Below, piece after piece: positions 1-64,000 of a stretch of 64,000 nucleotides of DNA; the first letter of the stretch is position 1; every line of letters starts with the position of its first letter. The DNA lies in the NCBI RefSeq assembly GCF_003148825.1, contig NZ_QGGZ01000002.1, positions 310,001-374,000 of the forward strand, read 5' to 3'. The translations under genes and the position numbers were made by a program. The DNA comes from Streptomyces sp. CG 926 (GTDB taxonomy: Bacteria > Actinomycetota > Actinomycetes > Streptomycetales > Streptomycetaceae). The notes under the pieces were generated by a model. It was not told the origin of the DNA and searched no databases. It saw nothing but the letters and a program-made list of their open reading frames with translations.

Positions 1-883
1 TCAGGTACGCCCGGTAGTCCTCAGGGGAGACGACCTTGACGTTGAAGAGCATCCGGGAGTGGTCGACGCCGCAGAGTTCGGCGCACTTGCCCATGAAGGT
101 GCCGTATTCGGACGGGGTGACCTCGAAGACGTTGGTGTGGCCCGGAATGACGTCCTGCTTGAACAGGAACGGGACCACCCAGAAGGAGTGGATCACGTCG
201 TTCGACGACAGGATGAAACGGACCTTCTCACCCTTGGGGAGGACCAGGGTCGGACCCGGGTTGCCCGTCTGGGGGTTCCGGTCGCCCGGGACGCCCTTCT
301 GGTAGACGCCCTCGGCGCCCGCCGGGAAGTCCTTGGTGAAGCGGTCCGGGATGGAGGCGAGCTCCTTGGGGACCGCGCCCGCCTTCGGGGTGGCCGCGTC
401 GCCGTCGACGTTCTCGACGTAGTTGAAGCCCCAGCTCCACTGGAAGCCGATCACGTTGATCGTGTGCGGCGGCTTCGGGGTGAGGGCCAGGAGCTTCGAC
501 TCGTCACGAGCGGTGAAGTAGAAGAGCACCGAGACGATGATCAGCGGGACCACGGTGTACAGCGCCTCGATGGGCATGTTGTACCGGGTCTGCGCGGGCA
601 CCTCGATCTTCGTCCGGCTGCGCCGGTGGAAGATGACGCTCCAGATGATCAGGCCCCACACGAGGATGCCCGTGACCAGCGCGGCCGCCCAGGATCCCTG
701 CCACAGGGAGAGGATGCGCGGCGCCTCCTCGGTTACCGGAGTCGGCATTCCGAGGCGGGGGAAGTCTTTCCATGTATACGAGCAACCAGTGGCGGTCGCC
801 AGGACCACGCCCGCAGTCAGCGCCTGCAGCAGCTTCCGCCGCATCGGGCGCCGCGGCGAGCGGTCGGAGCCGTAGGGACTCAC
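1..883 (-). CDS. ctaC: Cytochrome c oxidase subunit II (3' end beyond window)
   Basis: Subunit II of the aa3-type terminal oxidase, which takes electrons from cytochrome c through the CuA centre. Read from GTG at 883 it gives VSPYGSDRSPRRPMRRKLL, a lipoprotein-type signal ending ATGCS, two membrane helices (around residues 50-75 and 90-115) and the periplasmic cupredoxin domain. The CuA ligands are visible in CAELCGVDHSRM, with the upstream His in DVIHSFWVVPF. The frame is still open at base 1, so only the short C-terminus is missing. An in-frame ATG at residue 14 is an alternative start, but Streptomyces homologues I remember begin with the same SP.GSDRSPRRPM segment. ctaD would be expected further left. 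Confidence 0.95.
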   Translation of the reverse strand, partial: MSPYGSDRSPRRPMRRKLLQALTAGVVLATATGCSYTWKDFPRLGMPTPVTEEAPRILSLWQGSWAAALVTGILVWGLIIWSVIFHRRSRTKIEVPAQTRYNMPIEALYTVVPLIIVSVLFYFTARDESKLLALTPKPPHTINVIGFQWSWGFNYVENVDGDAATPKAGAVPKELASIPDRFTKDFPAGAEGVYQKGVPGDRNPQTGNPGPTLVLPKGEKVRFILSSNDVIHSFWVVPFLFKQDVIPGHTNVFEVTPSEYGTFMGKCAELCGVDHSRMLFNVKVVSPEDYRAYL

Positions 884-963
884 GTAGCGCCTTCCCGAGA
901 GTCTCGGCCCGCGCGGCCGGCCGCGGCCGTGTTCGGGTCGGTCGCCGGCCCTGACGCAGGCAG

Positions 964-992
964 GGGTTTGGATGTTTATGCGGACCAAACCC
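964..992. promoter_or_regulatory. Inverted repeat upstream of ctaC
   Basis: GGGTTTGG (964-971) and CCAAACCC (985-992) form a perfect 8-bp inverted repeat with a 13-nt spacer. It lies in the divergent region between ctaC (start 883) and the desulfurase gene (start 1167). It could be an operator; no binding protein is known to me. Confidence 0.4.
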
Positions 993-1166
993 TACTGGAC
1001 GCTATTTGGGGTCGCGCGGGGAGGGTGCCCAACGCGCCGCTACTGCCCCCGAAGGGATGGATCCGCCGTCCGGGGGACGGTGCGAATGGCCCTGAATGGC
1101 GGGCTCCGGAGCACATCTGACGCCCCCTGACCTCGAACGCTGCGGGCCCGGGGTTAGCGTGACCGG

Positions 1167-2552
1167 ATGCCCTACTTCGACACCGCGTCCGCCGCTCCCC
1201 TGCACCCCGTGGCCCGCCAGGCGTTGCAGGCCTCCCTGGACGAGGGCTGGGCCGATCCGGCCCGGTTGTACCGGGAGGGCAGGCGCGCCCGGCTGTTGCT
1301 GGACGCGGCGCGGGAGGCCGCCGCGGAGGCGGCGGGATGCCGGGCCGACGAGCTCGTGTTCACTCCTTCGGGGACGCACGCGGTTCACACGGGGGTGGCG
1401 GGGGTCCTCGCGGGGCGCAGGCGCGTCGGAAGTCATCTGGTCGTATCGGCGGTCGAACACAGTTCGGTATTGCACGCGGCCGAGGTGCACGGGGCGCGCG
1501 GCGGGACGGTGACCGAGGTCCCGGTGGACCGGTGGGGCGCGGTGACACCCGCCGGCTACGCGGACGCGCTCGCCCCGGAGACCGCCCTCGCCTGCCTCCA
1601 GTCGGCCAACCACGAGGTGGGCACGGTCCAGCCGGTGGCGGAGGTGGCCGAGGTCTGCGCGGCTGCCGGGGTGCCGCTGCTGGTGGACGCGGCCCAGTCG
1701 CTCGGCTGGGGTCCGGTGGAGGGCGCGTGGTCCGTTCTGGCGGCGAGTGCGCACAAATGGGGCGGTCCGCCCGGGGTCGGCCTGCTGGCGGTCCGCAAGG
1801 GCGTGCGCTTCTCCCCCCAAGGCCCCGCGGACGAGCGGGAGTCGGGGCGCTCCCCCGGTTTCACCAACCTGCCCGCGATCGTGGCCGCGGCGGCGTCCCT
1901 GCGGGCCGTACGGGCCGAGGCGGACGCGGAGGCGGCCCGACTGCGGGTCCTGGTGGACCGGATCCGGCGGCGGGTGGTGCGGCTGGTCCCGGACGTGGAG
2001 GTGGTGGGCGATCCGGACCGGCGGCTGCCGCACCTGGTCACCTTCTCCTGTCTGTACGTCGACGGGGAGACGCTGCTGCACGAGCTGGACCGGGCCGGCT
2101 TCTCGGTCTCCTCGGGCTCCTCCTGCACGAGCTCCACGCTGACCCCCAGTCACGTGCTGCGGGCGATGGGCGTGCTGTCGGAGGGGAACGTACGGGTGTC
2201 CCTGCCGCCGGGGACCCCGGCGGAGGAGGTCAACGCGTTCCTGGAGGTGTTGCCGCGGGCGGTGGCGGACGTACGGGAACGGCTCGGCGTGTCGGAGCCG
2301 GCGGCGGTGGCGGTGGCGCCGGTGGCGGACTCCCTGGAGCTCGACGCGCTCGGGCTGCGGTGCCCCCAGCCGGTGATCGAACTGGCCCGGGCCGTCGTGA
2401 CGGTCCAGGTGGGCGGCACGGTCACGGTCGTCTCCGACGACGAGGTGGCCCGGCTGGACATCCCGGCGTGGTGCGCGATGCGGGGCCACGAGTACCTGGG
2501 CGAAGCCCCCCGCGAGATCGGCACGGCCTACACGGTCCGCCGCGCTCTCTGA
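1167..2552 (+). CDS. Cysteine desulfurase fused to a TusA-like sulfur-carrier domain
   Basis: 461 aa with two domains. Residues 1-375 are a class V aminotransferase-fold cysteine desulfurase: the PLP lysine is K197 in SAHKWGG and the persulfide-forming cysteine is C320 in SSGSSCTS. Residues 389-461 are a TusA/SirA domain with the CPxP signature at 399-402 (GLRCPQPVIE). The desulfurase could load sulfur from cysteine directly onto the attached carrier domain for delivery to a thiolation pathway. TAGCGT at 1155-1160 lies 6 nt before the ATG, so the mRNA may be leaderless. It is transcribed away from ctaC. Family assignment is firm; the sulfur acceptor is unknown. Confidence 0.88.
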   Translation: MPYFDTASAAPLHPVARQALQASLDEGWADPARLYREGRRARLLLDAAREAAAEAAGCRADELVFTPSGTHAVHTGVAGVLAGRRRVGSHLVVSAVEHSSVLHAAEVHGARGGTVTEVPVDRWGAVTPAGYADALAPETALACLQSANHEVGTVQPVAEVAEVCAAAGVPLLVDAAQSLGWGPVEGAWSVLAASAHKWGGPPGVGLLAVRKGVRFSPQGPADERESGRSPGFTNLPAIVAAAASLRAVRAEADAEAARLRVLVDRIRRRVVRLVPDVEVVGDPDRRLPHLVTFSCLYVDGETLLHELDRAGFSVSSGSSCTSSTLTPSHVLRAMGVLSEGNVRVSLPPGTPAEEVNAFLEVLPRAVADVRERLGVSEPAAVAVAPVADSLELDALGLRCPQPVIELARAVVTVQVGGTVTVVSDDEVARLDIPAWCAMRGHEYLGEAPREIGTAYTVRRAL

Positions 2553-2882
2553 CGAGCCCGGCCCGGCCGGTCTGGCGTGCGAGGCGCGGAGCCCACGCCG
2601 GCCTCGGCAAATCCAGCCTCGCCGGCGTTTGAGGCGCGGGGTCTGGGGCGGCGCCCCAGGAAACCCGGCTCCGCCGGGCACCGGGCTCCGCCCGGACCCG
2701 CGCCTCAAACGCCGGCGAGGCTGGAAGTGGCCCGGCCTAGGCTCGAAGTGGCCGCCAGGGCTGGAAAGGGCCCGGCCGGGGCTGCATTGCCAGGGTTGCG
2801 AAGCGCTCGGCAAGGCTGAGATGACCCGGCAGGGTTGGAGAGGGGCGGGCCCGGCCTGGGGGGCCGGGCCCGGGCGGCGCCG
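2553..2882. other. 330-nt gene-free stretch with repeats
   Basis: The space between the convergent desulfurase and kinase genes holds one copy of the large inverted repeat (2613-2724). It is followed by degenerate units of the form GGCTGGAA-TGGCCC (about 2720-2800) and GC-rich filler ending in the short palindromic run GGGCCCGGCC near 2850. I see no credible coding sequence. The inverted repeat may terminate both genes. Confidence 0.7.
2613..2724. repeat. Dispersed large inverted repeat, copy 1
   Basis: The outer arms 2613-2640 and 2697-2724 are exact reverse complements over 28 bp; their core is CTCGCCGGCGTTTGAGGCG. Inside is a smaller hairpin, CTGGGGC-GGC-GCCCCAG (2643-2659), and two GGCTCCG-type blocks. 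A second nearly identical copy lies at 23165-23278 and a rearranged one at 51898-51996. It sits between convergent genes, which suits a terminator or a REP-like element. Confidence 0.85.
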
Positions 2883-3857
2883 TCAGGCGAGGTGGGCGCG
2901 GACCTCCGCCGCGGCTTCCTCGCCGTAGGCCTTCGTGAAGCGCTCCATGAAGTGGCCACGGGCCAGCGCGTACTCCTGGGTGCCCAGGGTCTCGATGACC
3001 AGCGTCGCCAGCATGCAGCCCAGCTGCGCCGCCCGCTCCATGCCGACGCCCCAGCCCAGACCCGTCAGGAACCCGGCGCGGAACGCGTCGCCGACACCCG
3101 TCGGGTCGACCTTCGCGGTCTCCTCCGGGCAGCCGACCACGATCGGGGCCTCGCCGGCGCGCTCGATCTTGACGCCGTTGGAGCCGAGCGTGGTCACGCG
3201 GGTGCCGACCTTGGCCAGGATCTCCTCGTCGGTCCAGCCGGACTTCGACTCGATGAGGCCCTTCTCGTACTCGTTCGAGAAGAGGAAGGTCGCGCCCTCC
3301 ATCAGGGTGCGGATGTTGTCGCCGTCCATGCGGGCGATCTGCTGCGAGAAGTCCGCGGCGAAGGGGATCCCGCGCGTGCGGCACTCCTCCGTGTGGCGCA
3401 GCATCGCCTCGGGGTCGTCGGCGCCGATGAGGACGAGGTCGAGCCCGCCCACCCGGTCGGCGACGGCCTTCAGCTCGATCAGCCGGGCCTCGCTCATCGC
3501 GCCTGTGTAGAAGGAGCCGATCTGGTTGTGGTCGGAGTCCGTGGTGCACACGAAGCGCGCGGTGTGCAGGACCTCGGAGATCCGGACGGACTCGGTGTCG
3601 ACGCCGTGCCGGTCGAGCCAGGCGCGGTACTCGTCGAAGTCGGAGCCGGCGGCTCCGACGAGGATCGGGCGGCTGCCGAGCTGCCCCATACCGAAGCAGA
3701 TGTTCGGGCCGACCCCTCCCCGTCGGACGTCGAGGTTGTCGACGAGGAAGGAGAGGGAGACCGTGTGCAGCTGGTCCGCGACCAGCTGGTCGGCGAAACG
3801 GCCGGGGAAGGTCATGAGGTGGTCGGTGGCGATGGAGCCGGTGACTGCGATGCGCAC
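2883..3857 (-). CDS. adoK: PfkB-family carbohydrate kinase, adenosine-kinase type
   Basis: 324 aa, an ATP-dependent sugar/nucleoside kinase of the ribokinase (PfkB) superfamily. It begins IAVTGSIATDHLM and carries the second PfkB signature DPTGVGDAFRAGF, with catalytic Asp257. It resembles the mycobacterial adenosine kinase (CbhK/AdoK) along its whole length, including NPETA-type and GTQE segments, and the neighbourhood (ctaC nearby, an IscA/ErpA gene beyond) matches the mycobacterial order as I remember it. The likely reaction is phosphorylation of adenosine to AMP for purine salvage; another sugar substrate cannot be excluded. It starts with GTG; GGAG lies about 11 nt upstream. Confidence 0.82.
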   Translation of the reverse strand: MRIAVTGSIATDHLMTFPGRFADQLVADQLHTVSLSFLVDNLDVRRGGVGPNICFGMGQLGSRPILVGAAGSDFDEYRAWLDRHGVDTESVRISEVLHTARFVCTTDSDHNQIGSFYTGAMSEARLIELKAVADRVGGLDLVLIGADDPEAMLRHTEECRTRGIPFAADFSQQIARMDGDNIRTLMEGATFLFSNEYEKGLIESKSGWTDEEILAKVGTRVTTLGSNGVKIERAGEAPIVVGCPEETAKVDPTGVGDAFRAGFLTGLGWGVGMERAAQLGCMLATLVIETLGTQEYALARGHFMERFTKAYGEEAAAEVRAHLA

Positions 3858-3988
3858 GGCGTGGACGCTCCTGCTGAGGACGGCGAGGGACAGTCAAAAC
3901 TACCCGGTGAGCGGCCCCCGGCAGTACCCCGGAAACTACCCCGTAGTAGGTCTTTCTTCGCCAGAGCTCGGATGCCTACGGTGCCTGC

Positions 3989-4228
3989 ATGACCTATACC
4001 GACGGTTTCGGCTATGGCGAGTACGGCTCCGCCAAGCGCGGCGCGCAGGCCCCGCGGCAGCCCGGTTTCGCCCGTCTGCTCGGTGACTGCGCCCGGATGG
4101 CCCCGCACTGGCCGGTCCCGGCGGGTCCGCGGCCGGTCCGCGTGGCCCCTTCGCAGATCCACGGGATCAGCGTCCCACCGGCTTCGGCGCGGCTGATCGC
4201 CTCCACGTCCGTGTACGGGGATCAGTAG
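3989..4228 (+). CDS. Small hypothetical protein
   Basis: 79 aa, beginning MTYTDGFGYGEYG and rich in Pro, Arg and Gly, with no signal peptide, membrane segment or motif I recognise. The codons show the strong third-position GC bias of real Streptomyces genes, which is the main support. No clear Shine-Dalgarno sequence precedes the ATG. It lies in the divergent side of adoK and directly upstream of the anchored protein at 4300. Function unknown. Confidence 0.5.
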   Translation: MTYTDGFGYGEYGSAKRGAQAPRQPGFARLLGDCARMAPHWPVPAGPRPVRVAPSQIHGISVPPASARLIASTSVYGDQ

Positions 4229-4299
4229 GAGGGAACCGGTTGCGCCCCCGCTCCGTCACACCCGCATCAGGTACGACGGACCGGTGAAGGAGCGATGCG

Positions 4300-5760
4300 G
4301 TGACCACCGAACAACCCGACGACACATCACGCGGCACACGGCGGCGGCCCGCCTGGGCCGTCGGTTCGATCGCGGCCGCCGTCCTGCTCGCGGGCGGCGG
4401 CACCGCGTACTGGGCGTCGACCGCCTACGGCGACGGTGGGTCGGGCCACCGCAAGGCCGACAGTGCGGCGTCCGCGCCCCGTGACGCGGGAGATCCCTCG
4501 GGGCCGGGCATCGCGCCCGGGGAGCCCGACCCGTCCGGCGAGGGCGTGGTCTACCGGGCCGACGTGAAGCTTCCGGAGGCCCCGGCGAACGCGCCGACCT
4601 ACGCGCTGTCGGGTGAGGTCACCTCGGCGGAGGTGGCGCGCCTGGCGGCGGCCCTGGGTCTGCCGGGCGAGCCGCGGCTGAGCGGGGACGTCTGGGTGGC
4701 CGGGGAGGCCGCAGACGGCTCCGGGCCCCGGCTCACGGTGACCCGTACGGCGCCGGGGACGTGGAACTTCGCCCGTTTCCAGGGGCCGGGCGACGGCAGC
4801 GGTACCGGCGCCGGGGACGACTGTGTGCGCGGCAAGGACACCTGCGGCCCGGCCACCCTCCCCCGGGACGTCGGGGGCGGGAGCGCGGGCGGTGGGTCCG
4901 GGACGGGCAAGCCGGTGTCGGAGGAGGCTGCCAAGGCCGCCGCGGCCCCCGTTCTGGCCGCCGCGGGGGTGGAGGGGGCCAGGCAGGACGCCCGGACGAA
5001 CCAGGGTTCGGTACGGGTGGTGGCCGCCGACCCGGTGGTCGGCGGGCTGCCCACGCAGGGCTGGTCCACGAAGGTCAGCGTGGGCTCCGACGGCTCGGTG
5101 GTGGGGGCCGACGGGCAGCTGAAGGCCCCCGTACGGGCGGCCGAGCAGCCGGTGGTCGGGGCCGTGGAGGCGCTGGCCCGGCTGAACGCGAAGTCGGGCG
5201 GCGGCGGCAACCCCGAGCCGAGCGGCTGCGCGAGCGCGGTCCCGCTGACGGCGGACGTCCCGGCGGCGGGTACGGACACGGTGCCGTGCAACCCGGAGCC
5301 GCGGCCGATGAAGCCCCCGCGGACGGAGACGGTGAAGGGTGCCGTGCTCGGGCTGGTTCCCGGCACGGTGAGCGGGGCGCCGGGCCTGGTGCCGGCGTGG
5401 CTGTTCGAGGTGGCGGGTCAGGGCGGTGCGCCGGGCCACACGGTGGCCCAGCCCGCGGCGGCGGCCGAGGAGGGCACTCCCGGCCCGAAGGACGGTCGTA
5501 CGGTGCCCGGATTCTCGTACAAGGAGGCCGACCGGAAGCTGACCGTGAACTTCTGGGGCAGCGTGTGCAGCACCTACGCCGTGGAGGCGCGGGAGCAGGC
5601 GGAGTCGGTCCTGGTGAAGATCACGGACACGCCGAAGAAGCCGGGGCAGGCCTGCATCATGCTGGCGGAGGAGATGTCCCAGGCGGTGACGCTGCAGCAG
5701 CCGCTGGGTGACCGGAAGGTGCTCGACGCGACCACGGGCAAGCCGCTCCCCCGGCAGTGA
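4300..5760 (+). CDS. Membrane-anchored hypothetical protein with large extracytoplasmic domain
   Basis: 486 aa starting with GTG; GAAGGAG ends 7 nt upstream. A basic N-terminus (residues 1-18) is followed by one hydrophobic segment (about 19-40, VGSIAAAVLLAGGGTAYWAS), then a long Gly/Ala/Pro-rich external region. Four cysteines in the C-terminal half and a DDCVRGKDTCG segment near residue 175 suggest disulfides. No catalytic motif is recognisable. It is a type II or signal-anchored protein of the kind common in actinomycete membranes. A strong bidirectional hairpin separates it from erpA. Confidence 0.75.
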   Translation: MTTEQPDDTSRGTRRRPAWAVGSIAAAVLLAGGGTAYWASTAYGDGGSGHRKADSAASAPRDAGDPSGPGIAPGEPDPSGEGVVYRADVKLPEAPANAPTYALSGEVTSAEVARLAAALGLPGEPRLSGDVWVAGEAADGSGPRLTVTRTAPGTWNFARFQGPGDGSGTGAGDDCVRGKDTCGPATLPRDVGGGSAGGGSGTGKPVSEEAAKAAAAPVLAAAGVEGARQDARTNQGSVRVVAADPVVGGLPTQGWSTKVSVGSDGSVVGADGQLKAPVRAAEQPVVGAVEALARLNAKSGGGGNPEPSGCASAVPLTADVPAAGTDTVPCNPEPRPMKPPRTETVKGAVLGLVPGTVSGAPGLVPAWLFEVAGQGGAPGHTVAQPAAAAEEGTPGPKDGRTVPGFSYKEADRKLTVNFWGSVCSTYAVEAREQAESVLVKITDTPKKPGQACIMLAEEMSQAVTLQQPLGDRKVLDATTGKPLPRQ

Positions 5761-5817
5761 CCGCGAGCGGCGCAGGAGCCGTGGGAGGTCCCGGGTACGT
5801 CCGGGACCGGGTATGAC

Positions 5818-5863
5818 ACGAGGGCCCGCCCCCGGTCGGATTCGACCGGGGGCGGGCCCTCGT
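5818..5863. terminator. Bidirectional terminator hairpin
   Basis: A perfect 21-bp inverted repeat (5818-5838 and 5843-5863) with a 4-nt loop, located between the convergent ends of the anchored-protein gene (5760) and erpA (5881). There is no T-tract, as is usual in Streptomyces. Confidence 0.85.
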
Positions 5864-5880
5864 CACGCGTGCGTCCAGGC

Positions 5881-6237
5881 TTAGCTGAACGAGTCGCCGC
5901 AGGCGCAGGAGCCCGTGGCGTTGGGGTTGTCGATCGTGAAGCCCTGCTTCTCGATGGTGTCGACGAAGTCGATCGAGGCACCGTGGAGGTACGGGGAGCT
6001 CATCCGGTCCGTGACGACCTTCACACCGTCGAAGTCCTTCACGACGTCCCCGTCGAGGGAGCGCTCGTCGAAGAAGAGCTGGTAGCGCAGGCCGGAGCAA
6101 CCACCGGGCTGGACGGCGACGCGGAGCGCCAGGTCATCGCGGCCTTCCTGCTCCAGCAGGGTCCTGACCTTCTCGGCGGCGGCGTCGGACAGGAGGATGC
6201 CGTCGCTCACAGTGGTCTTGTCGTCCTGTACGGACAT
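5881..6237 (-). CDS. erpA: Iron-sulfur cluster insertion protein ErpA (A-type carrier)
   Basis: 118 aa A-type Fe-S carrier that receives clusters from the assembly machinery and passes them to apo-proteins. The three ligand cysteines are in GGCSGL and the C-terminal GSCACGDSF. The ATG at 6237 is preferred because GGGAG lies 8 nt upstream; the in-frame ATG at 6243 would leave only 3 nt. It is divergent from nadA, whose product is itself a [4Fe-4S] enzyme, so ErpA may supply its cluster; lipA in the same window is another possible client. Confidence 0.93.
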   Translation of the reverse strand: MSVQDDKTTVSDGILLSDAAAEKVRTLLEQEGRDDLALRVAVQPGGCSGLRYQLFFDERSLDGDVVKDFDGVKVVTDRMSSPYLHGASIDFVDTIEKQGFTIDNPNATGSCACGDSFS

Positions 6238-6434
6238 CTGCATTCACTCCCGAAGTGGGCGGCTCCCCGCCGGAGGCGAGGAAACGTCGGACTCTTGCCG
6301 TCGGTGGCAACGAGCGGGACCGCGGATTCATTCCGGGACCCGACGCTTGTTTCAGATATTCCATGCTCGCACACCGCGCGAGGGGGTGGGCCCGGCAAAT
6401 CGTGGGCTGATGCGTCACATTGACACTATCGGCA

Positions 6435-6482
6435 TCGTCAAACTGACGTGAAGCGGTTATGATAGATAACGTCAAATAGACG
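6435..6482 (+). promoter_or_regulatory. nadA promoter with overlapping palindromes
   Basis: TATGAT (6458-6463) is a good -10, with TCGTCA (6435-6440) as a weak -35 17 nt before it. Overlapping it are three small palindromes: CGTCA-AAC-TGACG (6436-6448), GTTAT-GATAG-ATAAC (6456-6470) and CGTC-AAATA-GACG (6470-6482). The outer two are copies of one half-site pattern. The layout suggests a repressor covering the nadA promoter. It lies in the 301-nt divergent region between erpA and nadA, where I see nothing else. Confidence 0.55.
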
Positions 6483-6538
6483 AGAAGTCGAAGCGATGAT
6501 CCAGAAATCCTTGTCGCAGAACAGAAAGGGTGCGTGTC

Positions 6539-7717
6539 GTGACCACCGCCCAGCCCTTGGACGTCCAGCCGACGCCCCTTGCCCTGCTGCTGCTCGGCCG
6601 TGAGGCCGACCCCAAGAGCGAGCGCGGGGTGGAGTGCCCCGGCGACCTGCCCTCGCCCTCCGACCCGAACCTCGTGGAGCGTGCCCGCGCGGCCAAGGAG
6701 AAGCTCGGGGACAAGGTCTTCATCCTCGGCCACCACTACCAGCGTGACGAGGTCATCGAGTTCGCGGACGTCACCGGCGACTCCTTCAAGCTGGCCAAGG
6801 ACGCGGCCGCCAAGCCGGAGGCCGAGTACATCGTCTTCTGCGGCGTGCACTTCATGGCCGAGTCCGCGGACATCCTGACCTCGGACGACCAGAAGGTGGT
6901 CCTGCCGGACCTGGCCGCCGGCTGCTCGATGGCCGACATGGCCACCGCCGAGCAGGTCGCGGAGTGCTGGGACGTGCTGACCGAGGCCGGCATCGCCGAC
7001 GCCACGGTGCCCGTCTCGTACATGAACTCCTCCGCCGACATCAAGGCCTTCACCGGCAAGCACGGCGGCACGATCTGCACCTCGTCCAACGCGAAGAAGG
7101 CCCTGGAGTGGGCGTTCGAGCAGGGCGAGAAGATCCTCTTCCTCCCGGACCAGCACCTGGGCCGCAACACCGCCGTCCGCGACATGGGCATGTCCCTGGA
7201 CGACTGCGTGCTCTACAACCCGCACAAGCCGAACGGCGGCCTGACGGTCGAGCAGCTGCGCAACGCCAAGATGATCCTGTGGCGCGGGCACTGCTCGGTC
7301 CACGGCCGGTTCTCGGTCGACTCGGTCAACGACGTCCGCGCCCGGATCCCCGGCGTGAACGTCCTGGTCCACCCCGAGTGCAAGCACGAGGTCGTGGCGG
7401 CCGCGGACTACGTGGGCTCGACGGAGTACATCATCAAGGCGCTGGAGGCGGCCCCGGCCGGCTCCAAGTGGGCCATCGGCACCGAGCTGAACCTGGTCCG
7501 CCGCCTGGCGAACCGATTCGCCGCCGAGGACAAGGAAGTCGTCTTCCTCGACAAGACGGTCTGCTTCTGTTCGACGATGAACCGGATCGACCTCCCGCAC
7601 CTGGTGTGGACCCTGGAGTCGCTGGCCGAGGGCAACCTCGTCAACCAGATCCAGGTCGACAAGGAGACGGAGAGCTTCGCGAAGCTCGCGCTGGAGCGGA
7701 TGCTGGCGCTGCCGTAG
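6539..7717 (+). CDS. nadA: Quinolinate synthase A
   Basis: 392 aa. It condenses iminoaspartate with dihydroxyacetone phosphate to quinolinate, the precursor of NAD. Conserved cysteines for the [4Fe-4S] cluster are seen in FCGVHFMAES, GHCSVHGRF and VCFCSTMNRI, and the N-terminal GHHYQRDE motif is intact. The GTG at 6539 is chosen because AAAGGG ends 8 nt upstream; the GTG at 6530 overlaps that ribosome-binding site. nadB and nadC are not next to it here. The promoter carries operator-like palindromes, so NAD-status control is likely but unproven. Confidence 0.95.
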   Translation: MTTAQPLDVQPTPLALLLLGREADPKSERGVECPGDLPSPSDPNLVERARAAKEKLGDKVFILGHHYQRDEVIEFADVTGDSFKLAKDAAAKPEAEYIVFCGVHFMAESADILTSDDQKVVLPDLAAGCSMADMATAEQVAECWDVLTEAGIADATVPVSYMNSSADIKAFTGKHGGTICTSSNAKKALEWAFEQGEKILFLPDQHLGRNTAVRDMGMSLDDCVLYNPHKPNGGLTVEQLRNAKMILWRGHCSVHGRFSVDSVNDVRARIPGVNVLVHPECKHEVVAAADYVGSTEYIIKALEAAPAGSKWAIGTELNLVRRLANRFAAEDKEVVFLDKTVCFCSTMNRIDLPHLVWTLESLAEGNLVNQIQVDKETESFAKLALERMLALP

Positions 7718-7737
7718 TCGCCCCTGGCCGCACACGC

Positions 7738-7776
7738 CCGAAGGGCCGCCCCTCGTGTCGAGGAGCGGCCCTTCGG
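7738..7776. terminator. Bidirectional terminator hairpin
   Basis: CCGAAGGGCCGC-CCCTCG pairs with CGAGG-AGCGGCCCTTCGG around a 3-nt loop, with one mismatch. It lies between the convergent ends of nadA and the RND transporter gene. Confidence 0.8.
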
Positions 7777-7793
7777 CTGTCGTGCGACGGGTG

Positions 7794-10700
7794 TCAGGCC
7801 TTGGTCGGGACCTCGTCCTGCGCGGCGGCGGGAGCCGGGACCGCCGACAGTCGGGCCTCGCGCTTCGCCGACCGCTTGGCGCGGCGGCGCTCCTTGCGGA
7901 GCTCGACCATCGTGTAGAGGGTCGGCACCAGCAGCAGCGTCAGCAGGGTCGAGCTGACCAGGCCGCCGATCACCACGACCGCGAGCGGCTGCGAGATGAA
8001 GCCGCCCTCGCCGGTGACGCCCAGCGCCATCGGGAGCAGCGCGAAGATCGTCGCCAGAGCCGTCATCAGGATCGGGCGCAGCCGGTGCCGGCCGCCCTCG
8101 ATGACCGCTTCGACGACGCCCAGGCCCTGGGCGCGGTACTGGTTGACCAGGTCGATCAGGACGATCGCGTTGGTCACCACGATGCCGATGAGCATCAGCA
8201 TGCCGATCATCGCCGGGACGCCCATCGGGGTGCCGGTGACGATGAGCAGGCCGAGTGCGCCGGTCGCCGCGAACGGGATGGAGACCAGCAGGATCAGCGG
8301 CTGGATCAGCGACCGGAACGTCGCCACGAGCAGCATGAACACGATCGCGATGGCCGCGAGCATGGCCAGGCCCAGCGAGCCGAAGGCCTCGTCCTGGTCC
8401 TCGGAGACGCCGCCGATGGAGGCGGTGGCACCCTCGGGCAGGTCCAGCGCCTTGAGCTTGGTCTGCAGCTCGGTGCTGACCGCGCCGGTGTTGTCGCCGA
8501 GCGGCCGGGCGGTGACGGTGGCGGCGCGGGCGCCGTCGATCCGGGTCATCGCGACCGGGCCGGGGACCTCCTTGACCTCGGCGATGTCACCGAGCTTGAC
8601 CGGGCCGACCGGGAGCGCCTGCAGTTCGGCCAGGGTGGTGGCCGGCTGCGCGGACCTGATGACGATGTCCCGCTCGGTGTCGTCGAGTACCGCCTTGCCC
8701 GCCGGGTTGCCCCGGACGGCCTGCGCGACGATCGCGCCGAGCGCGGCCTGGTTCAGGCCGGCCTCGGCCGCCTTGGGAGTGGCGGTCACCGAGATGCGGG
8801 GCACCGACTGGGACAGGTCGCTCTGCACGTCGGCGACGTCCTTGAGCTTGGCGACCTCTGCGCGGACCTGCTCGGCCGCCTCGGCGAGGGTCTTGCCGTC
8901 ACCGGCCTTGACGACCACGCTGAGGTTCTGGCTGCCGAAGCCGTCGCCCGCCACGATGCGGGTCTCGCCGATGCCGTCGAGAGCGGCCAGCTTGCTCTCG
9001 ATGCCCTTCTTGACGGCGTCGGCCTTGCCGGAGTCCTTCAGGCTGACCTGGTACGAGGCCTGGTTGGAGCCCGTACCGCCACCGAAGGCCGCGAGGAAGC
9101 CGGAGGAGCCGACGGTGACCTGGTAGCTCTTGACGCCGTCGACCGAGGACAGCACCTGCTCGATCTTGCGGCTCGCCTCGTCGGAGGCCGCCAGCGAGGT
9201 GCCGGGGGCGAGCTCCTGCTTGACCGTCAGGACTTCCTGCTCGCCCTGGTCGAAGAAGTTGGTCTTCAGCAGCGGGGTCATCCCGAAGGTGCCGATCAGG
9301 ACGACCACCGCGATGGCCACACTGGTGACCCGGCGCCGGGTGGCGAAGCCCAGGACGCGGACGTAGAAGAGCTGGAGGCGGCTGCGCGCCTCCTTCTCCT
9401 CGGCCTCGCGGCGGGCCTTGGCCGCGCTCTCGGCGCTGCCGGGCTCGACGCCCTTGGGTGCGCTCAGGAACCAGTACGAGAGCACCGGTACGACCGTCAG
9501 CGAGACGAGCAGCGAGGCCAGCAGGGCCGCGGTGACGGTGAGCGAGAAGGAGCCGAAGAGCTCGCCGATCATGCCGCCGGTGAGGCCGATCGGCAGGAAG
9601 ACGGCGACGGTGGTGAGGGTGGAGGAGGTGACCGCGCCGGCGACCTCCTTGACCGCGGTGATGATCGCGGACTCGCGCTCCTCGCCGTAGCCGAGGTGGC
9701 GCTTGATGTTCTCCAGGACCACGATCGAGTCGTCGACGACGCGGCCGATGGCGATGGTGAGCGCGCCCAGGGTCAGCATGTTGAGCGACAGGTCCTGGGT
9801 CCACAGCACGATGAGCGCGAGGACCACGGACAGCGGGATGGAGACCGCCGTGACCAGCGTCGAGCGCAGCGAGGCCAGGAAGACCAGGATCACGATCACC
9901 GCGAAGAGCAGGCCGAGCAGGCCCTCGGTGGTGAGGCTGGAGATGGACTTGGCGACGGCCGGGCCCTGGTCGCCGACGACGGTGAGGTCGGCGCCGGCGC
10001 CGAGCGTGGTGCGCAGCTCGGGCAGCTTGTCCTTGACCGCGTCGGAGATGGCGACGGCGCTGCCGTCCTTGTCCATGGTGAGGACGAGGGCGAGGCTGGG
10101 CTTGCCGTTGGTACGGGTGATGGAGACGGCCTTGGCCGGCTCCTGCTTCACGGTGGCGACGTCGGCGAGGCGGACGGCCGGCTTGCCCGGACCGGGGGTC
10201 AGGCGCAGCTCTTCGAGCTGGGCGAGGGAGGTGTAGCCGTTGCCGACGCGCACGGTGCGGTTCTTGCCCGCCTCGTCGAAGGAGCCGGCGGGGACGGCCG
10301 CGCCGCCCGCCTGGAGGCCCTCGGCGAGCTTGGCGCCGTCGAGGCCGGCGGCCGCGAGCTTGGCGTTGTCGGGGGTGACGGTGACCTGGAGGTCCTGGAC
10401 GCCGTCGACGGTGACCTGGCCGACGCCCTCGATGTCCGAGAGGACGGGGACGACGGAACGTTCCAGCTGGTCGGCGAGCGCCTGCTGGTCCTTGTCGGAG
10501 GTGACGGCCAGGATGACGGTCGGGATGTCATCGGTGGAACCGGCCACGACCTGCGGGTCCACATCGGCGGGCAGCCGGACGCGGGCCCGGTTCACGGCCT
10601 GCTGGACGTCGGCGACGAGCTGCTTGGTGCCGCTGTCGCCGTAGTCGAAGGTGGCCATGATGAGGGCGTTGCCCTCGCTCGCGGTGGAGGTGATGCCGGT

Positions 10701-10934
10701 GAGGCCGTCGACACCCTTGAGCATGGCCTCGATCGGTTCGACGACCTGCTTCTCGACCACGTCGGGCGAGGCGCCCTGGTACGGCGCGAGCACGGACACC
10801 ATCGGCAGTTCGATGGAGGGCAGCAGCTGCTGCTTGAGCTGCGGGACGGCTATGGCGCCGAAGAGGAGCGCGACGATCGACACGAGGCCGACCAAGGCCC
10901 TTTGGGCCAGGCTGAAGCGGGACAGCCACGACAT
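7794..10934 (-). CDS. RND-family efflux transporter (AcrB/HAE1-like, Gram-positive type)
   Basis: 1046 aa, a proton-driven exporter of the AcrB/HAE1 superfamily like Bacillus SwrC. It has the duplicated layout of one N-terminal helix, a large external loop, five helices, a second loop and five helices. The TM4 acidic pair is in GRVVDDSIVVLEN. The start MSWLSRFSLAQRALVG is taken at ATG 10934; the frame stays open to 10979 but the extra residues lack similarity to such pumps. There is no adaptor or outer-membrane partner, as expected in an actinomycete. The C-terminal tail is basic and cytoplasmic. The response-regulator gene upstream runs in the same direction and may control it. Confidence 0.92.
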   Translation of the reverse strand: MSWLSRFSLAQRALVGLVSIVALLFGAIAVPQLKQQLLPSIELPMVSVLAPYQGASPDVVEKQVVEPIEAMLKGVDGLTGITSTASEGNALIMATFDYGDSGTKQLVADVQQAVNRARVRLPADVDPQVVAGSTDDIPTVILAVTSDKDQQALADQLERSVVPVLSDIEGVGQVTVDGVQDLQVTVTPDNAKLAAAGLDGAKLAEGLQAGGAAVPAGSFDEAGKNRTVRVGNGYTSLAQLEELRLTPGPGKPAVRLADVATVKQEPAKAVSITRTNGKPSLALVLTMDKDGSAVAISDAVKDKLPELRTTLGAGADLTVVGDQGPAVAKSISSLTTEGLLGLLFAVIVILVFLASLRSTLVTAVSIPLSVVLALIVLWTQDLSLNMLTLGALTIAIGRVVDDSIVVLENIKRHLGYGEERESAIITAVKEVAGAVTSSTLTTVAVFLPIGLTGGMIGELFGSFSLTVTAALLASLLVSLTVVPVLSYWFLSAPKGVEPGSAESAAKARREAEEKEARSRLQLFYVRVLGFATRRRVTSVAIAVVVLIGTFGMTPLLKTNFFDQGEQEVLTVKQELAPGTSLAASDEASRKIEQVLSSVDGVKSYQVTVGSSGFLAAFGGGTGSNQASYQVSLKDSGKADAVKKGIESKLAALDGIGETRIVAGDGFGSQNLSVVVKAGDGKTLAEAAEQVRAEVAKLKDVADVQSDLSQSVPRISVTATPKAAEAGLNQAALGAIVAQAVRGNPAGKAVLDDTERDIVIRSAQPATTLAELQALPVGPVKLGDIAEVKEVPGPVAMTRIDGARAATVTARPLGDNTGAVSTELQTKLKALDLPEGATASIGGVSEDQDEAFGSLGLAMLAAIAIVFMLLVATFRSLIQPLILLVSIPFAATGALGLLIVTGTPMGVPAMIGMLMLIGIVVTNAIVLIDLVNQYRAQGLGVVEAVIEGGRHRLRPILMTALATIFALLPMALGVTGEGGFISQPLAVVVIGGLVSSTLLTLLLVPTLYTMVELRKERRRAKRSAKREARLSAVPAPAAAQDEVPTKA

Positions 10935-11069
10935 GGGTATGAGATCTCTCTGCAGTGACGAACGCGAGGGCACGCCCACCCTGTCGCACCGCGGTGCCGT
11001 GTTTCGTCGCTCGCAGGTGCCGTCCTTATGTGCGGCATACCGCGTCTGGAGTACGTCGTACCGGCCGAA

Positions 11070-11792
11070 CTACTCCGCGCGTGGGCGGACCAGTCCTGAT
11101 TCGTACGCAATAACCACCAATTGGGCCCGGTCGCGGGCGCCGAGCTTGGCCATCGCCCGGTTCACGTGGGTCTTGACGGTCAGCGGGCTGACCTCCAGCC
11201 GTTCGGCGATCCCGTCGTTCGACAGCCCCGCCGCCACGTGTACGAGGACCTCGCGCTCCCGGACGGTCAGTGCGGCGAGCCGCTGCGCGTGCGACCCGGC
11301 ATCGGCGGTGGTGGGGCCGGCGCCGCCGCCCTGGGCGAGGAAGGTGGCGATGAGCCCTTTGGTCGCGGCCGGGGAGAGCAGCGCCTCGCCGGCCGCGGCG
11401 ACGCGGATGGCGTTGAGCAGTTCGTCCGGCTCGGCGCCCTTGCCGAGGAAGCCGGAGGCTCCGGCCCGCAGGGCCGAGACCACGTACTCGTCGACCTCGA
11501 ACGTCGTCAGCATCACCACGTGCACGTCGGCGAGTTCCGGGTCGGCGCTGATCATGCGGGTGGCGGCGAGCCCGTCGGTGCCGGGCATCCGGATGTCCAT
11601 GAGGACGACGTCGGGGCGCGTCCGGCGGGCGAGTTCGAAGGCCTCGGCCCCGTCGGAGGCCTCCCCGACGACCTCCATGTCGGGTTCGGAGTCGACGAGC
11701 ACCTTGAAGGCGCTGCGCAGCAGCGCCTGGTCGTCGGCGAGCAGCACCCTGACGGGCGCGGCGGAGGGCGGGTCCGTCGCAGTGTGGTCCAC
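11070..11792 (-). CDS. NarL/FixJ-family response regulator (orphan)
   Basis: 240 aa. The receiver domain (about 14-130) has the acidic pair AD-D (20-21), phosphoacceptor D66 in VLMDIRMPG and the T/K pair further on; a LuxR-type HTH follows (about 170-235, LTVREREVLVHVAAGLSN). It starts with GTG at 11792; TACCCT sits 6 nt upstream and there is no Shine-Dalgarno sequence, so the mRNA is probably leaderless. No kinase gene is adjacent; the nearest, of the right (NarX/DesK-like) type, starts at 21890. It precedes the RND exporter gene on the same strand, a plausible target. Confidence 0.9.
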   Translation of the reverse strand: MDHTATDPPSAAPVRVLLADDQALLRSAFKVLVDSEPDMEVVGEASDGAEAFELARRTRPDVVLMDIRMPGTDGLAATRMISADPELADVHVVMLTTFEVDEYVVSALRAGASGFLGKGAEPDELLNAIRVAAAGEALLSPAATKGLIATFLAQGGGAGPTTADAGSHAQRLAALTVREREVLVHVAAGLSNDGIAERLEVSPLTVKTHVNRAMAKLGARDRAQLVVIAYESGLVRPRAE

Positions 11793-11826
11793 GGGGTGAG
11801 GGTACGTGGGAGGGCCGGCCGCCGGC

Positions 11827-12648
11827 TCAGCCGAGGGCGAGGACGATCAGGGCGCAGGTCGCCGCGACCTCGGCCAGGGCGCCGAAGACGTCGCCGGTGA
11901 CCCCGTCGAAGCGGCGTACGCAGCGGCGCAGCAGCAGTTCTGCGGCGAGCAGGGCGGCGAGGACCGCGGCCGCGCTCCGGCCGGCGGCGGGCAGGCCCAT
12001 GGGCAGCGCGGCGGCCGCGGCGGCGGCGACGGTGAGCGCGGTGATCAGGGCGGCGGTGCGCCGGGGGACGGCCCCGGCGACGGCGGCGCCGAGCCCCCCG
12101 GGACGTGCCGCCGGTACGCCTTCGCGGCAGGCCAGGGTCATGGCGAGGCGGGCCGCCACGGCGGCGACCACGGCGGCGAGGGCGCCTCGGATCCAGCTCT
12201 CGGCGTAGATCTCGGACAGCGCGGCCACCTGCACGAGCAGCACGATCACCAGGGTCACGACGCCGAAGGGACCGATGTCGGACTGCTTCATGATCCGCAG
12301 GGCCTCGTCGGCCGGTTTGGCGCTGCCGAGGCCGTCGGCCGTGTCGGCGAGGCCGTCCAGGTGCAGGGCCCGGGTCAGCGCGGCCGGTCCGGCGACGGTG
12401 AGGGTCGCCGCGAGCAGCGGGCCGCCGCCGAGCAGCAGCAGGAGCACTCCGGGCAGGGCCGCGAGCACGCCCACGACCAGTCCGGCGAGCGGGGCGCAGG
12501 CCATTCCGGTGCGGGCGGCGGGGCGGTCCCAGCGGGTGATGCGGGCGGGCAGCACGGTGAGGGTGCCGAACGCGAAACGGACGCCGTCGGGGAACGAGGC
12601 GCGTTCCGGGGGCGGCGTCTGGGGCGGGCCGTCGAACGAATCTGTCAT
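11827..12648 (-). CDS. cobS: Adenosylcobinamide-GDP ribazoletransferase (cobalamin synthase)
   Basis: 273 aa integral membrane enzyme that joins adenosylcobinamide-GDP to alpha-ribazole(-phosphate), the last step of cobalamin assembly. The diagnostic HLDGLADTADGLG motif is present around residue 95, and five or six hydrophobic helices follow. With cobU (16775) and cobT (18144) it completes nucleotide-loop assembly, although the three genes are not one operon here. The start is ATG 12648. Confidence 0.93.
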   Translation of the reverse strand: MTDSFDGPPQTPPPERASFPDGVRFAFGTLTVLPARITRWDRPAARTGMACAPLAGLVVGVLAALPGVLLLLLGGGPLLAATLTVAGPAALTRALHLDGLADTADGLGSAKPADEALRIMKQSDIGPFGVVTLVIVLLVQVAALSEIYAESWIRGALAAVVAAVAARLAMTLACREGVPAARPGGLGAAVAGAVPRRTAALITALTVAAAAAAALPMGLPAAGRSAAAVLAALLAAELLLRRCVRRFDGVTGDVFGALAEVAATCALIVLALG

Positions 12649-12718
12649 CGGCGGGAACGGTACCCGCTCGTCGCGGACGGTAAATTACCCATTACATGCC
12701 AAATAGGGAGTCAGTGGG

Positions 12719-13492
12719 ATGGGTCACTGGTGGTATCGGAACATCGTCGAACCGGGGAAGCTGCCGCTCCTGCTCGCGCTGCTCTCCTTCGTACTGTCGT
12801 TCCTGGTCACCCGCATGATCACCCGGATGATCCGGGCCGGCCGGGGGCCCTTCAAGAACGTCACGCCGGGCGGTCTGCACATCCACCACGTGGTGCCGGG
12901 CGTGATCCTCGTGATCATCGGCGGTTTCGGCGCGGTCGGCAGCGGCCGGTACGGCTTCGGCGCCTACGCCTCGGCTGTGATCTTCGGCCTGGGCGCGGGC
13001 CTGGTCCTGGACGAGTTCGCGCTGATCCTGCACCTCGACGACGTCTACTGGAGCGAGCAGGGCCGCAAGAGCGTGGAGCTGGTGGTGATCACGGCCGCCG
13101 TCGTGGCCCTGGTCATCGGCGGTTTCGTGCCCTTCGGGGTGAACGACCTGTCCAGCGAGGAGCGCCAGAGCCGCGGCCTGGTCGTCATGAACGGGGCCAC
13201 CAACTTCTTCCTGGCCCTGATCGCCCTGTGGAAGGGCAAGGCGCGCACCGCGCTCTTCGGCCTGGTCGTCCCCTTGGTGGCGCTGGTCGGCGCGATCCGG
13301 CTGGCCCGGCCCGGGTCCCCGTACGCGAAGCGGTTCTACGGGAACCGGCCGCGCGCCCGGGCCAAGACCGAGCTACGGGCCTTCCACCACGACCGGCGCT
13401 GGGCGCGGCCGCGTCGCGCGTTCGAGAACTTCATCGGGGGGACCCCGGACCCGGAGCACCCCGTGTCCCCGGAGAAACCGCCCCGGCACTGA
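12719..13492 (+). CDS. Integral membrane protein with His/Asp-rich motifs, function unknown
   Basis: 257 aa with about six hydrophobic segments. Two conserved-looking polar motifs stand out: GGLHIHHVVPG near residue 50 and LDEFALILHLDDVYW near residue 105. Histidines and acids placed next to helices suggest a metal site or a membrane-embedded enzyme. The C-terminal 60 residues are basic and cytoplasmic. The start is supported by GGGAG 8 nt upstream. It is divergent from cobS. I do not recognise a named family. Confidence 0.8.
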   Translation: MGHWWYRNIVEPGKLPLLLALLSFVLSFLVTRMITRMIRAGRGPFKNVTPGGLHIHHVVPGVILVIIGGFGAVGSGRYGFGAYASAVIFGLGAGLVLDEFALILHLDDVYWSEQGRKSVELVVITAAVVALVIGGFVPFGVNDLSSEERQSRGLVVMNGATNFFLALIALWKGKARTALFGLVVPLVALVGAIRLARPGSPYAKRFYGNRPRARAKTELRAFHHDRRWARPRRAFENFIGGTPDPEHPVSPEKPPRH

Positions 13493-13494
13493 CG

Positions 13495-13539
13495 ACGACG
13501 GCGGGCCCGCCCCCTCGAAGGGTGCGGGCCCGCCGCCGT
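13495..13539. terminator. Bidirectional terminator hairpin
   Basis: ACGGCGGGCCCG pairs with CGGGCCCGCCG-CCGT around a loop of roughly 15 nt. It lies between the convergent ends of the membrane protein gene and pspAA. Confidence 0.7.
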
Positions 13540-13566
13540 GCTGTCGGTGTGTGCCCGGTCCGGGGC

Positions 13567-13845
13567 TCAGCCCGGGATCAGGCCGTCGTCGCTGAGCATC
13601 GCCCTGACCTCGTCCAAGGCGGCGTCCGCCGCGGGGAGGATCAGCTCGGACGGTTCCAGCGCGTCGTCCGCGAGCGGTGTGCCGAGCCGCCGTACGGCGT
13701 CGAGCAGTGCGCCCAGCGTCCGCCGGAAGCCCTCCTCGTCACCGCCCTCCATCTCCGCGAGCAGTTCGTCGTCCAGCTTGTTGAGCTCGGGGAAGTGGAT
13801 GTCGGCCACTTCCAGCTGGCCTTCCCCCATGATGCGGACAATCAT
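13567..13845 (-). CDS. pspAA: PspA-associated protein PspAA
   Basis: 92 aa acidic protein beginning MIVRIMGEGQLEV, matching the small actinobacterial partner encoded beside PspA. Residues 1-15 are predicted beta and the rest is helical (LDDELLAEMEGGDEEGF). The gene follows pspA with a 13-nt gap on the same strand, so the two are surely co-transcribed. It presumably modulates PspA in the cell-envelope stress response; the mechanism is not evident from sequence. Confidence 0.85.
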   Translation of the reverse strand: MIVRIMGEGQLEVADIHFPELNKLDDELLAEMEGGDEEGFRRTLGALLDAVRRLGTPLADDALEPSELILPAADAALDEVRAMLSDDGLIPG

Positions 13846-13858
13846 GACGGGCCCCGTC

Positions 13859-14653
13859 CTACTGCTTGTCGAACCGGTGCGGCGTCTGCGGCTGCTGCCC
13901 GTTGCCCTGGGCGCCGCCCTCGATGGCCTGCTGCTGGGCGGCCGGGCCGCCCGCCAGCTCGGCCTTCATGCGCTGGAGCTCCAGCTCCACGTCCGTACCG
14001 CCCGAGAGACGGTCGAGCTCGGCCTGGATGTCGTCCTTGGAGCCGAGGCCGCTCTGGTCGTCGAGCGCGCCGGAGGCCAGCAGCTCGTCGATCGCGCCGG
14101 CACGGGCCTGCAGCTGCGCGGTCTTGTCCTCGGCCCGCTGGATCGCGAGGCCGACGTCGCTCATCTCCTCGGAGATGCCGGAGAAGGACTCCGCGATGCG
14201 GGTCTGCGCCTGCGCCGCCGTGTAGGTGGCCTTGATGGTCTCCTTCTTCGTCCGGAAGGCGTCCACCTTGGCCTGCAGTCGCTGGGCGGCCAGCGTCAGC
14301 TTCTCCTCCTCGCCCTGGAGGGTCTGGTGCTGCACCTCCAGGTCGCTGACCTGCTGCTGGAGGGAGGCGCGCCGGGACAGGGCCTCACGGGCCAGGTCCT
14401 CGCGGCCCAGGGCGAGGGCCTTGCGGCCCTGGTCCTCCAGCTTGGCGGACTGTCCCTGGAGCTGGTTCAGCTGCAGCTCCAGGCGCTTGCGGGAGGTCGC
14501 CACGTCGGCGACCCCGCGGCGCACCTTCTGCAGCAGCTCCAGCTGCTTCTGGTACGAGTAGTCGAGGGTTTCGCGCGGGTCCTCGGCCCGGTCAAGGGCC
14601 TTGTTCGCCTTCGCGCGGAAGATCATCCCCATACGCTTCATGACACCGCTCAT
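13859..14653 (-). CDS. pspA: PspA/IM30-family envelope-stress protein
   Basis: 264 aa, almost wholly coiled coil (residues 30-215), the hallmark of the PspA/Vipp1 (ESCRT-III-like) family that coats stressed membranes. It begins MSGVMKRMGMIFRAKANKALDR; the tail after residue 235 is Gln/Gly-rich and disordered. ATG 14653 is chosen because this N-terminus is the usual Streptomyces form and is helical-amphipathic; an in-frame start at 14710 adds unrelated residues. It is the first gene of the pspA-pspAA unit. Confidence 0.93.
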   Translation of the reverse strand: MSGVMKRMGMIFRAKANKALDRAEDPRETLDYSYQKQLELLQKVRRGVADVATSRKRLELQLNQLQGQSAKLEDQGRKALALGREDLAREALSRRASLQQQVSDLEVQHQTLQGEEEKLTLAAQRLQAKVDAFRTKKETIKATYTAAQAQTRIAESFSGISEEMSDVGLAIQRAEDKTAQLQARAGAIDELLASGALDDQSGLGSKDDIQAELDRLSGGTDVELELQRMKAELAGGPAAQQQAIEGGAQGNGQQPQTPHRFDKQ

Positions 14654-14925
14654 GGGCTTCGCGCGCCCCCTTCTAGACGGACTGTGCTCCAGGTCACCGA
14701 CAGAACCCACAGTACGGGCCCTGTCTCCATTACCGCACTGTTCGAGTACGGATGTGCTCCTCCTCCAGGACGACTACGCCCCCGCCCTGTCAGGCGTAAG
14801 GAGTAGGTGATCCCAGGAGAACGGGCCCACCGCACGGACCGTGCAAGGGGAAGGACGCCCGCCGTTGCCGGATCGTTCCCCAGCGGGGTGGGGCCCATGC
14901 CCGCAACCACGTAGGCTTGGGTTTT

Positions 14926-15525
14926 GTGTTTGGTAGCCGCTCCTCCAAGGAAGAGAAGGCCGCCGCCACCGACAAGGTGAGCGCCGACCTCTCGCAGCCC
15001 CGTGACCCGCAGGCCCCGAAGGGCCGCCCTACGCCGAAGCGTGCTGTGGCCCAGTCGCAGCGCAAGGCCGTGGTGGCCTCGACCGGCAATCGCAAGGAGG
15101 ATGCCAAGCGAGCCCGTGAGCGCCGTCGCACCGAGATGGCCAAGCAGCGCGAGGCGCTGGCCAACGGCGACGAGCGTTACCTGCCCACCCGTGACAAGGG
15201 TCCCGTGCGCCGGTTCGTCCGCGACTACGTGGACGCCCGCTACTCGGTGGCCGAGATGTTCCTGCCCCTGGCAGTGATCATCCTGGTGCTGAGCATGGTG
15301 CGGCAGTCGTCGATCCAGAGCATCGCGCTGGTGCTGTGGCTCGGTGTGATCATTCTGATCCTCCTCGACTCGATCGGTCTGGTCTTCCGCCTCCGCAAGG
15401 CCCTGGCCACGCGCTTCCCGGACGAGCCCCGCCGCGGCGCCATCGCCTACGGCCTCATGCGCACCCTCCAGATGCGCCGGCTCCGCCTCCCGAAGCCCCA
15501 GGTCAAGCGTGGGGAACGGCCCTGA
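14926..15525 (+). CDS. DUF3043 membrane protein
   Basis: 199 aa. A basic, Lys/Arg-rich cytoplasmic N-terminus (1-95) is followed by two closely spaced membrane helices (about 105-150: FLPLAVIILVLSMV and IALVLWLGVIILILLDSI) and a basic tail. This is the DUF3043 architecture found throughout Streptomyces. It starts with GTG; TAGGCT at 14912-14917 ends 8 nt before it and there is no Shine-Dalgarno sequence, so it may be leaderless. The next gene overlaps its stop codon. Function unknown. Confidence 0.85.
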   Translation: MFGSRSSKEEKAAATDKVSADLSQPRDPQAPKGRPTPKRAVAQSQRKAVVASTGNRKEDAKRARERRRTEMAKQREALANGDERYLPTRDKGPVRRFVRDYVDARYSVAEMFLPLAVIILVLSMVRQSSIQSIALVLWLGVIILILLDSIGLVFRLRKALATRFPDEPRRGAIAYGLMRTLQMRRLRLPKPQVKRGERP

Positions 15526-16334
15526 GCCGAGCCACGCCCGGCGCCTCGGGGGAAGGCTTCGCGGAAGGCGCCCGGCTCTGGCTGGAAGGACTGGGCGGAC
15601 TGCGTAACGCGGTCCGCCAGGAGCTCGTCGGCCGGCAGGTCGACGAGCAGATCGCGCAGCGTTTCCCGGTCGGGCAGCGGCTGCGCGTGCTCGACGTCGG
15701 CATGGGCCAGGGCACGCAGGCACTGCGGCTGGCCCGCGCCGGGCACAAGGTGACGGGTCTGGAGCAGGACGCGGGCATGCTGGCCGTCGCCCGTGAGGCG
15801 CTGGCCGCGGAGCCCGAGGGGATCCGCGCCCGGGTCACCCTGCTGGAGGGTGACGGCCGCGAGACCGGCGCGCACTTCCTGCCGGGCAGCTTCGACGTGG
15901 TGCTGTGCCACGGGGTGCTGATGTACGTGCCCGAACCGGACGCGATGCTCGCCGGGCTGGCCCGGATGCTGGCCCCGGGCGGACTGCTGTCCCTGCTGGT
16001 GCGCAACGGCGACGCGCTCGCCATGCGGCCGGGCCTGGACGGCGACTGGAAGGGCGCGCTGGCCGCGTTCGACTCCACCGACTACACGAACCGGCTGGGC
16101 CTGGACGTCCGCGCGGACCGGCTGGCCGGACTGACCGCGACCCTGTCGGGGATCGGTGCGCCGCTGCAGTCCTGGTACGGGGTCCGCGTCTTCACCGACG
16201 GCACCGAGGCGGGCGAGATCCTGCCGCCCGACGAGGAGCTGGAGCGGCTGCTGGCCGCCGAGGACCGCGCCGGGCGGATCGACCCCTACCGGGGTGTGGC
16301 CGCACTGCTGCACCTGTGCGGCGTGCGGGGCTGA
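15522..16334 (+). CDS. Class I SAM-dependent methyltransferase
   Basis: About 270 aa. SAM-binding motif I is VLDVGMGQGTQAL, followed by an acidic residue in GLEQD, motif post-I and a DVVLCHGVLMYVPEPD segment typical of small-molecule methyltransferases (SmtA/CmoA-like). No ATG or GTG lies near the homologous N-terminus. The CTG at 15522 in CCCTGAGCC overlaps the preceding TGA exactly where ATGA couplings normally occur, so I suggest a CTG start; the frame is open further upstream to a GTG at 15336. Substrate unknown. Confidence 0.82.
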   Translation: MSRATPGASGEGFAEGARLWLEGLGGLRNAVRQELVGRQVDEQIAQRFPVGQRLRVLDVGMGQGTQALRLARAGHKVTGLEQDAGMLAVAREALAAEPEGIRARVTLLEGDGRETGAHFLPGSFDVVLCHGVLMYVPEPDAMLAGLARMLAPGGLLSLLVRNGDALAMRPGLDGDWKGALAAFDSTDYTNRLGLDVRADRLAGLTATLSGIGAPLQSWYGVRVFTDGTEAGEILPPDEELERLLAAEDRAGRIDPYRGVAALLHLCGVRG

Positions 16335-16386
16335 CCCCCGTTGTGCGGGTCCCCTGCCGCGGGCCCTTTCGGGACATGTGAGAGGA

Positions 16387-16422
16387 AGGGGCGGGCCGGG
16401 GTTCTCCCCCCGACCCGCCCCT
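16387..16422. terminator. Bidirectional terminator hairpin
   Basis: AGGGGCGGG (16387-16395) pairs with CCCGCCCCT (16414-16422), with further G:C pairing inside. It lies between the convergent methyltransferase gene and the small gene ending at 16469. Confidence 0.7.
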
Positions 16423-16468
16423 CCCCGCACCAGGTGGTGGCCCTGGAACCGCCGAGCCTCCGGCAGGG

Positions 16469-16681
16469 CTACGCGTCCAGTGCGGCCCGCAGGCTCATCG
16501 TGTAGAGCTCGGTACCGCCGTCGTCGGACAGCTTCACCTGCTCGACGCCGCCTTCCAGCAGGTCCTTCCAGTACTCACCGACCCAGGACTCCGCGTCCCC
16601 CTGCGTGGTGAACTCCTCGGGTACCACCGACGGGCTCGTCTCGGTGCCGTCGGCCGTCTCGAACCGCCACGTCCACGCCAT
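16469..16681 (-). CDS. Small conserved acidic protein
   Basis: 70 aa (MAWTWRFETADGTE...), acidic, Trp-rich and without a signal peptide. The reading is supported by a textbook GGAGG 6 nt before the ATG at 16681 and by clear terminator placement. I have seen similar short proteins in many Streptomyces genomes but know no function for them. The gene is divergent from cobU. Confidence 0.75.
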   Translation of the reverse strand: MAWTWRFETADGTETSPSVVPEEFTTQGDAESWVGEYWKDLLEGGVEQVKLSDDGGTELYTMSLRAALDA

Positions 16682-16774
16682 GTCCGCCTCCGTTGCTCGC
16701 ACGCTTCCTGACCTGAGTGTGCCCGCAGAGTAACCGGGCGCGCAGCAGTCTCGGCGACGCGGGAGGATCATCCT

Positions 16775-17980
16775 GTGGAACTCACTCTGCTCGGCACCGG
16801 AACACCCGAGGGCCTGCCCCGACCCGGCTGCCCCTGCGCAGCCTGCGCCGTCTCCGTCGGCACGCGCTCCCGCGCCGCCACGGCCGTTCTCGTCGACGGG
16901 GCGCTGTTGCTGGATCTGACCCCCGGGGCGGTACTGGCGGGCGCCCGGGCCGGGCATTCGCTGGCCGGGGTGCGGCAGGTGCTGCTGACCCACCCGCACG
17001 ACGGGCCCGCGGTCGAGCTGCCGCCCGGGCTGCCGGCCGCCGGGCGGGTGCCGGACGGGCGGGAGCTGGCGGTGATCTCCGGACACCGGGTGCGGGCGGT
17101 GCCGATGGACGCGCCGGGCACCGGGTACGAGGTGACCGGCCCGGACGGCGTCCGGCTGCTGTACCTGCCGCCGGGCGGGGCCCCGGCCGGGGTCGCCGAC
17201 CAGGCCGGGAAGCGCCCGTACGACATGGTTCTCATGGACGTGCCGGGCCGACCCGAGGCACTGGCGCGACTGCGGGCGAGCGGCGCGGTCGGCCCGGGCA
17301 CGGACGTGATCGCCGTCCACCTGGACCACGACACCCCGCCGGGCCGGGAGCTGGAGCGCCGGTGCGCGGCGGCCGGGGCCCGGGCGGTGCCGGACGGGAC
17401 GACGGTGATCGTCGGGGAGTACGCCGTGGTGCCCGACCTGCCGCGCCGGACGCTGGTGCTGGGCGGGGCCCGCTCCGGCAAGTCCGTGGAGGCGGAGCGG
17501 CGGCTGGAATCCTTCCCCGAGGTGGTCTACGTGGCCACCGGCGGCACCCGGGACGGGGACGCGGAATGGTCCCAGCGGGTCGGCCTGCACCGGGAGCGCC
17601 GGCCGGCGAGCTGGCGGACGGTGGAGACGTGCGAGTTGGCGCCGTTGCTGGCCGCCGACGGGCCGCCGCTGCTGATCGACTGCCTGGCGTTGTGGCTGAC
17701 GGACGCGATGGACCGGGCCGGGGCCTGGGACGACGAGGTGTGGGCCAAGGGCGGGCGGCAGCAGCTCGCCGAGCGGACCGCCGAGTTGGTGGCGGCCGTG
17801 CGCGCGACCCGTCGTCCGGTGGTGCTGGTCAGCAACGAGGTCGGCTCGGGCGTCGTCCCGGCGACCTCCTCGGGCCGTCGCTTCCGGGACGAGCTGGGCC
17901 GGCTGAACGCGGCCGTCGCGGGCGAGTGCGAGCACGTACTCCTCGTCGTCGCGGGTCTGGTGACCGTGCTCAAGGAATAG
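16775..17980 (+). CDS. cobU: Adenosylcobinamide kinase/GTP guanylyltransferase with N-terminal MBL-like domain
   Basis: 401 aa. The C-terminal half is CobU: P-loop GGARSGKS (230-237), then YVATGG, an IDCLALWL segment and VSNEVG(S)G; it phosphorylates adenosylcobinamide and adds GMP. The N-terminal 215 residues begin LTLLGTGTPEGLPRPGCPC and look like a metallo-beta-lactamase fold of the PhnP type, but the HxHxDH motif is reduced to HPHDGP (73-78), so metal-dependent hydrolysis is probably lost or altered. It stands upstream of cobT on the same strand, with a 163-nt gap. Confidence 0.88.
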   Translation: MELTLLGTGTPEGLPRPGCPCAACAVSVGTRSRAATAVLVDGALLLDLTPGAVLAGARAGHSLAGVRQVLLTHPHDGPAVELPPGLPAAGRVPDGRELAVISGHRVRAVPMDAPGTGYEVTGPDGVRLLYLPPGGAPAGVADQAGKRPYDMVLMDVPGRPEALARLRASGAVGPGTDVIAVHLDHDTPPGRELERRCAAAGARAVPDGTTVIVGEYAVVPDLPRRTLVLGGARSGKSVEAERRLESFPEVVYVATGGTRDGDAEWSQRVGLHRERRPASWRTVETCELAPLLAADGPPLLIDCLALWLTDAMDRAGAWDDEVWAKGGRQQLAERTAELVAAVRATRRPVVLVSNEVGSGVVPATSSGRRFRDELGRLNAAVAGECEHVLLVVAGLVTVLKE

Positions 17981-18143
17981 CCGCGGACGGCGCGGCGCGG
18001 CGCGACGAGGAGGGGTCCGACGGCGGGTGGGAGGACGGGTCCGACGGCCGGTCCGCCGACGGGTGTTCCGTCCTTCCGCGACCGGGCCGGAACAGGTCGC
18101 CCAAGGCCTGAGGGAGGGCCTCACCGGCTGTACTCTCTGGCAG

Positions 18144-19208
18144 ATGAGCACGCTGAATCTCGACGACTTCTCCGATCTGATCGAGCGCCCCGACGGGGGC
18201 GTCCGGCGTGACGCCGAGGAACGCCGTGAGCGCCTCGCCGTCCCGCCGGGCGCGCTGGGCCGGCTCGACGAACTCGCCGAGTGGCTCGCCGCCGCGCAGG
18301 GTCGAGTTCCGGTCAAGCCGATCGAGCGGCCGCGTGTGGTGCTGTTCGCCGCCGACCACGGGATCGCCACCGCGGGCGTCTCCGCCCGACCCGCGTCTTC
18401 CGGCCACGAACTGGTGCGGTCCGTCCTCGAAGGCGCCAGCCCCGTCGCGGTCCTGGCCGGCCGACTCGGCGCCACCATACGGATCGTCGACGCCGGGCTG
18501 GACTGCGATCCGGAGCTGCTCCCCGCGGACGTGGTCGGGCACCGGGTCCGGCGTGGCAGCGGCCGGATCGACGTGGAGGACGCGCTGACGGTCGAGGAGG
18601 CCGAGGCCGCGGTGCGGCTCGGGATGCGGATCGCCGACGAGGAGGCCGACTCCGGAACGGACCTGGTCGTTCTCGGCGACCTGAGCGTGGGCGGCACCAC
18701 GGTCGCCGCGACCCTCGTCGCCGCACTGTGCGGAACCGACGCCTCGGTGGTCACGGGCCGCGGCGGCCTGCCCATCGACGACCTGGCCTGGATGCGCAAG
18801 TGCGCGGCGATCCGCGACGCGCTGCGCCGGGCCCGCCCGGTCCTGGGCGACCAGGTGGCGCTGCTGGCCGCGGTCGGCGGTGCGGACGTGGCCGCCATCA
18901 CCGGATTCCTCCTCCAGTGCGCGGTGCGCCGTACTCCGGTCATCCTTGACGGTGTCGTTTCGGCCGCGTGCGGGCTGGTGGCCCAGCGGGCCGCGTTCCG
19001 GGCTCCTGACTGGTGGCTGGCCGGACAGGCCAGCGGCGAGCCGGGCCAGGCGAAGGCACTTGACCGAATGGCGCTCAACCCCGTGCTCGACCACGGCGTC
19101 ACAGTAGGTGAAGGCACCGGGGCACTGCTGGCTCTCCCCCTCGTCCAGGCGGCCGCCGCACTCGCGGCGGAACTCCCGGAGCGGGCGGTGGAGGGGCCGA
19201 CGGAATGA
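18144..19208 (+). CDS. cobT: Nicotinate-nucleotide-dimethylbenzimidazole phosphoribosyltransferase
   Basis: 354 aa. It makes alpha-ribazole-5'-phosphate, the activated lower ligand of cobalamin, which CobS then attaches. FAADHGIA near residue 70, the GGADVAAITGF loop and the C-terminal GEGTGALLALPL, which carries the catalytic Glu, are all intact. ATG 18144 is preferred over upstream starts because the homologous protein begins here and TACTCT (18131-18136) lies 7 nt before it, suggesting a leaderless mRNA. Confidence 0.93.
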   Translation: MSTLNLDDFSDLIERPDGGVRRDAEERRERLAVPPGALGRLDELAEWLAAAQGRVPVKPIERPRVVLFAADHGIATAGVSARPASSGHELVRSVLEGASPVAVLAGRLGATIRIVDAGLDCDPELLPADVVGHRVRRGSGRIDVEDALTVEEAEAAVRLGMRIADEEADSGTDLVVLGDLSVGGTTVAATLVAALCGTDASVVTGRGGLPIDDLAWMRKCAAIRDALRRARPVLGDQVALLAAVGGADVAAITGFLLQCAVRRTPVILDGVVSAACGLVAQRAAFRAPDWWLAGQASGEPGQAKALDRMALNPVLDHGVTVGEGTGALLALPLVQAAAALAAELPERAVEGPTE

Positions 19209-19291
19209 GCCGCCGGGGGCCGCGGTCCTGACCAGGCCGTGGCCCCCGACCGCACCATCACGGACAGCTGCGCCCCATATGATCGCTTTTT

Positions 19292-21157
19292 ATGGGAGAG
19301 GTCCGTTTGACCAGCGCAGAGACCGACCGCACCGCCGCACCGGCGACCGGTCCGTCAGCCGGCAGGAAAGAGACCGGCGGCGACCCCGCCGGCAGGGCCA
19401 CGGGCAGCGGCCGGGAGACCGGCCGCGGGAGCGCCCCTTCACGGCACGGCGCCGCGTTCGCGGTGTGGTACCTGCGCGTCGTCACCTTCTTGAACTTCCT
19501 CAGCGCGGTGTGGGTTTCGCTGGGACAGGACCTCAGACGCCACAGCGTCGAGGACTTCTACACCCCGTACATGCTCAGCGCCGGGTTCGCCTCCGGGCTG
19601 TCCACCCTGCTCCTCGCCGTCACCCTCGGCCGCCGCAAGCGGGCCTCCTGGATCCTCAACCTCGCCATCAGCGGCCTCCTGGCCCTGCTGCTCGCCAACG
19701 CGCTCCGCACGCACGAGGAAATCCGTGAGCACGCCCAGAACTGGGTCTCCCTGGTCGTGACCGTCGTCTTCACCGGGGCCCTGCTGCTGGGCCGCCGCGA
19801 GTTCTACGCCAAGGGCGACCGTTCCAACCCGACGCTCGCCAGCGCGGTCGCCGCCGTCGGCCTGCTGTTCACCTCGCTGATCGCGGCCCTGCTCGTCGGC
19901 GCCAACAACACCTCCCCGCTCAGCGCCGAGGCCTCCTTCCCGGAGCGCTGGTGGTACGGCGTGATGCGGCTGATCACCCTGACGCCCGGTGAGCGGGCCT
20001 CCGAGGCGATCACCACGCCCGGCTGGGTGGACGTCGTCATCAACGTCATGTCGATGCTGGTGCTGATCGCCGTGCTGTTCGCCGCCTTCCGCTCGCGCCG
20101 CGCCGTCGACCCGATCAGCGAGGAGGACGAGGAGCGGCTGCGGGCGCTGCTGGCCCGGCAGGGCGACCGCGACTCCCTCGGCTACTTCGCGTTGCGCCGC
20201 GAGAAGTCCGTCATCTGGTCCCCCACCGGCAAGGCCGCCGTCACCTACCGCGTCGTCGGCGGGGTCTCGCTGGCCTCCGGCGACCCGATCGGCGACCCCG
20301 AGGCCTGGCCGGGCGCCATCGATCCGTGGCTGGCCGAGGCCCGCGAGCACGGTTGGGTACCGGCCGTGATGGGGGCGAGCGAGGAGGCCGGGCAGATCTA
20401 CGCCCGGCACGGCCTGGACGCCCTCGAACTCGGTGACGAGGCGATCGTCGAGACCGCCGAGTTCACCCTGGAGGGCCGCGCCATGCGGACCGTCCGACAG
20501 GCCTTCAACCGCGTCAAGCGGGCCGGGTACACCGTCCGCATCCGCCGCCACGACGACATCCCCGCCGACGAGATGGCCGAGCTGGTGCGCCGCGCCGACG
20601 ACTGGCGCGACGGCGCCACCGAGCGCGGCTTCTCCATGGCTCTGGGCCGGCTGGGTGACCCCGCGGACGGCCAGTGCGTGATGCTGGAGTGCACCGACGG
20701 CAACGGCGAACTGCGGGCCGTGCTGTCCTTCGTACCGTGGGGACCCAAGGGACTGTCGCTGGACCTGATGCGCCGCGACCGGAACTCCGAGAACGGCCTG
20801 ATGGAGTTCATGGTCATCGAACTCCTCGAACGCTCCAAGGAGATCGGGGTCACCCAGGTCTCCCTCAACTTCGCGATGTTCCGGTCCGTCTTCGAGCGCG
20901 GCTCCCGGCTCGGCGCCGGTCCGGTGCTGCGCATGTGGCGCTCGCTGCTCAGCTTCTTCTCCCGCTGGTGGCAGATCGAGTCCCTCTACCGGGCCAACGC
21001 CAAATACCGGCCGATCTGGGAACCGCGGTTCATGCTCTTCGAGAAGAGTTCGGACCTGCTGCGGATCGGTGTCGCGGCCGGCCGGGCCGAAGGCTTCCTG
21101 GAGGCCCCCGGCCTTCCGAAGTGGCTGCACCGCAGACACCTGGAGACCCGCCGTTGA
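19292..21157 (+). CDS. Lysyl-phosphatidylglycerol synthase-like membrane protein (DUF2156)
   Basis: 621 aa. A disordered N-terminus (1-50) precedes six membrane helices (about 55-270) and a C-terminal GNAT-like DUF2156 domain of the MprF/LysX type (about 285-610; WSPTGKAAVTYRVVGGV...SLDLMRR). It lacks the fused lysyl-tRNA synthetase of LysX. The likely role is aminoacylation of membrane lipid from a charged tRNA, giving resistance to cationic peptides. ATG 19292 lies 8 nt after TATGAT, so leaderless; alternatively TTG at 19307 has GGAGAGG 5 nt upstream. Its stop overlaps the next start (TTGA). Confidence 0.85.
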   Translation: MGEVRLTSAETDRTAAPATGPSAGRKETGGDPAGRATGSGRETGRGSAPSRHGAAFAVWYLRVVTFLNFLSAVWVSLGQDLRRHSVEDFYTPYMLSAGFASGLSTLLLAVTLGRRKRASWILNLAISGLLALLLANALRTHEEIREHAQNWVSLVVTVVFTGALLLGRREFYAKGDRSNPTLASAVAAVGLLFTSLIAALLVGANNTSPLSAEASFPERWWYGVMRLITLTPGERASEAITTPGWVDVVINVMSMLVLIAVLFAAFRSRRAVDPISEEDEERLRALLARQGDRDSLGYFALRREKSVIWSPTGKAAVTYRVVGGVSLASGDPIGDPEAWPGAIDPWLAEAREHGWVPAVMGASEEAGQIYARHGLDALELGDEAIVETAEFTLEGRAMRTVRQAFNRVKRAGYTVRIRRHDDIPADEMAELVRRADDWRDGATERGFSMALGRLGDPADGQCVMLECTDGNGELRAVLSFVPWGPKGLSLDLMRRDRNSENGLMEFMVIELLERSKEIGVTQVSLNFAMFRSVFERGSRLGAGPVLRMWRSLLSFFSRWWQIESLYRANAKYRPIWEPRFMLFEKSSDLLRIGVAAGRAEGFLEAPGLPKWLHRRHLETRR

Positions 21158-21855
21158 CAGCGTGGAACACGTCCCCACTGCGGCAGTTCGCCCGCCGTGA
21201 GTGGGGACCCATGTTCTGGACCGTCCGGGACGCGCTGGTCCGCGACACGTGGCGGGCCATCCCGATGACCATCGGCGCGGTCTGCCTGACCTCGGTCTTC
21301 CAGATCGTCCAGAACACCTCCTGGGGGTTCCAGCCGGTCCAGAACCTCGGATCGGTCAAAGCCGTCGACCCGCTCGGGCCGGCCCTCCTGCGCACCCCGC
21401 TGTCCCTGTTCGTCCCCGCCCTGGACCTGCCGGTGTGGGGGGCGCTCGCGCAGATCCTGCTCGTCTTCGGCATCGCCGAGATCTGCATCGGCTGGTGGCG
21501 CACCCTGCTGATCGGCTACGTCGCCACGCTCGCCGGAACCATGTACGCCCGGATCGGGCTCGCGCTCGGGCCGGAGCATCCTCTCGGCCTGCCGGTGTCC
21601 GACCGGATCGTCAACGACACCGGGCCCTCGGCGGCGGTGGTGGGGCTGGCCATCTACCTCTGCTGGCGCTACCGGGCGTACCTGACCGGAGCCTTGGTGA
21701 TCCTGGCGATGATCGGCGAGGTGCTGGTCAAGGACAACCTTGCGGGCAAGGAGCACCTGGCGGCCATCACCGCCGTCATGGCGGTGTGCGTGGTGCGGGC
21801 CCGCTGGGGGACGGTGCGGGCGCGCGCTTCACTGGGGCACCCCCCTCCGCCGTAG
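21154..21855 (+). CDS. Rhomboid-like membrane protein
   Basis: 233 aa with about six hydrophobic segments. A serine in NDTGPSAAVVG (C-terminal third) and a histidine in GKEHLAAITAVM resemble the Ser/His dyad spacing of rhomboid proteases, as in the Streptomyces 'rhomboid-like' family. It starts at TTG 21154, whose TG overlaps the stop of the lysyl-PG-synthase-like gene, so the two are translationally coupled. Protease activity is inferred only. An internal ATG at 21211 would remove the first 19 residues. Confidence 0.7.
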   Translation: MTAWNTSPLRQFARREWGPMFWTVRDALVRDTWRAIPMTIGAVCLTSVFQIVQNTSWGFQPVQNLGSVKAVDPLGPALLRTPLSLFVPALDLPVWGALAQILLVFGIAEICIGWWRTLLIGYVATLAGTMYARIGLALGPEHPLGLPVSDRIVNDTGPSAAVVGLAIYLCWRYRAYLTGALVILAMIGEVLVKDNLAGKEHLAAITAVMAVCVVRARWGTVRARASLGHPPPP

Positions 21856-21889
21856 GGGGCCCCGGTGGATCAGGCCGTACCGTAGCCGG

Positions 21890-23116
21890 GTGACGACAGA
21901 CCTCGGGCCGTTCGCCCCCACCCGGCAGTGGATGCGGGCCCATCCGCTCGCCACCGATGCCGTGCTGGCGTTCGGGGCCTTCGTCTCCATGGTCCTCGGC
22001 TCCTTCGCCGATCCGCACGGGCCGCATGGGCCCACCTTCGGGACGCGCACCCCCGAGCCGTTCTCGCTGCTGCTGATGCTGCTCGGCGCGACCGCCCTGG
22101 TGTTCCGGCGCCGGCAGCCGAGGGCCGTGCTCGCCGTGACCTGCGGGCTGTCCCTGCTGGAGCTGACCACCGGGGAACCGCGGGCGCCCGTCGCGATGTG
22201 CACGGTGATCGCCCTGTACACGGTGGCCTCGCGCACCGACCGGCCGACGACCTGGCGGATCGGGCTGCTCACCATGGCCGGGCTGACGGGCGTGGCCATG
22301 CTGGCCGGGCCGCTGCCCTGGTACGCGCAGGAGAACATCGGGATCTTCGCCTGGACCGGGATGGCCGCGGCCGCCGGCGACGCCGTGCGCAGCCGGCGGG
22401 CCTTCGTCGACGCCATCCGGGAACGGGCCGAGCGCGCCGAGCGGACCCGGGAGGAGGAGGCCAGGCGGCGGGTCGCCGAGGAGCGGCTGCGGATCGCCCG
22501 GGACCTGCACGACGTGGTCGCCCATCACATCGCCCTGGTCAACGTGCAGGCGGGAGTGGCCGCGCACGTCATGGACAAGCGCCCGGACCAGGCCAAGGAG
22601 GCGCTCGCGCACGTACGGGACGCCAGCCGGTCGGCGCTGAACGAACTGCGGGCCACGGTCGGGCTGCTGCGGCAGTCGGGCGACCCGGAGGCGCCGACGG
22701 AGCCCGCGCCGGGGCTCGGCGTCCTGGACGAGCTGGTGGACACCTTCCGGCACGCCGGACTGCCGGTGGAGGTCATCGTCCAGCTGGACGGGACGCCGCA
22801 GGCGGGGGCACTGCCGGCGGCGGTGGACCTGGCGGCGTACCGGGTGATCCAGGAGGCGCTGACGAACGTACGCAAGCACGCGGGGCCGGGGGCGAAGGCG
22901 GAGGTCAGCGTGGTGCGGGTGGGGCCGTCGGTGGAGGTGACGGTCCTGGACGACGGCGGCGAGTCGGCGGACCCGGCGCCGGAACCGACCGATCCGGGCG
23001 GGGGCCACGGGCTGCTCGGCATGCGGGAGCGCACCGGCGCCCTGGGCGGCACCTGCTTCGCGGGCCCCCGCTTCGGCGGCGGCTACCGCGTCCACGCCAT
23101 CCTCCCCCTGGGGTAG
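21890..23116 (+). CDS. Sensor histidine kinase (NarX/DesK type, orphan)
   Basis: 408 aa. Four or five helices (25-150), a coiled-coil linker (about 170-200), the HisKA_3 dimerisation domain with phospho-His in RDLHDVVAHHIALV, and an HATPase domain (N-box EALTNVRKHAG, then DDGG and GHGLLGMRER). This class pairs with NarL-type regulators, but none is adjacent; the orphan regulator at 11070 is the nearest candidate. TACCGT (21878-21883) is 6 nt from the GTG, so the mRNA may be leaderless. A large inverted repeat follows the stop. Confidence 0.9.
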   Translation: MTTDLGPFAPTRQWMRAHPLATDAVLAFGAFVSMVLGSFADPHGPHGPTFGTRTPEPFSLLLMLLGATALVFRRRQPRAVLAVTCGLSLLELTTGEPRAPVAMCTVIALYTVASRTDRPTTWRIGLLTMAGLTGVAMLAGPLPWYAQENIGIFAWTGMAAAAGDAVRSRRAFVDAIRERAERAERTREEEARRRVAEERLRIARDLHDVVAHHIALVNVQAGVAAHVMDKRPDQAKEALAHVRDASRSALNELRATVGLLRQSGDPEAPTEPAPGLGVLDELVDTFRHAGLPVEVIVQLDGTPQAGALPAAVDLAAYRVIQEALTNVRKHAGPGAKAEVSVVRVGPSVEVTVLDDGGESADPAPEPTDPGGGHGLLGMRERTGALGGTCFAGPRFGGGYRVHAILPLG

Positions 23117-23164
23117 CGGCCCTTTCCGGCCCCGGCCGGACCATTTCAGCCTCGGCCGGGCTCA

Positions 23165-23278
23165 TTCAGCCTCGCCGGCGTTTGAGGCGCGGGGTCTGGG
23201 GCGGCGCCCCAGGGAACCCGGCTCCGCCGGGCACCGGGCTCCGCCCGGACCCGCGCCTCAAACGCCGGCGAGGCTGAA
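23165..23278. repeat. Dispersed large inverted repeat, copy 2
   Basis: Perfect 29-bp arms (23165-23193 and 23250-23278) with the same core and the same internal hairpin as copy 1. It sits between the convergent kinase and GH114 genes. It is flanked by decayed pieces: CAGCCTCGGCCGGG just before, and two copies of GAACATGCCGGCGAGGC after it (23298 and 23336 regions). Confidence 0.85.
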
Positions 23279-23351
23279 GGTGGCCCCGGCCTGACGGAAC
23301 ATGCCGGCGAGGCGGGGAGTGGCCCTGCTCTGAGGGAACATGCCGGCGAGG

Positions 23352-24164
23352 CTACGGGCAGAGTTTGCGCCACGCGTCCAAGTCGTACCGTTTCTGCATG
23401 GAGCTCAGCTTCGCCGCGCGAGCGACCGGGCACCAGCGGGTCAGGCGGCCCTCGTACTCCACGTGGAAGACCGCCTTGCCCGCGTCGACGAACGGCTCGT
23501 ACCGGTCGCACTCCTCGTACTCCACGCACTGCTCGTTCACCGCGAAGTCGAAGTCCCCGACCAGCTCCGGGATCTGGTCCAGGTCGTTCTTCAGCCCCAC
23601 CGACATGCCCCGGTCGTGCACCAGCCGGGCGATCAGGCGGTTGTACTTCAGCTGGTCGTCCGCGGTCAGCGGGAAGCCGGAACGGTTGGTGTAGGCGTCC
23701 ATGTTGTCGGGCTCCACCGCGTCGAAGCCCTTCTCCTTGCACATGTCGAACCGCTTGCCCATCAGCGGTTCCAGTTGCGTCAGGGCCCGGATGTCCAGCC
23801 AGCGCTCGCCCTCCCAGCCGTTGCCCTCGCCGAGCAGTGCCTTCGGGAAGGCGTCGGCGTCCGGTCGGAAGTCCTCCCAGGCGCCGGTCGAGAGGTAGCA
23901 GATGGTCTTGCGGCCGTCCTTCTTCAGGGTGGCGACCTGCTCCTTCGTGGTGTTGAACCCGTCGACGTCGTAGACGGCCGCCTTCACCGAGGTGTCGAGC
24001 TTCCCGGTGAGCTGCCACTGCCAGCCGACCCCCGGTTTCGGCTGCCACCGCTGCCCCGGCGCCGGGTCGGGCGACAGCTCGTCCCGTTCCGGTTCGGGCG
24101 GGGGGCTGGTACAGGCGGCGAGCAGCAGCAGGGGCACGGCCAGCGCGAGGGCGAGCTTCCTCAT
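23352..24164 (-). CDS. GH114-family lipoprotein, probable endo-alpha-1,4-galactosaminidase
   Basis: 270 aa. A lipoprotein signal (residues 1-18, LLLLAAC) places it outside the membrane. Residues 40-270 are a GH114 TIM barrel: YDVDGFN, the acidic cluster at D148, E151 and D153 in GFDAVEPDNMDAY, and E211 in NEQC. The family includes fungal Ega3, which cleaves alpha-1,4-galactosamine in galactosaminogalactan. It is the last gene of the cluster; its ATG overlaps the preceding stop by 4 bp. It probably trims or releases the exported polymer. Activity is inferred from family and context. Confidence 0.85.
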   Translation of the reverse strand: MRKLALALAVPLLLLAACTSPPPEPERDELSPDPAPGQRWQPKPGVGWQWQLTGKLDTSVKAAVYDVDGFNTTKEQVATLKKDGRKTICYLSTGAWEDFRPDADAFPKALLGEGNGWEGERWLDIRALTQLEPLMGKRFDMCKEKGFDAVEPDNMDAYTNRSGFPLTADDQLKYNRLIARLVHDRGMSVGLKNDLDQIPELVGDFDFAVNEQCVEYEECDRYEPFVDAGKAVFHVEYEGRLTRWCPVARAAKLSSMQKRYDLDAWRKLCP

Positions 24165-24856
24165 CCGGCCGCCTCCAGGGCGTACGGCAGGGTCCCCCAG
24201 GGGTGCGCGCCACTGCCGGGGACGGCGCAGTGCACCCCGGCTCCGCGTTCGGCGGCGAGTTCCTCGGCGAGCCGGGCGGCGAGTGCGCCCGGCGGGACCC
24301 CGTACACGAGGTGGCAGAACCGCCCGGCGGGGTGGTCGGCGGTCCAGGGCGGTACGGCGGCCGCGTCCCGGTAGGCGTCCCAGGGGCCCTCGAAGGTGAC
24401 GAGCAGGTCGGCGAGTTCGGCGTAGCCGGGGTGCGGGTGGACCCCGTGGTTGAGGACGAGGGTCTGGGCGCCGGCGGCCCGGGCGGCGACCGCGAGCCGC
24501 CCGTAGTGCGGGAGCAGTTCCGGGTCGGCGGAGGCTTGGTCGAGGAAGGCCCCGTCGGTGGCGTACCAGTCGCGGTGGCGCAGCAGGTCCTGCACCACCT
24601 GGGCGTGCGGGCGCCGCCCGTAGTCGGTGTCGGCGTATCCGAGGACGGGTACGCCGACCTCGCGCAGCCGCTCGGCGACGGCGGCGAAGCGTTCGTCGCG
24701 GGCGGCGCCCGGTCCGCTGTCGGGGTTGAGGACCACCGAGTGCAGCCGGCCGGCGGAGCGGATCAGCCGCTCCCAGGCTTCCGGCCGGTCGGCGGGATGC
24801 TCGTAGAGGGGCACCAGCAGCATGGGGTCCTTCTTCTCGTACGGGTGGTGCGTCAT
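24161..24856 (-). CDS. Spherulin-4-like protein (GH135/Sph3-like)
   Basis: 231 aa. The sequence fits the spherulin-4 family: LLVPLYEHPAD at the start, GYADTDYGRR (73-82), FLDQ (D106) and VTFEGPWDAY (E156), a TIM-barrel order of conserved acids like the fungal GAG hydrolase Sph3. No signal peptide or membrane anchor is visible from ATG 24856, so it may act inside the cell. The start overlaps the upstream stop by 4 bp and its own stop overlaps the GH114 start. The likely substrate is N-acetylgalactosamine-containing polymer. Confidence 0.8.
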   Translation of the reverse strand: MTHHPYEKKDPMLLVPLYEHPADRPEAWERLIRSAGRLHSVVLNPDSGPGAARDERFAAVAERLREVGVPVLGYADTDYGRRPHAQVVQDLLRHRDWYATDGAFLDQASADPELLPHYGRLAVAARAAGAQTLVLNHGVHPHPGYAELADLLVTFEGPWDAYRDAAAVPPWTADHPAGRFCHLVYGVPPGALAARLAEELAAERGAGVHCAVPGSGAHPWGTLPYALEAAG

Positions 24857-26412
24857 CGGTGGGCGGTCGCGCGGCCGAGGAGCAGGCAGACCAGGCCGGC
24901 CAGTACGGTGGCGGCCGCGCCGGCCACCACCAGTTGGACCGCTCGGGGTTGGCCCAGCCCGGTCAGCAGGGCCAGGCTCTGGGCGACGGCGGCCGAGGAG
25001 CAGACGACGGCCGCGGGCCGGACGGCTCCGAAGGACTGCAGGAGCAGCCCGGTCCACATGACGGCCCCGAGCAGCAGCAGGGTCGCGATCCGGACCCCGG
25101 TGAGGACGGGGGCGTCGGGCCAGAGCAGGGTGCCCGCCAGCCCCAGGGCCAGCAGGACGGTCAGGTAGACGGCGAGGCACCGGGTCAAGGTGGTGAGCAT
25201 CCGGCGCCGGAAGGCCCGCGGCGAGCGGGCCCCCTGGAGCCCGGAGAGGCTCCCGCTGCGGAACCGGTGGAGCAGCCATTCGGCCGGTCCCATGCTGAGG
25301 GTGAGGGCCACGGCCGAGGGGGCGGCGACCGCTTCGGCGGGGCCTCCGGCGAGGACCTCGCCGAGGGCGGCGTACAGCACGAGCAGGCCGGTGCCGAGGC
25401 CGAAGACCCCGTAGGGGACCGAGTCCCCGATCCGGGGTCCGCGGGGTGCGAAGTCCTCCTCGGCGCCGCGCAGCATCTGCCAGCGCACGGGGCCCTGTCC
25501 GGGGCGACGGGCCGCGTGGTTGCGGATCCGGCGGGCGGCGGACCGGAGCCCGTCGGCCAGCGGGAGTTCCCGTAGGGCCAGGGTGCAGGCGGCCAGCAGG
25601 GAGGTCACGAGCAGGGTCACCCGGACCGGTACGGGCAGGTCGACGAAGAGCGCGAGCAGTGCTCCGACGGCCATCGGGGCGAGGGCGGCGAGCAGGACCC
25701 GTTCCCGGCCGAGGACCAGCAGGACGGTGGCGGCCCCGACGTAGAAGGCCTGTCCGGCGGCGAAGGCGTAGGAGAACGGGGGTCCGCCGGGCACCGACAG
25801 TGCGGCGGCGGTGCCCAGCAGGGCGCCGACGGGGGCGCCGACGAGCAGGGTCCGCCCGGCGGCACGCCGGTCGCCGAGGCCGAGCCAGGAGTAGGCCCGG
25901 TGGGACAGGGTCTGGTCCCAGACCCAGCCGATGAGCGCGCCGGCGAGCAGGGTCAGGGTCCCGGCGGGCAGGCCGAGGCGGTCCTGCGGGCCTTCGAGCA
26001 GGGGTGCGCCGAGCAGGTAGGCCAGGCCGGGCAGGGCGAAGATCACCCCGCGTAGCAGGCAGGCGGTGAGGGAGACCTTCCAGGGGTCGGGGGCGGCGCC
26101 CGGCTCCGGGAAGGAGCGGGGCACCCGGGCGTAGAGCTCCTCGGCGAGGGCGAAGGAGTCGTGCCGGCCGTAGGTGAGCCGGATGTACTCGTCCGTCATG
26201 CCGTCGGATTCGAGGATGGCGGCGATCTCGTCGGGGTGGACGGCCGAGGCGATGAACACGTCGAGGCGTTCGGCGAGTTCGTCCATCGGGTCGGCGGCGG
26301 CATCGGCCGCGGTGACGTCGGCGCCGCGGCGCGGCCGGGGGACGGCCGGGAGCGTGTCGGCGCCGGCGCCGGGACCGGAGCCGGGCGGCTTGAGCCAGAG
26401 GGATCCGCTCAC
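24853..26412 (-). CDS. Polytopic membrane protein of the exopolysaccharide cluster
   Basis: 519 aa. A Pro/Gly-rich leader (1-45), a soluble helical segment (about 45-110, MDELAERLDVFIASAVHPDEIAAIL) and roughly twelve hydrophobic helices to the C-terminus. GTG 26412 overlaps the TGA of the glycosyltransferase gene, so the two are coupled. Position next to a PelF-type transferase suggests the PelG-like role of membrane partner or exporter, but I see no sequence signature that proves homology to PelG. It could instead be a flippase-like protein of a new family. Confidence 0.75.
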   Translation of the reverse strand: MSGSLWLKPPGSGPGAGADTLPAVPRPRRGADVTAADAAADPMDELAERLDVFIASAVHPDEIAAILESDGMTDEYIRLTYGRHDSFALAEELYARVPRSFPEPGAAPDPWKVSLTACLLRGVIFALPGLAYLLGAPLLEGPQDRLGLPAGTLTLLAGALIGWVWDQTLSHRAYSWLGLGDRRAAGRTLLVGAPVGALLGTAAALSVPGGPPFSYAFAAGQAFYVGAATVLLVLGRERVLLAALAPMAVGALLALFVDLPVPVRVTLLVTSLLAACTLALRELPLADGLRSAARRIRNHAARRPGQGPVRWQMLRGAEEDFAPRGPRIGDSVPYGVFGLGTGLLVLYAALGEVLAGGPAEAVAAPSAVALTLSMGPAEWLLHRFRSGSLSGLQGARSPRAFRRRMLTTLTRCLAVYLTVLLALGLAGTLLWPDAPVLTGVRIATLLLLGAVMWTGLLLQSFGAVRPAAVVCSSAAVAQSLALLTGLGQPRAVQLVVAGAAATVLAGLVCLLLGRATAHR

Positions 26413-27935
26413 CAAAGGCTCCCGTCGGCGGCGAGTTCGCGGTACCAGGGGTCGGCGAGCCGCTGGGTCCATTCGTCGCCCGCGTGGACGGGCAGGACGG
26501 GCTGGCCGGCGAGTTCGCGGTAGATGTGCCGGAAGCCGTCCACGGACTGGTGGAGGGTGAACTTCTCCACGACCCGCTTGCGGGACAGGCGGCCGAGCTC
26601 GGCGCGGCGTCGGTCGTCGCGGAGCAGGGCGAGGGTGGCGCGGGCCATGGTCTCGGGTTCGCGGGGCGGGACGACGAGGCCGGTGTCGCCGACGGCCTCG
26701 CGGACTCCGCCGACGTCGGTGGAGACGGTGGTGCGGCCGCAGGACATGGCTTCGATGATGCTGAAGGGGAAGCCCTCGCTGATGGAGGACAGCATGACGA
26801 CGCTGCCGGCCGCGTAGGCCGTGGCCACCTGGTCGATGCGGCCCTCGTAGGTGATCCCGTCGGTCACGCCGAGTTCGGCGGCGAGCTTCTCCAGGCGGAG
26901 CTTGTACTCCTCGCAGCCGGCCGGCACGGGGCCGAAGAGGCGCAGCCGCAGGGCGGGCAGTTCCTCGCGCATGAAGGCGTAGGCCCGGATGAGGGTTTCG
27001 AGGTCCTTGATCGGGTCGATGCGGCCGCACCAGCTGAGGGTGGGCACGTCGGGTTCGGGTCCGGCCTCGGGGAAGGCGTGCGGGTCGACGCCGTTGTAGA
27101 CGGTGCGGATGCGCTCGGATTCGGCGCCTCCGCGTTCCTCCCAGCGGCGGTTGTACTGGTTGCACGGGGTGATCAGGTCGGCCTGCCGGTAGCCCTCGGT
27201 GTTGAGCTCGCGGTAGAAGCCGAGCATCAGGGCCTTGACGGGCCAGCGTTGGGCGGCGCTGCGGTAGCCGAGGTAGCGCTCGCGCAGGTAGATGCCGTGC
27301 TCGGTGAGCAGGAAGGGGACGCCGTCGAGGTACTTGGCGGCGAGGGCCGGGAGGGTGGCGAGGCCGCTGCTGACGGCGTGCGCGACGCTGTCGGGCGGGA
27401 TCCGGACACTGAGCGGGCGCAGTGCGTGTTCCAGCAGGTCGGTGGCGGTGAGCGCGTCGTGGATGGTGGGCGCTGCGTCGGCGGTGACGAGTCCGGGCCG
27501 GGTCCATACGGCCATCAGCAGCCGCAGGACGGATTCGGACCGCAGGGCCGGTGCGAGCTTTCCGGCCCGGGCCAGGACGGCCAGTTCGCGCAGGGCCTCG
27601 GAGAAGCTGTGCCGGGCGGGATCGGGCTCGGGGTCGAGCAGGGAGAGCAGGAAGCTCTCGTAGACCTGGGTGAAGCGGCGGTGGGCCCTGCCGCGCAGGA
27701 CCGACCGGCGGCTGCGGGGCGGGAGCGGCCCCCACAGCGGGAAGGCGGTGTGCCGGTAGACGTTGCGGGGCAGTTCCCAGGTGACCGGCTCTCGTCCGGA
27801 GCCGGTCAGGGCTATGACGTTGAAGTCGACTTCCGGCATACCTCGCACGAGTTGGTCGCACCAGGTGCTGACGCCCCCGTGGACGTGCGGGTAGGTGCCT
27901 TCGGTGAGCATGGTGACGTGACGCCCATGACTCAT
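26409..27935 (-). CDS. GT4 glycosyltransferase, PelF type
   Basis: 508 aa. The N-terminus has the PelF (DUF3492) signature: MLTEGTYPHVHGGVSTWCDQLV. The C-terminal GT-B domain carries SWCGRIDPIKDLETLIRAY and the retaining EX7E motif, E387 to E395, in EGFPFSIIEAM. PelF uses UDP-GalNAc/UDP-sugar to polymerise alpha-linked aminosugar, and fungal GAG synthesis likewise uses a GT4 enzyme. ATG 27935 has a GGGGGG block about 9 nt upstream. It is the first of four genes joined by stop/start overlaps and follows the deacetylase gene after 99 nt. Confidence 0.88.
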   Translation of the reverse strand: MSHGRHVTMLTEGTYPHVHGGVSTWCDQLVRGMPEVDFNVIALTGSGREPVTWELPRNVYRHTAFPLWGPLPPRSRRSVLRGRAHRRFTQVYESFLLSLLDPEPDPARHSFSEALRELAVLARAGKLAPALRSESVLRLLMAVWTRPGLVTADAAPTIHDALTATDLLEHALRPLSVRIPPDSVAHAVSSGLATLPALAAKYLDGVPFLLTEHGIYLRERYLGYRSAAQRWPVKALMLGFYRELNTEGYRQADLITPCNQYNRRWEERGGAESERIRTVYNGVDPHAFPEAGPEPDVPTLSWCGRIDPIKDLETLIRAYAFMREELPALRLRLFGPVPAGCEEYKLRLEKLAAELGVTDGITYEGRIDQVATAYAAGSVVMLSSISEGFPFSIIEAMSCGRTTVSTDVGGVREAVGDTGLVVPPREPETMARATLALLRDDRRRAELGRLSRKRVVEKFTLHQSVDGFRHIYRELAGQPVLPVHAGDEWTQRLADPWYRELAADGSLW

Positions 27936-28034
27936 ACGGTGTGTCCCCCCAGGACGGAAAAGGGGCCGGCGCCCGTGGGTTCGCGGAGCGCCGGCGCTAG
28001 GTGGTACTGGTACGCGTGGTGATGTGCGGGACGG

Positions 28035-30062
28035 TCAGCTGGGCAGCTTGAGCGTGACGGCGCTCTGGAGCAGCTCGGGACCGGTCCAGGTGGAGCGGGT
28101 ACCGGCGTACGCGGTGCCGAAGTCGGCGGTGCCGAGCAGCAGCTGCTTCTTGGTGCCGGTGGGGGCGGTCACCGGGGCGACGACCCCGGAGGGCGCCTTG
28201 ATGGTGACGTCCTTGCCGATGCGGTAGGCGGTGACCTTGCCGTCCGCGAGGGCCTTGTCCCAGGCGGCGCGGCGCTGGAACTCGACGCCGGTGTCCTTCA
28301 TGCTCTGGTTCACGATCGGCGCGCTGGGGGCGTAGAGGGCGCGGTAGGTGTCGAGGACCTGGTTGAGCACCGGGTAGAGGGTGCGGTCCTCGGCGAGGTT
28401 GGACTGGTGGACGTAGTGCGGGCGGGGGTCGTTGGCCAGGACGTGGCGCAGGGCGGTGCGGGCCTCGGCCGGGACGATGGTGTCGAGGTAGCCGGTGTTG
28501 ACGTCCAGCGGGGCCGGCAGGCAGGTGGAGGTCGCCGGATTGTCCTCACAGACGCCGCTTCCGCCCTGGGCGCGGCTGGTGTAGATCCAGTTGTACTCGT
28601 CGGCCATCTCGGAGTTGGTGCCCGTGTTGTAGTACACGTTCATCGGGTGCCGGGGGACCGTGAGGGCCGCGCCGACCGCGCGCTGCGCGGGTTCGCGGGA
28701 GTTGTCGCTGCCCGCCCACTTGACCCCGTTGTCGGCGAGGGCGCCGGCGAGGTTGGGGTTGTCCACGGGCTGCTGCGGTGCGGTCTTGAGGCCGGAGTGC
28801 TCACCGGTGACCAGTTCGGTCTTGTCCGTGGTGATGCCCTTGGAGGCCGCCCAGTTGTTGTTGTCGCGGATCTGGGCGGAGATCTCGGCGCGGCTCATGT
28901 ACTGGATCGCGCCGGCGGAGTTCTTCGTACAGGTCCACGGTGCGACGGTGGTGTTCTGGACGCAGCCGAGGAACGGGTGGGTGTAGGTGTGGTTCATCCA
29001 GCGGTACTTGGCGCGGTCGGCGACGAGCTGGGCGGTCAGCGCGTCGACACCGCCGTTCTCGGCCTTCCACTCCTCCCCGGCACCGCCGTTGAAGAGCATG
29101 TCGAGCTTGAAGCTCTTCGACGTCTGCCACTGCGCCGCGTACACGGCGTCGGCGGCGCTCATCCGGATGGTGCTCTCCTTGCCCTCGCCGCCCGCGCAGG
29201 CGTAGTCGCCCGGCGTGCAGTTCAGGTCCTTGCTCCAGCGGGCGTCGGGGGCGAAGACGTCGTCGACGTGGACCGCGAAGTAGTTGCGGCTCTGGCCGAG
29301 GTGCACCCCCTGGGTCAGCCAGTCGACGATGCCGCGGGCGAGCAGTCGGAACTGCTGCTGGTACTGGTTGTAGCCGAAGGTGACGACCAGTTCGCTGCGG
29401 CCGTCGTGCGCGTACTCGCCGACGAGCGAGGCGCGGCCGGTGCCGACGGGCGCGTCGACGTAGCTGGTGTAGCCGGGGCGCGGCTTGCCCATGAAGCCGT
29501 AGCTCTCGGGGACCAGGGCCGAGTTGTCCTCGAAGGTGACCTGGCCGCCGAGGTAGGCGAAGGGGCCTGCCTTGCCGGCGGTGGTGACGGCGGCCTGGGT
29601 GCCGTCGAGCTGTCCGCTGTAGCCGCCGTTGTCGGTGTATTCCAGCCCGACGCCCGGGTGGGCCCAGGTGTAGGCGTCGACCTGGCGGATGCCGTACGTC
29701 GTCTCGTAGGCGGTGAGGGCGGCCATCTCGGCCGAACCCTCGCCGAACGGGTTCTCGTTCGGCAGGACGACACCCTGGTACTTGGCGCGCGGACGGCCGT
29801 CCACGGTGTCGCTGAGGAAGCCCGCGTTGATGACCGGGCGGCCGCTGCTGCCCAGCTGGACGCGGGTGTAGGGCACCCCCGTGTCGCGGAGTTCCGCGGT
29901 GATCGCCTCGACCGAGCTGCCGCCGTCGTCGACGACCAGCACCTTCAGGTCGATGCGTGGTGTCGCGGCCGCCTGGGCGGTCGCGGCGGGTACTGCCACG
30001 GATACCAGGGCTGCTGCCGCCATCATCGCGGCGACCCTGTTCATCCGATTCTTGTTGACCAT
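28035..30062 (-). CDS. Secreted Agd3-like (CE18) polysaccharide deacetylase
   Basis: 675 aa. A Sec signal peptide (1-32, ...ATAQAA), an N-terminal beta-rich region compatible with the carbohydrate-binding part of fungal Agd3 (about 35-250), and a NodB-like catalytic domain. Motif 1 is HVDDVFAPD (D267, D268) and motif 2 is HTYTHP (H358, H362), the metal-binding triad of CE4/CE18 deacetylases. The likely reaction is partial N-deacetylation of poly-GalNAc, giving a cationic, adhesive polymer. GGAAAGG lies 7 nt before ATG 30062. It is first in the cluster. Confidence 0.85.
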   Translation of the reverse strand: MVNKNRMNRVAAMMAAAALVSVAVPAATAQAAATPRIDLKVLVVDDGGSSVEAITAELRDTGVPYTRVQLGSSGRPVINAGFLSDTVDGRPRAKYQGVVLPNENPFGEGSAEMAALTAYETTYGIRQVDAYTWAHPGVGLEYTDNGGYSGQLDGTQAAVTTAGKAGPFAYLGGQVTFEDNSALVPESYGFMGKPRPGYTSYVDAPVGTGRASLVGEYAHDGRSELVVTFGYNQYQQQFRLLARGIVDWLTQGVHLGQSRNYFAVHVDDVFAPDARWSKDLNCTPGDYACAGGEGKESTIRMSAADAVYAAQWQTSKSFKLDMLFNGGAGEEWKAENGGVDALTAQLVADRAKYRWMNHTYTHPFLGCVQNTTVAPWTCTKNSAGAIQYMSRAEISAQIRDNNNWAASKGITTDKTELVTGEHSGLKTAPQQPVDNPNLAGALADNGVKWAGSDNSREPAQRAVGAALTVPRHPMNVYYNTGTNSEMADEYNWIYTSRAQGGSGVCEDNPATSTCLPAPLDVNTGYLDTIVPAEARTALRHVLANDPRPHYVHQSNLAEDRTLYPVLNQVLDTYRALYAPSAPIVNQSMKDTGVEFQRRAAWDKALADGKVTAYRIGKDVTIKAPSGVVAPVTAPTGTKKQLLLGTADFGTAYAGTRSTWTGPELLQSAVTLKLPS

Positions 30063-30408
30063 TTTCGGCCTTTCCCCCCGCAGGCATCCCTCGACTCGGC
30101 CCTCGGCGGACAGCCGGACCTGGGAGGCTCTGTGGAAATCATGCAAAGGAACCCCGCGTCCCCTTGCGAGAGTGGACCGAGTCTTTCGGACCTCGTCAGG
30201 TCTACGAGGCAAACCTGGAGCAGAGTCCACAGATGGGTGAACCTGATGGCCTCTTGATCGAACAACTTGCCAAACCTTCGAGTGACGTACGGACGAGCGC
30301 GTACGCGTAGGCTCATTTCTGGCGGCTGTCGGGCCCGAATACGATCGCTACGGACGGCCGTCCACCCACTCGGCCCACACACACAAACGGAAGCGAGACT
30401 TCACCACC

Positions 30409-31947
30409 GTGACTGCTCTGACTCTCAGCACTGCCGGCGCGGCGACGCTCCGCGCCGACGCCCTCGTGGTCGGCGTGGCGAAGGGCCCCAAGGGACCGAT
30501 CGTCGCCGCGGGCGCCGAGGCCGTGGACAAGGCGTACGACGGTAAGCTCGCCGGCGTCCTCGACGCTCTGGGCGCCTCGGGCGCCGAAGGCGAGATCACC
30601 AAGCTGCCGGCCCCGGCGGGCCTCAAGGTCCCGGTCGTGCTGGCGGTGGGGCTCGGCTCCGTCCCCGAGAAGGACGAGTCGTTCGACGAGGAGGTGCTGC
30701 GCCGCGCCGCCGGCGCCGCCGCCCGCGCGCTGCACGGCACCAAGAAGGCCGCGTTCGCCCTCCCGCTGGAGGACGCCTCGGCCGTCACCGCCGTCGCCGA
30801 GGGCGCCCTGCTGGGCGCGTACGCGTTCACCGCCTACCAGGGCGGCGAGAACAAGGTCCGCAAGGAGGCCAAGGGCGCGGCCCCGAAGGCCCCGCTGGCC
30901 GAGGTGGCCCTGCTGGGCGCCAAGCCCCGCGACAAGGAGCACAAGGCCGCGATCGAGCGCGCCGCGGTCGTGGCGGCCGAGGTCAACGTCGCCCGCGACC
31001 TGGTGAACACCCCGCCGAACGACCTGACCCCCGAGGCCTTCGCCGCGGTCGCCTCCGCGGCCGCGAAGGAGAACGGCATCAAGGTCCAGGTGCTGGACGA
31101 GAAGGCCCTCCTCAAGGGCGGCTACGGCGGCATCATGGGCGTCGGCAAGGGCTCCGAGAACCTGCCGCGCCTGGTGAAGCTCACGTACACGCACCCGAAG
31201 GCGGAGAAGACCCTGGCCTTCGTCGGCAAGGGCATCACCTACGACTCGGGCGGCATCTCCCTGAAGCCGGCCGGCCACAACGAGACGATGAAGTGCGACA
31301 TGGCCGGCGCCGCCGCCGTCTTCGCCTCCGTGGTCGCGGCCGCGAAGCTGGGCCTGAAGGTCAACGTCACCGGCTGGCTCGCGCTCGCCGAGAACATGCC
31401 GTCCGGCTCCGCCACCAAGCCCGGTGACGTGCTGCGCATGTACAGCGGCAAGACCGTCGAGGTCCTCAACACGGACGCCGAGGGCCGGCTCGTCCTCGGT
31501 GACGCGCTGACCAAGGCCTCCGAGGACAACCCGGACGCGATCGTCGACGTCGCCACCCTGACCGGCGCCATGGTGCTCGCCCTCGGCGACCGCACCTTCG
31601 GGATCATGTCGAACGACGACGCCTTCCGTACGTCGATCCACGAGATCGCCGAGGAGGTCGGCGAGTCCTCCTGGCCGATGCCGCTCCCCGCCGAGCTGCG
31701 CAAGACCATGGACTCCCCCACCGCCGACATCGCGAACATGGGTGTCCGCATGGGCGGCGGCCTGGTGGCCGGTCTGTTCCTGCAGGAGTTCGTCGGCGAG
31801 GGCATCACCTGGGCCCACCTCGACATCGCCGGCCCGGCCTTCCACGAGGGCGCGCCGCACGGTTACACCCCCAAGGGCGGCACCGGCTCCGCCGTCCGCA
31901 CCCTGGTGCGGCTGGCCGAGCGCACGGCCACGGGCGACCTCGGCTGA
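30409..31947 (+). CDS. pepA: Leucyl aminopeptidase (M17)
   Basis: 512 aa cytosolic metallo-aminopeptidase. The M17 signature NTDAEGRL and the metal/catalytic lysine segments GKGITYDSGG and KCDMAGAAAV are intact; the N-terminal macro-like domain spans about 1-170. It removes N-terminal residues in peptide turnover and forms hexamers in this family. It starts with GTG at 30409. It is divergent from the deacetylase gene and is followed by a strong hairpin at 31969. Confidence 0.95.
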   Translation: MTALTLSTAGAATLRADALVVGVAKGPKGPIVAAGAEAVDKAYDGKLAGVLDALGASGAEGEITKLPAPAGLKVPVVLAVGLGSVPEKDESFDEEVLRRAAGAAARALHGTKKAAFALPLEDASAVTAVAEGALLGAYAFTAYQGGENKVRKEAKGAAPKAPLAEVALLGAKPRDKEHKAAIERAAVVAAEVNVARDLVNTPPNDLTPEAFAAVASAAAKENGIKVQVLDEKALLKGGYGGIMGVGKGSENLPRLVKLTYTHPKAEKTLAFVGKGITYDSGGISLKPAGHNETMKCDMAGAAAVFASVVAAAKLGLKVNVTGWLALAENMPSGSATKPGDVLRMYSGKTVEVLNTDAEGRLVLGDALTKASEDNPDAIVDVATLTGAMVLALGDRTFGIMSNDDAFRTSIHEIAEEVGESSWPMPLPAELRKTMDSPTADIANMGVRMGGGLVAGLFLQEFVGEGITWAHLDIAGPAFHEGAPHGYTPKGGTGSAVRTLVRLAERTATGDLG

Positions 31948-31968
31948 CGATCTCGTTCGATGTGATGT

Positions 31969-32005
31969 GACGCACCCCGGGCCGGGTCAGGGCCCGGGGT
32001 GCGTC
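31969..32005 (+). terminator. pepA terminator hairpin
   Basis: GACGCACCCCGGGC and GCCCGGGGTGCGTC form a perfect 14-bp stem with a 9-nt loop, 22 nt after the pepA stop. Confidence 0.85.
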
Positions 32006-32062
32006 CGTCCGTGTGCGCTCCGCGTGCCGTCCGCGTCCGTCTCACGACGAAACCTGAAGGAA

Positions 32063-32089
32063 TCGGTAGGTATCTCGGTAGGTACCTAC
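32063..32089. promoter_or_regulatory. Operator-like repeat upstream of lpdA
   Basis: TCGGTAGGTA occurs twice (32063-32072 and 32075-32084), 12 bp apart, and the second copy is part of the perfect 12-bp palindrome GTAGGTACCTAC (32078-32089). The element stands out against GC-rich surroundings. Confidence 0.45.
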
Positions 32090-32288
32090 GCACAGGTAAC
32101 CCTCGGTCCGGGCTGATCGCCCGATCACATCGTGGGCCCGGCGTCCCGCGTTCCCCCGACAAATGCGAAGATGGGTTCTCGGCAGGACAGGGCCCCCACC
32201 ACAGGGCCGAAGAAACAAGCGGCCGTATACCAGCCGCCGCCCGGTCACTGAGGACCGGTGCCCGGCGCACATGCATGGAGGACGTGAC

Positions 32289-33677
32289 GTGGCGAACGAC
32301 GCCAGCACCGTTTTCGACCTAGTGATCCTCGGCGGTGGCAGTGGCGGTTACGCCGCGGCGCTGCGCGCATCCCAGCTGGGTCTGGACGTTGCCCTGATCG
32401 AGAAGAACAAGCTCGGCGGCACCTGCCTGCACAACGGCTGCATCCCCACGAAGGCTCTGCTGCACGCGGGCGAGATCGCGGACCAGGCTCGTGAAGCCGC
32501 CCAGTTCGGTGTCAAGACCTCCTTCGAGGGAATCGACATCGCGGGTGTCCACAAGTACAAGGACGAGGTCATCTCGGGCCTGTACAAGGGTCTGCAGGGC
32601 CTGGTCGCCTCCCGCAAGGTGACCTACATCGAGGGAGAGGGTCGCCTCTCCTCCCCGACTTCCGTCGACGTGAACGGCCGGCGCATCCAGGGCCGCCACA
32701 TCCTGCTGGCGACCGGCTCCGTGCCGAAGTCGCTGCCGGGCCTGAACATCGACGGCAACCGCATCATCTCCTCGGACCACGCGCTGGTCCTGGACCGCGT
32801 CCCCGAGTCGGCGATCGTCCTGGGCGGCGGCGTCATCGGCGTCGAGTTCGCCTCGGCGTGGAAGTCCTTCGGTTCCGACATCACCGTCATCGAGGGCCTC
32901 AAGCACCTCGTGCCGGTCGAGGACGAGAACAGCTCGAAGCTGCTGGAGCGCGCGTTCCGCAAGCGCGGCATCAAGTTCAACCTGGGCACCTTCTTCGACA
33001 AGGCCGAGTACACCGAGAACGGCGTCCGCGTGACGCTGGTCGACGGCAAGTCCTTCGAGGCCGAGGTGCTGCTGGTCGCCGTGGGCCGTGGCCCCGTCTC
33101 CCAGGGTCTGGGCTACGAGGAGCAGGGCGTCGCGATGGACCGCGGCTACGTCCTGGTCGACGAGTACATGCAGACCAACGTGCCGACCATCTCGGCCGTC
33201 GGTGACCTCGTCCCCACCCTCCAGCTCGCGCACGTCGGCTTCGCCGAGGGCATCCTGGTGGCGGAGCGTCTGGCCGGCCTCAAGGCCGTCCCGATCGACT
33301 ACGACGGTGTCCCGCGGGTCACCTACTGCCACCCCGAGGTCGCTTCCGTCGGCATCACCGAGGCCAAGGCCAAGGAGATCTACGGCGCGGACAAGGTCGT
33401 GGCCCTGAAGTACAACCTGGCGGGCAACGGCAAGAGCAAGATCCTCAAGACCGCGGGCGAGATCAAGCTCGTCCAGGTCAAGGATGGTGCCGTGGTCGGC
33501 GTCCACATGGTCGGTGACCGGATGGGCGAGCAGGTCGGCGAGGCCCAGCTGATCTACAACTGGGAAGCTCTGCCGGCCGAGGTCGCGCAGCTCATCCACG
33601 CGCACCCGACCCAGAACGAAGCGATGGGCGAGGCCCACCTGGCCCTGGCCGGCAAGCCGCTTCACTCCCACGACTAA
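32289..33677 (+). CDS. lpdA: Dihydrolipoyl dehydrogenase (E3)
   Basis: 462 aa flavoprotein that reoxidises dihydrolipoyl groups of the 2-oxoacid dehydrogenase complexes using NAD+. FAD motif LGGGSGGYAAALRA, redox disulfide GGTCLHNGCIP, NAD motif LGGGVIGVEFA and the C-terminal HAHPTQNE active-site His are all seen. GTG 32289 has GGAGG 7 nt upstream; a start further upstream would read through that site. It is followed after 54 nt by sucB on the same strand. Confidence 0.95.
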   Translation: MANDASTVFDLVILGGGSGGYAAALRASQLGLDVALIEKNKLGGTCLHNGCIPTKALLHAGEIADQAREAAQFGVKTSFEGIDIAGVHKYKDEVISGLYKGLQGLVASRKVTYIEGEGRLSSPTSVDVNGRRIQGRHILLATGSVPKSLPGLNIDGNRIISSDHALVLDRVPESAIVLGGGVIGVEFASAWKSFGSDITVIEGLKHLVPVEDENSSKLLERAFRKRGIKFNLGTFFDKAEYTENGVRVTLVDGKSFEAEVLLVAVGRGPVSQGLGYEEQGVAMDRGYVLVDEYMQTNVPTISAVGDLVPTLQLAHVGFAEGILVAERLAGLKAVPIDYDGVPRVTYCHPEVASVGITEAKAKEIYGADKVVALKYNLAGNGKSKILKTAGEIKLVQVKDGAVVGVHMVGDRMGEQVGEAQLIYNWEALPAEVAQLIHAHPTQNEAMGEAHLALAGKPLHSHD

Positions 33678-33731
33678 TTCGTCACGGGCGCGACGACCAC
33701 TTCCGCACTTTCGTTAGGAGCAACTGAAACC

Positions 33732-35522
33732 ATGTCGGTTTCCGTAACCCTTCCGGCGCTCGGTGAGAGCGTCACCGAGGGCACTGTCACCCGCTGGCTG
33801 AAGGCCGAGGGCGAGCGCGTCGAGGCCGACGAGCCGCTGCTCGAGGTCTCGACCGACAAGGTCGACACCGAGATCCCCTCCCCTGTGTCGGGCATCCTGG
33901 CCTCCATCAAGGTCGCCGAGGACGAGACCGTCGAGGTCGGCGCCGAGCTGGCCGTCATCGACGACGGCTCCGGCGCTCCGGCCGAGGCCGCTGCTCCGGC
34001 CGCCGAGCCGGCCGCTGCCGCCGAGGCCCCCGCGGCCGCTCCGGCTCCGGTCGCCGAGGCCCCCGCGGCCCCGGCTCCCGCCGCCGAGGCTGCCGCTCCG
34101 GCCGCCGCCGCTCCGGCTGCGTCCGGCACCGATGTCGTGCTCCCCGCCCTGGGCGAGTCCGTCACCGAGGGCACCGTCACCCGCTGGCTGAAGCAGGTCG
34201 GCGAGTCCGTCGAGGCCGACGAGCCGCTGCTCGAGGTCTCCACGGACAAGGTCGACACCGAGATCCCCGCGCCGGTCTCCGGCACCCTGCTGGAGATCCG
34301 GATCAACGAGGACGAGACCGCCGAGGTCGGCGCCGTCCTGGCCGTCATCGGCGCCGCCGGTGCCGCTCCGGCCGCTCCGGCTCCGGCTGCCGCCCCGGCC
34401 CCCGCGGCCGCTCCGGCTCCCGCTGCCGCCCCGGCCCCCGCGGCCGCTCCGGCTCCCGCTGCCGCTCCGGCTCCGGCCGCCCCGGCCGCTCCGGTCGCCG
34501 CCCCGGCTCCGGTCCAGGCCGCCGCCCCGGTGGCCGCTCCGGCTCCGGTCGCCCCCGCCGCCCCGGCTCCGGCCGCTCCGGCGTCCGCCGGTGACGAGGC
34601 CGCGTACGTGACCCCGCTGGTGCGCAAGCTCGCCTCGGAGTCCGGCGTCAACCTGTCCACGGTCTCGGGCACCGGTGTCGGTGGCCGTATCCGCAAGCAG
34701 GACGTCCTGGCCGCCGCCGAGGCCGCCAAGGCCGCTGCCGCCGCCCCGGCGCCGGCCGCAGCCGCTCCGGCCGCGAAGGCTCCGGCCGCCGCGGTGTCCG
34801 AGCTGCGCGGTCAGACGGTCAAGATGACCCGCATGCGCAAGGTCATCGGCGACAACATGATGAAGGCCCTGCACTCGCAGGCTCAGCTCAGCTCCGTGGT
34901 CGAGGTGGACATCACCAAGATCATGAAGCTGCGCGAGAAGGCCAAGGGCGCGTTCCTGGCCCGTGAGGGCGTCAAGCTCTCGCCGATGCCGTTCTTCGTC
35001 AAGGCCGCTGCCCAGGCGCTGAAGGCCCACGCGGTCGTCAACGCCCGGATCAACGAGGACGAGGGCACCATCACCTACTTCGACTCGGAGAACATCGGCA
35101 TCGCCGTGGACTCCGAGAAGGGCCTGATGACCCCGGTCATCAAGGGTGCCGGTGACCTCAACCTGGCGGGCATCTCCAAGGCGACCGCCGACCTGGCCTC
35201 CAAGGTCCGCGGCAACAAGATCACGCCGGACGAGCTGTCGGGCGCGACCTTCACCATCAGCAACACCGGCTCGCGCGGTGCGCTGTTCGACACGGTCATC
35301 GTGCCGCCGAACCAGGTCGCCATCCTGGGCATCGGTGCCACGGTGAAGCGCCCGGTGGTCATCGAGACCGCCGAGGGCACGAACATCGGCATCCGCGACA
35401 TGACGTACCTGACCCTGTCCTACGACCACCGCCTGGTGGACGGCGCGGACGCGGCCCGGTACCTCTCGGCCGTCAAGGCGATCCTCGAGGCCGGCGAGTT
35501 CGAGGTCGAGCTCGGCCTGTAA
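33732..35522 (+). CDS. sucB: Dihydrolipoamide acyltransferase E2 with two lipoyl domains
   Basis: 596 aa. Two almost identical lipoyl domains (residues 1-76 and about 135-210), each with [11 protein letters not shown], lipoyl-lysines K43 and K173. Between and after them lie long Ala/Pro linkers, then the peripheral subunit-binding domain ([14 protein letters not shown]) and the acyltransferase core with catalytic H566 and D570 in DHRLVDG. In actinobacteria this E2 is commonly shared between pyruvate and 2-oxoglutarate dehydrogenases, and aceE lies 1 kb downstream. AGGAG lies upstream of the ATG. Confidence 0.95.
34355..34600 (+). repeat. Ala/Pro linker microrepeat inside sucB
   Basis: The second interdomain linker is encoded by tandem, imperfect repeats of GCCGCTCCGGCTCC and GCCGCCCCGGCCCCC. 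The repetition exists at the DNA level, not only in the protein, so length variation by slippage between strains is likely. Confidence 0.8.
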
Positions 35523-35554
35523 GGCTCACCGCACAGCCCCGGCTGTCGCACACG

Positions 35555-35592
35555 GCGCCCTCGCCCGGAACACCCTCCGGGCGGGGGCGCCG
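35555..35592. terminator. sucB terminator hairpin
   Basis: GGCGCCCTCGCCCGGA pairs with TCCGGGCGGGGGCGCC around a 6-nt loop with one G-T wobble, 32 nt after the sucB stop. Confidence 0.8.
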
Positions 35593-35741
35593 TCGTCGTG
35601 CGCCTCTGGGAGCCCTGGTCCGGAGCCTGTTGTAACCAGCCTCACCCGGCGTCCCCGACCGGGAACGCATCCGGTGGGGGCTACTCGGCCGTATTGTCTA
35701 CGCATCACCCGCCTGCGCGCCCCACAGGAGATGAAGCCCCG

Positions 35742-36368
35742 ATGATCACCCCACCCGTCGTGCACTCGCTGCGCGAGCAGATCCGCGAGCACATCGTGGA
35801 GGGGATCGTCAGCGGCCGCTGGAAGCCCGGCGAGCGGATCGTCGAGCGCCGGATCGCCGTGGAGCTGGAGGTCAGCCAGACCCCCGTACGGGAGGCCCTG
35901 CGCGAGCTGGAGACGCTGCGGCTGATCGAGTCGGCGCCGAACAAGGGCGTGCGCGTACGGAACCTCTCCGCGGCCGACCTGGAGGAGATCTACCCGGTCC
36001 GGGCCGGTCTGGAGCAGATCGCGGCCGAGCTGGCCGCGCCGCGGCTCGCGAGCGACTGTTCGGCGCTGGAGCCGCACGTGGCGGCGCTGTGGGAGGCCGA
36101 CCGGACCGAGGACGGGACCGCGCAGGTGCGGCACACCGTCGGGTTCCACCGGGAGATGGTGCGGGCGGCCGGGAACAGCGTGCTGCTGCACACCTGGGAG
36201 AGCCTGGGCATCGAGGTCTTCACCGCGCTGTCCATCCGTTGGCTGGGGACCGTGCAGAAGTCGTACGCCGAGGAGCACGAGGCGCTCGTCGAGGCGTTCC
36301 GCAGCCAGGATCCGGACATCGGCGTGCTCGTGAAGCGGCATGTCCTGGGGTGCGCACCGCGCGCTTGA
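35742..36368 (+). CDS. GntR-family regulator (FadR/FCD subfamily)
   Basis: 208 aa. N-terminal winged HTH (SLREQIREHIVEGIVSGRWKPGERI...VSQTPVREALRELE) and an all-helical FCD ligand domain with metal-site histidines in VRHTVGFHREMVRAAG. ATG 35742 is chosen; AGGAG lies 11 nt upstream and the nearer ATG at 35731 runs into a stop. It sits directly upstream of aceE and of a 17-bp palindrome, so it probably controls aceE and possibly lpdA-sucB. The effector may be a carboxylate such as pyruvate, by analogy with PdhR; this is inference. Confidence 0.9.
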   Translation: MITPPVVHSLREQIREHIVEGIVSGRWKPGERIVERRIAVELEVSQTPVREALRELETLRLIESAPNKGVRVRNLSAADLEEIYPVRAGLEQIAAELAAPRLASDCSALEPHVAALWEADRTEDGTAQVRHTVGFHREMVRAAGNSVLLHTWESLGIEVFTALSIRWLGTVQKSYAEEHEALVEAFRSQDPDIGVLVKRHVLGCAPRA

Positions 36369-36477
36369 TCGACCGAGGGCGGGCCTGTTTGTCCGCGTTT
36401 GACCGGCACCGCGTGCCTTTTCCGCTGGCACGCGGTGCCGACTTTCGCCGGATCGACGTTTCTTTGTCACTTTCATT

Positions 36478-36494
36478 TGATCGATCATCGATCA
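36478..36494. promoter_or_regulatory. Perfect 17-bp palindrome before aceE
   Basis: TGATCGAT-C-ATCGATCA is fully symmetric and lies 104 nt upstream of the aceE start, 110 nt after the gntR stop. It is AT-richer than its surroundings and is the best operator candidate for the adjacent GntR protein. Confidence 0.65.
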
Positions 36495-36598
36495 GCGATT
36501 TACAGTCGTCGCGGACCTCAACCAGGTCCACCGACCCTGTCCTGCCCGTCAGGGATTTTTTCACCACCTCTCCTTTGTCCGGAAGGCGGCGCACAGCA

Positions 36599-39283
36599 AT
36601 GTCCGACCCCGTAGGAAAGCTTCCGAGCGAGCTCGACCAGCTCCCGGATCGCGACACCGAGGAGACCGCCGAATGGGCGGCCTCCCTCGACGCCGTCGCA
36701 CAGGCCGCCGGTACGCGCCGCGCCGAATACCTGCTCCGCCGCACGCTCCAGCACGCCGAGGCCGCCGGCCTCGCCCTGCCGAAGCTGCTGGAGACGGACT
36801 ACGTCAACACCATCCCGACCGCCGCGGAGCCCGAGTTCCCCGGTGACGAGGAGATGGAAGCCAAGATCACCGCATGGAACCGCTGGAACGCGGCCGCCAT
36901 GGTGACCCGCGGCTCCAAGTACGGCGTCGGTGGCCACATCGCCACCTTCGCCTCCGCCGCGTGGCTCTACGAGACCGGCTTCCAGCACTTCTTCCGCGGG
37001 AAGGAGGCCGACGGATCGGGCGACCAGCTCTACATCCAGGGCCACGCCTCCCCCGGCATCTACGCCCGCGCCTTCCTCGACGGCCGGATCTCCGAGCAGC
37101 AGCTCGACAACTTCCGCCAGGAGTCCGGCGGCAACGGCCTGCCGTCCTACCCGCACCCCCGGCGCCTGCCGTGGCTGTGGGAGTTCCCGACGGTGTCCAT
37201 GGGCCTCGGCCCGCTGTCCGCGATCTACCAGGCGCGGTTCAACCGCTACCTGCAGAACCGCAGCATCAAGGACACCGCGAACTCGCACGTCTGGGCCTTC
37301 CTGGGCGACGGCGAGATGGACGAGCCCGAGTCGACCGCCGCCCTGGCCCTCGCCTCCCGCGAGCAGCTCGACAACCTGACCTTCGTCATCAACTGCAACC
37401 TGCAGCGCCTCGACGGTCCGGTCCGCGCCAACTTCCGCGTGGTCCAGGAGCTGGAGGCCCAGTTCCGCGGCGCCGGCTGGAACGTCATCAAGTCGCTGTG
37501 GGGCTCCGCCTGGGACGAGCTGTTCCAGCTCGACACCACGGGCGCCCTCGTACGCCGCCTGCGCGAGGTACCGGACGCGCAGTTCCAGACGTACGCGACC
37601 CGCGACGTGGCCTACATCCGCCAGCACTTCTTCGGCGCCAACGCCGAGCTCGTCGCCCTCGGCGGCCTGCTCACCGACGCGAAGATCGCCGAGTGCTTCC
37701 ACAGCTCCCGCGGCGGCCACGAGCCCCGCAAGGTCTACGCCGCGTACAAGGCCGCCCTGGAGCACAAGGGCGCGCCGACGGTCATCCTCGCGCAGACCGT
37801 CAAGGGCTACACGCTGGGTGCCGGGTTCGAGTCGAAGAACGCGAACCACCAGATGAAGAAGCTGACGATCGACGAGTTCAAGGACATGCGTGACCTCCTT
37901 GGCCTCCCGATCCCGGACAGCGCCTTCGCCGACGGCAAGGTCCCGTACGGTCACCCGGGCGCGAACAGCCCCGAGGTGCAGTACCTGAACGAGCGCCGCT
38001 CCGCGCTCGGCGGCCCCGCCCCGGCCCGCAAGGTCCGGCACGTGGCCCTGCCCGCCCCGGCAGAGCGCTCCTTCGCCCCGCTGCTCAAGGGCTCCGGCAA
38101 GCAGGAGATGGCCACCACCATGGCCTTCGTCCGGCTCGTCAAGGACCTGATGCGGGACAAGGAGACCGGCAAGCGCTGGGTGCCGATCGTCCCCGACGAG
38201 GCCCGTACCTTCGGTATGGAGTCCCTCTTCCCGTCGGCCGGCATCTACTCGCCGCTGGGTCAGACGTACGAGCCGGTCGACCGCGACCAGCTGATGTACT
38301 ACAAGGAAGCCAAGGACGGCCAGATCCTCAACGAGGGGATCACCGAGGCCGGCGCCATGGCCGACTTCATCGCCGCCTGCACGTCGTACGCGACGCACGG
38401 CGAGCCGATGATCCCCTTCTACATCTTCTACTCGATGTTCGGCTGGCAGCGCACCGCCGACCAGATGTGGCAGCTCGCCGACCAGCTCGGCAAGGGCTTC
38501 ATCGTCGGCGCCACCGCCGGTCGTACGACCCTGACCGGTGAGGGCCTGCAGCACGCGGACGGCCACTCGCACCTGATCGCGTCCACGAACCCGGCGTCGC
38601 TCAACTACGACCCGGCCTTCGCGTACGAGATCGCGGTGATCGTCAAGGACGGTCTGCGCCGGATGTACGGCGAGCAGCCCGAGGACGTCTTCTACTACCT
38701 CACGGTCTACAACGAGCCGAAGGTGCAGCCCGCGATGCCCGAGGGCGTCGAGGAAGGCATCCTCAAGGGCCTGTACCGCTTCAACACGGCGGCGGACCTG
38801 GCGGAGGCGGGCCCGGCCGCCGACGCCCCGAAGATCCAGCTGATGGCCTCGGGTACGGCGATCCACTGGATCCTGGAGGCCCAGAAGCTGCTGGCCGCCG
38901 ACTGGAACGTGGCCGCCGACGTCTGGTCCGCCACCTCCTGGGGCGAGCTGCGGCGCGACGCGCTGGAGTGCGACGAGGCGCTGCTGCGCGGCGAGGTCCG
39001 CACCCCGTTCGTCACCCGCGCGCTGGAGGGTGTCACCGGCCCGGTGCTCGCCGTCTCCGACTGGATGCGTCAGGTCCCGGACCAGATCAGCCAGTGGGTG
39101 GAGCAGGACTACACCTCGCTCGGCACGGACGGCTTCGGTCTGTCCGACACCCGTGAGGGCGCCCGCCGCCACTTCGGTGTCGACGCACAGTCGATCGTGG
39201 TGGCCTCGCTGGCCCAGCTCGCCCGCCGCGGCGAGGTACCGGCGTCCGCCGTCAAGGAGGCCCGCGAGCGCTACGGCCTGTAA
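36599..39283 (+). CDS. aceE: Pyruvate dehydrogenase E1 component (homodimeric type)
   Basis: 894 aa thiamine-diphosphate enzyme that decarboxylates pyruvate and acetylates the lipoyl groups of E2. The ThDP/Mg motif is GDGEMDEPES...NCN, and the length fits single-chain E1p. ATG 36599 gives MSDPVGKLPSELDQLPDRD; GGAAGG is 12 nt upstream. The frame is open upstream to 36089 inside gntR, but that part is not coding in this frame. It works with SucB (E2) and LpdA (E3) encoded just upstream and with the lipoylation enzymes LipA and LipB downstream. Confidence 0.96.
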   Translation: MSDPVGKLPSELDQLPDRDTEETAEWAASLDAVAQAAGTRRAEYLLRRTLQHAEAAGLALPKLLETDYVNTIPTAAEPEFPGDEEMEAKITAWNRWNAAAMVTRGSKYGVGGHIATFASAAWLYETGFQHFFRGKEADGSGDQLYIQGHASPGIYARAFLDGRISEQQLDNFRQESGGNGLPSYPHPRRLPWLWEFPTVSMGLGPLSAIYQARFNRYLQNRSIKDTANSHVWAFLGDGEMDEPESTAALALASREQLDNLTFVINCNLQRLDGPVRANFRVVQELEAQFRGAGWNVIKSLWGSAWDELFQLDTTGALVRRLREVPDAQFQTYATRDVAYIRQHFFGANAELVALGGLLTDAKIAECFHSSRGGHEPRKVYAAYKAALEHKGAPTVILAQTVKGYTLGAGFESKNANHQMKKLTIDEFKDMRDLLGLPIPDSAFADGKVPYGHPGANSPEVQYLNERRSALGGPAPARKVRHVALPAPAERSFAPLLKGSGKQEMATTMAFVRLVKDLMRDKETGKRWVPIVPDEARTFGMESLFPSAGIYSPLGQTYEPVDRDQLMYYKEAKDGQILNEGITEAGAMADFIAACTSYATHGEPMIPFYIFYSMFGWQRTADQMWQLADQLGKGFIVGATAGRTTLTGEGLQHADGHSHLIASTNPASLNYDPAFAYEIAVIVKDGLRRMYGEQPEDVFYYLTVYNEPKVQPAMPEGVEEGILKGLYRFNTAADLAEAGPAADAPKIQLMASGTAIHWILEAQKLLAADWNVAADVWSATSWGELRRDALECDEALLRGEVRTPFVTRALEGVTGPVLAVSDWMRQVPDQISQWVEQDYTSLGTDGFGLSDTREGARRHFGVDAQSIVVASLAQLARRGEVPASAVKEARERYGL

Positions 39284-39317
39284 GGTCCCACGCCCGCGTC
39301 GCGCCCGCGTACAGCAC

Positions 39318-39370
39318 GGCGAAAGGCCGGTGTCCACCCCGCCGAGGGGGTCGGACACCGGCCTTTCGCC
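39318..39370 (+). terminator. aceE terminator hairpin
   Basis: GGCGAAAGGCCGGTGTCC (39318-39335) and its exact complement (39353-39370) form an 18-bp stem with a 17-nt loop, 34 nt after the aceE stop. Confidence 0.85.
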
Positions 39371-39418
39371 GTAAGCGCGGTGGCGCCTGGAGGGCGGACC
39401 CGTGATGCTGGAGCGGTG

Positions 39419-39937
39419 ATGGACGAGACGGAGTTCTGGGAGATCGTCGACCGTACCCGCGAGGCCGCCGACGGCGACCCCGAGGAACACGCCGAGCTGC
39501 TCGTGGAGCGGCTCGCACTGCTCGACCCGGACTCCGTCCTCGACTTCGCCCGGCACTTCGAGTCCCGGTACAACCGGGCGTACACCTGGGACCTGTGGGG
39601 CGCGGCCTGGGTGCTGCTCGACGGGGCGAGCGACGACGCCTTCGACTACTTCCGCTGCTGGCTGATCGGCCAGGGGCGGGAGGTGTTCGAGGGCGGGGTG
39701 CACGATCCCGACCAGCTGGCCGAGCTCTTGGGCGACTTCGACGAGGAGATCGACGGGGACGGCGAGGAGCTGGGGTACGCGGCCGACGAGGCGTACGAGC
39801 AGTTGACCGGGGCGGTGGCGCCGGATCTGGGCGTCCCGCTGCAGCCGGCCGAGCCGGAGGGCGCCCCGCTGGACTTCGAGAACGAAGCCGTGCTCGCGGA
39901 GCGCTTCCCCCGGCTGTGGGACCGGTTCCGCGCCTGA
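39419..39937 (+). CDS. DUF4240 protein
   Basis: 172 aa acidic cytosolic protein. The first 120 residues (MDETEFWEIVDRTREAA...YNRAYTWDLWGAAWVLL...FRCWLIGQGREVFE) match the DUF4240 domain. GGAG lies 5-6 nt before ATG 39419, so the in-frame start at 39380 is unlikely. Its stop abuts the stop of the convergent SDR gene with no spacer. Function unknown; DUF4240 proteins are sometimes found near toxin systems, but there is no toxin here. Confidence 0.82.
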   Translation: MDETEFWEIVDRTREAADGDPEEHAELLVERLALLDPDSVLDFARHFESRYNRAYTWDLWGAAWVLLDGASDDAFDYFRCWLIGQGREVFEGGVHDPDQLAELLGDFDEEIDGDGEELGYAADEAYEQLTGAVAPDLGVPLQPAEPEGAPLDFENEAVLAERFPRLWDRFRA

Positions 39938-40714
39938 TCAGTAGTGCGTGCCGCCGTCGATGCGGATCTCCGTACCGGTGATGAACGCACCGTCCTCGGA
40001 GCCGAGCATGGCGACGACCCCGGCGACGGTCTGCGGGCCGGCGAAGCCCTGGCCGAGGGCCGGGGCCAGCTTGGTGAAGAGGGACCAGTCGGTGTCCTCG
40101 GGCAGGCCGGGGCCGGTGCCGGTGGTCATCCCGCTCTCGATGGAGCCGGGCGCGACGCTGACGAAGCGCAGGCCCTGCTTGCTGTACTCGGCGGCCAGCG
40201 CGTGGGTCATGGACTGGATGCCGCCCTTGCTGGCCGCGTAGGCGGACATGTAGGGGTGGGCGAAGGACGCCGAGGTGGAGCTGAAGTTCACGACGGCGGG
40301 CCGTTCGCCCGCGAGCAGCGCCGGGAGGGACTCGCGGATCATCAGGAAGGTGCCGGTGAGGTTGACCCCGATGACCCGGTTCCACAGGTCGAGCGTGGTC
40401 AGGTGGGTGTGCTCGGAGCGCAGGATGCCGGCCGCGTTGACCAGCAGGTCGATGCCGCTCCCGCCGAGGGCGGCGACCGCGGCGGCCACGCCCTCCTTGA
40501 CGGCGTTCTCGTCGGATATGTCGAGGAGCGCGGTGGTGAGCCGGTCCGCGTGACCGTCGGCCGCGGCCCGGTCGGCAGTGGCCTTCAGCCCGGCCTCGAC
40601 GACGTCCACGGTGTGGACCCGGCCGCCCTCGGCGAGGATGCGGTGGACGGTGGCCTGGCCGATGCCGGAGCCACCGCCGGTGATGAGGACGCGTCGTCCT
40701 TCGTAACGGTTCAT
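39938..40714 (-). CDS. Short-chain dehydrogenase/reductase
   Basis: 258 aa classical SDR: NAD(P)-binding TGGGSGIG (residues 13-20), NAAG, catalytic Ser in FSSTSAS and YAASK. It ends in RIDGGTHY, as many such enzymes do. The gene is divergent from a TetR regulator, with a palindromic operator candidate at 40735 between them, so it is probably repressed by that regulator. Substrate unknown. Confidence 0.9.
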   Translation of the reverse strand: MNRYEGRRVLITGGGSGIGQATVHRILAEGGRVHTVDVVEAGLKATADRAAADGHADRLTTALLDISDENAVKEGVAAAVAALGGSGIDLLVNAAGILRSEHTHLTTLDLWNRVIGVNLTGTFLMIRESLPALLAGERPAVVNFSSTSASFAHPYMSAYAASKGGIQSMTHALAAEYSKQGLRFVSVAPGSIESGMTTGTGPGLPEDTDWSLFTKLAPALGQGFAGPQTVAGVVAMLGSEDGAFITGTEIRIDGGTHY

Positions 40715-40734
40715 GGCGCGAGCCTACCCAAGCA

Positions 40735-40751
40735 ATGGCACGTTTTGCCAT
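40735..40751. promoter_or_regulatory. TetR-type operator candidate
   Basis: ATGGCA-CGTTT-TGCCAT is a perfect 6-bp-arm palindrome with a 5-nt spacer, lying 20 nt from the SDR start and 49 nt from the tetR start. Palindromes with TGGCA/TGCCA halves are common for TetR-family repressors. Confidence 0.55.
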
Positions 40752-40800
40752 GACGACAAAGAATGCAATCGCCGAGGTTGGCGAGGAGTACGCTTCACCC

Positions 40801-41457
40801 GTGAGATCCCCTCGTCCGTACTCTCCCCAGGCCGGCCCCGGAGCCCAGTCGCTGACCGAGCGCCGCAAGGCCGCCACCCAGCTCGACATCGCCCGCGCGG
40901 CCTGCGAACTGTTCGCCGAACACGGCCCCGACGGCACCACCGCCGAGGACATCGCGCATCGGGCGGGGGTGGCCCTGCGCACCTTCTACCGCTACTTCCG
41001 CAACAAGCAGGAGGCGGTGGCCCCCCTGCTGGCGGGCGGCGGTGACGCGTGGCGCGCGCTGCTCGCCGAGGAGGACCCCGGCACGCCGCTGGGCGAGGCG
41101 CTGGAGCGCGCGGTCACCCGATCACTGAGTGGAGAGCAGGCGGTCGAGGAGGGCCTGGAGGTGACCCGCGGCCTGCTGCGCGCGGCCGCGGACGACCCGG
41201 CCCTGCGCGGGGTCTGGTACCGCGTGAACCAGGACTCGGAGGAGCACCTGGTACCGGTGATCTCCCGGCTGGTGGGCCCGGCGGCCGACCCGCTGGAGGT
41301 ACGGCTGCTCGCGGCGGCGGCCACGGACGCGATCCGTGTCGCGCTGGAGCTGTGGTCGACGACGGAGGCGCCGGTCTCGGGGCCGGGCTCCCCGGCGGAA
41401 CTCGCGGTGCGCTGCCTGCGGGACCTCACAGGGGCGATGCCCCTGCTCCTCCGCTAG
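40801..41457 (+). CDS. TetR-family regulator
   Basis: 218 aa. HTH at about residues 20-65: KAATQLDIARAACELFAEHGPDGTTAEDIAHRAGVALRTFYRYFRNKQEA, followed by a helical ligand domain. GTG 40801 is preferred, since TACGCT ends 6 nt before it (leaderless pattern) and upstream residues do not look like part of the domain. It is divergent from the SDR gene, the probable target. The ligand is unknown. Confidence 0.88.
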   Translation: MRSPRPYSPQAGPGAQSLTERRKAATQLDIARAACELFAEHGPDGTTAEDIAHRAGVALRTFYRYFRNKQEAVAPLLAGGGDAWRALLAEEDPGTPLGEALERAVTRSLSGEQAVEEGLEVTRGLLRAAADDPALRGVWYRVNQDSEEHLVPVISRLVGPAADPLEVRLLAAAATDAIRVALELWSTTEAPVSGPGSPAELAVRCLRDLTGAMPLLLR

Positions 41458-41537
41458 GGAGGAACGGGGGCATCGCAATCCGTTCACCTGGGTCGGGCTC
41501 TCGGCCCTACGCGCCCGGGTGGGGCTCTGCGCGGGGC

Positions 41538-42059
41538 TCAGCGACCACCCCAGCCGCCGCCACCGCCGCCACCGCCGCCCCCTCCGCCACCGCCACCCCA
41601 GTTGCCGCCGCCGTCGCCGCCGTTACCGCCGCCACCGCCCCAGTTGCCGCCGCCGTCACCACCACGACCGTTGCCCCAGTCGTCGTGGTTGCCCCAGTCA
41701 CCGTTGCCACCGCGGCCGGAGTCGTTCCAGTTCCAGTTCGACCAGTTCGAGTCGTGCCGGCTGTTGTCGCGCCAGCTGTTGTCGCGCCAGCTGCTGTTGT
41801 CGCGCCAGTTGTCGTTGTAGCCGCCGACGCCGCCCTGGTCCCAGCACCAGCTCGGACGGTTGCGCCAGTCGCGGTCGCAGCAGACGTTCCACCTCGCGTC
41901 GGAGCGGTTCGAGGGGTACCGCCAGCAGTCGTAGCCGCCGTTACCGCCGCCGCCACCATTTCCCGCGACGACCGAGGCCGAGGCGCTGGCGACGGGCAGC
42001 AGACCTATCGCGATTCCCGCGGCGCCCGCCATGGCTGCCGCAACGATCTTACGGCGCAT
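41538..42059 (-). CDS. Secreted Gly/Trp/Asn-rich repeat protein
   Basis: 173 aa. A signal peptide (1-29, MRRKIVAAAMAGAAGIAIGLLP then VASASAS) precedes a mature chain with four cysteines (CWRY, CC, CW), four tandem WRDNS-like units (about residues 85-105), NW/ND repeats and a C-terminal tail that is almost all Gly and Trp (a run of 15 Gly). ATG 42059 is favoured because GGAGG is 9 nt upstream; the ATG at 42065 would leave 3 nt. Low-complexity aromatic-glycine proteins of this kind are often structural or adhesive. No homologue recognised. Confidence 0.75.
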   Translation of the reverse strand: MRRKIVAAAMAGAAGIAIGLLPVASASASVVAGNGGGGGNGGYDCWRYPSNRSDARWNVCCDRDWRNRPSWCWDQGGVGGYNDNWRDNSSWRDNSWRDNSRHDSNWSNWNWNDSGRGGNGDWGNHDDWGNGRGGDGGGNWGGGGGNGGDGGGNWGGGGGGGGGGGGGGGWGGR

Positions 42060-42146
42060 TCTCATGCACCTCCGCACATCTCTCGCTTATCAGGCTTTTA
42101 GGTCATTTCCACCCTCACTCGCCCATGCGGCCCTGTCAAAGCGGAA

Positions 42147-42186
42147 AGGCCCCCCGCCGCTCTCCGAAGAGAGTGGCGAGGGGCCT
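42147..42186 (-). terminator. glnA terminator hairpin
   Basis: AGGCCCCCCGCCGCTCTC pairs with GAGAGTGGCGAGGGGCCT around CGAA, with small mismatches. It is placed 14 nt after the glnA stop codon. Confidence 0.8.
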
Positions 42187-42199
42187 CCCATCAGGCATT

Positions 42200-43609
42200 T
42201 TAGAGGTCGAAGTAGAGCTCGAACTCGTGCGGGTGCGGCCGCTGCGCGATCGGGGCGATCTCGTGCGTGCGCTTGTAGTCGATCCAGGTCTCGATCAGGT
42301 CGGGGGTGAAGACACCGCCGGCCAGGAGGTACTCGTGGTCCGCCTCCAGCGCCTTGAGGACGTCCTCGAGGCTGGTCGGGACCTGCGGAACGCTCGCGTG
42401 CTCGTCGGGCGAGAGCTCGTAGAGGTCCTTGTCGATCGGCTCCATCGGCTCGATCTTGTTCTTGACACCGTCGAGGCCCGCGAGCAGCAGCGCCGCGAAG
42501 GCGAGGTACGGGTTGGACGACGGGTCCGGAGCGCGGAACTCGACGCGCTTGGCCTTCGGGTTCGAGCCCGTGATCGGGATGCGCATGGCGGCGGAGCGGT
42601 TGCGCTGCGAGTACACCATGTTGACCGGCGCCTCGAAGCCCGGCACCAGGCGGTGGTAGGAGTTCACCGTCGGGTTGGTGAACGCCAGCAGCGACGGGGC
42701 GTGCTTGAGGATGCCGCCGATGTAGTAGCGGGCGGTGTCCGAGAGGCCCGCGTAGCCGGCCTCGTCGTAGAACAGCGGGTCGCCGTTCGCCCACAGCGAC
42801 TGGTGCACGTGCATGCCCGAGCCGTTGTCACCGAAGATCGGCTTCGGCATGAAGGTCGCGGTCTTGCCGTTGCGCCAGGCGACGTTCTTCACGATGTACT
42901 TGAAGAGCATCAGGTCGTCGGCCGCGGCCAGCAGCGTGTTGAACTTGTAGTTGATCTCGGCCTGGCCACCGGTGCCGACCTCGTGGTGCTGACGCTCGAC
43001 CTGGAGGCCCTGGGCGTCCAGCTCGAGGGAGATCTCGGCGCGCAGGTCCGCGAAGTGGTCGACCGGGGCTACGGGGAAGTAACCACCCTTGTAGCGGACC
43101 TTGTAACCACGGTTGTTCTCCTCGGAGCCCGTGTTCCAGGCGCCGGCCTCGGAGTCGATGTGGTAGAAGCCCTCGTTCGCGGAGGTCGCGAAGCGCACGC
43201 TGTCGAACACGTAGAACTCGGCCTCGGGGCCGAAGTACGCGGTGTCGGCGATGCCGGTGGAGGCGAGGTACGCCTCGGCCTTCTTCGCGATGTTGCGCGG
43301 GTCGCGACTGTAGGCCTCACCCGTGATCGGGTCGTGGATGAAGAAGTTGATGTTGAGCGTCTTGTCCTTGCGGAACGGGTCCAGACGCGCGGTGGTGATG
43401 TCGGCACGCAGCGCCATGTCGGACTCGTGGATCGCCTGGAAGCCGCGGATCGAGGATCCGTCGAAGGCGAGCTCCTCCGCCGGGTCGAACGCTCGCGCCG
43501 GGATGGTGAAGTGCTGCATCACACCAGGCAGGTCGCAGAAGCGGACGTCGACGAACTTGACGTCGTTCTCCTCGATGTACTGCTTCACTTCGTCGGCGTT
43601 CTTGAACAT
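42200..43609 (-). CDS. glnA: Glutamine synthetase type I (GlnA)
   Basis: 469 aa dodecameric GSI that makes glutamine from glutamate and ammonia. [20 protein letters not shown] and [13 protein letters not shown] are intact, and the adenylylation tyrosine lies in DKDLYEL, so covalent control by GlnE is expected. GGAGGAG is 6 nt before ATG 43609. Four half-sites fitting GlnR lie 100-137 nt upstream. A second, unrelated-type synthetase (glnII) is at 61851. Confidence 0.97.
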
Positions 43610-43708
43610 CCAACTCCTCCTACTCCCGACCCCGGGGCAGGGACGGGCTTTATAGCTCGTGGTGCGTCAGTGCGGTGCCGCACGCTGACCCGACCATAAG
43701 CAGACGGG

Positions 43709-43746
43709 ATTTCCCAAGCATGACCCATTTGTTTCGCACAAGTTAA
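43709..43746 (-). promoter_or_regulatory. GlnR binding boxes upstream of glnA
   Basis: Read on the minus strand the half-sites are TTAAC-n6-GAAAC-n6-GTCAT-n6-GAAAT, an exact 11-bp period. This is the gTnAC-n6-GnAAC arrangement known for the nitrogen regulator GlnR at Streptomyces glnA promoters. Confidence 0.8.
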
Positions 43747-43794
43747 CCAGGGTCCGGCCGGAGGGCCGTGCGGCGCCACGGGTACCGTGTTCGG

Positions 43795-44262
43795 GTGGAC
43801 AACAGACAGGCAATCGGATCCTGGCTCTCCGGCCCCCGCGCGGCCGCCGAGGAGATGGGCGTCGACTTCGGCTATCCGGGTCAGCGGCTCGGCCTGCCCC
43901 AGCAGGGTCCCGGCTCGGTGGCGCGTTTCGGGCGTCGGCTCGGCGCCGTCGCGATCGACTGGATCGGCTGCCAGGTGATTGCGTACGGGCTGATCACCGG
44001 CGGCGACCTGGCCGCGGCGGGCAACTGGACCCTCGCGCTCTTCGTGGCCCTCACCATCCTGACGGTGGGCACCGTGGGCTTCACCCCCGGCAAGCGGATC
44101 CTGGGCGTCCGGGTGATCTCGGAATCCGGCGGCCGTCTCGGCATCGTCCGGGTGATCCTGCGCACGCTGCTGCTGGCCCTGGTCATCCCGGCGCTGATCT
44201 GGGACCGCGACGGCCGTGGCCTGCACGACCGACTGGCCCGCGCCGTCCAGGTCCGCATCTAG
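43795..44262 (+). CDS. RDD-family membrane protein
   Basis: 155 aa. An N-terminal cytosolic part (1-45) is followed by three hydrophobic helices and the conserved RDD pattern: VARFGRRLGAVAIDW, FTPGKRILGVRV and a terminal DRDGRGLHDRLARAVQV. Function of RDD proteins is mostly unknown, with transport or ion-related roles proposed. TACCGT ends 6 nt before the GTG, so the mRNA may be leaderless. It is divergent from glnA, sharing the GlnR-box region, but the boxes are oriented to glnA. Confidence 0.88.
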   Translation: MDNRQAIGSWLSGPRAAAEEMGVDFGYPGQRLGLPQQGPGSVARFGRRLGAVAIDWIGCQVIAYGLITGGDLAAAGNWTLALFVALTILTVGTVGFTPGKRILGVRVISESGGRLGIVRVILRTLLLALVIPALIWDRDGRGLHDRLARAVQVRI

Positions 44263-44281
44263 GACCCGCCTTCCGCGAACG

Positions 44282-44330
44282 GACACAGGGGTGCCCCCCG
44301 GGCCTCGGGCTCGGGGGGCACCCCTGTGTC
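44282..44330. terminator. Bidirectional terminator hairpin
   Basis: GACACAGGGGTGCCCCCC and its exact complement (18 bp) flank a 13-nt loop between the convergent RDD and DUF4191 genes. Confidence 0.85.
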
Positions 44331-44354
44331 GTATACGAAAATCAGCTGACCGGG

Positions 44355-45053
44355 TCAGCGCATCTTTCCGCCGCGCGGCATCTTCATGCCCTTCGGCATG
44401 GGGCCCTTCGGCAGCGGCATGTTGCTCATGAGGTCACCCATGGCGCGAAGCTTGTCGTTGATCTCGGTGATCTGCGGGCCGGCCAGCACGCGCGGCAGCT
44501 TGAGCAGGGTGGTGCGCACCTTCTTGAGCGGCACCTCGCCCTCGCCCGTACCCACGATGAAGTCGTGCACCGGCACGTCCGGCATGATCCGGGCCAGCTT
44601 CTTCTTCTCGTTCGCGAGCAACGGCTTCACGCGGTTCGGGTTGCCCTCGGCGATCAGCACGACGCCGGCCTTGCCGACGGCACGGTGGACGATGTCCTGC
44701 TGCCGGGTCATCGCGACGGCGGGGGTGGTCGTCCAGCCCCGTCCCACGTTGTCCAGCACGGCCGCGGCCGCTCCCGGCTGGCCTTCCATCTGTCCGAAGG
44801 CAGCTCGCTCGGCCCGTCGTCCGAAGACGATCGCCATCGCCAGGAACGCCACCAGGAATCCCAGGATGCCCAGGTAGAGCTCGTGCCCGACCAGGAATCC
44901 GATCGCGAGGAAGACACCGAAGGTGACGATGCCCACGCCTGCGACGATCAGACCGACCTTCGGGTCCGCCTTGCGCGTCATCTTGTACGTCAGGGCGATC
45001 TGCTTCAGTCGCCCGGGGTTCGCAGCAGTCTCTGCGTTTGACTTCCTCGCCAT
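44355..45053 (-). CDS. DUF4191 membrane protein
   Basis: 232 aa. Two adjacent helices (about residues 32-78) follow a basic N-terminus; the cytoplasmic rest (AAAVLDNVGRGWTTTPAVAMTRQQDIVHRAVGKAGVVLIAEG) and the Pro/Met/Gly/Lys-rich tail (LPKGPMPKGMKMPRGGKMR) are typical of DUF4191. ATG 45053 starts MARKSNAETA. In actinobacteria it commonly lies downstream of lipA, as here. Function unknown. Confidence 0.87.
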   Translation of the reverse strand: MARKSNAETAANPGRLKQIALTYKMTRKADPKVGLIVAGVGIVTFGVFLAIGFLVGHELYLGILGFLVAFLAMAIVFGRRAERAAFGQMEGQPGAAAAVLDNVGRGWTTTPAVAMTRQQDIVHRAVGKAGVVLIAEGNPNRVKPLLANEKKKLARIMPDVPVHDFIVGTGEGEVPLKKVRTTLLKLPRVLAGPQITEINDKLRAMGDLMSNMPLPKGPMPKGMKMPRGGKMR

Positions 45054-45063
45054 ACAGCGAAGT

Positions 45064-45261
45064 TTACGTGGCCTGCGGGGTTCGGGTAGCCGCGGCCTCA
45101 AGTACATGTTCGGTTTCGACCCGGTCCTTGGCCCTCTTGCGGTCCTCCAGGACCGCCGTCCAGGCGTTGCGGCGGGCCCCGCTCATCAGCAGGGACTCAA
45201 TGCCCCGGAAGGCGTCGGAGAAGGTCGGGATGGCAATGGCGCGTACGGGCGCGGCCTGCAT
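45064..45261 (-). CDS. Small conserved actinobacterial protein
   Basis: 65 aa beginning MQAAPVRAIAIPTFSDAFRGIESLLMSG. ATG 45261 is chosen since AAAGGGA lies 8 nt upstream. The same short protein appears beside lipA/DUF4191 in other Streptomyces as I remember. It stops 10 nt before the DUF4191 start and is likely co-transcribed with it. No domain or function recognised. Confidence 0.7.
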   Translation of the reverse strand: MQAAPVRAIAIPTFSDAFRGIESLLMSGARRNAWTAVLEDRKRAKDRVETEHVLEAAATRTPQAT

Positions 45262-45395
45262 GGTGTCGATCCCTTTCACGATGCTCGCGTCGGCGTGATG
45301 CGAGCGTTGTGTGCGGTGCGTGGACCAAGCGTCACTGACTGGTGTTACCAGGGCATGACCGGTCGGTCAAATGTGATGTACACGTTGCAAACACT

Positions 45396-45444
45396 GACGC
45401 GGCCCACCGGACTCTTCCTCAGGAAAGAGCCTAGGGGCCGCGTC
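45396..45444 (-). terminator. lipA terminator hairpin
   Basis: GACGCGGCCC (45396-45405) pairs with GGGCCGCGTC (45435-45444); an inner CTCTTCCT/AGGAAAGAG stem fills the loop. It follows the lipA stop on the minus strand. Confidence 0.75.
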
Positions 45445-45501
45445 GATGCGGTGTTACCCACTAGTAACGCTTTGTGCGCGACTTCACACGCTCGGCCGAA
45501 C

Positions 45502-46449
45502 TCAGACTCGGCTGCGCTTCTCCATCGCCTGCTGGTAGAGACGACCCGCGCGGTACGAGGACCGGACCAGCGGGCCGGACATCACACCGGAGAAGCCGAT
45601 CTCCTCGGCCTCCTTCGCCAGCTCGACGAACTCGGCCGGCTTCACCCAGCGCTCGACGGGGTGGTGCCGCGGCGAGGGCCGCAGGTACTGGGTGATGGTG
45701 ATGAGCTCGCAGCCGGCCTCGTGCAGCTCCTTCAGAGCCTGCGAGACCTCCTCGCGCTCCTCGCCCATGCCGAGGATCAGGTTCGACTTGGTGATCAGGC
45801 CGTAGGCGCGGGCCTGCCGGATCACGTCGAGCGAGCGCTCGTAGCGGAAGCCGGGGCGGATCCGCTTGAAGATGCGGGGCACGGTCTCGACGTTGTGCGC
45901 GAAGACCTCGGGGCGGGAGGCGAAGACCTCCTCCAGCAGCTCCGGGACCGCGTTGAAGTCGGGGGCCAGCAGCTCGACCTTGGTGTGGCCGCTCTCGCGG
46001 CCCGCCGTCTGCTGGTGGATCTGGCGCACGGTCTCCGCGTACAGCCAGGCGCCGCCGTCGGCCAGGTCGTCGCGCGCGACGCCCGTGATGGTGGCGTAGT
46101 TCAGGTCCATCGTGACCACGGACTCGCCGACACGCCGCGGCTCGTCACGGTCCAGCGCCTCGGGCTTGCCCGTGTCGATCTGGCAGAAGTCACAACGCCG
46201 GGTGCACTGGTCACCACCGATGAGGAAGGTGGCCTCGCGGTCCTCCCAGCATTCGTAGATGTTCGGACAACCGGCTTCCTGGCACACCGTGTGCAGTCCT
46301 TCGCCCTTCACCAGGGCCTGCATCTTGGTGTACTCGGGACCCATCTTCGCCCGGGTCTTGATCCACTCGGGCTTGCGCTCGATGGGGGTCTGGGCGTTAC
46401 GGACCTCCAGGCGCAGCATCTTGCGTCCGTCGGGTGCGACTGCGGACAC
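45502..46449 (-). CDS. lipA: Lipoyl synthase
   Basis: 315 aa radical-SAM enzyme that inserts two sulfurs into protein-bound octanoyl groups. The auxiliary cluster ligands are [12 protein letters not shown], the radical-SAM cluster is CTRRCDFC, and the C-terminal RSSYRAG serine is present. GTG 46449 ([18 protein letters not shown]) has GGGAG 6 nt upstream; the frame is open to 46509 but the extra part is not conserved. It lies downstream of lipB on the same strand. Its clients include SucB, encoded 10 kb away. Confidence 0.95.
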
Positions 46450-46558
46450 GACCGGCTCCCTGTGACTTCGATTGTTCGGGCGCCCACCAGGGTACGCCCG
46501 TAATTTCATACGCTCTTACGTCGGCCAACCTGCGGGTGGCCGGTCCCATTCCCGGGGG

Positions 46559-47359
46559 CTAGGAGCCCAGTGCCGGCTCCGTCTCGCGGGGCCGGAGTTC
46601 AGCATGCTCCAGTACGTCCTTCAGGTGGCGTTCGGCCACCGGAAGGACCTCGGCGATGGTGATCTCCCGGCCCAGTTCGTACGAGAGCGAGGTCACACCG
46701 GCGTCCCGGATCCCGCACGGGATGATCCGGTCGAACCAGGTGCTGTCCGGGTTCACGTTGATCGCGAAGCCGTGCATCGTGACGCCCTTGGCGACCCGGA
46801 TGCCGATGGCCGCGAGCTTGCGGTCCTCGCGGCGCTGGCCGGCGTTGGACGGGGCGTACTCGGGGCCGTTGAGCCGCGCGTCGAACTCCTCGTCGTGCAG
46901 CCGGGGGTCGAACTCCAGCGACAGCCCGCCGATCTTCGGACGCTCCTCGACGGGATCGCCCAGGACCCACACCCCGGAGCGGCCCTCGACGCGGGTGGTC
47001 TCCAGGCCGAACTCGGCGGCCGTGCGGATCAGGGCCTCTTCGAGGCGGCGGACGTGGGCGACCACGTCCACCGGACGGGGCAGCTTCATGATCGGGTAGC
47101 CGACCAGCTGACCCGGGCCGTGCCAGGTGATCTTGCCGCCGCGGTCCACGTCGACGACGGGGGTGCCGTCGAGCGGGCGCTCGCTGGGGTCGGTGCGCCG
47201 GCCCGCCGTGTAGACCGGCAGGTGCTCCAGCAACAGGCAGGTGTCGTCTATCTCGTCCGCGAAGCGGGCCGCGTGCACCCTGCGCTGTTCTTCCCAGGCC
47301 TGGGTGTACTCGACGGATTCGGGTCCGAAGCCCAGATGGACAAAACCGAGCTCAGCCAC
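46559..47359 (-). CDS. lipB: Octanoyltransferase LipB
   Basis: 266 aa. It moves the octanoyl group from acyl carrier protein to lipoyl domains, providing the substrate of Lip[15 protein letters not shown], the catalytic lysine in KLAAIGIRV and cysteine in IIPCGI are all seen. GTG 47359 follows GGAGG by 7 nt. It precedes lipA with about 110 nt between them. Confidence 0.95.
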
Positions 47360-47436
47360 CGCAGCGCCTCCTCGTTGAACCTGCTGTGTGCACGTACCTC
47401 ACTGGGCCAAGAGTACGGCGACCCGCGCGAGCCCCT

Positions 47437-47757
47437 TCAGGACCCCGGCACCGCCTCGGGATCGGGCTCGGGTTCGGGCTCGGGATCGGGCTCCGGCGGG
47501 GGCCCCGGGAGCTGCTTCGGCCGGCGCCGCCCCTTGGGCGGCCGGTCCGGGTCCTCGTCCGCGCGCGGCAGCCGCCGGTGGCCCTCGGAGTGGTCGTTGA
47601 CCCAGCCGCACACCCCGCACGCGTACCGGCCGTCCAGCCCCGCGATGTAGGTGCCGCAGCGCCGGCACTCCGCCTCGGTCAGTTCGGGCGGGGGCAGCGG
47701 GGCGGTGGATTCGGTTTGCTCCTCGGGGAGGTGCGCCCTGTGGGGCCGAGGGGTCAT
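47437..47757 (-). CDS. Small zinc-ribbon protein with acidic Pro-rich tail
   Basis: 106 aa. Two CxxC knuckles (CRRCG and CGVCGW, residues 31-50) probably bind one zinc. The C-terminal 40 residues are basic then a (PD/PE)n tail encoded by a hexanucleotide-like repeat. No Shine-Dalgarno sequence is evident. It lies upstream of lipB on the same strand. Function unknown. Confidence 0.65.
   Translation of the reverse strand: MTPRPHRAHLPEEQTESTAPLPPPELTEAECRRCGTYIAGLDGRYACGVCGWVNDHSEGHRRLPRADEDPDRPPKGRRRPKQLPGPPPEPDPEPEPEPDPEAVPGS
47457..47500. repeat. Hexamer microsatellite in the zinc-ribbon gene
   Basis: Tandem period-6 units of GGGCTC/GGGATC/GGGTTC encode the (PE/PD)n tail; copy number may vary. 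Confidence 0.75.
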
Positions 47758-47930
47758 GGCCCGCAGCGTACGCGGGCGGAGGGGTCCGGTCCGTAAAGGC
47801 CCCTACGCATTCTGCACACGATCGGATGAATGTGGGGCAGAGAGGGCGGCATCGGCGAAGTTCGCCGCTACATTCACGCCGTTCACAGGGCCGGGACTCC
47901 GGTCCGTCACGTCAGGAAACCGTGGAGCCG

Positions 47931-49370
47931 ATGACGGAACGACCTGCCCAGCGCGTCCCCAACCGGCAGCTCGCGGCGCTGATCGCGGAAGCCGGGTTCT
48001 CCAATGCCGGTCTCGCCCGCCGCGTCGACCAGCTAGGCCTGGAGCACGGTCTCGATCTGCGGTACGACAAGACCTCCGTGACCCGGTGGCTGCGCGGTCA
48101 GCAGCCCCGCGGCACCACCCCGGCGTTGATCGCCGAGGTCTTCACCCGCCGCCTCGGTCGCCGCCTCTCCGCCCAGGACCTGGGGCTGGACGCCTGCGCG
48201 CCCGTGTACGCCGGGCTGGAGTTCGCGGCCACCCCGGAGGAGGCCGTGGACATCGCGAGCGGGCTGTGGCGCAAGGACTCCGGCTCGCACGCCGAGCTCC
48301 GGAAGATCGCCTTCACCCCGGCCGGGCTGGTCGTGCCCAGCCGGGACTGGCTGATCGGGCGGGCCGACGAGCGGGTCGGCCGGGGCGCGGAGCCCGCCAC
48401 GGCCCGGGTCCCGCTGCAGGGGCGGACCTCGGTGCCCCGGCAGCGGCAGATCGACCGCGGCCCCGGACAGCGCGTGACGAGCGGGGACATCGCGGCGCTG
48501 AGATCGGTGAGCGAGCTGTTCCGGACCCTGGACCAGGCCTACGGCGGCGGGCACGCCCGGCAGGCCCTGGTGCGCTACCTGGAGCACGAGGCCGAGCCGA
48601 TGCTCCGCGGGACCTACGGGGAGACCACCGGGCGGCGGCTGTTCTCGGCCGCCGCCGATCTGACCCGGCTCGCGGGCTGGACCTCGTACGACATCGCCGC
48701 GCACGGGCTGGCCCAGCGCTACTTCGTGCAGGCGCTACGGCTGGCGCAGGCGGCCGGGGACCGCCCGTACGGCTCGTACGTGCTGGTCACCATGAGCCGG
48801 CAGGCGGTCTACCTCGGCCACGGCCGCGAGGCCGTGCAGCTGGCCCGGGTGGCCCAGCAGGGCGTCGGCTCCGGCCCGCCGCCCGTGGTGCAGGCGCTGC
48901 TCCACTCGGCGGAGGCGCGCGGACACGCGGTCCTCGGCGAGGTGCGGGCCTCGACCGCCTCCCTGGTGCGGGCCGAGCGCGCGCTGGGTGCGGCCCGGCC
49001 GGGGGACGACGTACCGCCCTGGGCGCGATTCTTCGACGAGGCGCAACTGGCGGACGAGTTCGGGCACTGCCACCGGGACCTCCAGCAGTACCGGGCCTCG
49101 GCCCAGCACGCGGAGCGGTCACTGCAGTTGAGGGCGCCGGGGTACGCCCGGTCCCGGCTGTTCTGCCGGGTGGTGCTGGCCACGGCCCGGCTGGGGCTGG
49201 GCGAGCTGGACCAGGCGTGCGCGCTGGGCGCGGAGGCGGCGCAGCAGGCGATGGAGATGCGGTCGGTGCGGGCGGTGGAGTACGTACGGGACTTCGAGCG
49301 GCGGCTGGAGCCGTACCGGGACGCCTCGGCGGTGCGGACCTACCGGGACCGGGTGGCGGCCTTGTCGTGA
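47931..49370 (+). CDS. HTH/TPR regulatory protein, NsdA-like
   Basis: 479 aa. The N-terminal 100 residues contain an XRE-like DNA-binding segment (RQLAALIAEAGFSNAGLARRVDQLG...DKTSVTRWLRGQQPRG); a linker (130-190) leads to TPR-like helical repeats (about 200-470). This matches the NsdA-type regulators that influence sporulation and antibiotic production in Streptomyces. ATG 47931 has GGAG directly upstream (spacing 4-5 nt). It stands alone on its strand; the target genes cannot be told from sequence. Confidence 0.75.
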   Translation: MTERPAQRVPNRQLAALIAEAGFSNAGLARRVDQLGLEHGLDLRYDKTSVTRWLRGQQPRGTTPALIAEVFTRRLGRRLSAQDLGLDACAPVYAGLEFAATPEEAVDIASGLWRKDSGSHAELRKIAFTPAGLVVPSRDWLIGRADERVGRGAEPATARVPLQGRTSVPRQRQIDRGPGQRVTSGDIAALRSVSELFRTLDQAYGGGHARQALVRYLEHEAEPMLRGTYGETTGRRLFSAAADLTRLAGWTSYDIAAHGLAQRYFVQALRLAQAAGDRPYGSYVLVTMSRQAVYLGHGREAVQLARVAQQGVGSGPPPVVQALLHSAEARGHAVLGEVRASTASLVRAERALGAARPGDDVPPWARFFDEAQLADEFGHCHRDLQQYRASAQHAERSLQLRAPGYARSRLFCRVVLATARLGLGELDQACALGAEAAQQAMEMRSVRAVEYVRDFERRLEPYRDASAVRTYRDRVAALS

Positions 49371-49464
49371 CCCTGCGGGCCGGCCGCGGGGGCCGGGGCC
49401 CGGATCGCACGCCCGGAACGCCGGCGAGGCGGGAGCAGGGCCCCGCCGGCGTCGTCAGGTGTTC

Positions 49465-50736
49465 TCAGGCCGCCACCGGGAGTGCGGGCTCCGGGGCGAC
49501 CGGGAGCGGGATGCCGAAGTCGCGCAGGACGGCGCCGGCGGCACGGCGGGCCGAGTGCAGGGCTCCTTGGACGGTGTTGGTGTCGCGGTGGTCGCCGCAC
49601 ACGTACAGCCCGGCCAGTACGCGTACGGGACGCCGCAGGTCGTGCGGCGGGGGCATCGCGGGGACCGCCTCCGGGGTGTGGTGGACGGCCAGCAGTTCCC
49701 ACTCGCGGGTGGGGGTGTCGTAGAGCCGGGCCAGCCGTGCCGCGACCGTGCGCGCGGGGGGTGGCGGGCCGAGCACGGTGGTGGTGACCAGGCTCCGGCC
49801 GGCCGGGGCCCGGGTCGGGTCGACCGCACTCATGACGGCCGTGTGGGAGACGGGCCACTGGGGATCCCCGTCCAGGAGCAGCGTGCCGTCCCGGGGCAGG
49901 GGTGCGGTGGTGGCGTGGTGCAGGACGGTGACCTCGTGGAAGGCGGGCACGCGCAGGCCGGGCAGGAGCTCGGCGGCGGCGCGGGCCCCGGTGGCCAGGA
50001 GGACGGAACGGCAGCGGAAGTCGCCGTGCTCCTCGGTGGTGACCAGGTTGGTGGCCACCGACCGGACCCGGACCCCGGTGCGTACGGTGCCGGGCGGCAG
50101 GGCGGCGGCGAGCAGGTCGGGCAGGGCCGCCGCGCCGCCCTCGGGTACGGCGAGCCGGCCCCGGGCGAAGGTGCGCAGGGCGAGGTCGGCGACCCGGCTG
50201 GAGGTGGTGAGCTCCGGGTCGCGCAGCAGGGTGGCGAGCAGGGGGCGGAGCGCCCCGTTCAGGGTGCGGGTCGGCAGCCCGCGGGAGCGCAGGGCGGCGT
50301 GCGCGGTGCGTTCGGGACGGGCCAGGAGCTTCTCCTCGGGCAGGGTGGCGAACCGCCCGAGGGCGGCGCTGATCCGGGCCTGGTCGAGGGAGCGGCTGGC
50401 CAGGGCCCGGGCCGGGGTGAGGACCCCGACCCGTAGTTGTTTCCCGTCGGTGTGGACGAGGACGCCCGGTGTGAAGGGGCGCAGGGTCAGGGCCCGCAGG
50501 CCCGGGGTGCGTTCGAGCTCCGTGTACGCGGTGTTGAGCAGTTGACCGATCCGGTCGAGCCGGAACCCGTCGGCGGACTCGGTGGCCATCCGCCCGCCGG
50601 GGTCGTCCGCGGCTTCCAGGACGGTGACCGTGACTCCGGCTGCGATCAGGTGCTGCGCTGCCGCGAGTCCTGAGACTCCGGCTCCTACGATGACGACGTC
50701 CGCATGGTGTGCGGCATGGTGTGCGCTGCTGAGCAC
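49465..50736 (-). CDS. FAD-dependent oxidoreductase (amine oxidase/phytoene-desaturase-like)
   Basis: 423 aa. N-terminal FAD-binding VIVGAGVSGLAAAQHL and the second flavin segment LEAADDPGGRMATES; the C-terminal motif YVCGDHRDTNTVQGALHSARRAAG closes the flavin site, as in the amine oxidase superfamily. The substrate could be a carotenoid, polyamine or porphyrinogen. GTG 50736 follows GGAGGGG by 3 nt. Six phased repeats lie 88-151 nt upstream of the start. Confidence 0.85.
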   Translation of the reverse strand: MLSSAHHAAHHADVVIVGAGVSGLAAAQHLIAAGVTVTVLEAADDPGGRMATESADGFRLDRIGQLLNTAYTELERTPGLRALTLRPFTPGVLVHTDGKQLRVGVLTPARALASRSLDQARISAALGRFATLPEEKLLARPERTAHAALRSRGLPTRTLNGALRPLLATLLRDPELTTSSRVADLALRTFARGRLAVPEGGAAALPDLLAAALPPGTVRTGVRVRSVATNLVTTEEHGDFRCRSVLLATGARAAAELLPGLRVPAFHEVTVLHHATTAPLPRDGTLLLDGDPQWPVSHTAVMSAVDPTRAPAGRSLVTTTVLGPPPPARTVAARLARLYDTPTREWELLAVHHTPEAVPAMPPPHDLRRPVRVLAGLYVCGDHRDTNTVQGALHSARRAAGAVLRDFGIPLPVAPEPALPVAA

Positions 50737-50823
50737 GTGCCCCTCCCCGAGGTCGGCGCGGCTGTGTGGGGATCCTCCTTCCCCCAACCGGTTAAAGGGG
50801 AACCCGAGTTCGGCGGGGTATTG

Positions 50824-50887
50824 CGGTCAACTCCGGTCGCACAGCGGTCGCATTCGGGTCACAAACGGTCGCACGGTGGTCGCACGC
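50824..50887. promoter_or_regulatory. Six helically phased direct repeats
   Basis: Six copies of a CGGTCGCAC-like unit follow each other with a 10-11-bp period: CGGTCAACTC, CGGTCGCACAG, CGGTCGCATTC, GGGTCACAAA, CGGTCGCACGG, TGGTCGCACGC. The spacing places every unit on one DNA face. They lie upstream of the FAD oxidoreductase gene and just after the epimerase stop (50893). Confidence 0.7.
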
Positions 50888-50892
50888 GGATC

Positions 50893-51780
50893 TCAGAGCG
50901 CGGCGCGGATCGCCTGCTCGATGCCGGGGTCGTGGAAGACGAAGCCGGACCCCAGCAGCCGCGCGGGCCGGGCCCGCTGACTGCCGAGCACGTCCTCGGC
51001 GAACTCCCCCAGCACCACGCGCAGGGCCACGGCCGGTACGGGCAGTACCGCGGGCCGGCGCAGCACCCGGGCCATGGCCTCGGTGACCTGGCGGTTGGTC
51101 AGCGGCTCCGGGGCGGTCAGGTTGACCGGGCCGGACAGGCCCGGGGTGTCGATGATGTGCCGCAGGGCCGCGACCTCGTCGCGCAGGGAGATGTACGACC
51201 AGTACTGGCGGCCGTTGCCGAGCCGGCCGCCGACGCCGGCGCGGAAGAGGGGGAACATCCGCCCCCAGGCACCGCCCTCGCGGGCGACGACCAGCCCGGT
51301 ACGGGCGAACGCGGTCCGGATCCCGGCCTCCTGGGCGGGGGCCGCGGCGGCCTCCCACTCCACGCAGACCGAGGGCAGGAACCCCTGCCCGGCGGGGGTG
51401 TCCTCGTCGACGACCCGGTCGCCGGTGTCCCCGTAGTAGCCGACGGCCGAACCGCTGACCAGGACGGCGGGCGGCTCGTCGAGGGCGGCGAGGGCGTGCG
51501 CGAGCGTGGCGGTGCCGAGGACCCGGCTGTCGCGGATCTCCCTCTTGTACGCGGCCGTCCACCGGTGGTCCCCGACCCCGGCCCCGGCCAGGTGTACGAC
51601 GGCCCCGCAGCGGGCCAACCCGGCGGGGTCCACGAACCCGCGCGCCGGATCCCACCGCGCCTCGTCCGCCCCGACGGGCTCCCGCCGCACGAACCGCACC
51701 ACCTCGTGCCCGTCCGCCCGCAGGGACCGCACGAGTGCACTTCCGATGAGCCCGGTCGCCCCGGTGACAGCAATGCGCAT
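50893..51780 (-). CDS. TIGR01777-family NAD(P)-binding epimerase
   Basis: 295 aa. Extended-SDR Rossmann motif VTGATGLIGSALV, YYGDTGDRVVDE near residue 115 (the usual YYG of this family) and a C-terminal DUF1731-like segment (VLGEFAEDVLGSQRARPARL...GSGFVFHDPGIEQAIRAAL). ATG 51780 starts MRIAVTGATG after a GGATGGGGG block. Proteins of this family are uncharacterised or act as cell-division-inhibitor-like SulA homologues; the reaction is unknown. Confidence 0.88.
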   Translation of the reverse strand: MRIAVTGATGLIGSALVRSLRADGHEVVRFVRREPVGADEARWDPARGFVDPAGLARCGAVVHLAGAGVGDHRWTAAYKREIRDSRVLGTATLAHALAALDEPPAVLVSGSAVGYYGDTGDRVVDEDTPAGQGFLPSVCVEWEAAAAPAQEAGIRTAFARTGLVVAREGGAWGRMFPLFRAGVGGRLGNGRQYWSYISLRDEVAALRHIIDTPGLSGPVNLTAPEPLTNRQVTEAMARVLRRPAVLPVPAVALRVVLGEFAEDVLGSQRARPARLLGSGFVFHDPGIEQAIRAAL

Positions 51781-51897
51781 GCCCCCATCCTGCCGGGTCG
51801 CTGCGCGGGCTCGGCGGATTCGGGTGTGGCGCCGCGCCACGGTCGGACAGGGCCCGGCCGCCCCGGCCCTGGCGGGCGTCACCACACGGCGCTCCGC

Positions 51898-51996
51898 GCC
51901 CGCGCCTCGAACGCCGGCGGGGCTGGTTTCCCGCGCTGCCGCGTCCAAAGGCCTGCGGCGCCGAAATCAAGCCCCGCCGGCGTTTGAGGCGCGGGG
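51898..51996. repeat. Dispersed large inverted repeat, copy 3 (arms swapped)
   Basis: The arm CGCGCCTCGAACGCCGGCGG (51901 region) is followed by its near-complement GCCGGCGTTTGAGGCGCGGG (51977 region). The arms match those of copies 1 and 2 but are in the opposite order and enclose a different 45-nt centre. A GGGGCGGAGCCCCGGGGCCG block follows it. Confidence 0.75.
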
Positions 51997-52032
51997 TCCG
52001 GGGCGGAGCCCCGGGGCCGGGCGGAGCCCGGT

Positions 52033-52788
52033 TCAGGTCGTCGTGCCCAGCCAGGTGCCCACCGCGTAGGTGACGGCCATGGCCAGCGCGCCCCCGGCGA
52101 CGTTGCGCAGCACCGCCCTCGGCACCGGCGCACCGCCCAGCCGCGCGCTGATCACCCCGCACAACGTCAGCGCCGCCAGCACCGCCACCACCGTCACCGG
52201 CACCCGCGCCGACGGCCCCGGCAGGATGATCGCCAGCAGCGGCAGCAGCGCCCCCACCGTGAAGGCGATGAGGCTGGCGAAGGCCGCGTGCCACGGGTTG
52301 GCCAACTCGTCGGGATTGATCCCCAGCTCCACCCGGGCGTGGGCCCGCAACGCGTCCCGCTCCGTCAGCTGCTCGGCGGCCTCCCGGGCCACGTCCCGGC
52401 TGAGCCCCCGCGCGGCGAGCAGGTCGGTGAGTTCGTCGAGCTCCGCCTCCGGCTCCTCGGCCAGTTCCCAGCGCTCCAGGTCGAGCGCGGCCCGTTCGGA
52501 GTCCCGCTGCGAGCTGACGGAGACGTACTCCCCCGCCGCCATCGACAGCGAGCCCGCCAGCAGCCCGGCGACGCCCGCCGCCAGGATCGCCGAGCGCGAG
52601 GTGGTGGCCCCGGCCATACCGACCACCAGGCCCGCGGTGGAGATGATCCCGTCGTTGGCGCCGAGCACACCCGCGCGCAGCCAGTTGAGCCGTGTGCTGA
52701 TCTCCGCGCTCTGCGACCCGTCGCCCGTGCCGTGCGCCTCGATGTGCGCCTTGCCGGGCCGCTCGCCCGCGCCTTCGCCTGCCGTCAC
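52033..52788 (-). CDS. VIT1/CCC1-family transporter
   Basis: 251 aa. Five helices and a long cytoplasmic insertion between helices 2 and 3 that is rich in Glu (SERAALDLERWELAEEPEAELDEL, residues 97-120), the metal-binding layout of VIT1/CCC1 iron/manganese transporters. LRAGVLGANDGIISTAGLVVG is the family N-terminal signature. GTG 52788 follows a GGGGGG block. It probably exports or sequesters Fe2+ or Mn2+. Confidence 0.9.
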   Translation of the reverse strand: MTAGEGAGERPGKAHIEAHGTGDGSQSAEISTRLNWLRAGVLGANDGIISTAGLVVGMAGATTSRSAILAAGVAGLLAGSLSMAAGEYVSVSSQRDSERAALDLERWELAEEPEAELDELTDLLAARGLSRDVAREAAEQLTERDALRAHARVELGINPDELANPWHAAFASLIAFTVGALLPLLAIILPGPSARVPVTVVAVLAALTLCGVISARLGGAPVPRAVLRNVAGGALAMAVTYAVGTWLGTTT

Positions 52789-52878
52789 GCCCCCCACTGT
52801 CGCGGTCCGGGGCCGGCGTGGCCACCCGGCGGACCGGTCCGGGGTGCGCGGGCCCCGCCCCCGTACCAGGGTGGAGGG

Positions 52879-53970
52879 GTGAGACGCCGACGCGAGGAGC
52901 CGGGCGGGCTGCGCGGGGAACCGCCGCCCCGCTGGGCCCGGATCGCACCCGCGGCGGCCTTGGTGGCGCTGGTCCTCGCCCAGGCGCTGACCCCGGGCGC
53001 CGAGCTCGGGTTCTTCCTGGCGGGCCTGCCTCCGGTGGCCGCCTTCGCGTACGGGGCGGCCGGGACCGCGGCCTTCGCCGCCATCGTCCTGCTGCTCCTG
53101 GGGCTGCCGTCCCTCGGCGTCGGCCACGCCCGCAGTACGGACCTGGCCACGGTGGCCGCCGTCGGTGTGCTCAGCGTGGTGATCGCCTGGGTCCGCCAGC
53201 GCCGGGACGCACAGCTGGTCAGCGTCCGGACGGTGGCGGAGGCCGCCCAGCTCGCGGTCCTCCCGCCGGTACCGGACCGGGTGGGCCCGGTGCGCTGCTC
53301 GGGCCTGTACCGGGCGGCTCAGCGCGGCACGCTGGTCGGCGGCGATCTGTACGACGTACGGGCCGGGCCGCACGGCGTACGCGCCCTGGTCGGCGACGTA
53401 CAGGGGCACGGGCTGGCGGCGGTCGCCACGGTCGGGGCGCTGCTCGGCGCCTTCCGCGAGGCCGTGATCGACGACGTCGGGCTCGCGGCGGTCGCGGCCC
53501 GGCTGGACCGCCGGTTGGTGGCGGACGCGGCGGCCGCCTCGGTCGAGCATCCGGAGCTGTTCGCCACGGCCGTGCTGCTGGAGTTCCCGCCCGGGCTGGA
53601 CGTCGTCCGGATCGTGTCGTGCGGGCATCCGTCGGCCCTGCGGGTCCGCGGACCGGTGGTGGAGGAGGTGGCCGTGGATCCGGGGCCACCCCTGGGCCTG
53701 GGGCTCGCCGGCCCGAGCCCACCGAAGGTGACGGAGCTGGCGGTGCGGCCCGGGGACCAGCTGCTGCTGCACACCGACGGCGTGACGGAGGCCCGCGACG
53801 CGACGGGGCACTTCTACCCGCTGGCCGACCGCGTGCCCGTACTGGCGCGGGAGCCGGGGGGCCTGGTGGAGGCGGTGTGGCAGGACCTGTTGGCCTTCAC
53901 GAACGGCGGCCCGAACGACGACGTGGCCCTGCTGCTGCTCTCCCTGGACGGCCGGGAACCGGCGACGTAG
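52879..53970 (+). CDS. Membrane-anchored PP2C/SpoIIE-type protein phosphatase
   Basis: 363 aa. Three N-terminal helices (about residues 25-110) are followed by a SpoIIE/RsbU-type phosphatase domain: GGDLYDVRAGPHG, GDVQGHGLAA, LLHTDGVTEARD and GPNDDVALLLL supply the metal-binding acids. Such enzymes dephosphorylate anti-sigma-factor antagonists. No anti-sigma or antagonist gene is adjacent. Start is GTG 52879; the ribosome-binding sequence overlaps it closely, so the exact start is uncertain. It is divergent from the VIT1/CCC1 gene. Confidence 0.9.
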   Translation: MRRRREEPGGLRGEPPPRWARIAPAAALVALVLAQALTPGAELGFFLAGLPPVAAFAYGAAGTAAFAAIVLLLLGLPSLGVGHARSTDLATVAAVGVLSVVIAWVRQRRDAQLVSVRTVAEAAQLAVLPPVPDRVGPVRCSGLYRAAQRGTLVGGDLYDVRAGPHGVRALVGDVQGHGLAAVATVGALLGAFREAVIDDVGLAAVAARLDRRLVADAAAASVEHPELFATAVLLEFPPGLDVVRIVSCGHPSALRVRGPVVEEVAVDPGPPLGLGLAGPSPPKVTELAVRPGDQLLLHTDGVTEARDATGHFYPLADRVPVLAREPGGLVEAVWQDLLAFTNGGPNDDVALLLLSLDGREPAT

Positions 53971-54023
53971 GCCGTGCACCGCGCCCGGGCGGAGCCCACG
54001 CCCCACGGGAGCGCGAGGTCCGA

Positions 54024-54054
54024 CCCCGACCGGCCGGCGCCCGGCCGGTCGGGG
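54024..54054. terminator. Bidirectional terminator hairpin
   Basis: CCCCGACCGGCCGG and CCGGCCGGTCGGGG form a perfect 14-bp stem with a 3-nt loop between the convergent phosphatase gene and the small gene at 54093. Three GACGCCT repeats (54070-54094) follow. Confidence 0.8.
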
Positions 54055-54092
54055 CCCTTCACGTCTGGCGTCGGACGCCTGACGCCTGACGC

Positions 54093-54344
54093 CTACGACT
54101 CCATGATGAACGCGCGCACCATCTTGCAGGTGACATTCGACGGCCGGTGGATCCCCGTCCGGACCGCCATCGTCCGGATCTTCCGGTTGGTGGCGCGCCG
54201 AGCGTCGTACGTCCCCGAGTCGAGCAGGGATATCGCCAACCGCATCGCCTTCAGCCGGCGGTTGTGGCTCTCGTACCACTCGCGGGGCAGCCCCGCCGGC
54301 AGCGGCTTCTTCTTGACGTGCTGAATGGTGGTGGCAGTGGCCAT
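54093..54344 (-). CDS. Small conserved basic protein
   Basis: 83 aa, basic (HVKKKPLPAGLPREWYESHNRRLKAMRLAI...), without cysteines or a signal peptide. The composition and a helical central part suggest nucleic-acid binding, but no family is recognised. A GGGAGGCTG sequence lies about 5 nt upstream of the ATG (GGAGG in TGGGAGGCTGTAG). It is divergent from the ArsC-like gene. Function unknown. Confidence 0.7.
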   Translation of the reverse strand: MATATTIQHVKKKPLPAGLPREWYESHNRRLKAMRLAISLLDSGTYDARRATNRKIRTMAVRTGIHRPSNVTCKMVRAFIMES

Positions 54345-54450
54345 CTACAGCCTCCCAAACGGTAGTTGGCTTCCTGTCGTTCTCCCTCGATTTTACCTGC
54401 GACCACTGACAGAAGCCCTGGCCGGAACGGGCCTGGGTAGGGTTGGCGCC

Positions 54451-54822
54451 ATGGAGATCTGGATCAATCCCGCCTGTTCCAAGTGCCGCAGCGCCCTGAC
54501 CCTGCTGGACGCCGAGGGCGCCGACTACACGGTGCGCCGTTACCTGGAGGACGTGCCCTCCGAGGACGAGATCCGCGAGGTGCTCGGCCGTCTCGGGCTG
54601 GAGCCGTGGGACATCACGCGCACCTCGGATCCGCTCGCCGCGGAGACCGGGGTCAAGGAGCTGCCGCGCGAGGAGACCGACGCGGCACGCGGGCTCTGGA
54701 TCGCCCACCTCGCGGCCCACCCGAAGCTCATCCAGCGCCCGATCATCACCGCCGAGGACGGCACGGCCGTGGTCGGCCGGTCCGAGGAAGCGGTCCGCGA
54801 GGCCCTGTCCCGCAAGGGATAG
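54451..54822 (+). CDS. ArsC/Spx-family protein (arsenate-reductase-like)
   Basis: 123 aa thioredoxin-fold protein: CxxC in NPACSKCRS (residues 7-15), the C-terminal RPI (Arg-Pro-Ile) of ArsC-type enzymes and LGRLGLEPWDITR. The catalytic cysteine is followed by a second one, so it may work by an intramolecular disulfide. No arsenic resistance genes are near, so arsenate reduction is not assured. TAGGGT ends 7 nt before ATG 54451, a leaderless pattern. Confidence 0.85.
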   Translation: MEIWINPACSKCRSALTLLDAEGADYTVRRYLEDVPSEDEIREVLGRLGLEPWDITRTSDPLAAETGVKELPREETDAARGLWIAHLAAHPKLIQRPIITAEDGTAVVGRSEEAVREALSRKG

Positions 54823-54846
54823 GAGCATCTCGCCACGCCCACCCGG

Positions 54847-55710
54847 TCAGACGCGGCGCGCGATCACTTCCATGCACGCCCGGTAGCGCTCGCTGACCGC
54901 ATAGTGAACGGGTTCGAAGCCGTGCTCGGCCAGCAGCGCGTAGAGGCGGGGGCGGCTGAAGTTGTGGAAGTGCTCCAGCTCCCCCCAGTAGGGGTTGGCG
55001 CCGCCCGCGTCCAGCAGCCGCCAGACCGCGGAGTCGTAGTGGGGCATCGACGCGAAGAGGACGCCGTCCTCACGCAGCAACCGGTGGGCGGCGACCAGGC
55101 CCTCACCGGGGTACGGCATGTGCTCCAGTACGTCGGCCATGCTGATCACGGAGTACCGGCCGGGCGCGTCGAGCTGCCTGAGGTCGGCGCAGTGCGCCTC
55201 GATGCCGAGTCGGCGCAACCCTTCGGCTGTCGAGGGCCGCAGGTCGATGCCCTGGGGCTCGAAGCCCCACTCCTCCGCGGTGAACAGCAGCGATCCGTTG
55301 CCGAAGCCGACGTCGAGCCAGCAGCCGTCGGCCACGTAGCGGGCGACCCGCTCCACGATGCGCGCCGAGAGGTAGCGGTTCTGCTCGAACCCCGCGCCCG
55401 GCTGCTGGTTCGGGTTGGTCGAGGAGAAGATCTCCGCGCAGACCTCGTCCGAGAAGCAGCCGTCGGTGAAGACGTGTCCGCAGGCGGCGCAGCGCATCCA
55501 GACCATGGTCGGGGCGATCACCGGCTTGTAGAGCGGATGCCCTGAGCAGTCGCCGTTGCGCAGCACGGAGATCTCGGGGGCGACGCAGAGCGGACAGGCG
55601 TCGTACAGCAGACGCGGCTGGTGCGGCTGGTGCGGGTGGTGCGCTCGGTGCGGCGTGGGCACGGGCGGCGTCGCGACAGAAGTGGCCGCAACGGCTGGAT
55701 CGGCGGACAT
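54847..55710 (-). CDS. SAM-dependent methyltransferase with N-terminal zinc-ribbon
   Basis: 287 aa. A His/Pro-rich leader (1-35) precedes a zinc-ribbon-like pair CPLC and CAAC (about residues 38-85), then a class I methyltransferase domain: WLDVGFGNGSLLFTAEEWGFEPQGIDLRP and a DVLEHMPYPGEGL acidic/aromatic motif. This layout occurs in sugar or small-molecule C-methyltransferases. TACTTT ends 7 nt before ATG 55710, so it may be leaderless. The substrate is not predictable. Confidence 0.82.
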   Translation of the reverse strand: MSADPAVAATSVATPPVPTPHRAHHPHQPHQPRLLYDACPLCVAPEISVLRNGDCSGHPLYKPVIAPTMVWMRCAACGHVFTDGCFSDEVCAEIFSSTNPNQQPGAGFEQNRYLSARIVERVARYVADGCWLDVGFGNGSLLFTAEEWGFEPQGIDLRPSTAEGLRRLGIEAHCADLRQLDAPGRYSVISMADVLEHMPYPGEGLVAAHRLLREDGVLFASMPHYDSAVWRLLDAGGANPYWGELEHFHNFSRPRLYALLAEHGFEPVHYAVSERYRACMEVIARRV

Positions 55711-55773
55711 GTCAGGAAAAGTACCGCTCGTTCTCGCTGACGTCGCGATGCCGCGCGGGATCCGGTGCCGCAC

Positions 55774-56634
55774 TCAGAGGGCGAGCCGGCCGACGATCTC
55801 GTCGGCCGCCGTCAGCGGCAGCGCGTGGTGCGCCACCCCGGGCAGTACGTCGACACGCGCGCTCGGCAGCACCTCGCGCGCCACCCAGGCCGCGCGGTCG
55901 GAGTCGTGGCAGCGGGCGAGCCGGCCGAAGAGGACGTCGACCCGCGGGCCCGCGCCCGAGGGGTGCGCGAGCCCGGCCAGGTCCGGGCGCGGCCCGGTGA
56001 CCGGCCGGACCGTGGGAAACCCGGCGCTCTCCTCCTGCAGCCGCAGCCAGGTCGGATCGAGTGCGGCCCCGCGGGTCTCCCAGGCGAGGAAGGAGCGGAT
56101 CCGCTCGGGGGTGGGCCGCACCAGCATGGGTAGGGCGCGCAGTACGTAGCGCGGGCGCAGCCCCGCGAAGACCTGGGTCGGGTCGAGCAGCGCCAGGCGG
56201 TCGAGCCGGGTCGGGCGCAGGGCGGCGTAGTGGGCGGCGATCCAGGCCCCGTACGAGTGCCCGGCGAGGGTCACCGGCCCGCGCGGGCCCGGGCCGTCGA
56301 GGACCGCGTCGAGGACCGCGTCGAGCCAGCCGACCAGGTCCCCGACGGAGCGGATCGCCCGGTCGGCCGCCGGCACGCTGAGCCCGGGGTCACCCACCAG
56401 GTCCACGGCGTGCACCTGGTGGGCGCGGGCCGCCCCGGCCGCGACGCAGGCCCCCCACACGGTGGAGGTGGCCCCGCCGCCGGGCAGCAGCACCAGCGGC
56501 GGCGCGCCGGGCGGGCCGCAGCGGTTGACGCGGGTGACCCCGTACGGGGTGGGCAGGTCGACGGGCTCGACGGGGCCGGGCCATCGGCCGAGTGTCGTGT
56601 CGTAGGCGGCGCGGAAGGAAGACGTCCGGCGCAT
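55774..56634 (-). CDS. Alpha/beta hydrolase
   Basis: 286 aa. Oxyanion region LLPGGGATSTVWG, nucleophile elbow GHSYGAW, then late Asp and His (DVLPGVAHHALPL). ATG 56634 is chosen because GGAG lies 6 nt upstream. It is divergent from the MarR gene, sharing a region with a 15-bp palindrome. Substrate unknown; control by the neighbouring MarR is likely. Confidence 0.87.
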   Translation of the reverse strand: MRRTSSFRAAYDTTLGRWPGPVEPVDLPTPYGVTRVNRCGPPGAPPLVLLPGGGATSTVWGACVAAGAARAHQVHAVDLVGDPGLSVPAADRAIRSVGDLVGWLDAVLDAVLDGPGPRGPVTLAGHSYGAWIAAHYAALRPTRLDRLALLDPTQVFAGLRPRYVLRALPMLVRPTPERIRSFLAWETRGAALDPTWLRLQEESAGFPTVRPVTGPRPDLAGLAHPSGAGPRVDVLFGRLARCHDSDRAAWVAREVLPSARVDVLPGVAHHALPLTAADEIVGRLAL

Positions 56635-56687
56635 GTCCCGCTCCGATGCCTGATCCAATGTCTCCTCCGACCATCGCCTGCGATCTC

Positions 56688-56728
56688 TTGCCAGGCGATA
56701 ATCTCGCTCAGCGAGAGATTTTGCCAGG
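56688..56728. promoter_or_regulatory. Promoter/operator between hydrolase and marR
   Basis: TCTCGCTCAGCGAGA (56702-56716) is a 15-bp palindrome partly overlapping GATAAT (56697-56702), a -10-like hexamer for marR. Two TTGCCAGG direct repeats (56688 and 56721) flank it 33 bp apart, three helical turns. This fits a MarR-type autoregulated operator. Confidence 0.55.
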
Positions 56729-56735
56729 GGGCGAT

Positions 56736-57272
56736 GTGAACAAGAACCGGAACCCGGACCACCGGGAACCCGCGAGCGGGGACCCGACGGACGAGGAACC
56801 CGTGCGCGAGGAGCCCGTGCGCGAGGAGCCCGACAACCTTCGGCTGGTGCACCTGCTCCGCGCGGTGACCGTCGAGTTCGGTCTGCGTCAGGCCGAGTTC
56901 GCCGCCCGCAACGCCATGCACCCCACCGACGTACGGGCCCTGATCTGCCTGCTCGACGCGGCCCGCGCGGACGAACCGGCCACCGCGGGCCTGCTCGGCG
57001 CCCGCCTCGGCCTCAACTCCGCCGGCACCACCGCCGTGATCGACCGCCTCGAACGGCTGGGGCAGGTGGCACGCGTCCGCGACGACCGCGACCGGCGCCG
57101 GATCCTGCTGCGCGTGGAGCCGGCCGCGATCCGCCTGGGCCGGGAGTTCTTCGGACCCCTGATCGACGGCGTGCTCCAGGTACTCGACGGCTTCGACCCC
57201 GCCGAACGGGACACCGTACGCCGCTTCCTGACGGCCACCCACGCCGTCTTCGCCCGGGAGCCGCGCCCGTGA
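56736..57272 (+). CDS. MarR-family regulator
   Basis: 178 aa. A charged leader (residues 1-35, with the direct repeat VREEPVREEP) precedes a winged HTH: HPTDVRALICLLDAA..., GARLGLNSAGTTAVIDRLERLGQVARVRDDRDRRRILLRV. GTG 56736 follows GGGGGCGAT. Its stop overlaps the next gene's GTG (GTGA), so it is coupled to the MocR-type regulator. Both may sense related metabolites. Confidence 0.87.
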   Translation: MNKNRNPDHREPASGDPTDEEPVREEPVREEPDNLRLVHLLRAVTVEFGLRQAEFAARNAMHPTDVRALICLLDAARADEPATAGLLGARLGLNSAGTTAVIDRLERLGQVARVRDDRDRRRILLRVEPAAIRLGREFFGPLIDGVLQVLDGFDPAERDTVRRFLTATHAVFAREPRP

Positions 57273-58657
57273 CCACCCCCGACCTGGGACCCGGTGGCGC
57301 CGACCTGCACCTGGAACTCCCCGCCGAGGGCGCCCGGCGAACCGCCCTCGCCCAGGCCCTGCGGAGCGCCGTACGCAGCGGCCGCCTGGCCGGCGGGACC
57401 CTGCTGCCGCCGTACCGGACGCTGGCCGCCGACCTCGGACTGGCCCGCAACGCCGTCGCCGACGCGTACGCCGAGCTGGTCGCCGAGGGCTGGTTCACCG
57501 CCCGGCAGGGTTCCGGCACCCGCGTCGCCGAGGGGGTCGCCACCACCGACGCGCCCTCCGCCACGGCCGGACCCGTACCCGACCGACCCCGCCACGACCT
57601 GCTCCAGGGCAAGCCGGACCCCGCCTCCTTCCCCCGGGACGCCTGGGCGGCCAGCGCCCGCCGTGCCCTGTCCGAGGCGCCCACCGAGGCCTTCGGACCG
57701 GGCGATCCGCAAGGCCGCCCCGAACTGCGGCGGGCCCTGGCCGGCTACCTCTCCCGGGCGCGGGGCGTGCGCTGCGGTCCCGAGAACATCGTGATCTGCT
57801 CCGGCTTCGCCAACGGGTTACGGCTCCTGGCGTCCGTCCGACCCCCCGACTGGGCCGTCGAGGCGTACGGGCTGCCCTTCCACCACGGCATCCTCGAGAC
57901 CGCCGGGGTCCACCCGTACCCCGTCCCGGTCGACGAGGACGGCGCCCGGACGAAGGAACTCCCCGCCCGGGTGCCCACGTTGCTGCTCACACCGGCGCAC
58001 CAGTTCCCGACCGGCGGCCGCCTGCTGCCCGCCCGGCGGGCCGCCGCCGTGGAATGGGCCCGCGGCACCGGTGCCGTGATCGTGGAGGACGACTACGACG
58101 GGGAGTTCCGCTACGACCGCAAGCCGGTCGGCGCGTTGCAGGGACTGGCCCCCGAACACGTGGTGTACGCGGGCTCGCTGAGCAAGAGCCTCTCCCCGGC
58201 GCTGCGGCTGGGCTGGCTGGTCCTCCCGGACCGGCTGCGCGACCAGGTGCTGGCCGCGAAGGGCCTGCGGGAGTCCTGGGCGAGCACGTTGGACCAGCTG
58301 GCCCTGGCCGACTTCATCGACTGCGGGGCGTACGACCGCCACGTACGCCGGATGCGCCTGCGCTACCGGAACCGCCGCGACCAGCTGGTCTCCGTACTCG
58401 CGGCACACGCCCCGGAGGTCCGGGTGACGGGCATCTCGGCCGGGCTGCACGCCGTACTGGCACTGGCTCCGGGCCGGGAGTCCCCCGCCCTGGCCGCGGC
58501 CCACGCGGCGGGCCTGGCACTGGACGGCCTCTCGACGTACCGGCACCCGGCCGACCCGACCCCACCCCGCGAGGGCCTGGTGGTCGGCTACGCGGCGCCC
58601 CCGGACTCGGCTTTCACCCGGGCACTCGAAGCCCTGGCGGGGGTGGTGGGCCGGTAG
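57269..58657 (+). CDS. MocR/PdxR-type GntR regulator with aminotransferase domain
   Basis: 462 aa. GntR winged HTH (residues 22-80; LPPYRTLAADLGLARNAVADAYAELVAEGW) fused to a type I aminotransferase domain (110-460) with the PLP lysine in GSLSKSLSPALRLGW. These proteins use PLP or an amino-compound as effector and control PLP synthesis or aminoacid genes. GTG 57269 overlaps the upstream TGA. No pdx genes are next to it. Confidence 0.9.
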   Translation: MTTPDLGPGGADLHLELPAEGARRTALAQALRSAVRSGRLAGGTLLPPYRTLAADLGLARNAVADAYAELVAEGWFTARQGSGTRVAEGVATTDAPSATAGPVPDRPRHDLLQGKPDPASFPRDAWAASARRALSEAPTEAFGPGDPQGRPELRRALAGYLSRARGVRCGPENIVICSGFANGLRLLASVRPPDWAVEAYGLPFHHGILETAGVHPYPVPVDEDGARTKELPARVPTLLLTPAHQFPTGGRLLPARRAAAVEWARGTGAVIVEDDYDGEFRYDRKPVGALQGLAPEHVVYAGSLSKSLSPALRLGWLVLPDRLRDQVLAAKGLRESWASTLDQLALADFIDCGAYDRHVRRMRLRYRNRRDQLVSVLAAHAPEVRVTGISAGLHAVLALAPGRESPALAAAHAAGLALDGLSTYRHPADPTPPREGLVVGYAAPPDSAFTRALEALAGVVGR

Positions 58658-58667
58658 GACCGCTCGG

Positions 58668-59885
58668 TCAGCCGACGGCCACGGGGGCGGGGGCGGGGCC
58701 GGCGGGCCACTCGACGGAGGTCTCGGCCGCGACCCCGTAGTCGACGCCGGGGACGTCCCAGCCGTAGAGCCGGCCGACCTGGTCACGGAACCAGCCGGTG
58801 TCCGCCTCGGCCGCGATCGTGTCGGAGTCGACCGCGTCCCACGTGGCGCGGACGGCGGCCTGGACCCGGGGGTCCATCTCCCAGTCGTCCAACCGGATGC
58901 GGCCCTGGTCGTCGAGGCCGAGATCGGCGGCACCGACGAGCCGCTGCCACAGGGCCGCCGCCTGATCGACGGTGCTCTGCCAGCCGTCACCGGTGACCCG
59001 GTGGAGGATGCTGGTGTAGAGCGCGATGCTCGGAATCGCGGTGGAGGCCTGGGTGACGGCCGCGCCCGCGACGACGGTGTGGGCGTGGCCCGTGCCGGCC
59101 AGTCGGGTGTCGATGGCGCGGGCGGTGTCCTCGAGGTGCTGCTTGGCGGCGCCGATGGTGCCGGCCCGGTAGATGGGGGCGGTGATGTCGGAGCCGACGT
59201 AGGAGAGCGCGACGGTGCGGAACCCCTCGGCGAGCAGGCCCTTGGAGTCCAGCACGTCGATCCACCTCTGCCAGTCGGCGCCGCCCATGACCTGCACGGT
59301 GGCCTCGCGCTCGGCCTCGTCCGCGGCCTGCAGGTGCAACGCGCCGACCTGCGGGACGCCGTCCTCGAACACGAGGGTCTTCGCGCGGTGGTCGGTGCCG
59401 AGCGGCTTGATGACGGAGTGGTGGACCTCGCCGGTCAGCGGGTCCGTGCGACGCGGGGCCGCGATGCTGTGGATGAGCAGGTCGACCTTGCCGAAACGGT
59501 CGGCGAGCCGGCTCACGGCCTCGTCCTTGAGGCCGTCGGAGAAGGCGTCGCCGTTGAGGAAGGTGAAGTCGGCGCCGGCCTCGGCGGCGAGTTCGGCGGT
59601 CCGCGCGGTGCGGTACCAGCCCGCGCCGGCGGTACGCCGCTCCGTCTCGGCGGCTTCGAAGGCGATGCCGAGACCGCGCATCCGGTGCGCACGCAGGCCG
59701 ACCAGCGTCGCGGCCAGCCCGTAGCCGGCGCTGGAACCGATGACGAGGGCGACGGGACCGGGCCGGTCGCCGACAGGCTCCGGCGCCTGGCCCCACATGT
59801 GGTCGACCACCGCCTCGCAGCCGACCGGGTGGCTGTTGACGTACAGGTAGCCGCGGTTGCCGGGCTTGATCTCGCGGAGGCTCAC
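58668..59885 (-). CDS. fabV: FabV-like trans-2-enoyl-ACP/CoA reductase
   Basis: 405 aa, the length of FabV. N-terminal signature PGNRGYLYVNSHPVGCEA, NADH-binding LVIGSSAGYGLAATLVG and the catalytic Y-x8-K pair Y239/K248 in YRAGTIGAAK. It reduces the enoyl double bond in fatty acid synthesis, as an alternative to FabI. GTG 59885 follows GAAGGA by about 8 nt. It is transcribed toward the MocR-type regulator, which could be a neighbour only by chance. Confidence 0.9.
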   Translation of the reverse strand: MSLREIKPGNRGYLYVNSHPVGCEAVVDHMWGQAPEPVGDRPGPVALVIGSSAGYGLAATLVGLRAHRMRGLGIAFEAAETERRTAGAGWYRTARTAELAAEAGADFTFLNGDAFSDGLKDEAVSRLADRFGKVDLLIHSIAAPRRTDPLTGEVHHSVIKPLGTDHRAKTLVFEDGVPQVGALHLQAADEAEREATVQVMGGADWQRWIDVLDSKGLLAEGFRTVALSYVGSDITAPIYRAGTIGAAKQHLEDTARAIDTRLAGTGHAHTVVAGAAVTQASTAIPSIALYTSILHRVTGDGWQSTVDQAAALWQRLVGAADLGLDDQGRIRLDDWEMDPRVQAAVRATWDAVDSDTIAAEADTGWFRDQVGRLYGWDVPGVDYGVAAETSVEWPAGPAPAPVAVG

Positions 59886-60145
59886 TCGTGGGTCCTTCGG
59901 GTGGGGGATCGTGAACGACGGCCGCCGGCCCGGGTCTCGCTCGGGAAGGGCTCTGCCCACATCCTCGGGGAGCACGCTCCGACCGCACGATGTCGATCTT
60001 CACCAGAAGTGCCCACCCGTTCTTGTGGGTGTCCTTCGAAGGCCTCCGCCTCCCGATGCCGCACGCCTCTTCACCCCGCTCCCACCTTCCACCCCCTAGG
60101 GTGACCGGAGTACCAAAGAGGACGTATCGCATCAAAGGACCCGAC

Positions 60146-60679
60146 GTGAACGAGGAGCAGCAGCCGCACGGCCTCCCCGCCGAGGGCCCGGACCGGGTCG
60201 GGCGGCGGGGGGCCGACTGGATGTTCGGTGGGGCGTACGGGACCGTTCTGGCCAGTGCGCTGTTGGCCGCGCTGCACCAGAAGGGGGAGGAGTTCACCCC
60301 GTACTACGACGCCAGCTGGGTGCTCGTGACGGCCGCGACCGCCGGGCTCGCGCACGGCTACTCCCACCACATGGCCTCCCACCTGCGGGACTCCGCCGGG
60401 CACCGGTGGCGGATGCTGGGTCGGGGCCTGTGGAACGAGTGGCCGCTGGTCGTGGCCGCCCTGCCCACCGTCCTGCTGCTGGTCGCCGCCGGGCTGTTCG
60501 GCTGGGACGCCTACGCGGTGACCGCCGTCGGGCTGGGGCTGAACACGGCCCTACTGTTCGCCTGGGGCGCGCTCGTCGCGCTCCGCGTGGGCCACCGGTT
60601 CGGCTCCTCGCTGGCGATCGGCATGGCGGACGCCACCATCGGCCTGGCCATCATCGTGGCGAACGCGGTGATCAAGTAG
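60146..60679 (+). CDS. Four-helix membrane protein, function unknown
   Basis: 177 aa with four hydrophobic segments and a short charged N-terminus. YSHHMASHLRDSAGHRWR between helices 2 and 3 is rich in His. GTG 60146 has AAGGA 7 nt upstream; the frame is open upstream to 59990 but that part lacks coding bias. Its last 8 bases overlap the stop region of the convergent Gfo/Idh gene. Confidence 0.78.
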   Translation: MNEEQQPHGLPAEGPDRVGRRGADWMFGGAYGTVLASALLAALHQKGEEFTPYYDASWVLVTAATAGLAHGYSHHMASHLRDSAGHRWRMLGRGLWNEWPLVVAALPTVLLLVAAGLFGWDAYAVTAVGLGLNTALLFAWGALVALRVGHRFGSSLAIGMADATIGLAIIVANAVIK

Positions 60680-61655
60680 GGAGCTGCGCCTCCGCCTCGG
60701 CCAGGATCTCCGTCAGCCGGGCTCCGAACTCCGCCCCGCGCGGATCCGGTACGCCCGTCCGGGCCGCGGTGAGCAGCGCGTCCAGGGCGCGCCCGTAGGC
60801 GCCCGGTACGTCGCTCCAGCCGGGCAGCTCGTGCACTCCTTCGGTGCCGCGCAACTCCAGCCCCACCCCGGCGGCCGCGGGCGGCGCACCCAGGCTGAGC
60901 ACGGCGGTGCTGGCCGCGCCGGAGCTGTGGCGCAGCGCCAGTTGGACCACGTCGGAAGGGCCTCGGGTGGCGCTGATCGCGGTGACCTCGCCGAGGACCG
61001 GGATCAGGACGGAGAGGGCGTGCGGGCCGACGTCCCACAGGCCGCCCTTGGCCTTGCGCCAGGGCGAGTCGGCGTAGGCGCTGGGCGATCCGTCGGGCGG
61101 GAAGACGGCGCCGAGCCAGTGGGCCGCGGCCGTGAACCAGCCGGACCGTGCGGCCTGTTCGTCGACCCAGCTCGCGGTGGGCTCGGCGAAGCGCAGGGTG
61201 AGGAAGACGACGGAGGCGACCTGGTGGCGCGCGGCCGCCTCGGCGACGGCCCGGGCGTCCTCGACGGTGGTGGCGACGGGCTTGTCGAGGAGCAGGTGGC
61301 ATCCCGCGGCGGCGGCGCGGACGGCCATGGCGGCCTGCACATCGGGCGGCAGGGCGAAGGCCACGGCGTCACACTCGGCGAACAACGCGTCGGGGTCTTC
61401 GTACACCTTCACGCCGTACTCGTGCGCCAGCTCGGCCGCGGCTTCGGGCCGCCGGCCCCACACCCCGGCGAAGTCGGAGCCGGCGTGCGCGGCGAGGGCG
61501 GGGGCGTGGGTGCGGTGCGCCCAAGGGCCGGTGCCCAGCAGTCCGACCCGGGGGCGGCGGCCTGCCGGGTCCTGGTCGGTGGCACCGTCGGCGACGCGTT
61601 CGGCGGCGCTCTCGACGGGGCCTTCGGTGGAGTTCAAATCAGACGAAATGCTCAC
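60672..61655 (-). CDS. Gfo/Idh/MocA-family oxidoreductase
   Basis: 327 aa. N-terminal Rossmann motif VGLLGTGPWAHRTHAPAL, EKP-like DKPVATTVEDA (with D in place of the usual E), and a C-terminal alpha/beta sugar-binding domain (GGLWDVGPHALSVL). It probably oxidises a sugar or polyol. GTG 61655 begins VSISSDLNSTEG; no clear Shine-Dalgarno sequence. Its 3' end overlaps the convergent membrane-protein gene by 8 bp. Confidence 0.88.
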   Translation of the reverse strand: MSISSDLNSTEGPVESAAERVADGATDQDPAGRRPRVGLLGTGPWAHRTHAPALAAHAGSDFAGVWGRRPEAAAELAHEYGVKVYEDPDALFAECDAVAFALPPDVQAAMAVRAAAAGCHLLLDKPVATTVEDARAVAEAAARHQVASVVFLTLRFAEPTASWVDEQAARSGWFTAAAHWLGAVFPPDGSPSAYADSPWRKAKGGLWDVGPHALSVLIPVLGEVTAISATRGPSDVVQLALRHSSGAASTAVLSLGAPPAAAGVGLELRGTEGVHELPGWSDVPGAYGRALDALLTAARTGVPDPRGAEFGARLTEILAEAEAQLPT

Positions 61656-61732
61656 GCGGTCAGTCTGCCCCACCCGGACGGGCGCGCCGTCACCAACCCG
61701 CACAACCCGCCCGACCTGCGGTGCAAACCTCG

Positions 61733-61770
61733 GTAACACGGGGTTCACACACGGGCAACGGAAGAGAAAT
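61733..61770 (+). promoter_or_regulatory. GlnR binding boxes upstream of glnII
   Basis: Half-sites GTAAC, TTCAC, GCAAC and GAAAT follow one another with 6-nt spacers (exact 11-bp period), about 80-118 nt before the glnII start. The same arrangement is found upstream of glnA. Confidence 0.78.
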
Positions 61771-61850
61771 CGCGGGCGGGCACGCTGCGGTCATCACCGC
61801 AGCGATGAAGCAGCGACCAGCAGCACCCGCAGAGTCTGAGGATGGGGCCC

Positions 61851-62870
61851 GTGAGCTACAAGGCTGAGTACATCTGGATCGACGGCACCGAGCCGACGGC
61901 GAAGCTTCGCTCCAAGACGAAGATCATCGGGGACGGCGGCGCGCTGCCGATCTGGGGCTTCGACGGATCGAGCACCAACCAGGCCGAGGGCCACGCCTCC
62001 GACCGCGTGCTCAACCCGGTGTTCTCCTGCCCGGACCCGATCCGCGGCGGCGACAACGTCCTCGTCCTGTGCGAGGTCCTGAACATCGACATGACCCCGC
62101 ACGAGTCGAACACCCGCGCGCTGCTGCGTCCGATCGCCGAGAAGTTCGCCGGCCAGGAGCCGATCTTCGGCATCGAGCAGGAGTACACCTTCTTCGACGG
62201 CGACCGTCCGCTCGGCTTCCCGGTGGGCGGCTTCCCGGCCGCGCAGGGCGGCTACTACTGCGGTGTCGGCTCGGACGAGATCTTCGGCCGCGACATCGTC
62301 GAGAAGCACCTGGACCACTGCCTCGCGGCGGGCCTGAGCATCTCCGGCATCAACGCCGAGGTCATGCCCGGCCAGTGGGAGTTCCAGGTCGGCCCCGTGG
62401 GCCCGCTGGAGGTCTCCGACCAGCTGTGGATCGCGCGCTGGCTGCTCTACCGCACCGCCGAGGACTTCAACGTCTCCGCGACGCTGAACCCGAAGCCGGT
62501 GAAGGGCGACTGGAACGGCGCGGGCGCGCACACCAACTTCTCCACGAAGGCGATGCGCGAGGACTACCGCGCGATCATCTCCGCGTGCGAGGCGCTGGGC
62601 GAGGGCAGCAAGCCGCTGGACCACGTCAAGAACTACGGCGCCGGCATCGACGAGCGCCTGACGGGTCTGCACGAGACCGCCCCGTGGAACGAGTTCAGCT
62701 ACGGCGTCTCGGACCGCGGCGCCTCGGTCCGCATCCCGTGGCAGGTGGAGAAGGACGGCAAGGGCTACATCGAGGACCGCCGCCCGAACGCGAACGTGGA
62801 CCCGTACGTCGTGACCCGCCTCATCACGGACACCTGCTGCACGGGCCTGGAGAAGGACGGTCTGGTCTGA
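61851..62870 (+). CDS. glnII: Glutamine synthetase type II (eukaryote-like)
   Basis: 339 aa. SYKAEYIWIDGTEPTAKLRSKTKI, the WGFDGSST substrate motif and the ATP/metal segment MPGQWEFQVGP identify GSII, the octa/decameric form that Streptomyces carry beside GSI. It lacks an adenylylation site and is usually induced on nitrogen limitation. GTG 61851 follows GGATGGGG; the in-frame GTG/ATG at 61842 is less likely. The strong hairpin at 62905 follows. Confidence 0.95.
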   Translation: MSYKAEYIWIDGTEPTAKLRSKTKIIGDGGALPIWGFDGSSTNQAEGHASDRVLNPVFSCPDPIRGGDNVLVLCEVLNIDMTPHESNTRALLRPIAEKFAGQEPIFGIEQEYTFFDGDRPLGFPVGGFPAAQGGYYCGVGSDEIFGRDIVEKHLDHCLAAGLSISGINAEVMPGQWEFQVGPVGPLEVSDQLWIARWLLYRTAEDFNVSATLNPKPVKGDWNGAGAHTNFSTKAMREDYRAIISACEALGEGSKPLDHVKNYGAGIDERLTGLHETAPWNEFSYGVSDRGASVRIPWQVEKDGKGYIEDRRPNANVDPYVVTRLITDTCCTGLEKDGLV

Positions 62871-62904
62871 CCGACCCGGCCCCCGGTCATACGACACAGT
62901 GCGG

Positions 62905-62936
62905 CGGCCCGCCCTCCCCACCCGGAGGGCGGGCCG
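62905..62936 (+). terminator. glnII terminator hairpin
   Basis: CGGCCCGCCCTCC (62905-62917) and GGAGGGCGGGCCG (62924-62936): a perfect 13-bp stem with a 6-nt loop, 35 nt after the glnII stop. Confidence 0.85.
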
Positions 62937-62986
62937 TCGCGCTGCCGGCGACCGCTGGGCCGACTGCACGACGAGGCCCGGCCGGT

Positions 62987-63091
62987 GTCACCCGCCCAGG
63001 CCGTCCCCCTCGGCGCGCAGCCGCCAGGCCTCCGGGAAGGTCAGCGGGACGACGTCCTCGGACCACCCATGAAAACCGACGGCGCCCATCG
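62987..63091 (-). pseudogene. Short C-terminal coding remnant
   Basis: A minus-strand reading gives MGAVGFHGWSEDVVPLTF then PEAWRLRAEGDGLGG and a stop, 34 residues that look like the end of a real protein. Upstream codons lose the pattern. It may be a remnant of a decayed gene; evidence is only compositional. Confidence 0.3.
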
Positions 63092-63189
63092 CGCCCGCCC
63101 CACGAAGTGCGTGTGGAGGTCGTCTACCGGCCACGGCACCCCGCCCACGCTCCGTCGCCCCCTTCCCCGGATGCAGTCACACGGCACCG

Positions 63190-63238
63190 AAGCGGAGCTG
63201 CCCCCCGACGGACGGTCCGTCGGGGGGCAGCTCCGCTT
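63190..63238. terminator. 24-bp perfect hairpin
   Basis: Two 24-nt arms (63190-63213 and 63215-63238) are exact complements with one unpaired base between them; the stem centre is GACGGAC-G-GTCCGTC. It ends 10 nt before the immunity-like gene's stop codon and is its probable terminator. Confidence 0.85.
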
Positions 63239-63248
63239 GCCGGGTCTT

Positions 63249-63764
63249 CTACTGTGCGTCGGTTCCGCTGATCACGTACAGCGAGACCGTGATGGCGGTG
63301 TCGTCCGAGGACAAGTGCTCAAGTCCGAGGACCACGTGCACGTTGTCGACCTTCCAGCATTCCGTGTGCACGAAGAAGAATTCATCCGAGTCGAGGATCA
63401 GCTCTTCCGGATCTACAGAAAGACTCTCGCCCAGCAGGGCGGAGAACCGTCCGGCCAGTTCCTGCGAATCCCTGATCTCGTCCTCATAGCCCTCCCTGAT
63501 GGCCCGAAGATAGTCGGGCGAATTGAAGTCGGGCTGCCATTCCTTCAGCGTGACTCCGATGTATGCCGGATCCTCGTCACACTCGGCGCCGAGGAGCAGG
63601 CCGTTCCGCCCCAGGCGCTGCGGATAAGGGAGGGAGACCGAGCCTACGGCCTTCCAGCCCGAACGCAGCAGTTCGGACGTAATGCGCTCCTCGTTCCACG
63701 GGTGTTCGAAGCGCGTGGCCAGGCGCACGAGCTCCACCAGCGGTTCCAGGTCGATGTCGATCAC
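63249..63764 (-). CDS. Probable immunity protein of a polymorphic toxin
   Basis: 171 aa acidic cytosolic protein (VIDIDLEPLVELVRLATRFEHPWNEERI...DEFFFVHTECWKVDNVHVVLGLEHLSSDDTAITVSLYVI). The codon usage is less GC-rich than in the neighbouring core genes. GTG 63764 is chosen because GGGA lies 7 nt upstream and the start is only 2 nt after the stop of the toxin-like frame. A small acidic protein directly downstream of a toxin C-terminus is the classic immunity arrangement. I do not recognise the family with certainty. Confidence 0.65.
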   Translation of the reverse strand: MIDIDLEPLVELVRLATRFEHPWNEERITSELLRSGWKAVGSVSLPYPQRLGRNGLLLGAECDEDPAYIGVTLKEWQPDFNSPDYLRAIREGYEDEIRDSQELAGRFSALLGESLSVDPEELILDSDEFFFVHTECWKVDNVHVVLGLEHLSSDDTAITVSLYVISGTDAQ

Positions 63765-63766
63765 TG

Positions 63767-64000
63767 TTACATCCCTATTCCCGAGACGTGGAAGACCCGG
63801 AGCACGCCGCTTTCCATTTCCGCCGGGAACCATTCACGTAGAACGGCTCGGTAGAATGCGGCGCCAGACTCGTTGGACACGGCGTAGCGTACACCACGGC
63901 CACCCAATGCGGCATTCAGATCCAAGAGCCTGCGCGCCTGATCGACGGTGGTTTCTTCACTGAATCGCGTGCGCTTGTGGCTGGGATTGTAGAGGCTCTT
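63767..64000 (-). CDS. C-terminal end of a probable polymorphic toxin (5' end beyond window)
   Basis: A minus-strand frame open from the window edge to TAA at 63767 gives 77 residues: KSLYNPSHKRTRFSEE...QARRLLDLNAALGGRGVRYAVSN...FYRAVLREWFPAEMESGVLRVFHVSGIGM. The pattern of a helix with a polar face, then a YAVSNES strand and a terminal VFHV strand, recalls restriction-endonuclease-fold toxin domains at the ends of secreted polymorphic toxins. The upstream part is outside the window, so the assignment rests on this tail and on the following immunity-like gene. Confidence 0.5.
   Translation of the reverse strand, partial: KSLYNPSHKRTRFSEETTVDQARRLLDLNAALGGRGVRYAVSNESGAAFYRAVLREWFPAEMESGVLRVFHVSGIGM

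Follow-up and report, generated by a model that had tools for sequence, protein, structure and literature searches.

Bacterial operons encoding homologs of the fungal deacetylase Agd3 were published in 2020 by Bamford et al. (PMC7229062), whose main text describes them as including a glycosyltransferase, a multi-spanning membrane protein, a GH114 enzyme and, in some Actinobacteria, spherulin-4; a bacteria-to-fungus transfer was already proposed there. In Aspergillus fumigatus, the GAG cluster consists of uge3, gtb3/gt4c, sph3, ega3, and agd3, and activities have been characterized for the fungal homologs, namely, that of Agd3 on GAG (PMC7229062) and those of the GH135 and GH114 enzymes (PMC11356417). 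Pel systems are encoded by pelABCDEFG in Pseudomonas and by pelDEADAFG in Gram-positive bacteria (PMC7112168).

The locus analyzed here, from a 64,000-nucleotide stretch of the Streptomyces sp. CG 926 genome (the window), is probably a GAG/Pel-like operon for the synthesis of an exopolysaccharide, a reading that is well supported as a class. The initial annotation presented it as a bacterial counterpart of the fungal GAG system; the class assignment stood but the novelty did not, since operons of this type are in the main text of PMC7229062. Like those, it combines a CBM87-CE18-beta Agd3 homolog with a cytoplasmic glycosyltransferase, a membrane protein, GH114, and spherulin-4; the same main text is silent on the fold of the membrane protein, the site of action of spherulin-4, transposon-borne units, and a universal Streptomyces paralog. 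Four of the five enzyme classes of the A. fumigatus cluster are common to the Streptomyces operon, which, however, has no epimerase, keeps the glycosyltransferase and the membrane part in separate genes (as initially annotated), and encodes its GH114 enzyme as a lipoprotein. With the Pel systems it shares a PelF-type GT4 adjoining a polytopic membrane protein, here with a predicted MOP-like fold, as well as an exported deacetylase and hydrolase, whereas a CE18-like enzyme replaces the PelA deacetylase and GH135/GH114 replace GH166. No PelD, PelE, or PelA was found among the five genes of the operon or the neighboring open reading frames scanned.

Organization, conservation, and mobility of the operon

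All five genes are on the minus strand, as initially proposed, and the enzyme classes were borne out by Pfam and NCBIfam matches, profile matches to PDB proteins, and structure models. They encode the Agd3-like deacetylase (28035-30062; 675 aa, with an N-terminal signal sequence), the cytosolic GT4 with its DUF3492 and GT4 domains (26409-27935; 508 aa), the polytopic membrane protein (24853-26412, GTG start), the Spherulin-4/GH135-like protein (24161-24856, ATG start; 231 aa, no signal peptide), and the GH114 lipoprotein (23352-24164; 270 aa, LAAC lipobox). The last three genes are each start/stop-coupled with their upstream neighbors through the overlaps GTGA, ATGA, and ATGA, respectively, and the deacetylase and GT4 genes are separated by 99 nt. 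A promoter and terminator scan gave nothing above chance. Outside the operon, the plus-strand gene for an M17 leucyl aminopeptidase (30409-31947) is a constant divergent neighbor and serves as a marker of the orthologous site.

The Agd3-like gene is present in 69 of 150 Streptomyces genomes, and the five-gene unit is kept at a single chromosomal site across the genus; carriers of the operon include the type strains of S. lavendulae and S. virginiae. All five genes are syntenic in 47 of the 55 named loci with full flanks, in agreement with the initial proposal of a cluster conserved as a unit, and in most of the 59 loci examined in Streptomyces and other organisms; a few loci (L086 and L099) retain the deacetylase without the other genes. 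Such a gene order, kept in dozens of genomes, is not a product of chance. A Kocuria rosea plasmid carries exactly these five genes, flanked by two identical 944-bp inverted insertion sequences; on this transposon the five genes travel as a set, which identifies them as a complete module. On Deinococcus and Thermus plasmids, PelF adjoins the membrane protein, Agd3-like, and GH114 genes.

The synthase and the exported enzymes

The GT4 protein matches the DUF3492 model of Pfam (3e-57) and the PelF model of NCBIfam (4e-49; 167.8 bits against a cut-off of 100) and is 28% identical over its full length to a Pseudoalteromonas PelF encoded next to pelG/pelD. Its membrane partner, with ∼12 transmembrane helices and a soluble helical N-terminal domain of ∼60 residues, has no Pfam or NCBIfam match. 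Foldseek searches with its AlphaFold model (pLDDT 85.7) retrieved MATE transporters first, followed by WzxE and MurJ, all with probability 1.00 but with E values of only 4e-4 to 0.1 and TM scores of 0.36 to 0.51. A MATE/MOP-like fold is thus predicted, and the protein is a likely polymer transporter. The protein was also considered as a candidate PelG (PF16933); given no Pfam match and no significant hhalign score against true PelG, membership in that family was dropped and only the fold resemblance was retained, so that by sequence this protein differs from its Pel counterpart.

The deacetylase combines a CBM87-like domain with a downstream CE18-like catalytic domain. A single-sequence phmmer search found no match in PDB, but a family profile built from 22 homologs matched Agd3 (PDB entry 6nwz) at 1.2e-29 in two stretches that cover both domains, and this was the only entry with real significance. 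The same structure was the best Foldseek match of the AlphaFold model (pLDDT 87; E value of 1e-28; whole-length TM score of 0.67/0.68), with just ∼17% identity in the structural alignment. These matches place the protein with Agd3 rather than with unrelated peptidoglycan deacetylases, as initially suggested. The Pfam Agd3 models scored below their cut-offs (4e-5 for the CE domain and 1e-3 for CBM87) and were accordingly not taken as proof by themselves. The catalytic motifs noted initially, DD at positions 267-268 and HxxxH at 358-362, are present, as are Arg471 (CM3) and His552 (CM4); these residues are nearly invariant in the alignment of the family, except in two solitary proteins (L062 and L063), and the conserved Met666 of Agd3 is replaced by Tyr in the Streptomyces enzyme. 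Judging from its profile and predicted structure, this is a secreted Agd3-like de-N-acetylase, putatively active on an α-1,4-GalNAc polymer.

The GH114 lipoprotein matches its Pfam family at 8e-85 (284 bits against a cut-off of 27) and, among solved structures, is most similar to the GalN-specific Ega3 (6oj1; 7e-55). Conservation of the Asp of the PDN motif and the Glu of the NEQC motif marks it as an endo-α-1,4-galactosaminidase-like enzyme. The initial suggestion that the operon might be an ancestor of the fungal cluster found no support in the GH114 tree, in which the fungal Ega3 and FsGH114 group with proteins from Burkholderia, Vibrio, and Pseudoalteromonas and one other actinobacterial GH114 (support 100/99), apart from the Streptomyces cluster enzymes. 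The tree includes two fungal sequences, both from PDB and on long branches; on this sample, the Streptomyces enzymes are not supported as the closest relatives of Ega3.

Spherulin-4 protein and its near-universal paralog

The Spherulin-4 protein matches the Spherulin4 family of Pfam at 2.9e-30 (106 bits against a cut-off of 30), and its profile matches Sph3 (5c5g) at 3e-29, which, together with the GH114 match, keeps both products in the families to which they were initially assigned. It is a GH135-like TIM barrel with the catalytic Asp and Glu in place: equivalents of D166 and E222 are found in all 116 cluster homologs, and E167 is replaced by Gln in 106 of them. In contrast to the exported or membrane-anchored Sph3 of A. 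fumigatus, the Streptomyces protein has no signal or anchor. A hydrophobic N-terminal export signal was absent from every Streptomyces cluster homolog and was seen only in L066 and L067. The Streptomyces operon protein is therefore predicted to be cytosolic. A second Spherulin-4 match in the same genome (L082) turned out to be a secreted stand-alone protein and not part of a second operon.

Nearly all Streptomyces have a paralogous cluster of GT4, membrane protein, SDR, and Spherulin-4 genes, which in S. coelicolor probably corresponds to SCO5174-SCO5177. The Spherulin-4 of this cluster has lost the catalytic Glu, and no deacetylase or GH114 gene was found within the stretches examined. Neither this cluster nor the predicted cytosolic location had been noticed in the initial annotation. 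We tentatively suggest that the actinobacterial GH135-like protein may be a cytosolic subunit of PelF/MOP-type synthases, which would cut nascent acetylated chains in the deacetylase-linked operons and serve as a non-catalytic chain-binding or regulatory subunit in the near-universal paralog.

The polymer and its possible functions

The five-gene operon contains neither a UDP-Glc(NAc) 4-epimerase nor any other precursor gene; two galE-class epimerases are encoded elsewhere in the genome. Type-2 Streptomyces operons and that of Deinococcus ficus carry, between the membrane protein gene and the Spherulin-4 or deacetylase gene, a nucleotidyltransferase and two SDRs, one of them LegB-like (motif HTSTSE-YG) and the other reductase-like. 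The possibility that these SDRs are GalNAc 4-epimerases was considered but rejected, because NCBIfam comparisons and the motif indicated LegB instead: the LegB-like 4,6-dehydratase scores 453.6 bits with the LegB model, just below its cut-off of 475, and only 141 with galE. With such a gene set in the sister clusters in place of a Uge3-like epimerase, and with no precursor gene in the operon itself, the partly deacetylated α-1,4-GalNAc polymer proposed initially is an inference rather than a reading of the genes. The LegB-like genes hint at another or an additional sugar. A polymer of another amino sugar made by the same architecture, e.g., 6-deoxy-HexNAc, is nevertheless rather unlikely: although a 54% identical relative, the closest to the LegB-like enzyme in this genome, is encoded at a distant locus, the operon in the window is without this gene set, its GH114 is Ega3-like, and the galE-class epimerases could be drawn upon.

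A role in decorating or remodeling a wall glycan that is already there, such as teichoic acid, instead of making a free exopolysaccharide, is improbable. Galactosamine-containing wall polysaccharides of Streptomyces have been reported (cited in the main text of PMC7229062), and the paralogous cluster, in whose examined stretches no deacetylase or GH114 was found, would fit such a role, but the full-length relationship to PelF, the predicted MOP-like partner, and two endo-galactosaminidase-like families suit a homopolymer better. Still less credible is a catabolic or defensive set directed against the GAG or Pel of neighboring fungi and bacteria; export of both the deacetylase and GH114, and the existence of solitary GH114 genes, would suit such a set, yet intact operons include a dedicated PelF-type synthase and membrane protein, the Spherulin-4 protein is predicted to stay in the cytosol, and no genes for sugar uptake or catabolism are attached.

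Under the GAG/Pel-like reading, the GT4 would polymerize UDP-HexNAc, most likely UDP-GalNAc from the housekeeping epimerases, on the cytosolic side, and the chain would cross the membrane via the MATE/MOP-like protein, as is thought for PelG. The secreted CE18/CBM87 enzyme could then bind the emerging chain and partly deacetylate it, making it cationic and adhesive, with surface adhesion as the presumed purpose, and the GH114 lipoprotein could trim deacetylated stretches at the outer face of the membrane. Spherulin-4 would stay in the cytosol next to the synthase and act on nascent or stalled chains that are still acetylated, for length control or clearance.

About half of Streptomyces species hold this compact, self-contained GAG/Pel-like operon, and such a module in a tractable organism makes its function testable genetically. 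A hydrolase predicted to be cytosolic, along with its inactivated universal paralog, raises the question of how PelF-type synthases are controlled, to which the fungal and Pseudomonas systems give no answer. If the synthase subunit suggestion is correct, nearly all Streptomyces would make a PelF-dependent polymer during development.

Operon genes, deacetylase and membrane protein

The five minus-strand genes reported at positions 23352 to 30062 in the initial annotation were confirmed, with their starts refined through codon overlaps: start and stop codons overlap as GTGA between the GT4 and membrane protein genes and as ATGA at the two following junctions (membrane protein/Spherulin-4 and Spherulin-4/GH114), and 99 nt separate the upstream deacetylase gene from the GT4 gene. 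Family searches matched the GH114 product (23352-24164) at 8e-85, the Spherulin-4 product (24161-24856) to Spherulin4 at 3e-30, and the GT4 product (26409-27935) to DUF3492 plus GT4 at 3e-57, the latter also scoring 168 bits with the PelF model (cut-off, 100). The deacetylase (28035-30062) matched the Pfam Agd3 models below the model cut-offs; in a PDB search with a profile of 22 homologues, its sole match of real significance was the Agd3 structure 6nwz (1.2e-29, both domains), followed by heparan sulfate N-deacetylases at 0.03. The proposed family assignments of these four proteins were recovered.

Structure prediction likewise placed the deacetylase (pLDDT 87) closest to Agd3, with the best superposition on 6nwz (TM 0.67); the heparan sulfate N-deacetylase NDST1 came next, and PelA matched weakly. 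The rank of human NDST1 (heparan sulfate N-deacetylase/N-sulfotransferase), the best match after Agd3 in Foldseek (E value of 9e-18), suggests a common origin of CE18 and the animal N-deacetylases, as judged from the predicted model. The DD (267-268) and HxxxH (358-362) motifs noted initially are borne out: the CE18 motif residues, as named in PMC7229062, are found as D267, D268, H358, H362, R471, and H552, and Tyr550 occupies the position of Met666 in Agd3. Two loci, L062 (9422-11503) and L063 (9494-11614), encode lone deacetylase homologues, the rest of the operon being absent; these proteins have lost the metal-binding histidines and contain N-G-T-Y-D-R instead of N-H-T-Y-T-H.

The membrane protein (24853-26412) matched no family in family searches. 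Its AlphaFold model, built with 28 homologues (pLDDT 85.7; residues 1-42 disordered), combines a small helical N-terminal domain with ∼12 transmembrane helices, and Foldseek searches of PDB retrieved MATE transporters, followed by WzxE and MurJ (probability 1.00, TM 0.36 to 0.51). Profile comparison with a true PelG, encoded beside pelF in Pseudoalteromonas, gave no match, which rules out membership in the PelG sequence family. Given its predicted fold, this protein therefore probably works like PelG while standing outside that family.

Distribution and mobility

The deacetylase is present in 69 of the 150 sampled Streptomyces genomes and in 9 of 296 sampled Actinomycetota genomes, 4 of these hits being Streptomyces. 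Comparison of 20-kb neighborhoods revealed that the genes keep their order (deacetylase, GT4, membrane protein, Spherulin-4, GH114) and occupy one and the same site, between leucyl aminopeptidase/lpd/sucB and the lysylphosphatidylglycerol synthase/cobT region. All five genes are found in 47 of the 55 named loci with full flanks, and the cluster is conserved as a unit; the closest named relatives are S. virginiae, S. avidinii, S. xanthophaeus, and S. lavendulae. A HisKA_3-type sensor kinase gene (21740-23116), convergent to the operon, adjoins it in the closest relatives only; histidine kinases are encoded in 22 of the 55 loci.

A second operon type, with ∼60% identity and three extra genes between the membrane protein and Spherulin-4 genes, occupies another genomic site and often co-occurs with the first; in S. 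californicus, it resides on a linear plasmid. A mobilizable plasmid of Kocuria rosea (locus L268, 7577-16913) carries exactly the five operon genes, flanked by identical, inverted 944-bp insertion-sequence copies with 17-bp ends. This arrangement is a natural composite transposon that has a putative polysaccharide operon as its cargo and marks the limits of the five-gene unit. Plasmids of Deinococcus and Thermus carry the PelF, membrane protein, Agd3-like, and GH114 genes, with no Spherulin-4 gene among those annotated in these operons.

Spherulin-4 proteins and a paralogous cluster

Equivalents of the catalytic Asp and Glu of Sph3, D166 and E222 (roles assigned in part after PMC12054363), are retained in all 116 cluster-linked Spherulin-4 homologues; at the position directly after the Asp, where Sph3 has E167, 106 of them have Gln and 8 have Arg. 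Fungal Sph3 carries a membrane domain at its N terminus (PMC11356417). In every Streptomyces cluster homologue, the stretch ahead of the first barrel strand lacks a hydrophobic export signal, which leads to the prediction that the bacterial protein acts in the cytosol, beside the synthase. An export signal was found only in L066 and L067, two loci of another actinobacterial family. A separate locus of the genome that contains the window (L082, 9516-10520) encodes a secreted stand-alone Spherulin-4 (GH135-like) protein with a signal sequence.

Searches with the membrane protein turned up weak partners in genomes lacking the deacetylase. These partners are part of a near-universal paralogous Streptomyces cluster with the order GT4, membrane protein, SDR, Spherulin-4, moeZ-like gene. 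It occurs in 24 of the 26 loci inspected (L182-L187 and L218-L237), including the one in the genome that contains the window (L218, about 6764-12800); the other two showed a partial match or were truncated. Its GT4 scores 109.5 bits with the PelF model (cut-off, 100), and relatives of its Spherulin-4 protein occur in 144 of 150 Streptomyces genomes, the lower-scoring matches including the operon type. With the catalytic Glu missing in 55 of 56 sequences (and the Asp in 10 of 56), this protein is likely a pseudoenzyme. The cluster presumably corresponds to SCO5174-SCO5177 of S. coelicolor. SCO5174, SCO5175, and SCO5177 are among the genes upregulated in second-mycelium samples (PMC3610822), and an SCO5174 mutant produces less actinorhodin (PMC6585502).

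Sugar identity and relation to known systems

Judging by family membership, the enzyme classes of the operon point to GalNAc/GalN. The five-gene operon includes no precursor gene; two galE-class epimerases are encoded elsewhere in the genome. The second-type and Deinococcus operons encode a LegB-like 4,6-dehydratase, a reductase-like SDR, and a sugar-1-phosphate nucleotidyltransferase (L269, 15174-17854; L270, 6002-8706; L047, 14140-17021). The S. californicus dehydratase scores 453.6 bits with the LegB model (cut-off, 475) and only 141 bits with galE. A modified amino sugar is therefore possible for these operons, and the three enzymes might provide one of the 6-deoxy type.

The suggestion that the Streptomyces locus might be the ancestor of the fungal system found no support. 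In a tree of 54 GH114 sequences, the two fungal enzymes, Ega3 and FsGH114, fall outside the Streptomyces cluster group and join those of Burkholderia, Vibrio, Pseudoalteromonas, and one non-Streptomyces actinobacterium (100/99); Ega3 shares 55% identity with the Burkholderia enzyme and no more than about 50% with those of Streptomyces. The tree contains two fungal sequences and has long branches, and it does not settle the direction of transfer. A bacterial origin of the fungal cluster has already been proposed in a study that found Agd3 homologues in 45 bacterial species, in operons that, in all identified cases, have a glycosyltransferase and a multi-spanning membrane protein; most of these operons also have GH114, and those of some Actinobacteria have spherulin-4 (PMC7229062). 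Pel operons have also been described in Gram-positive bacteria, including Actinobacteria (PMC7112168). The operon is therefore confirmed as a member of a kind already known from PMC7229062; the details added here appear unreported in the literature searched.
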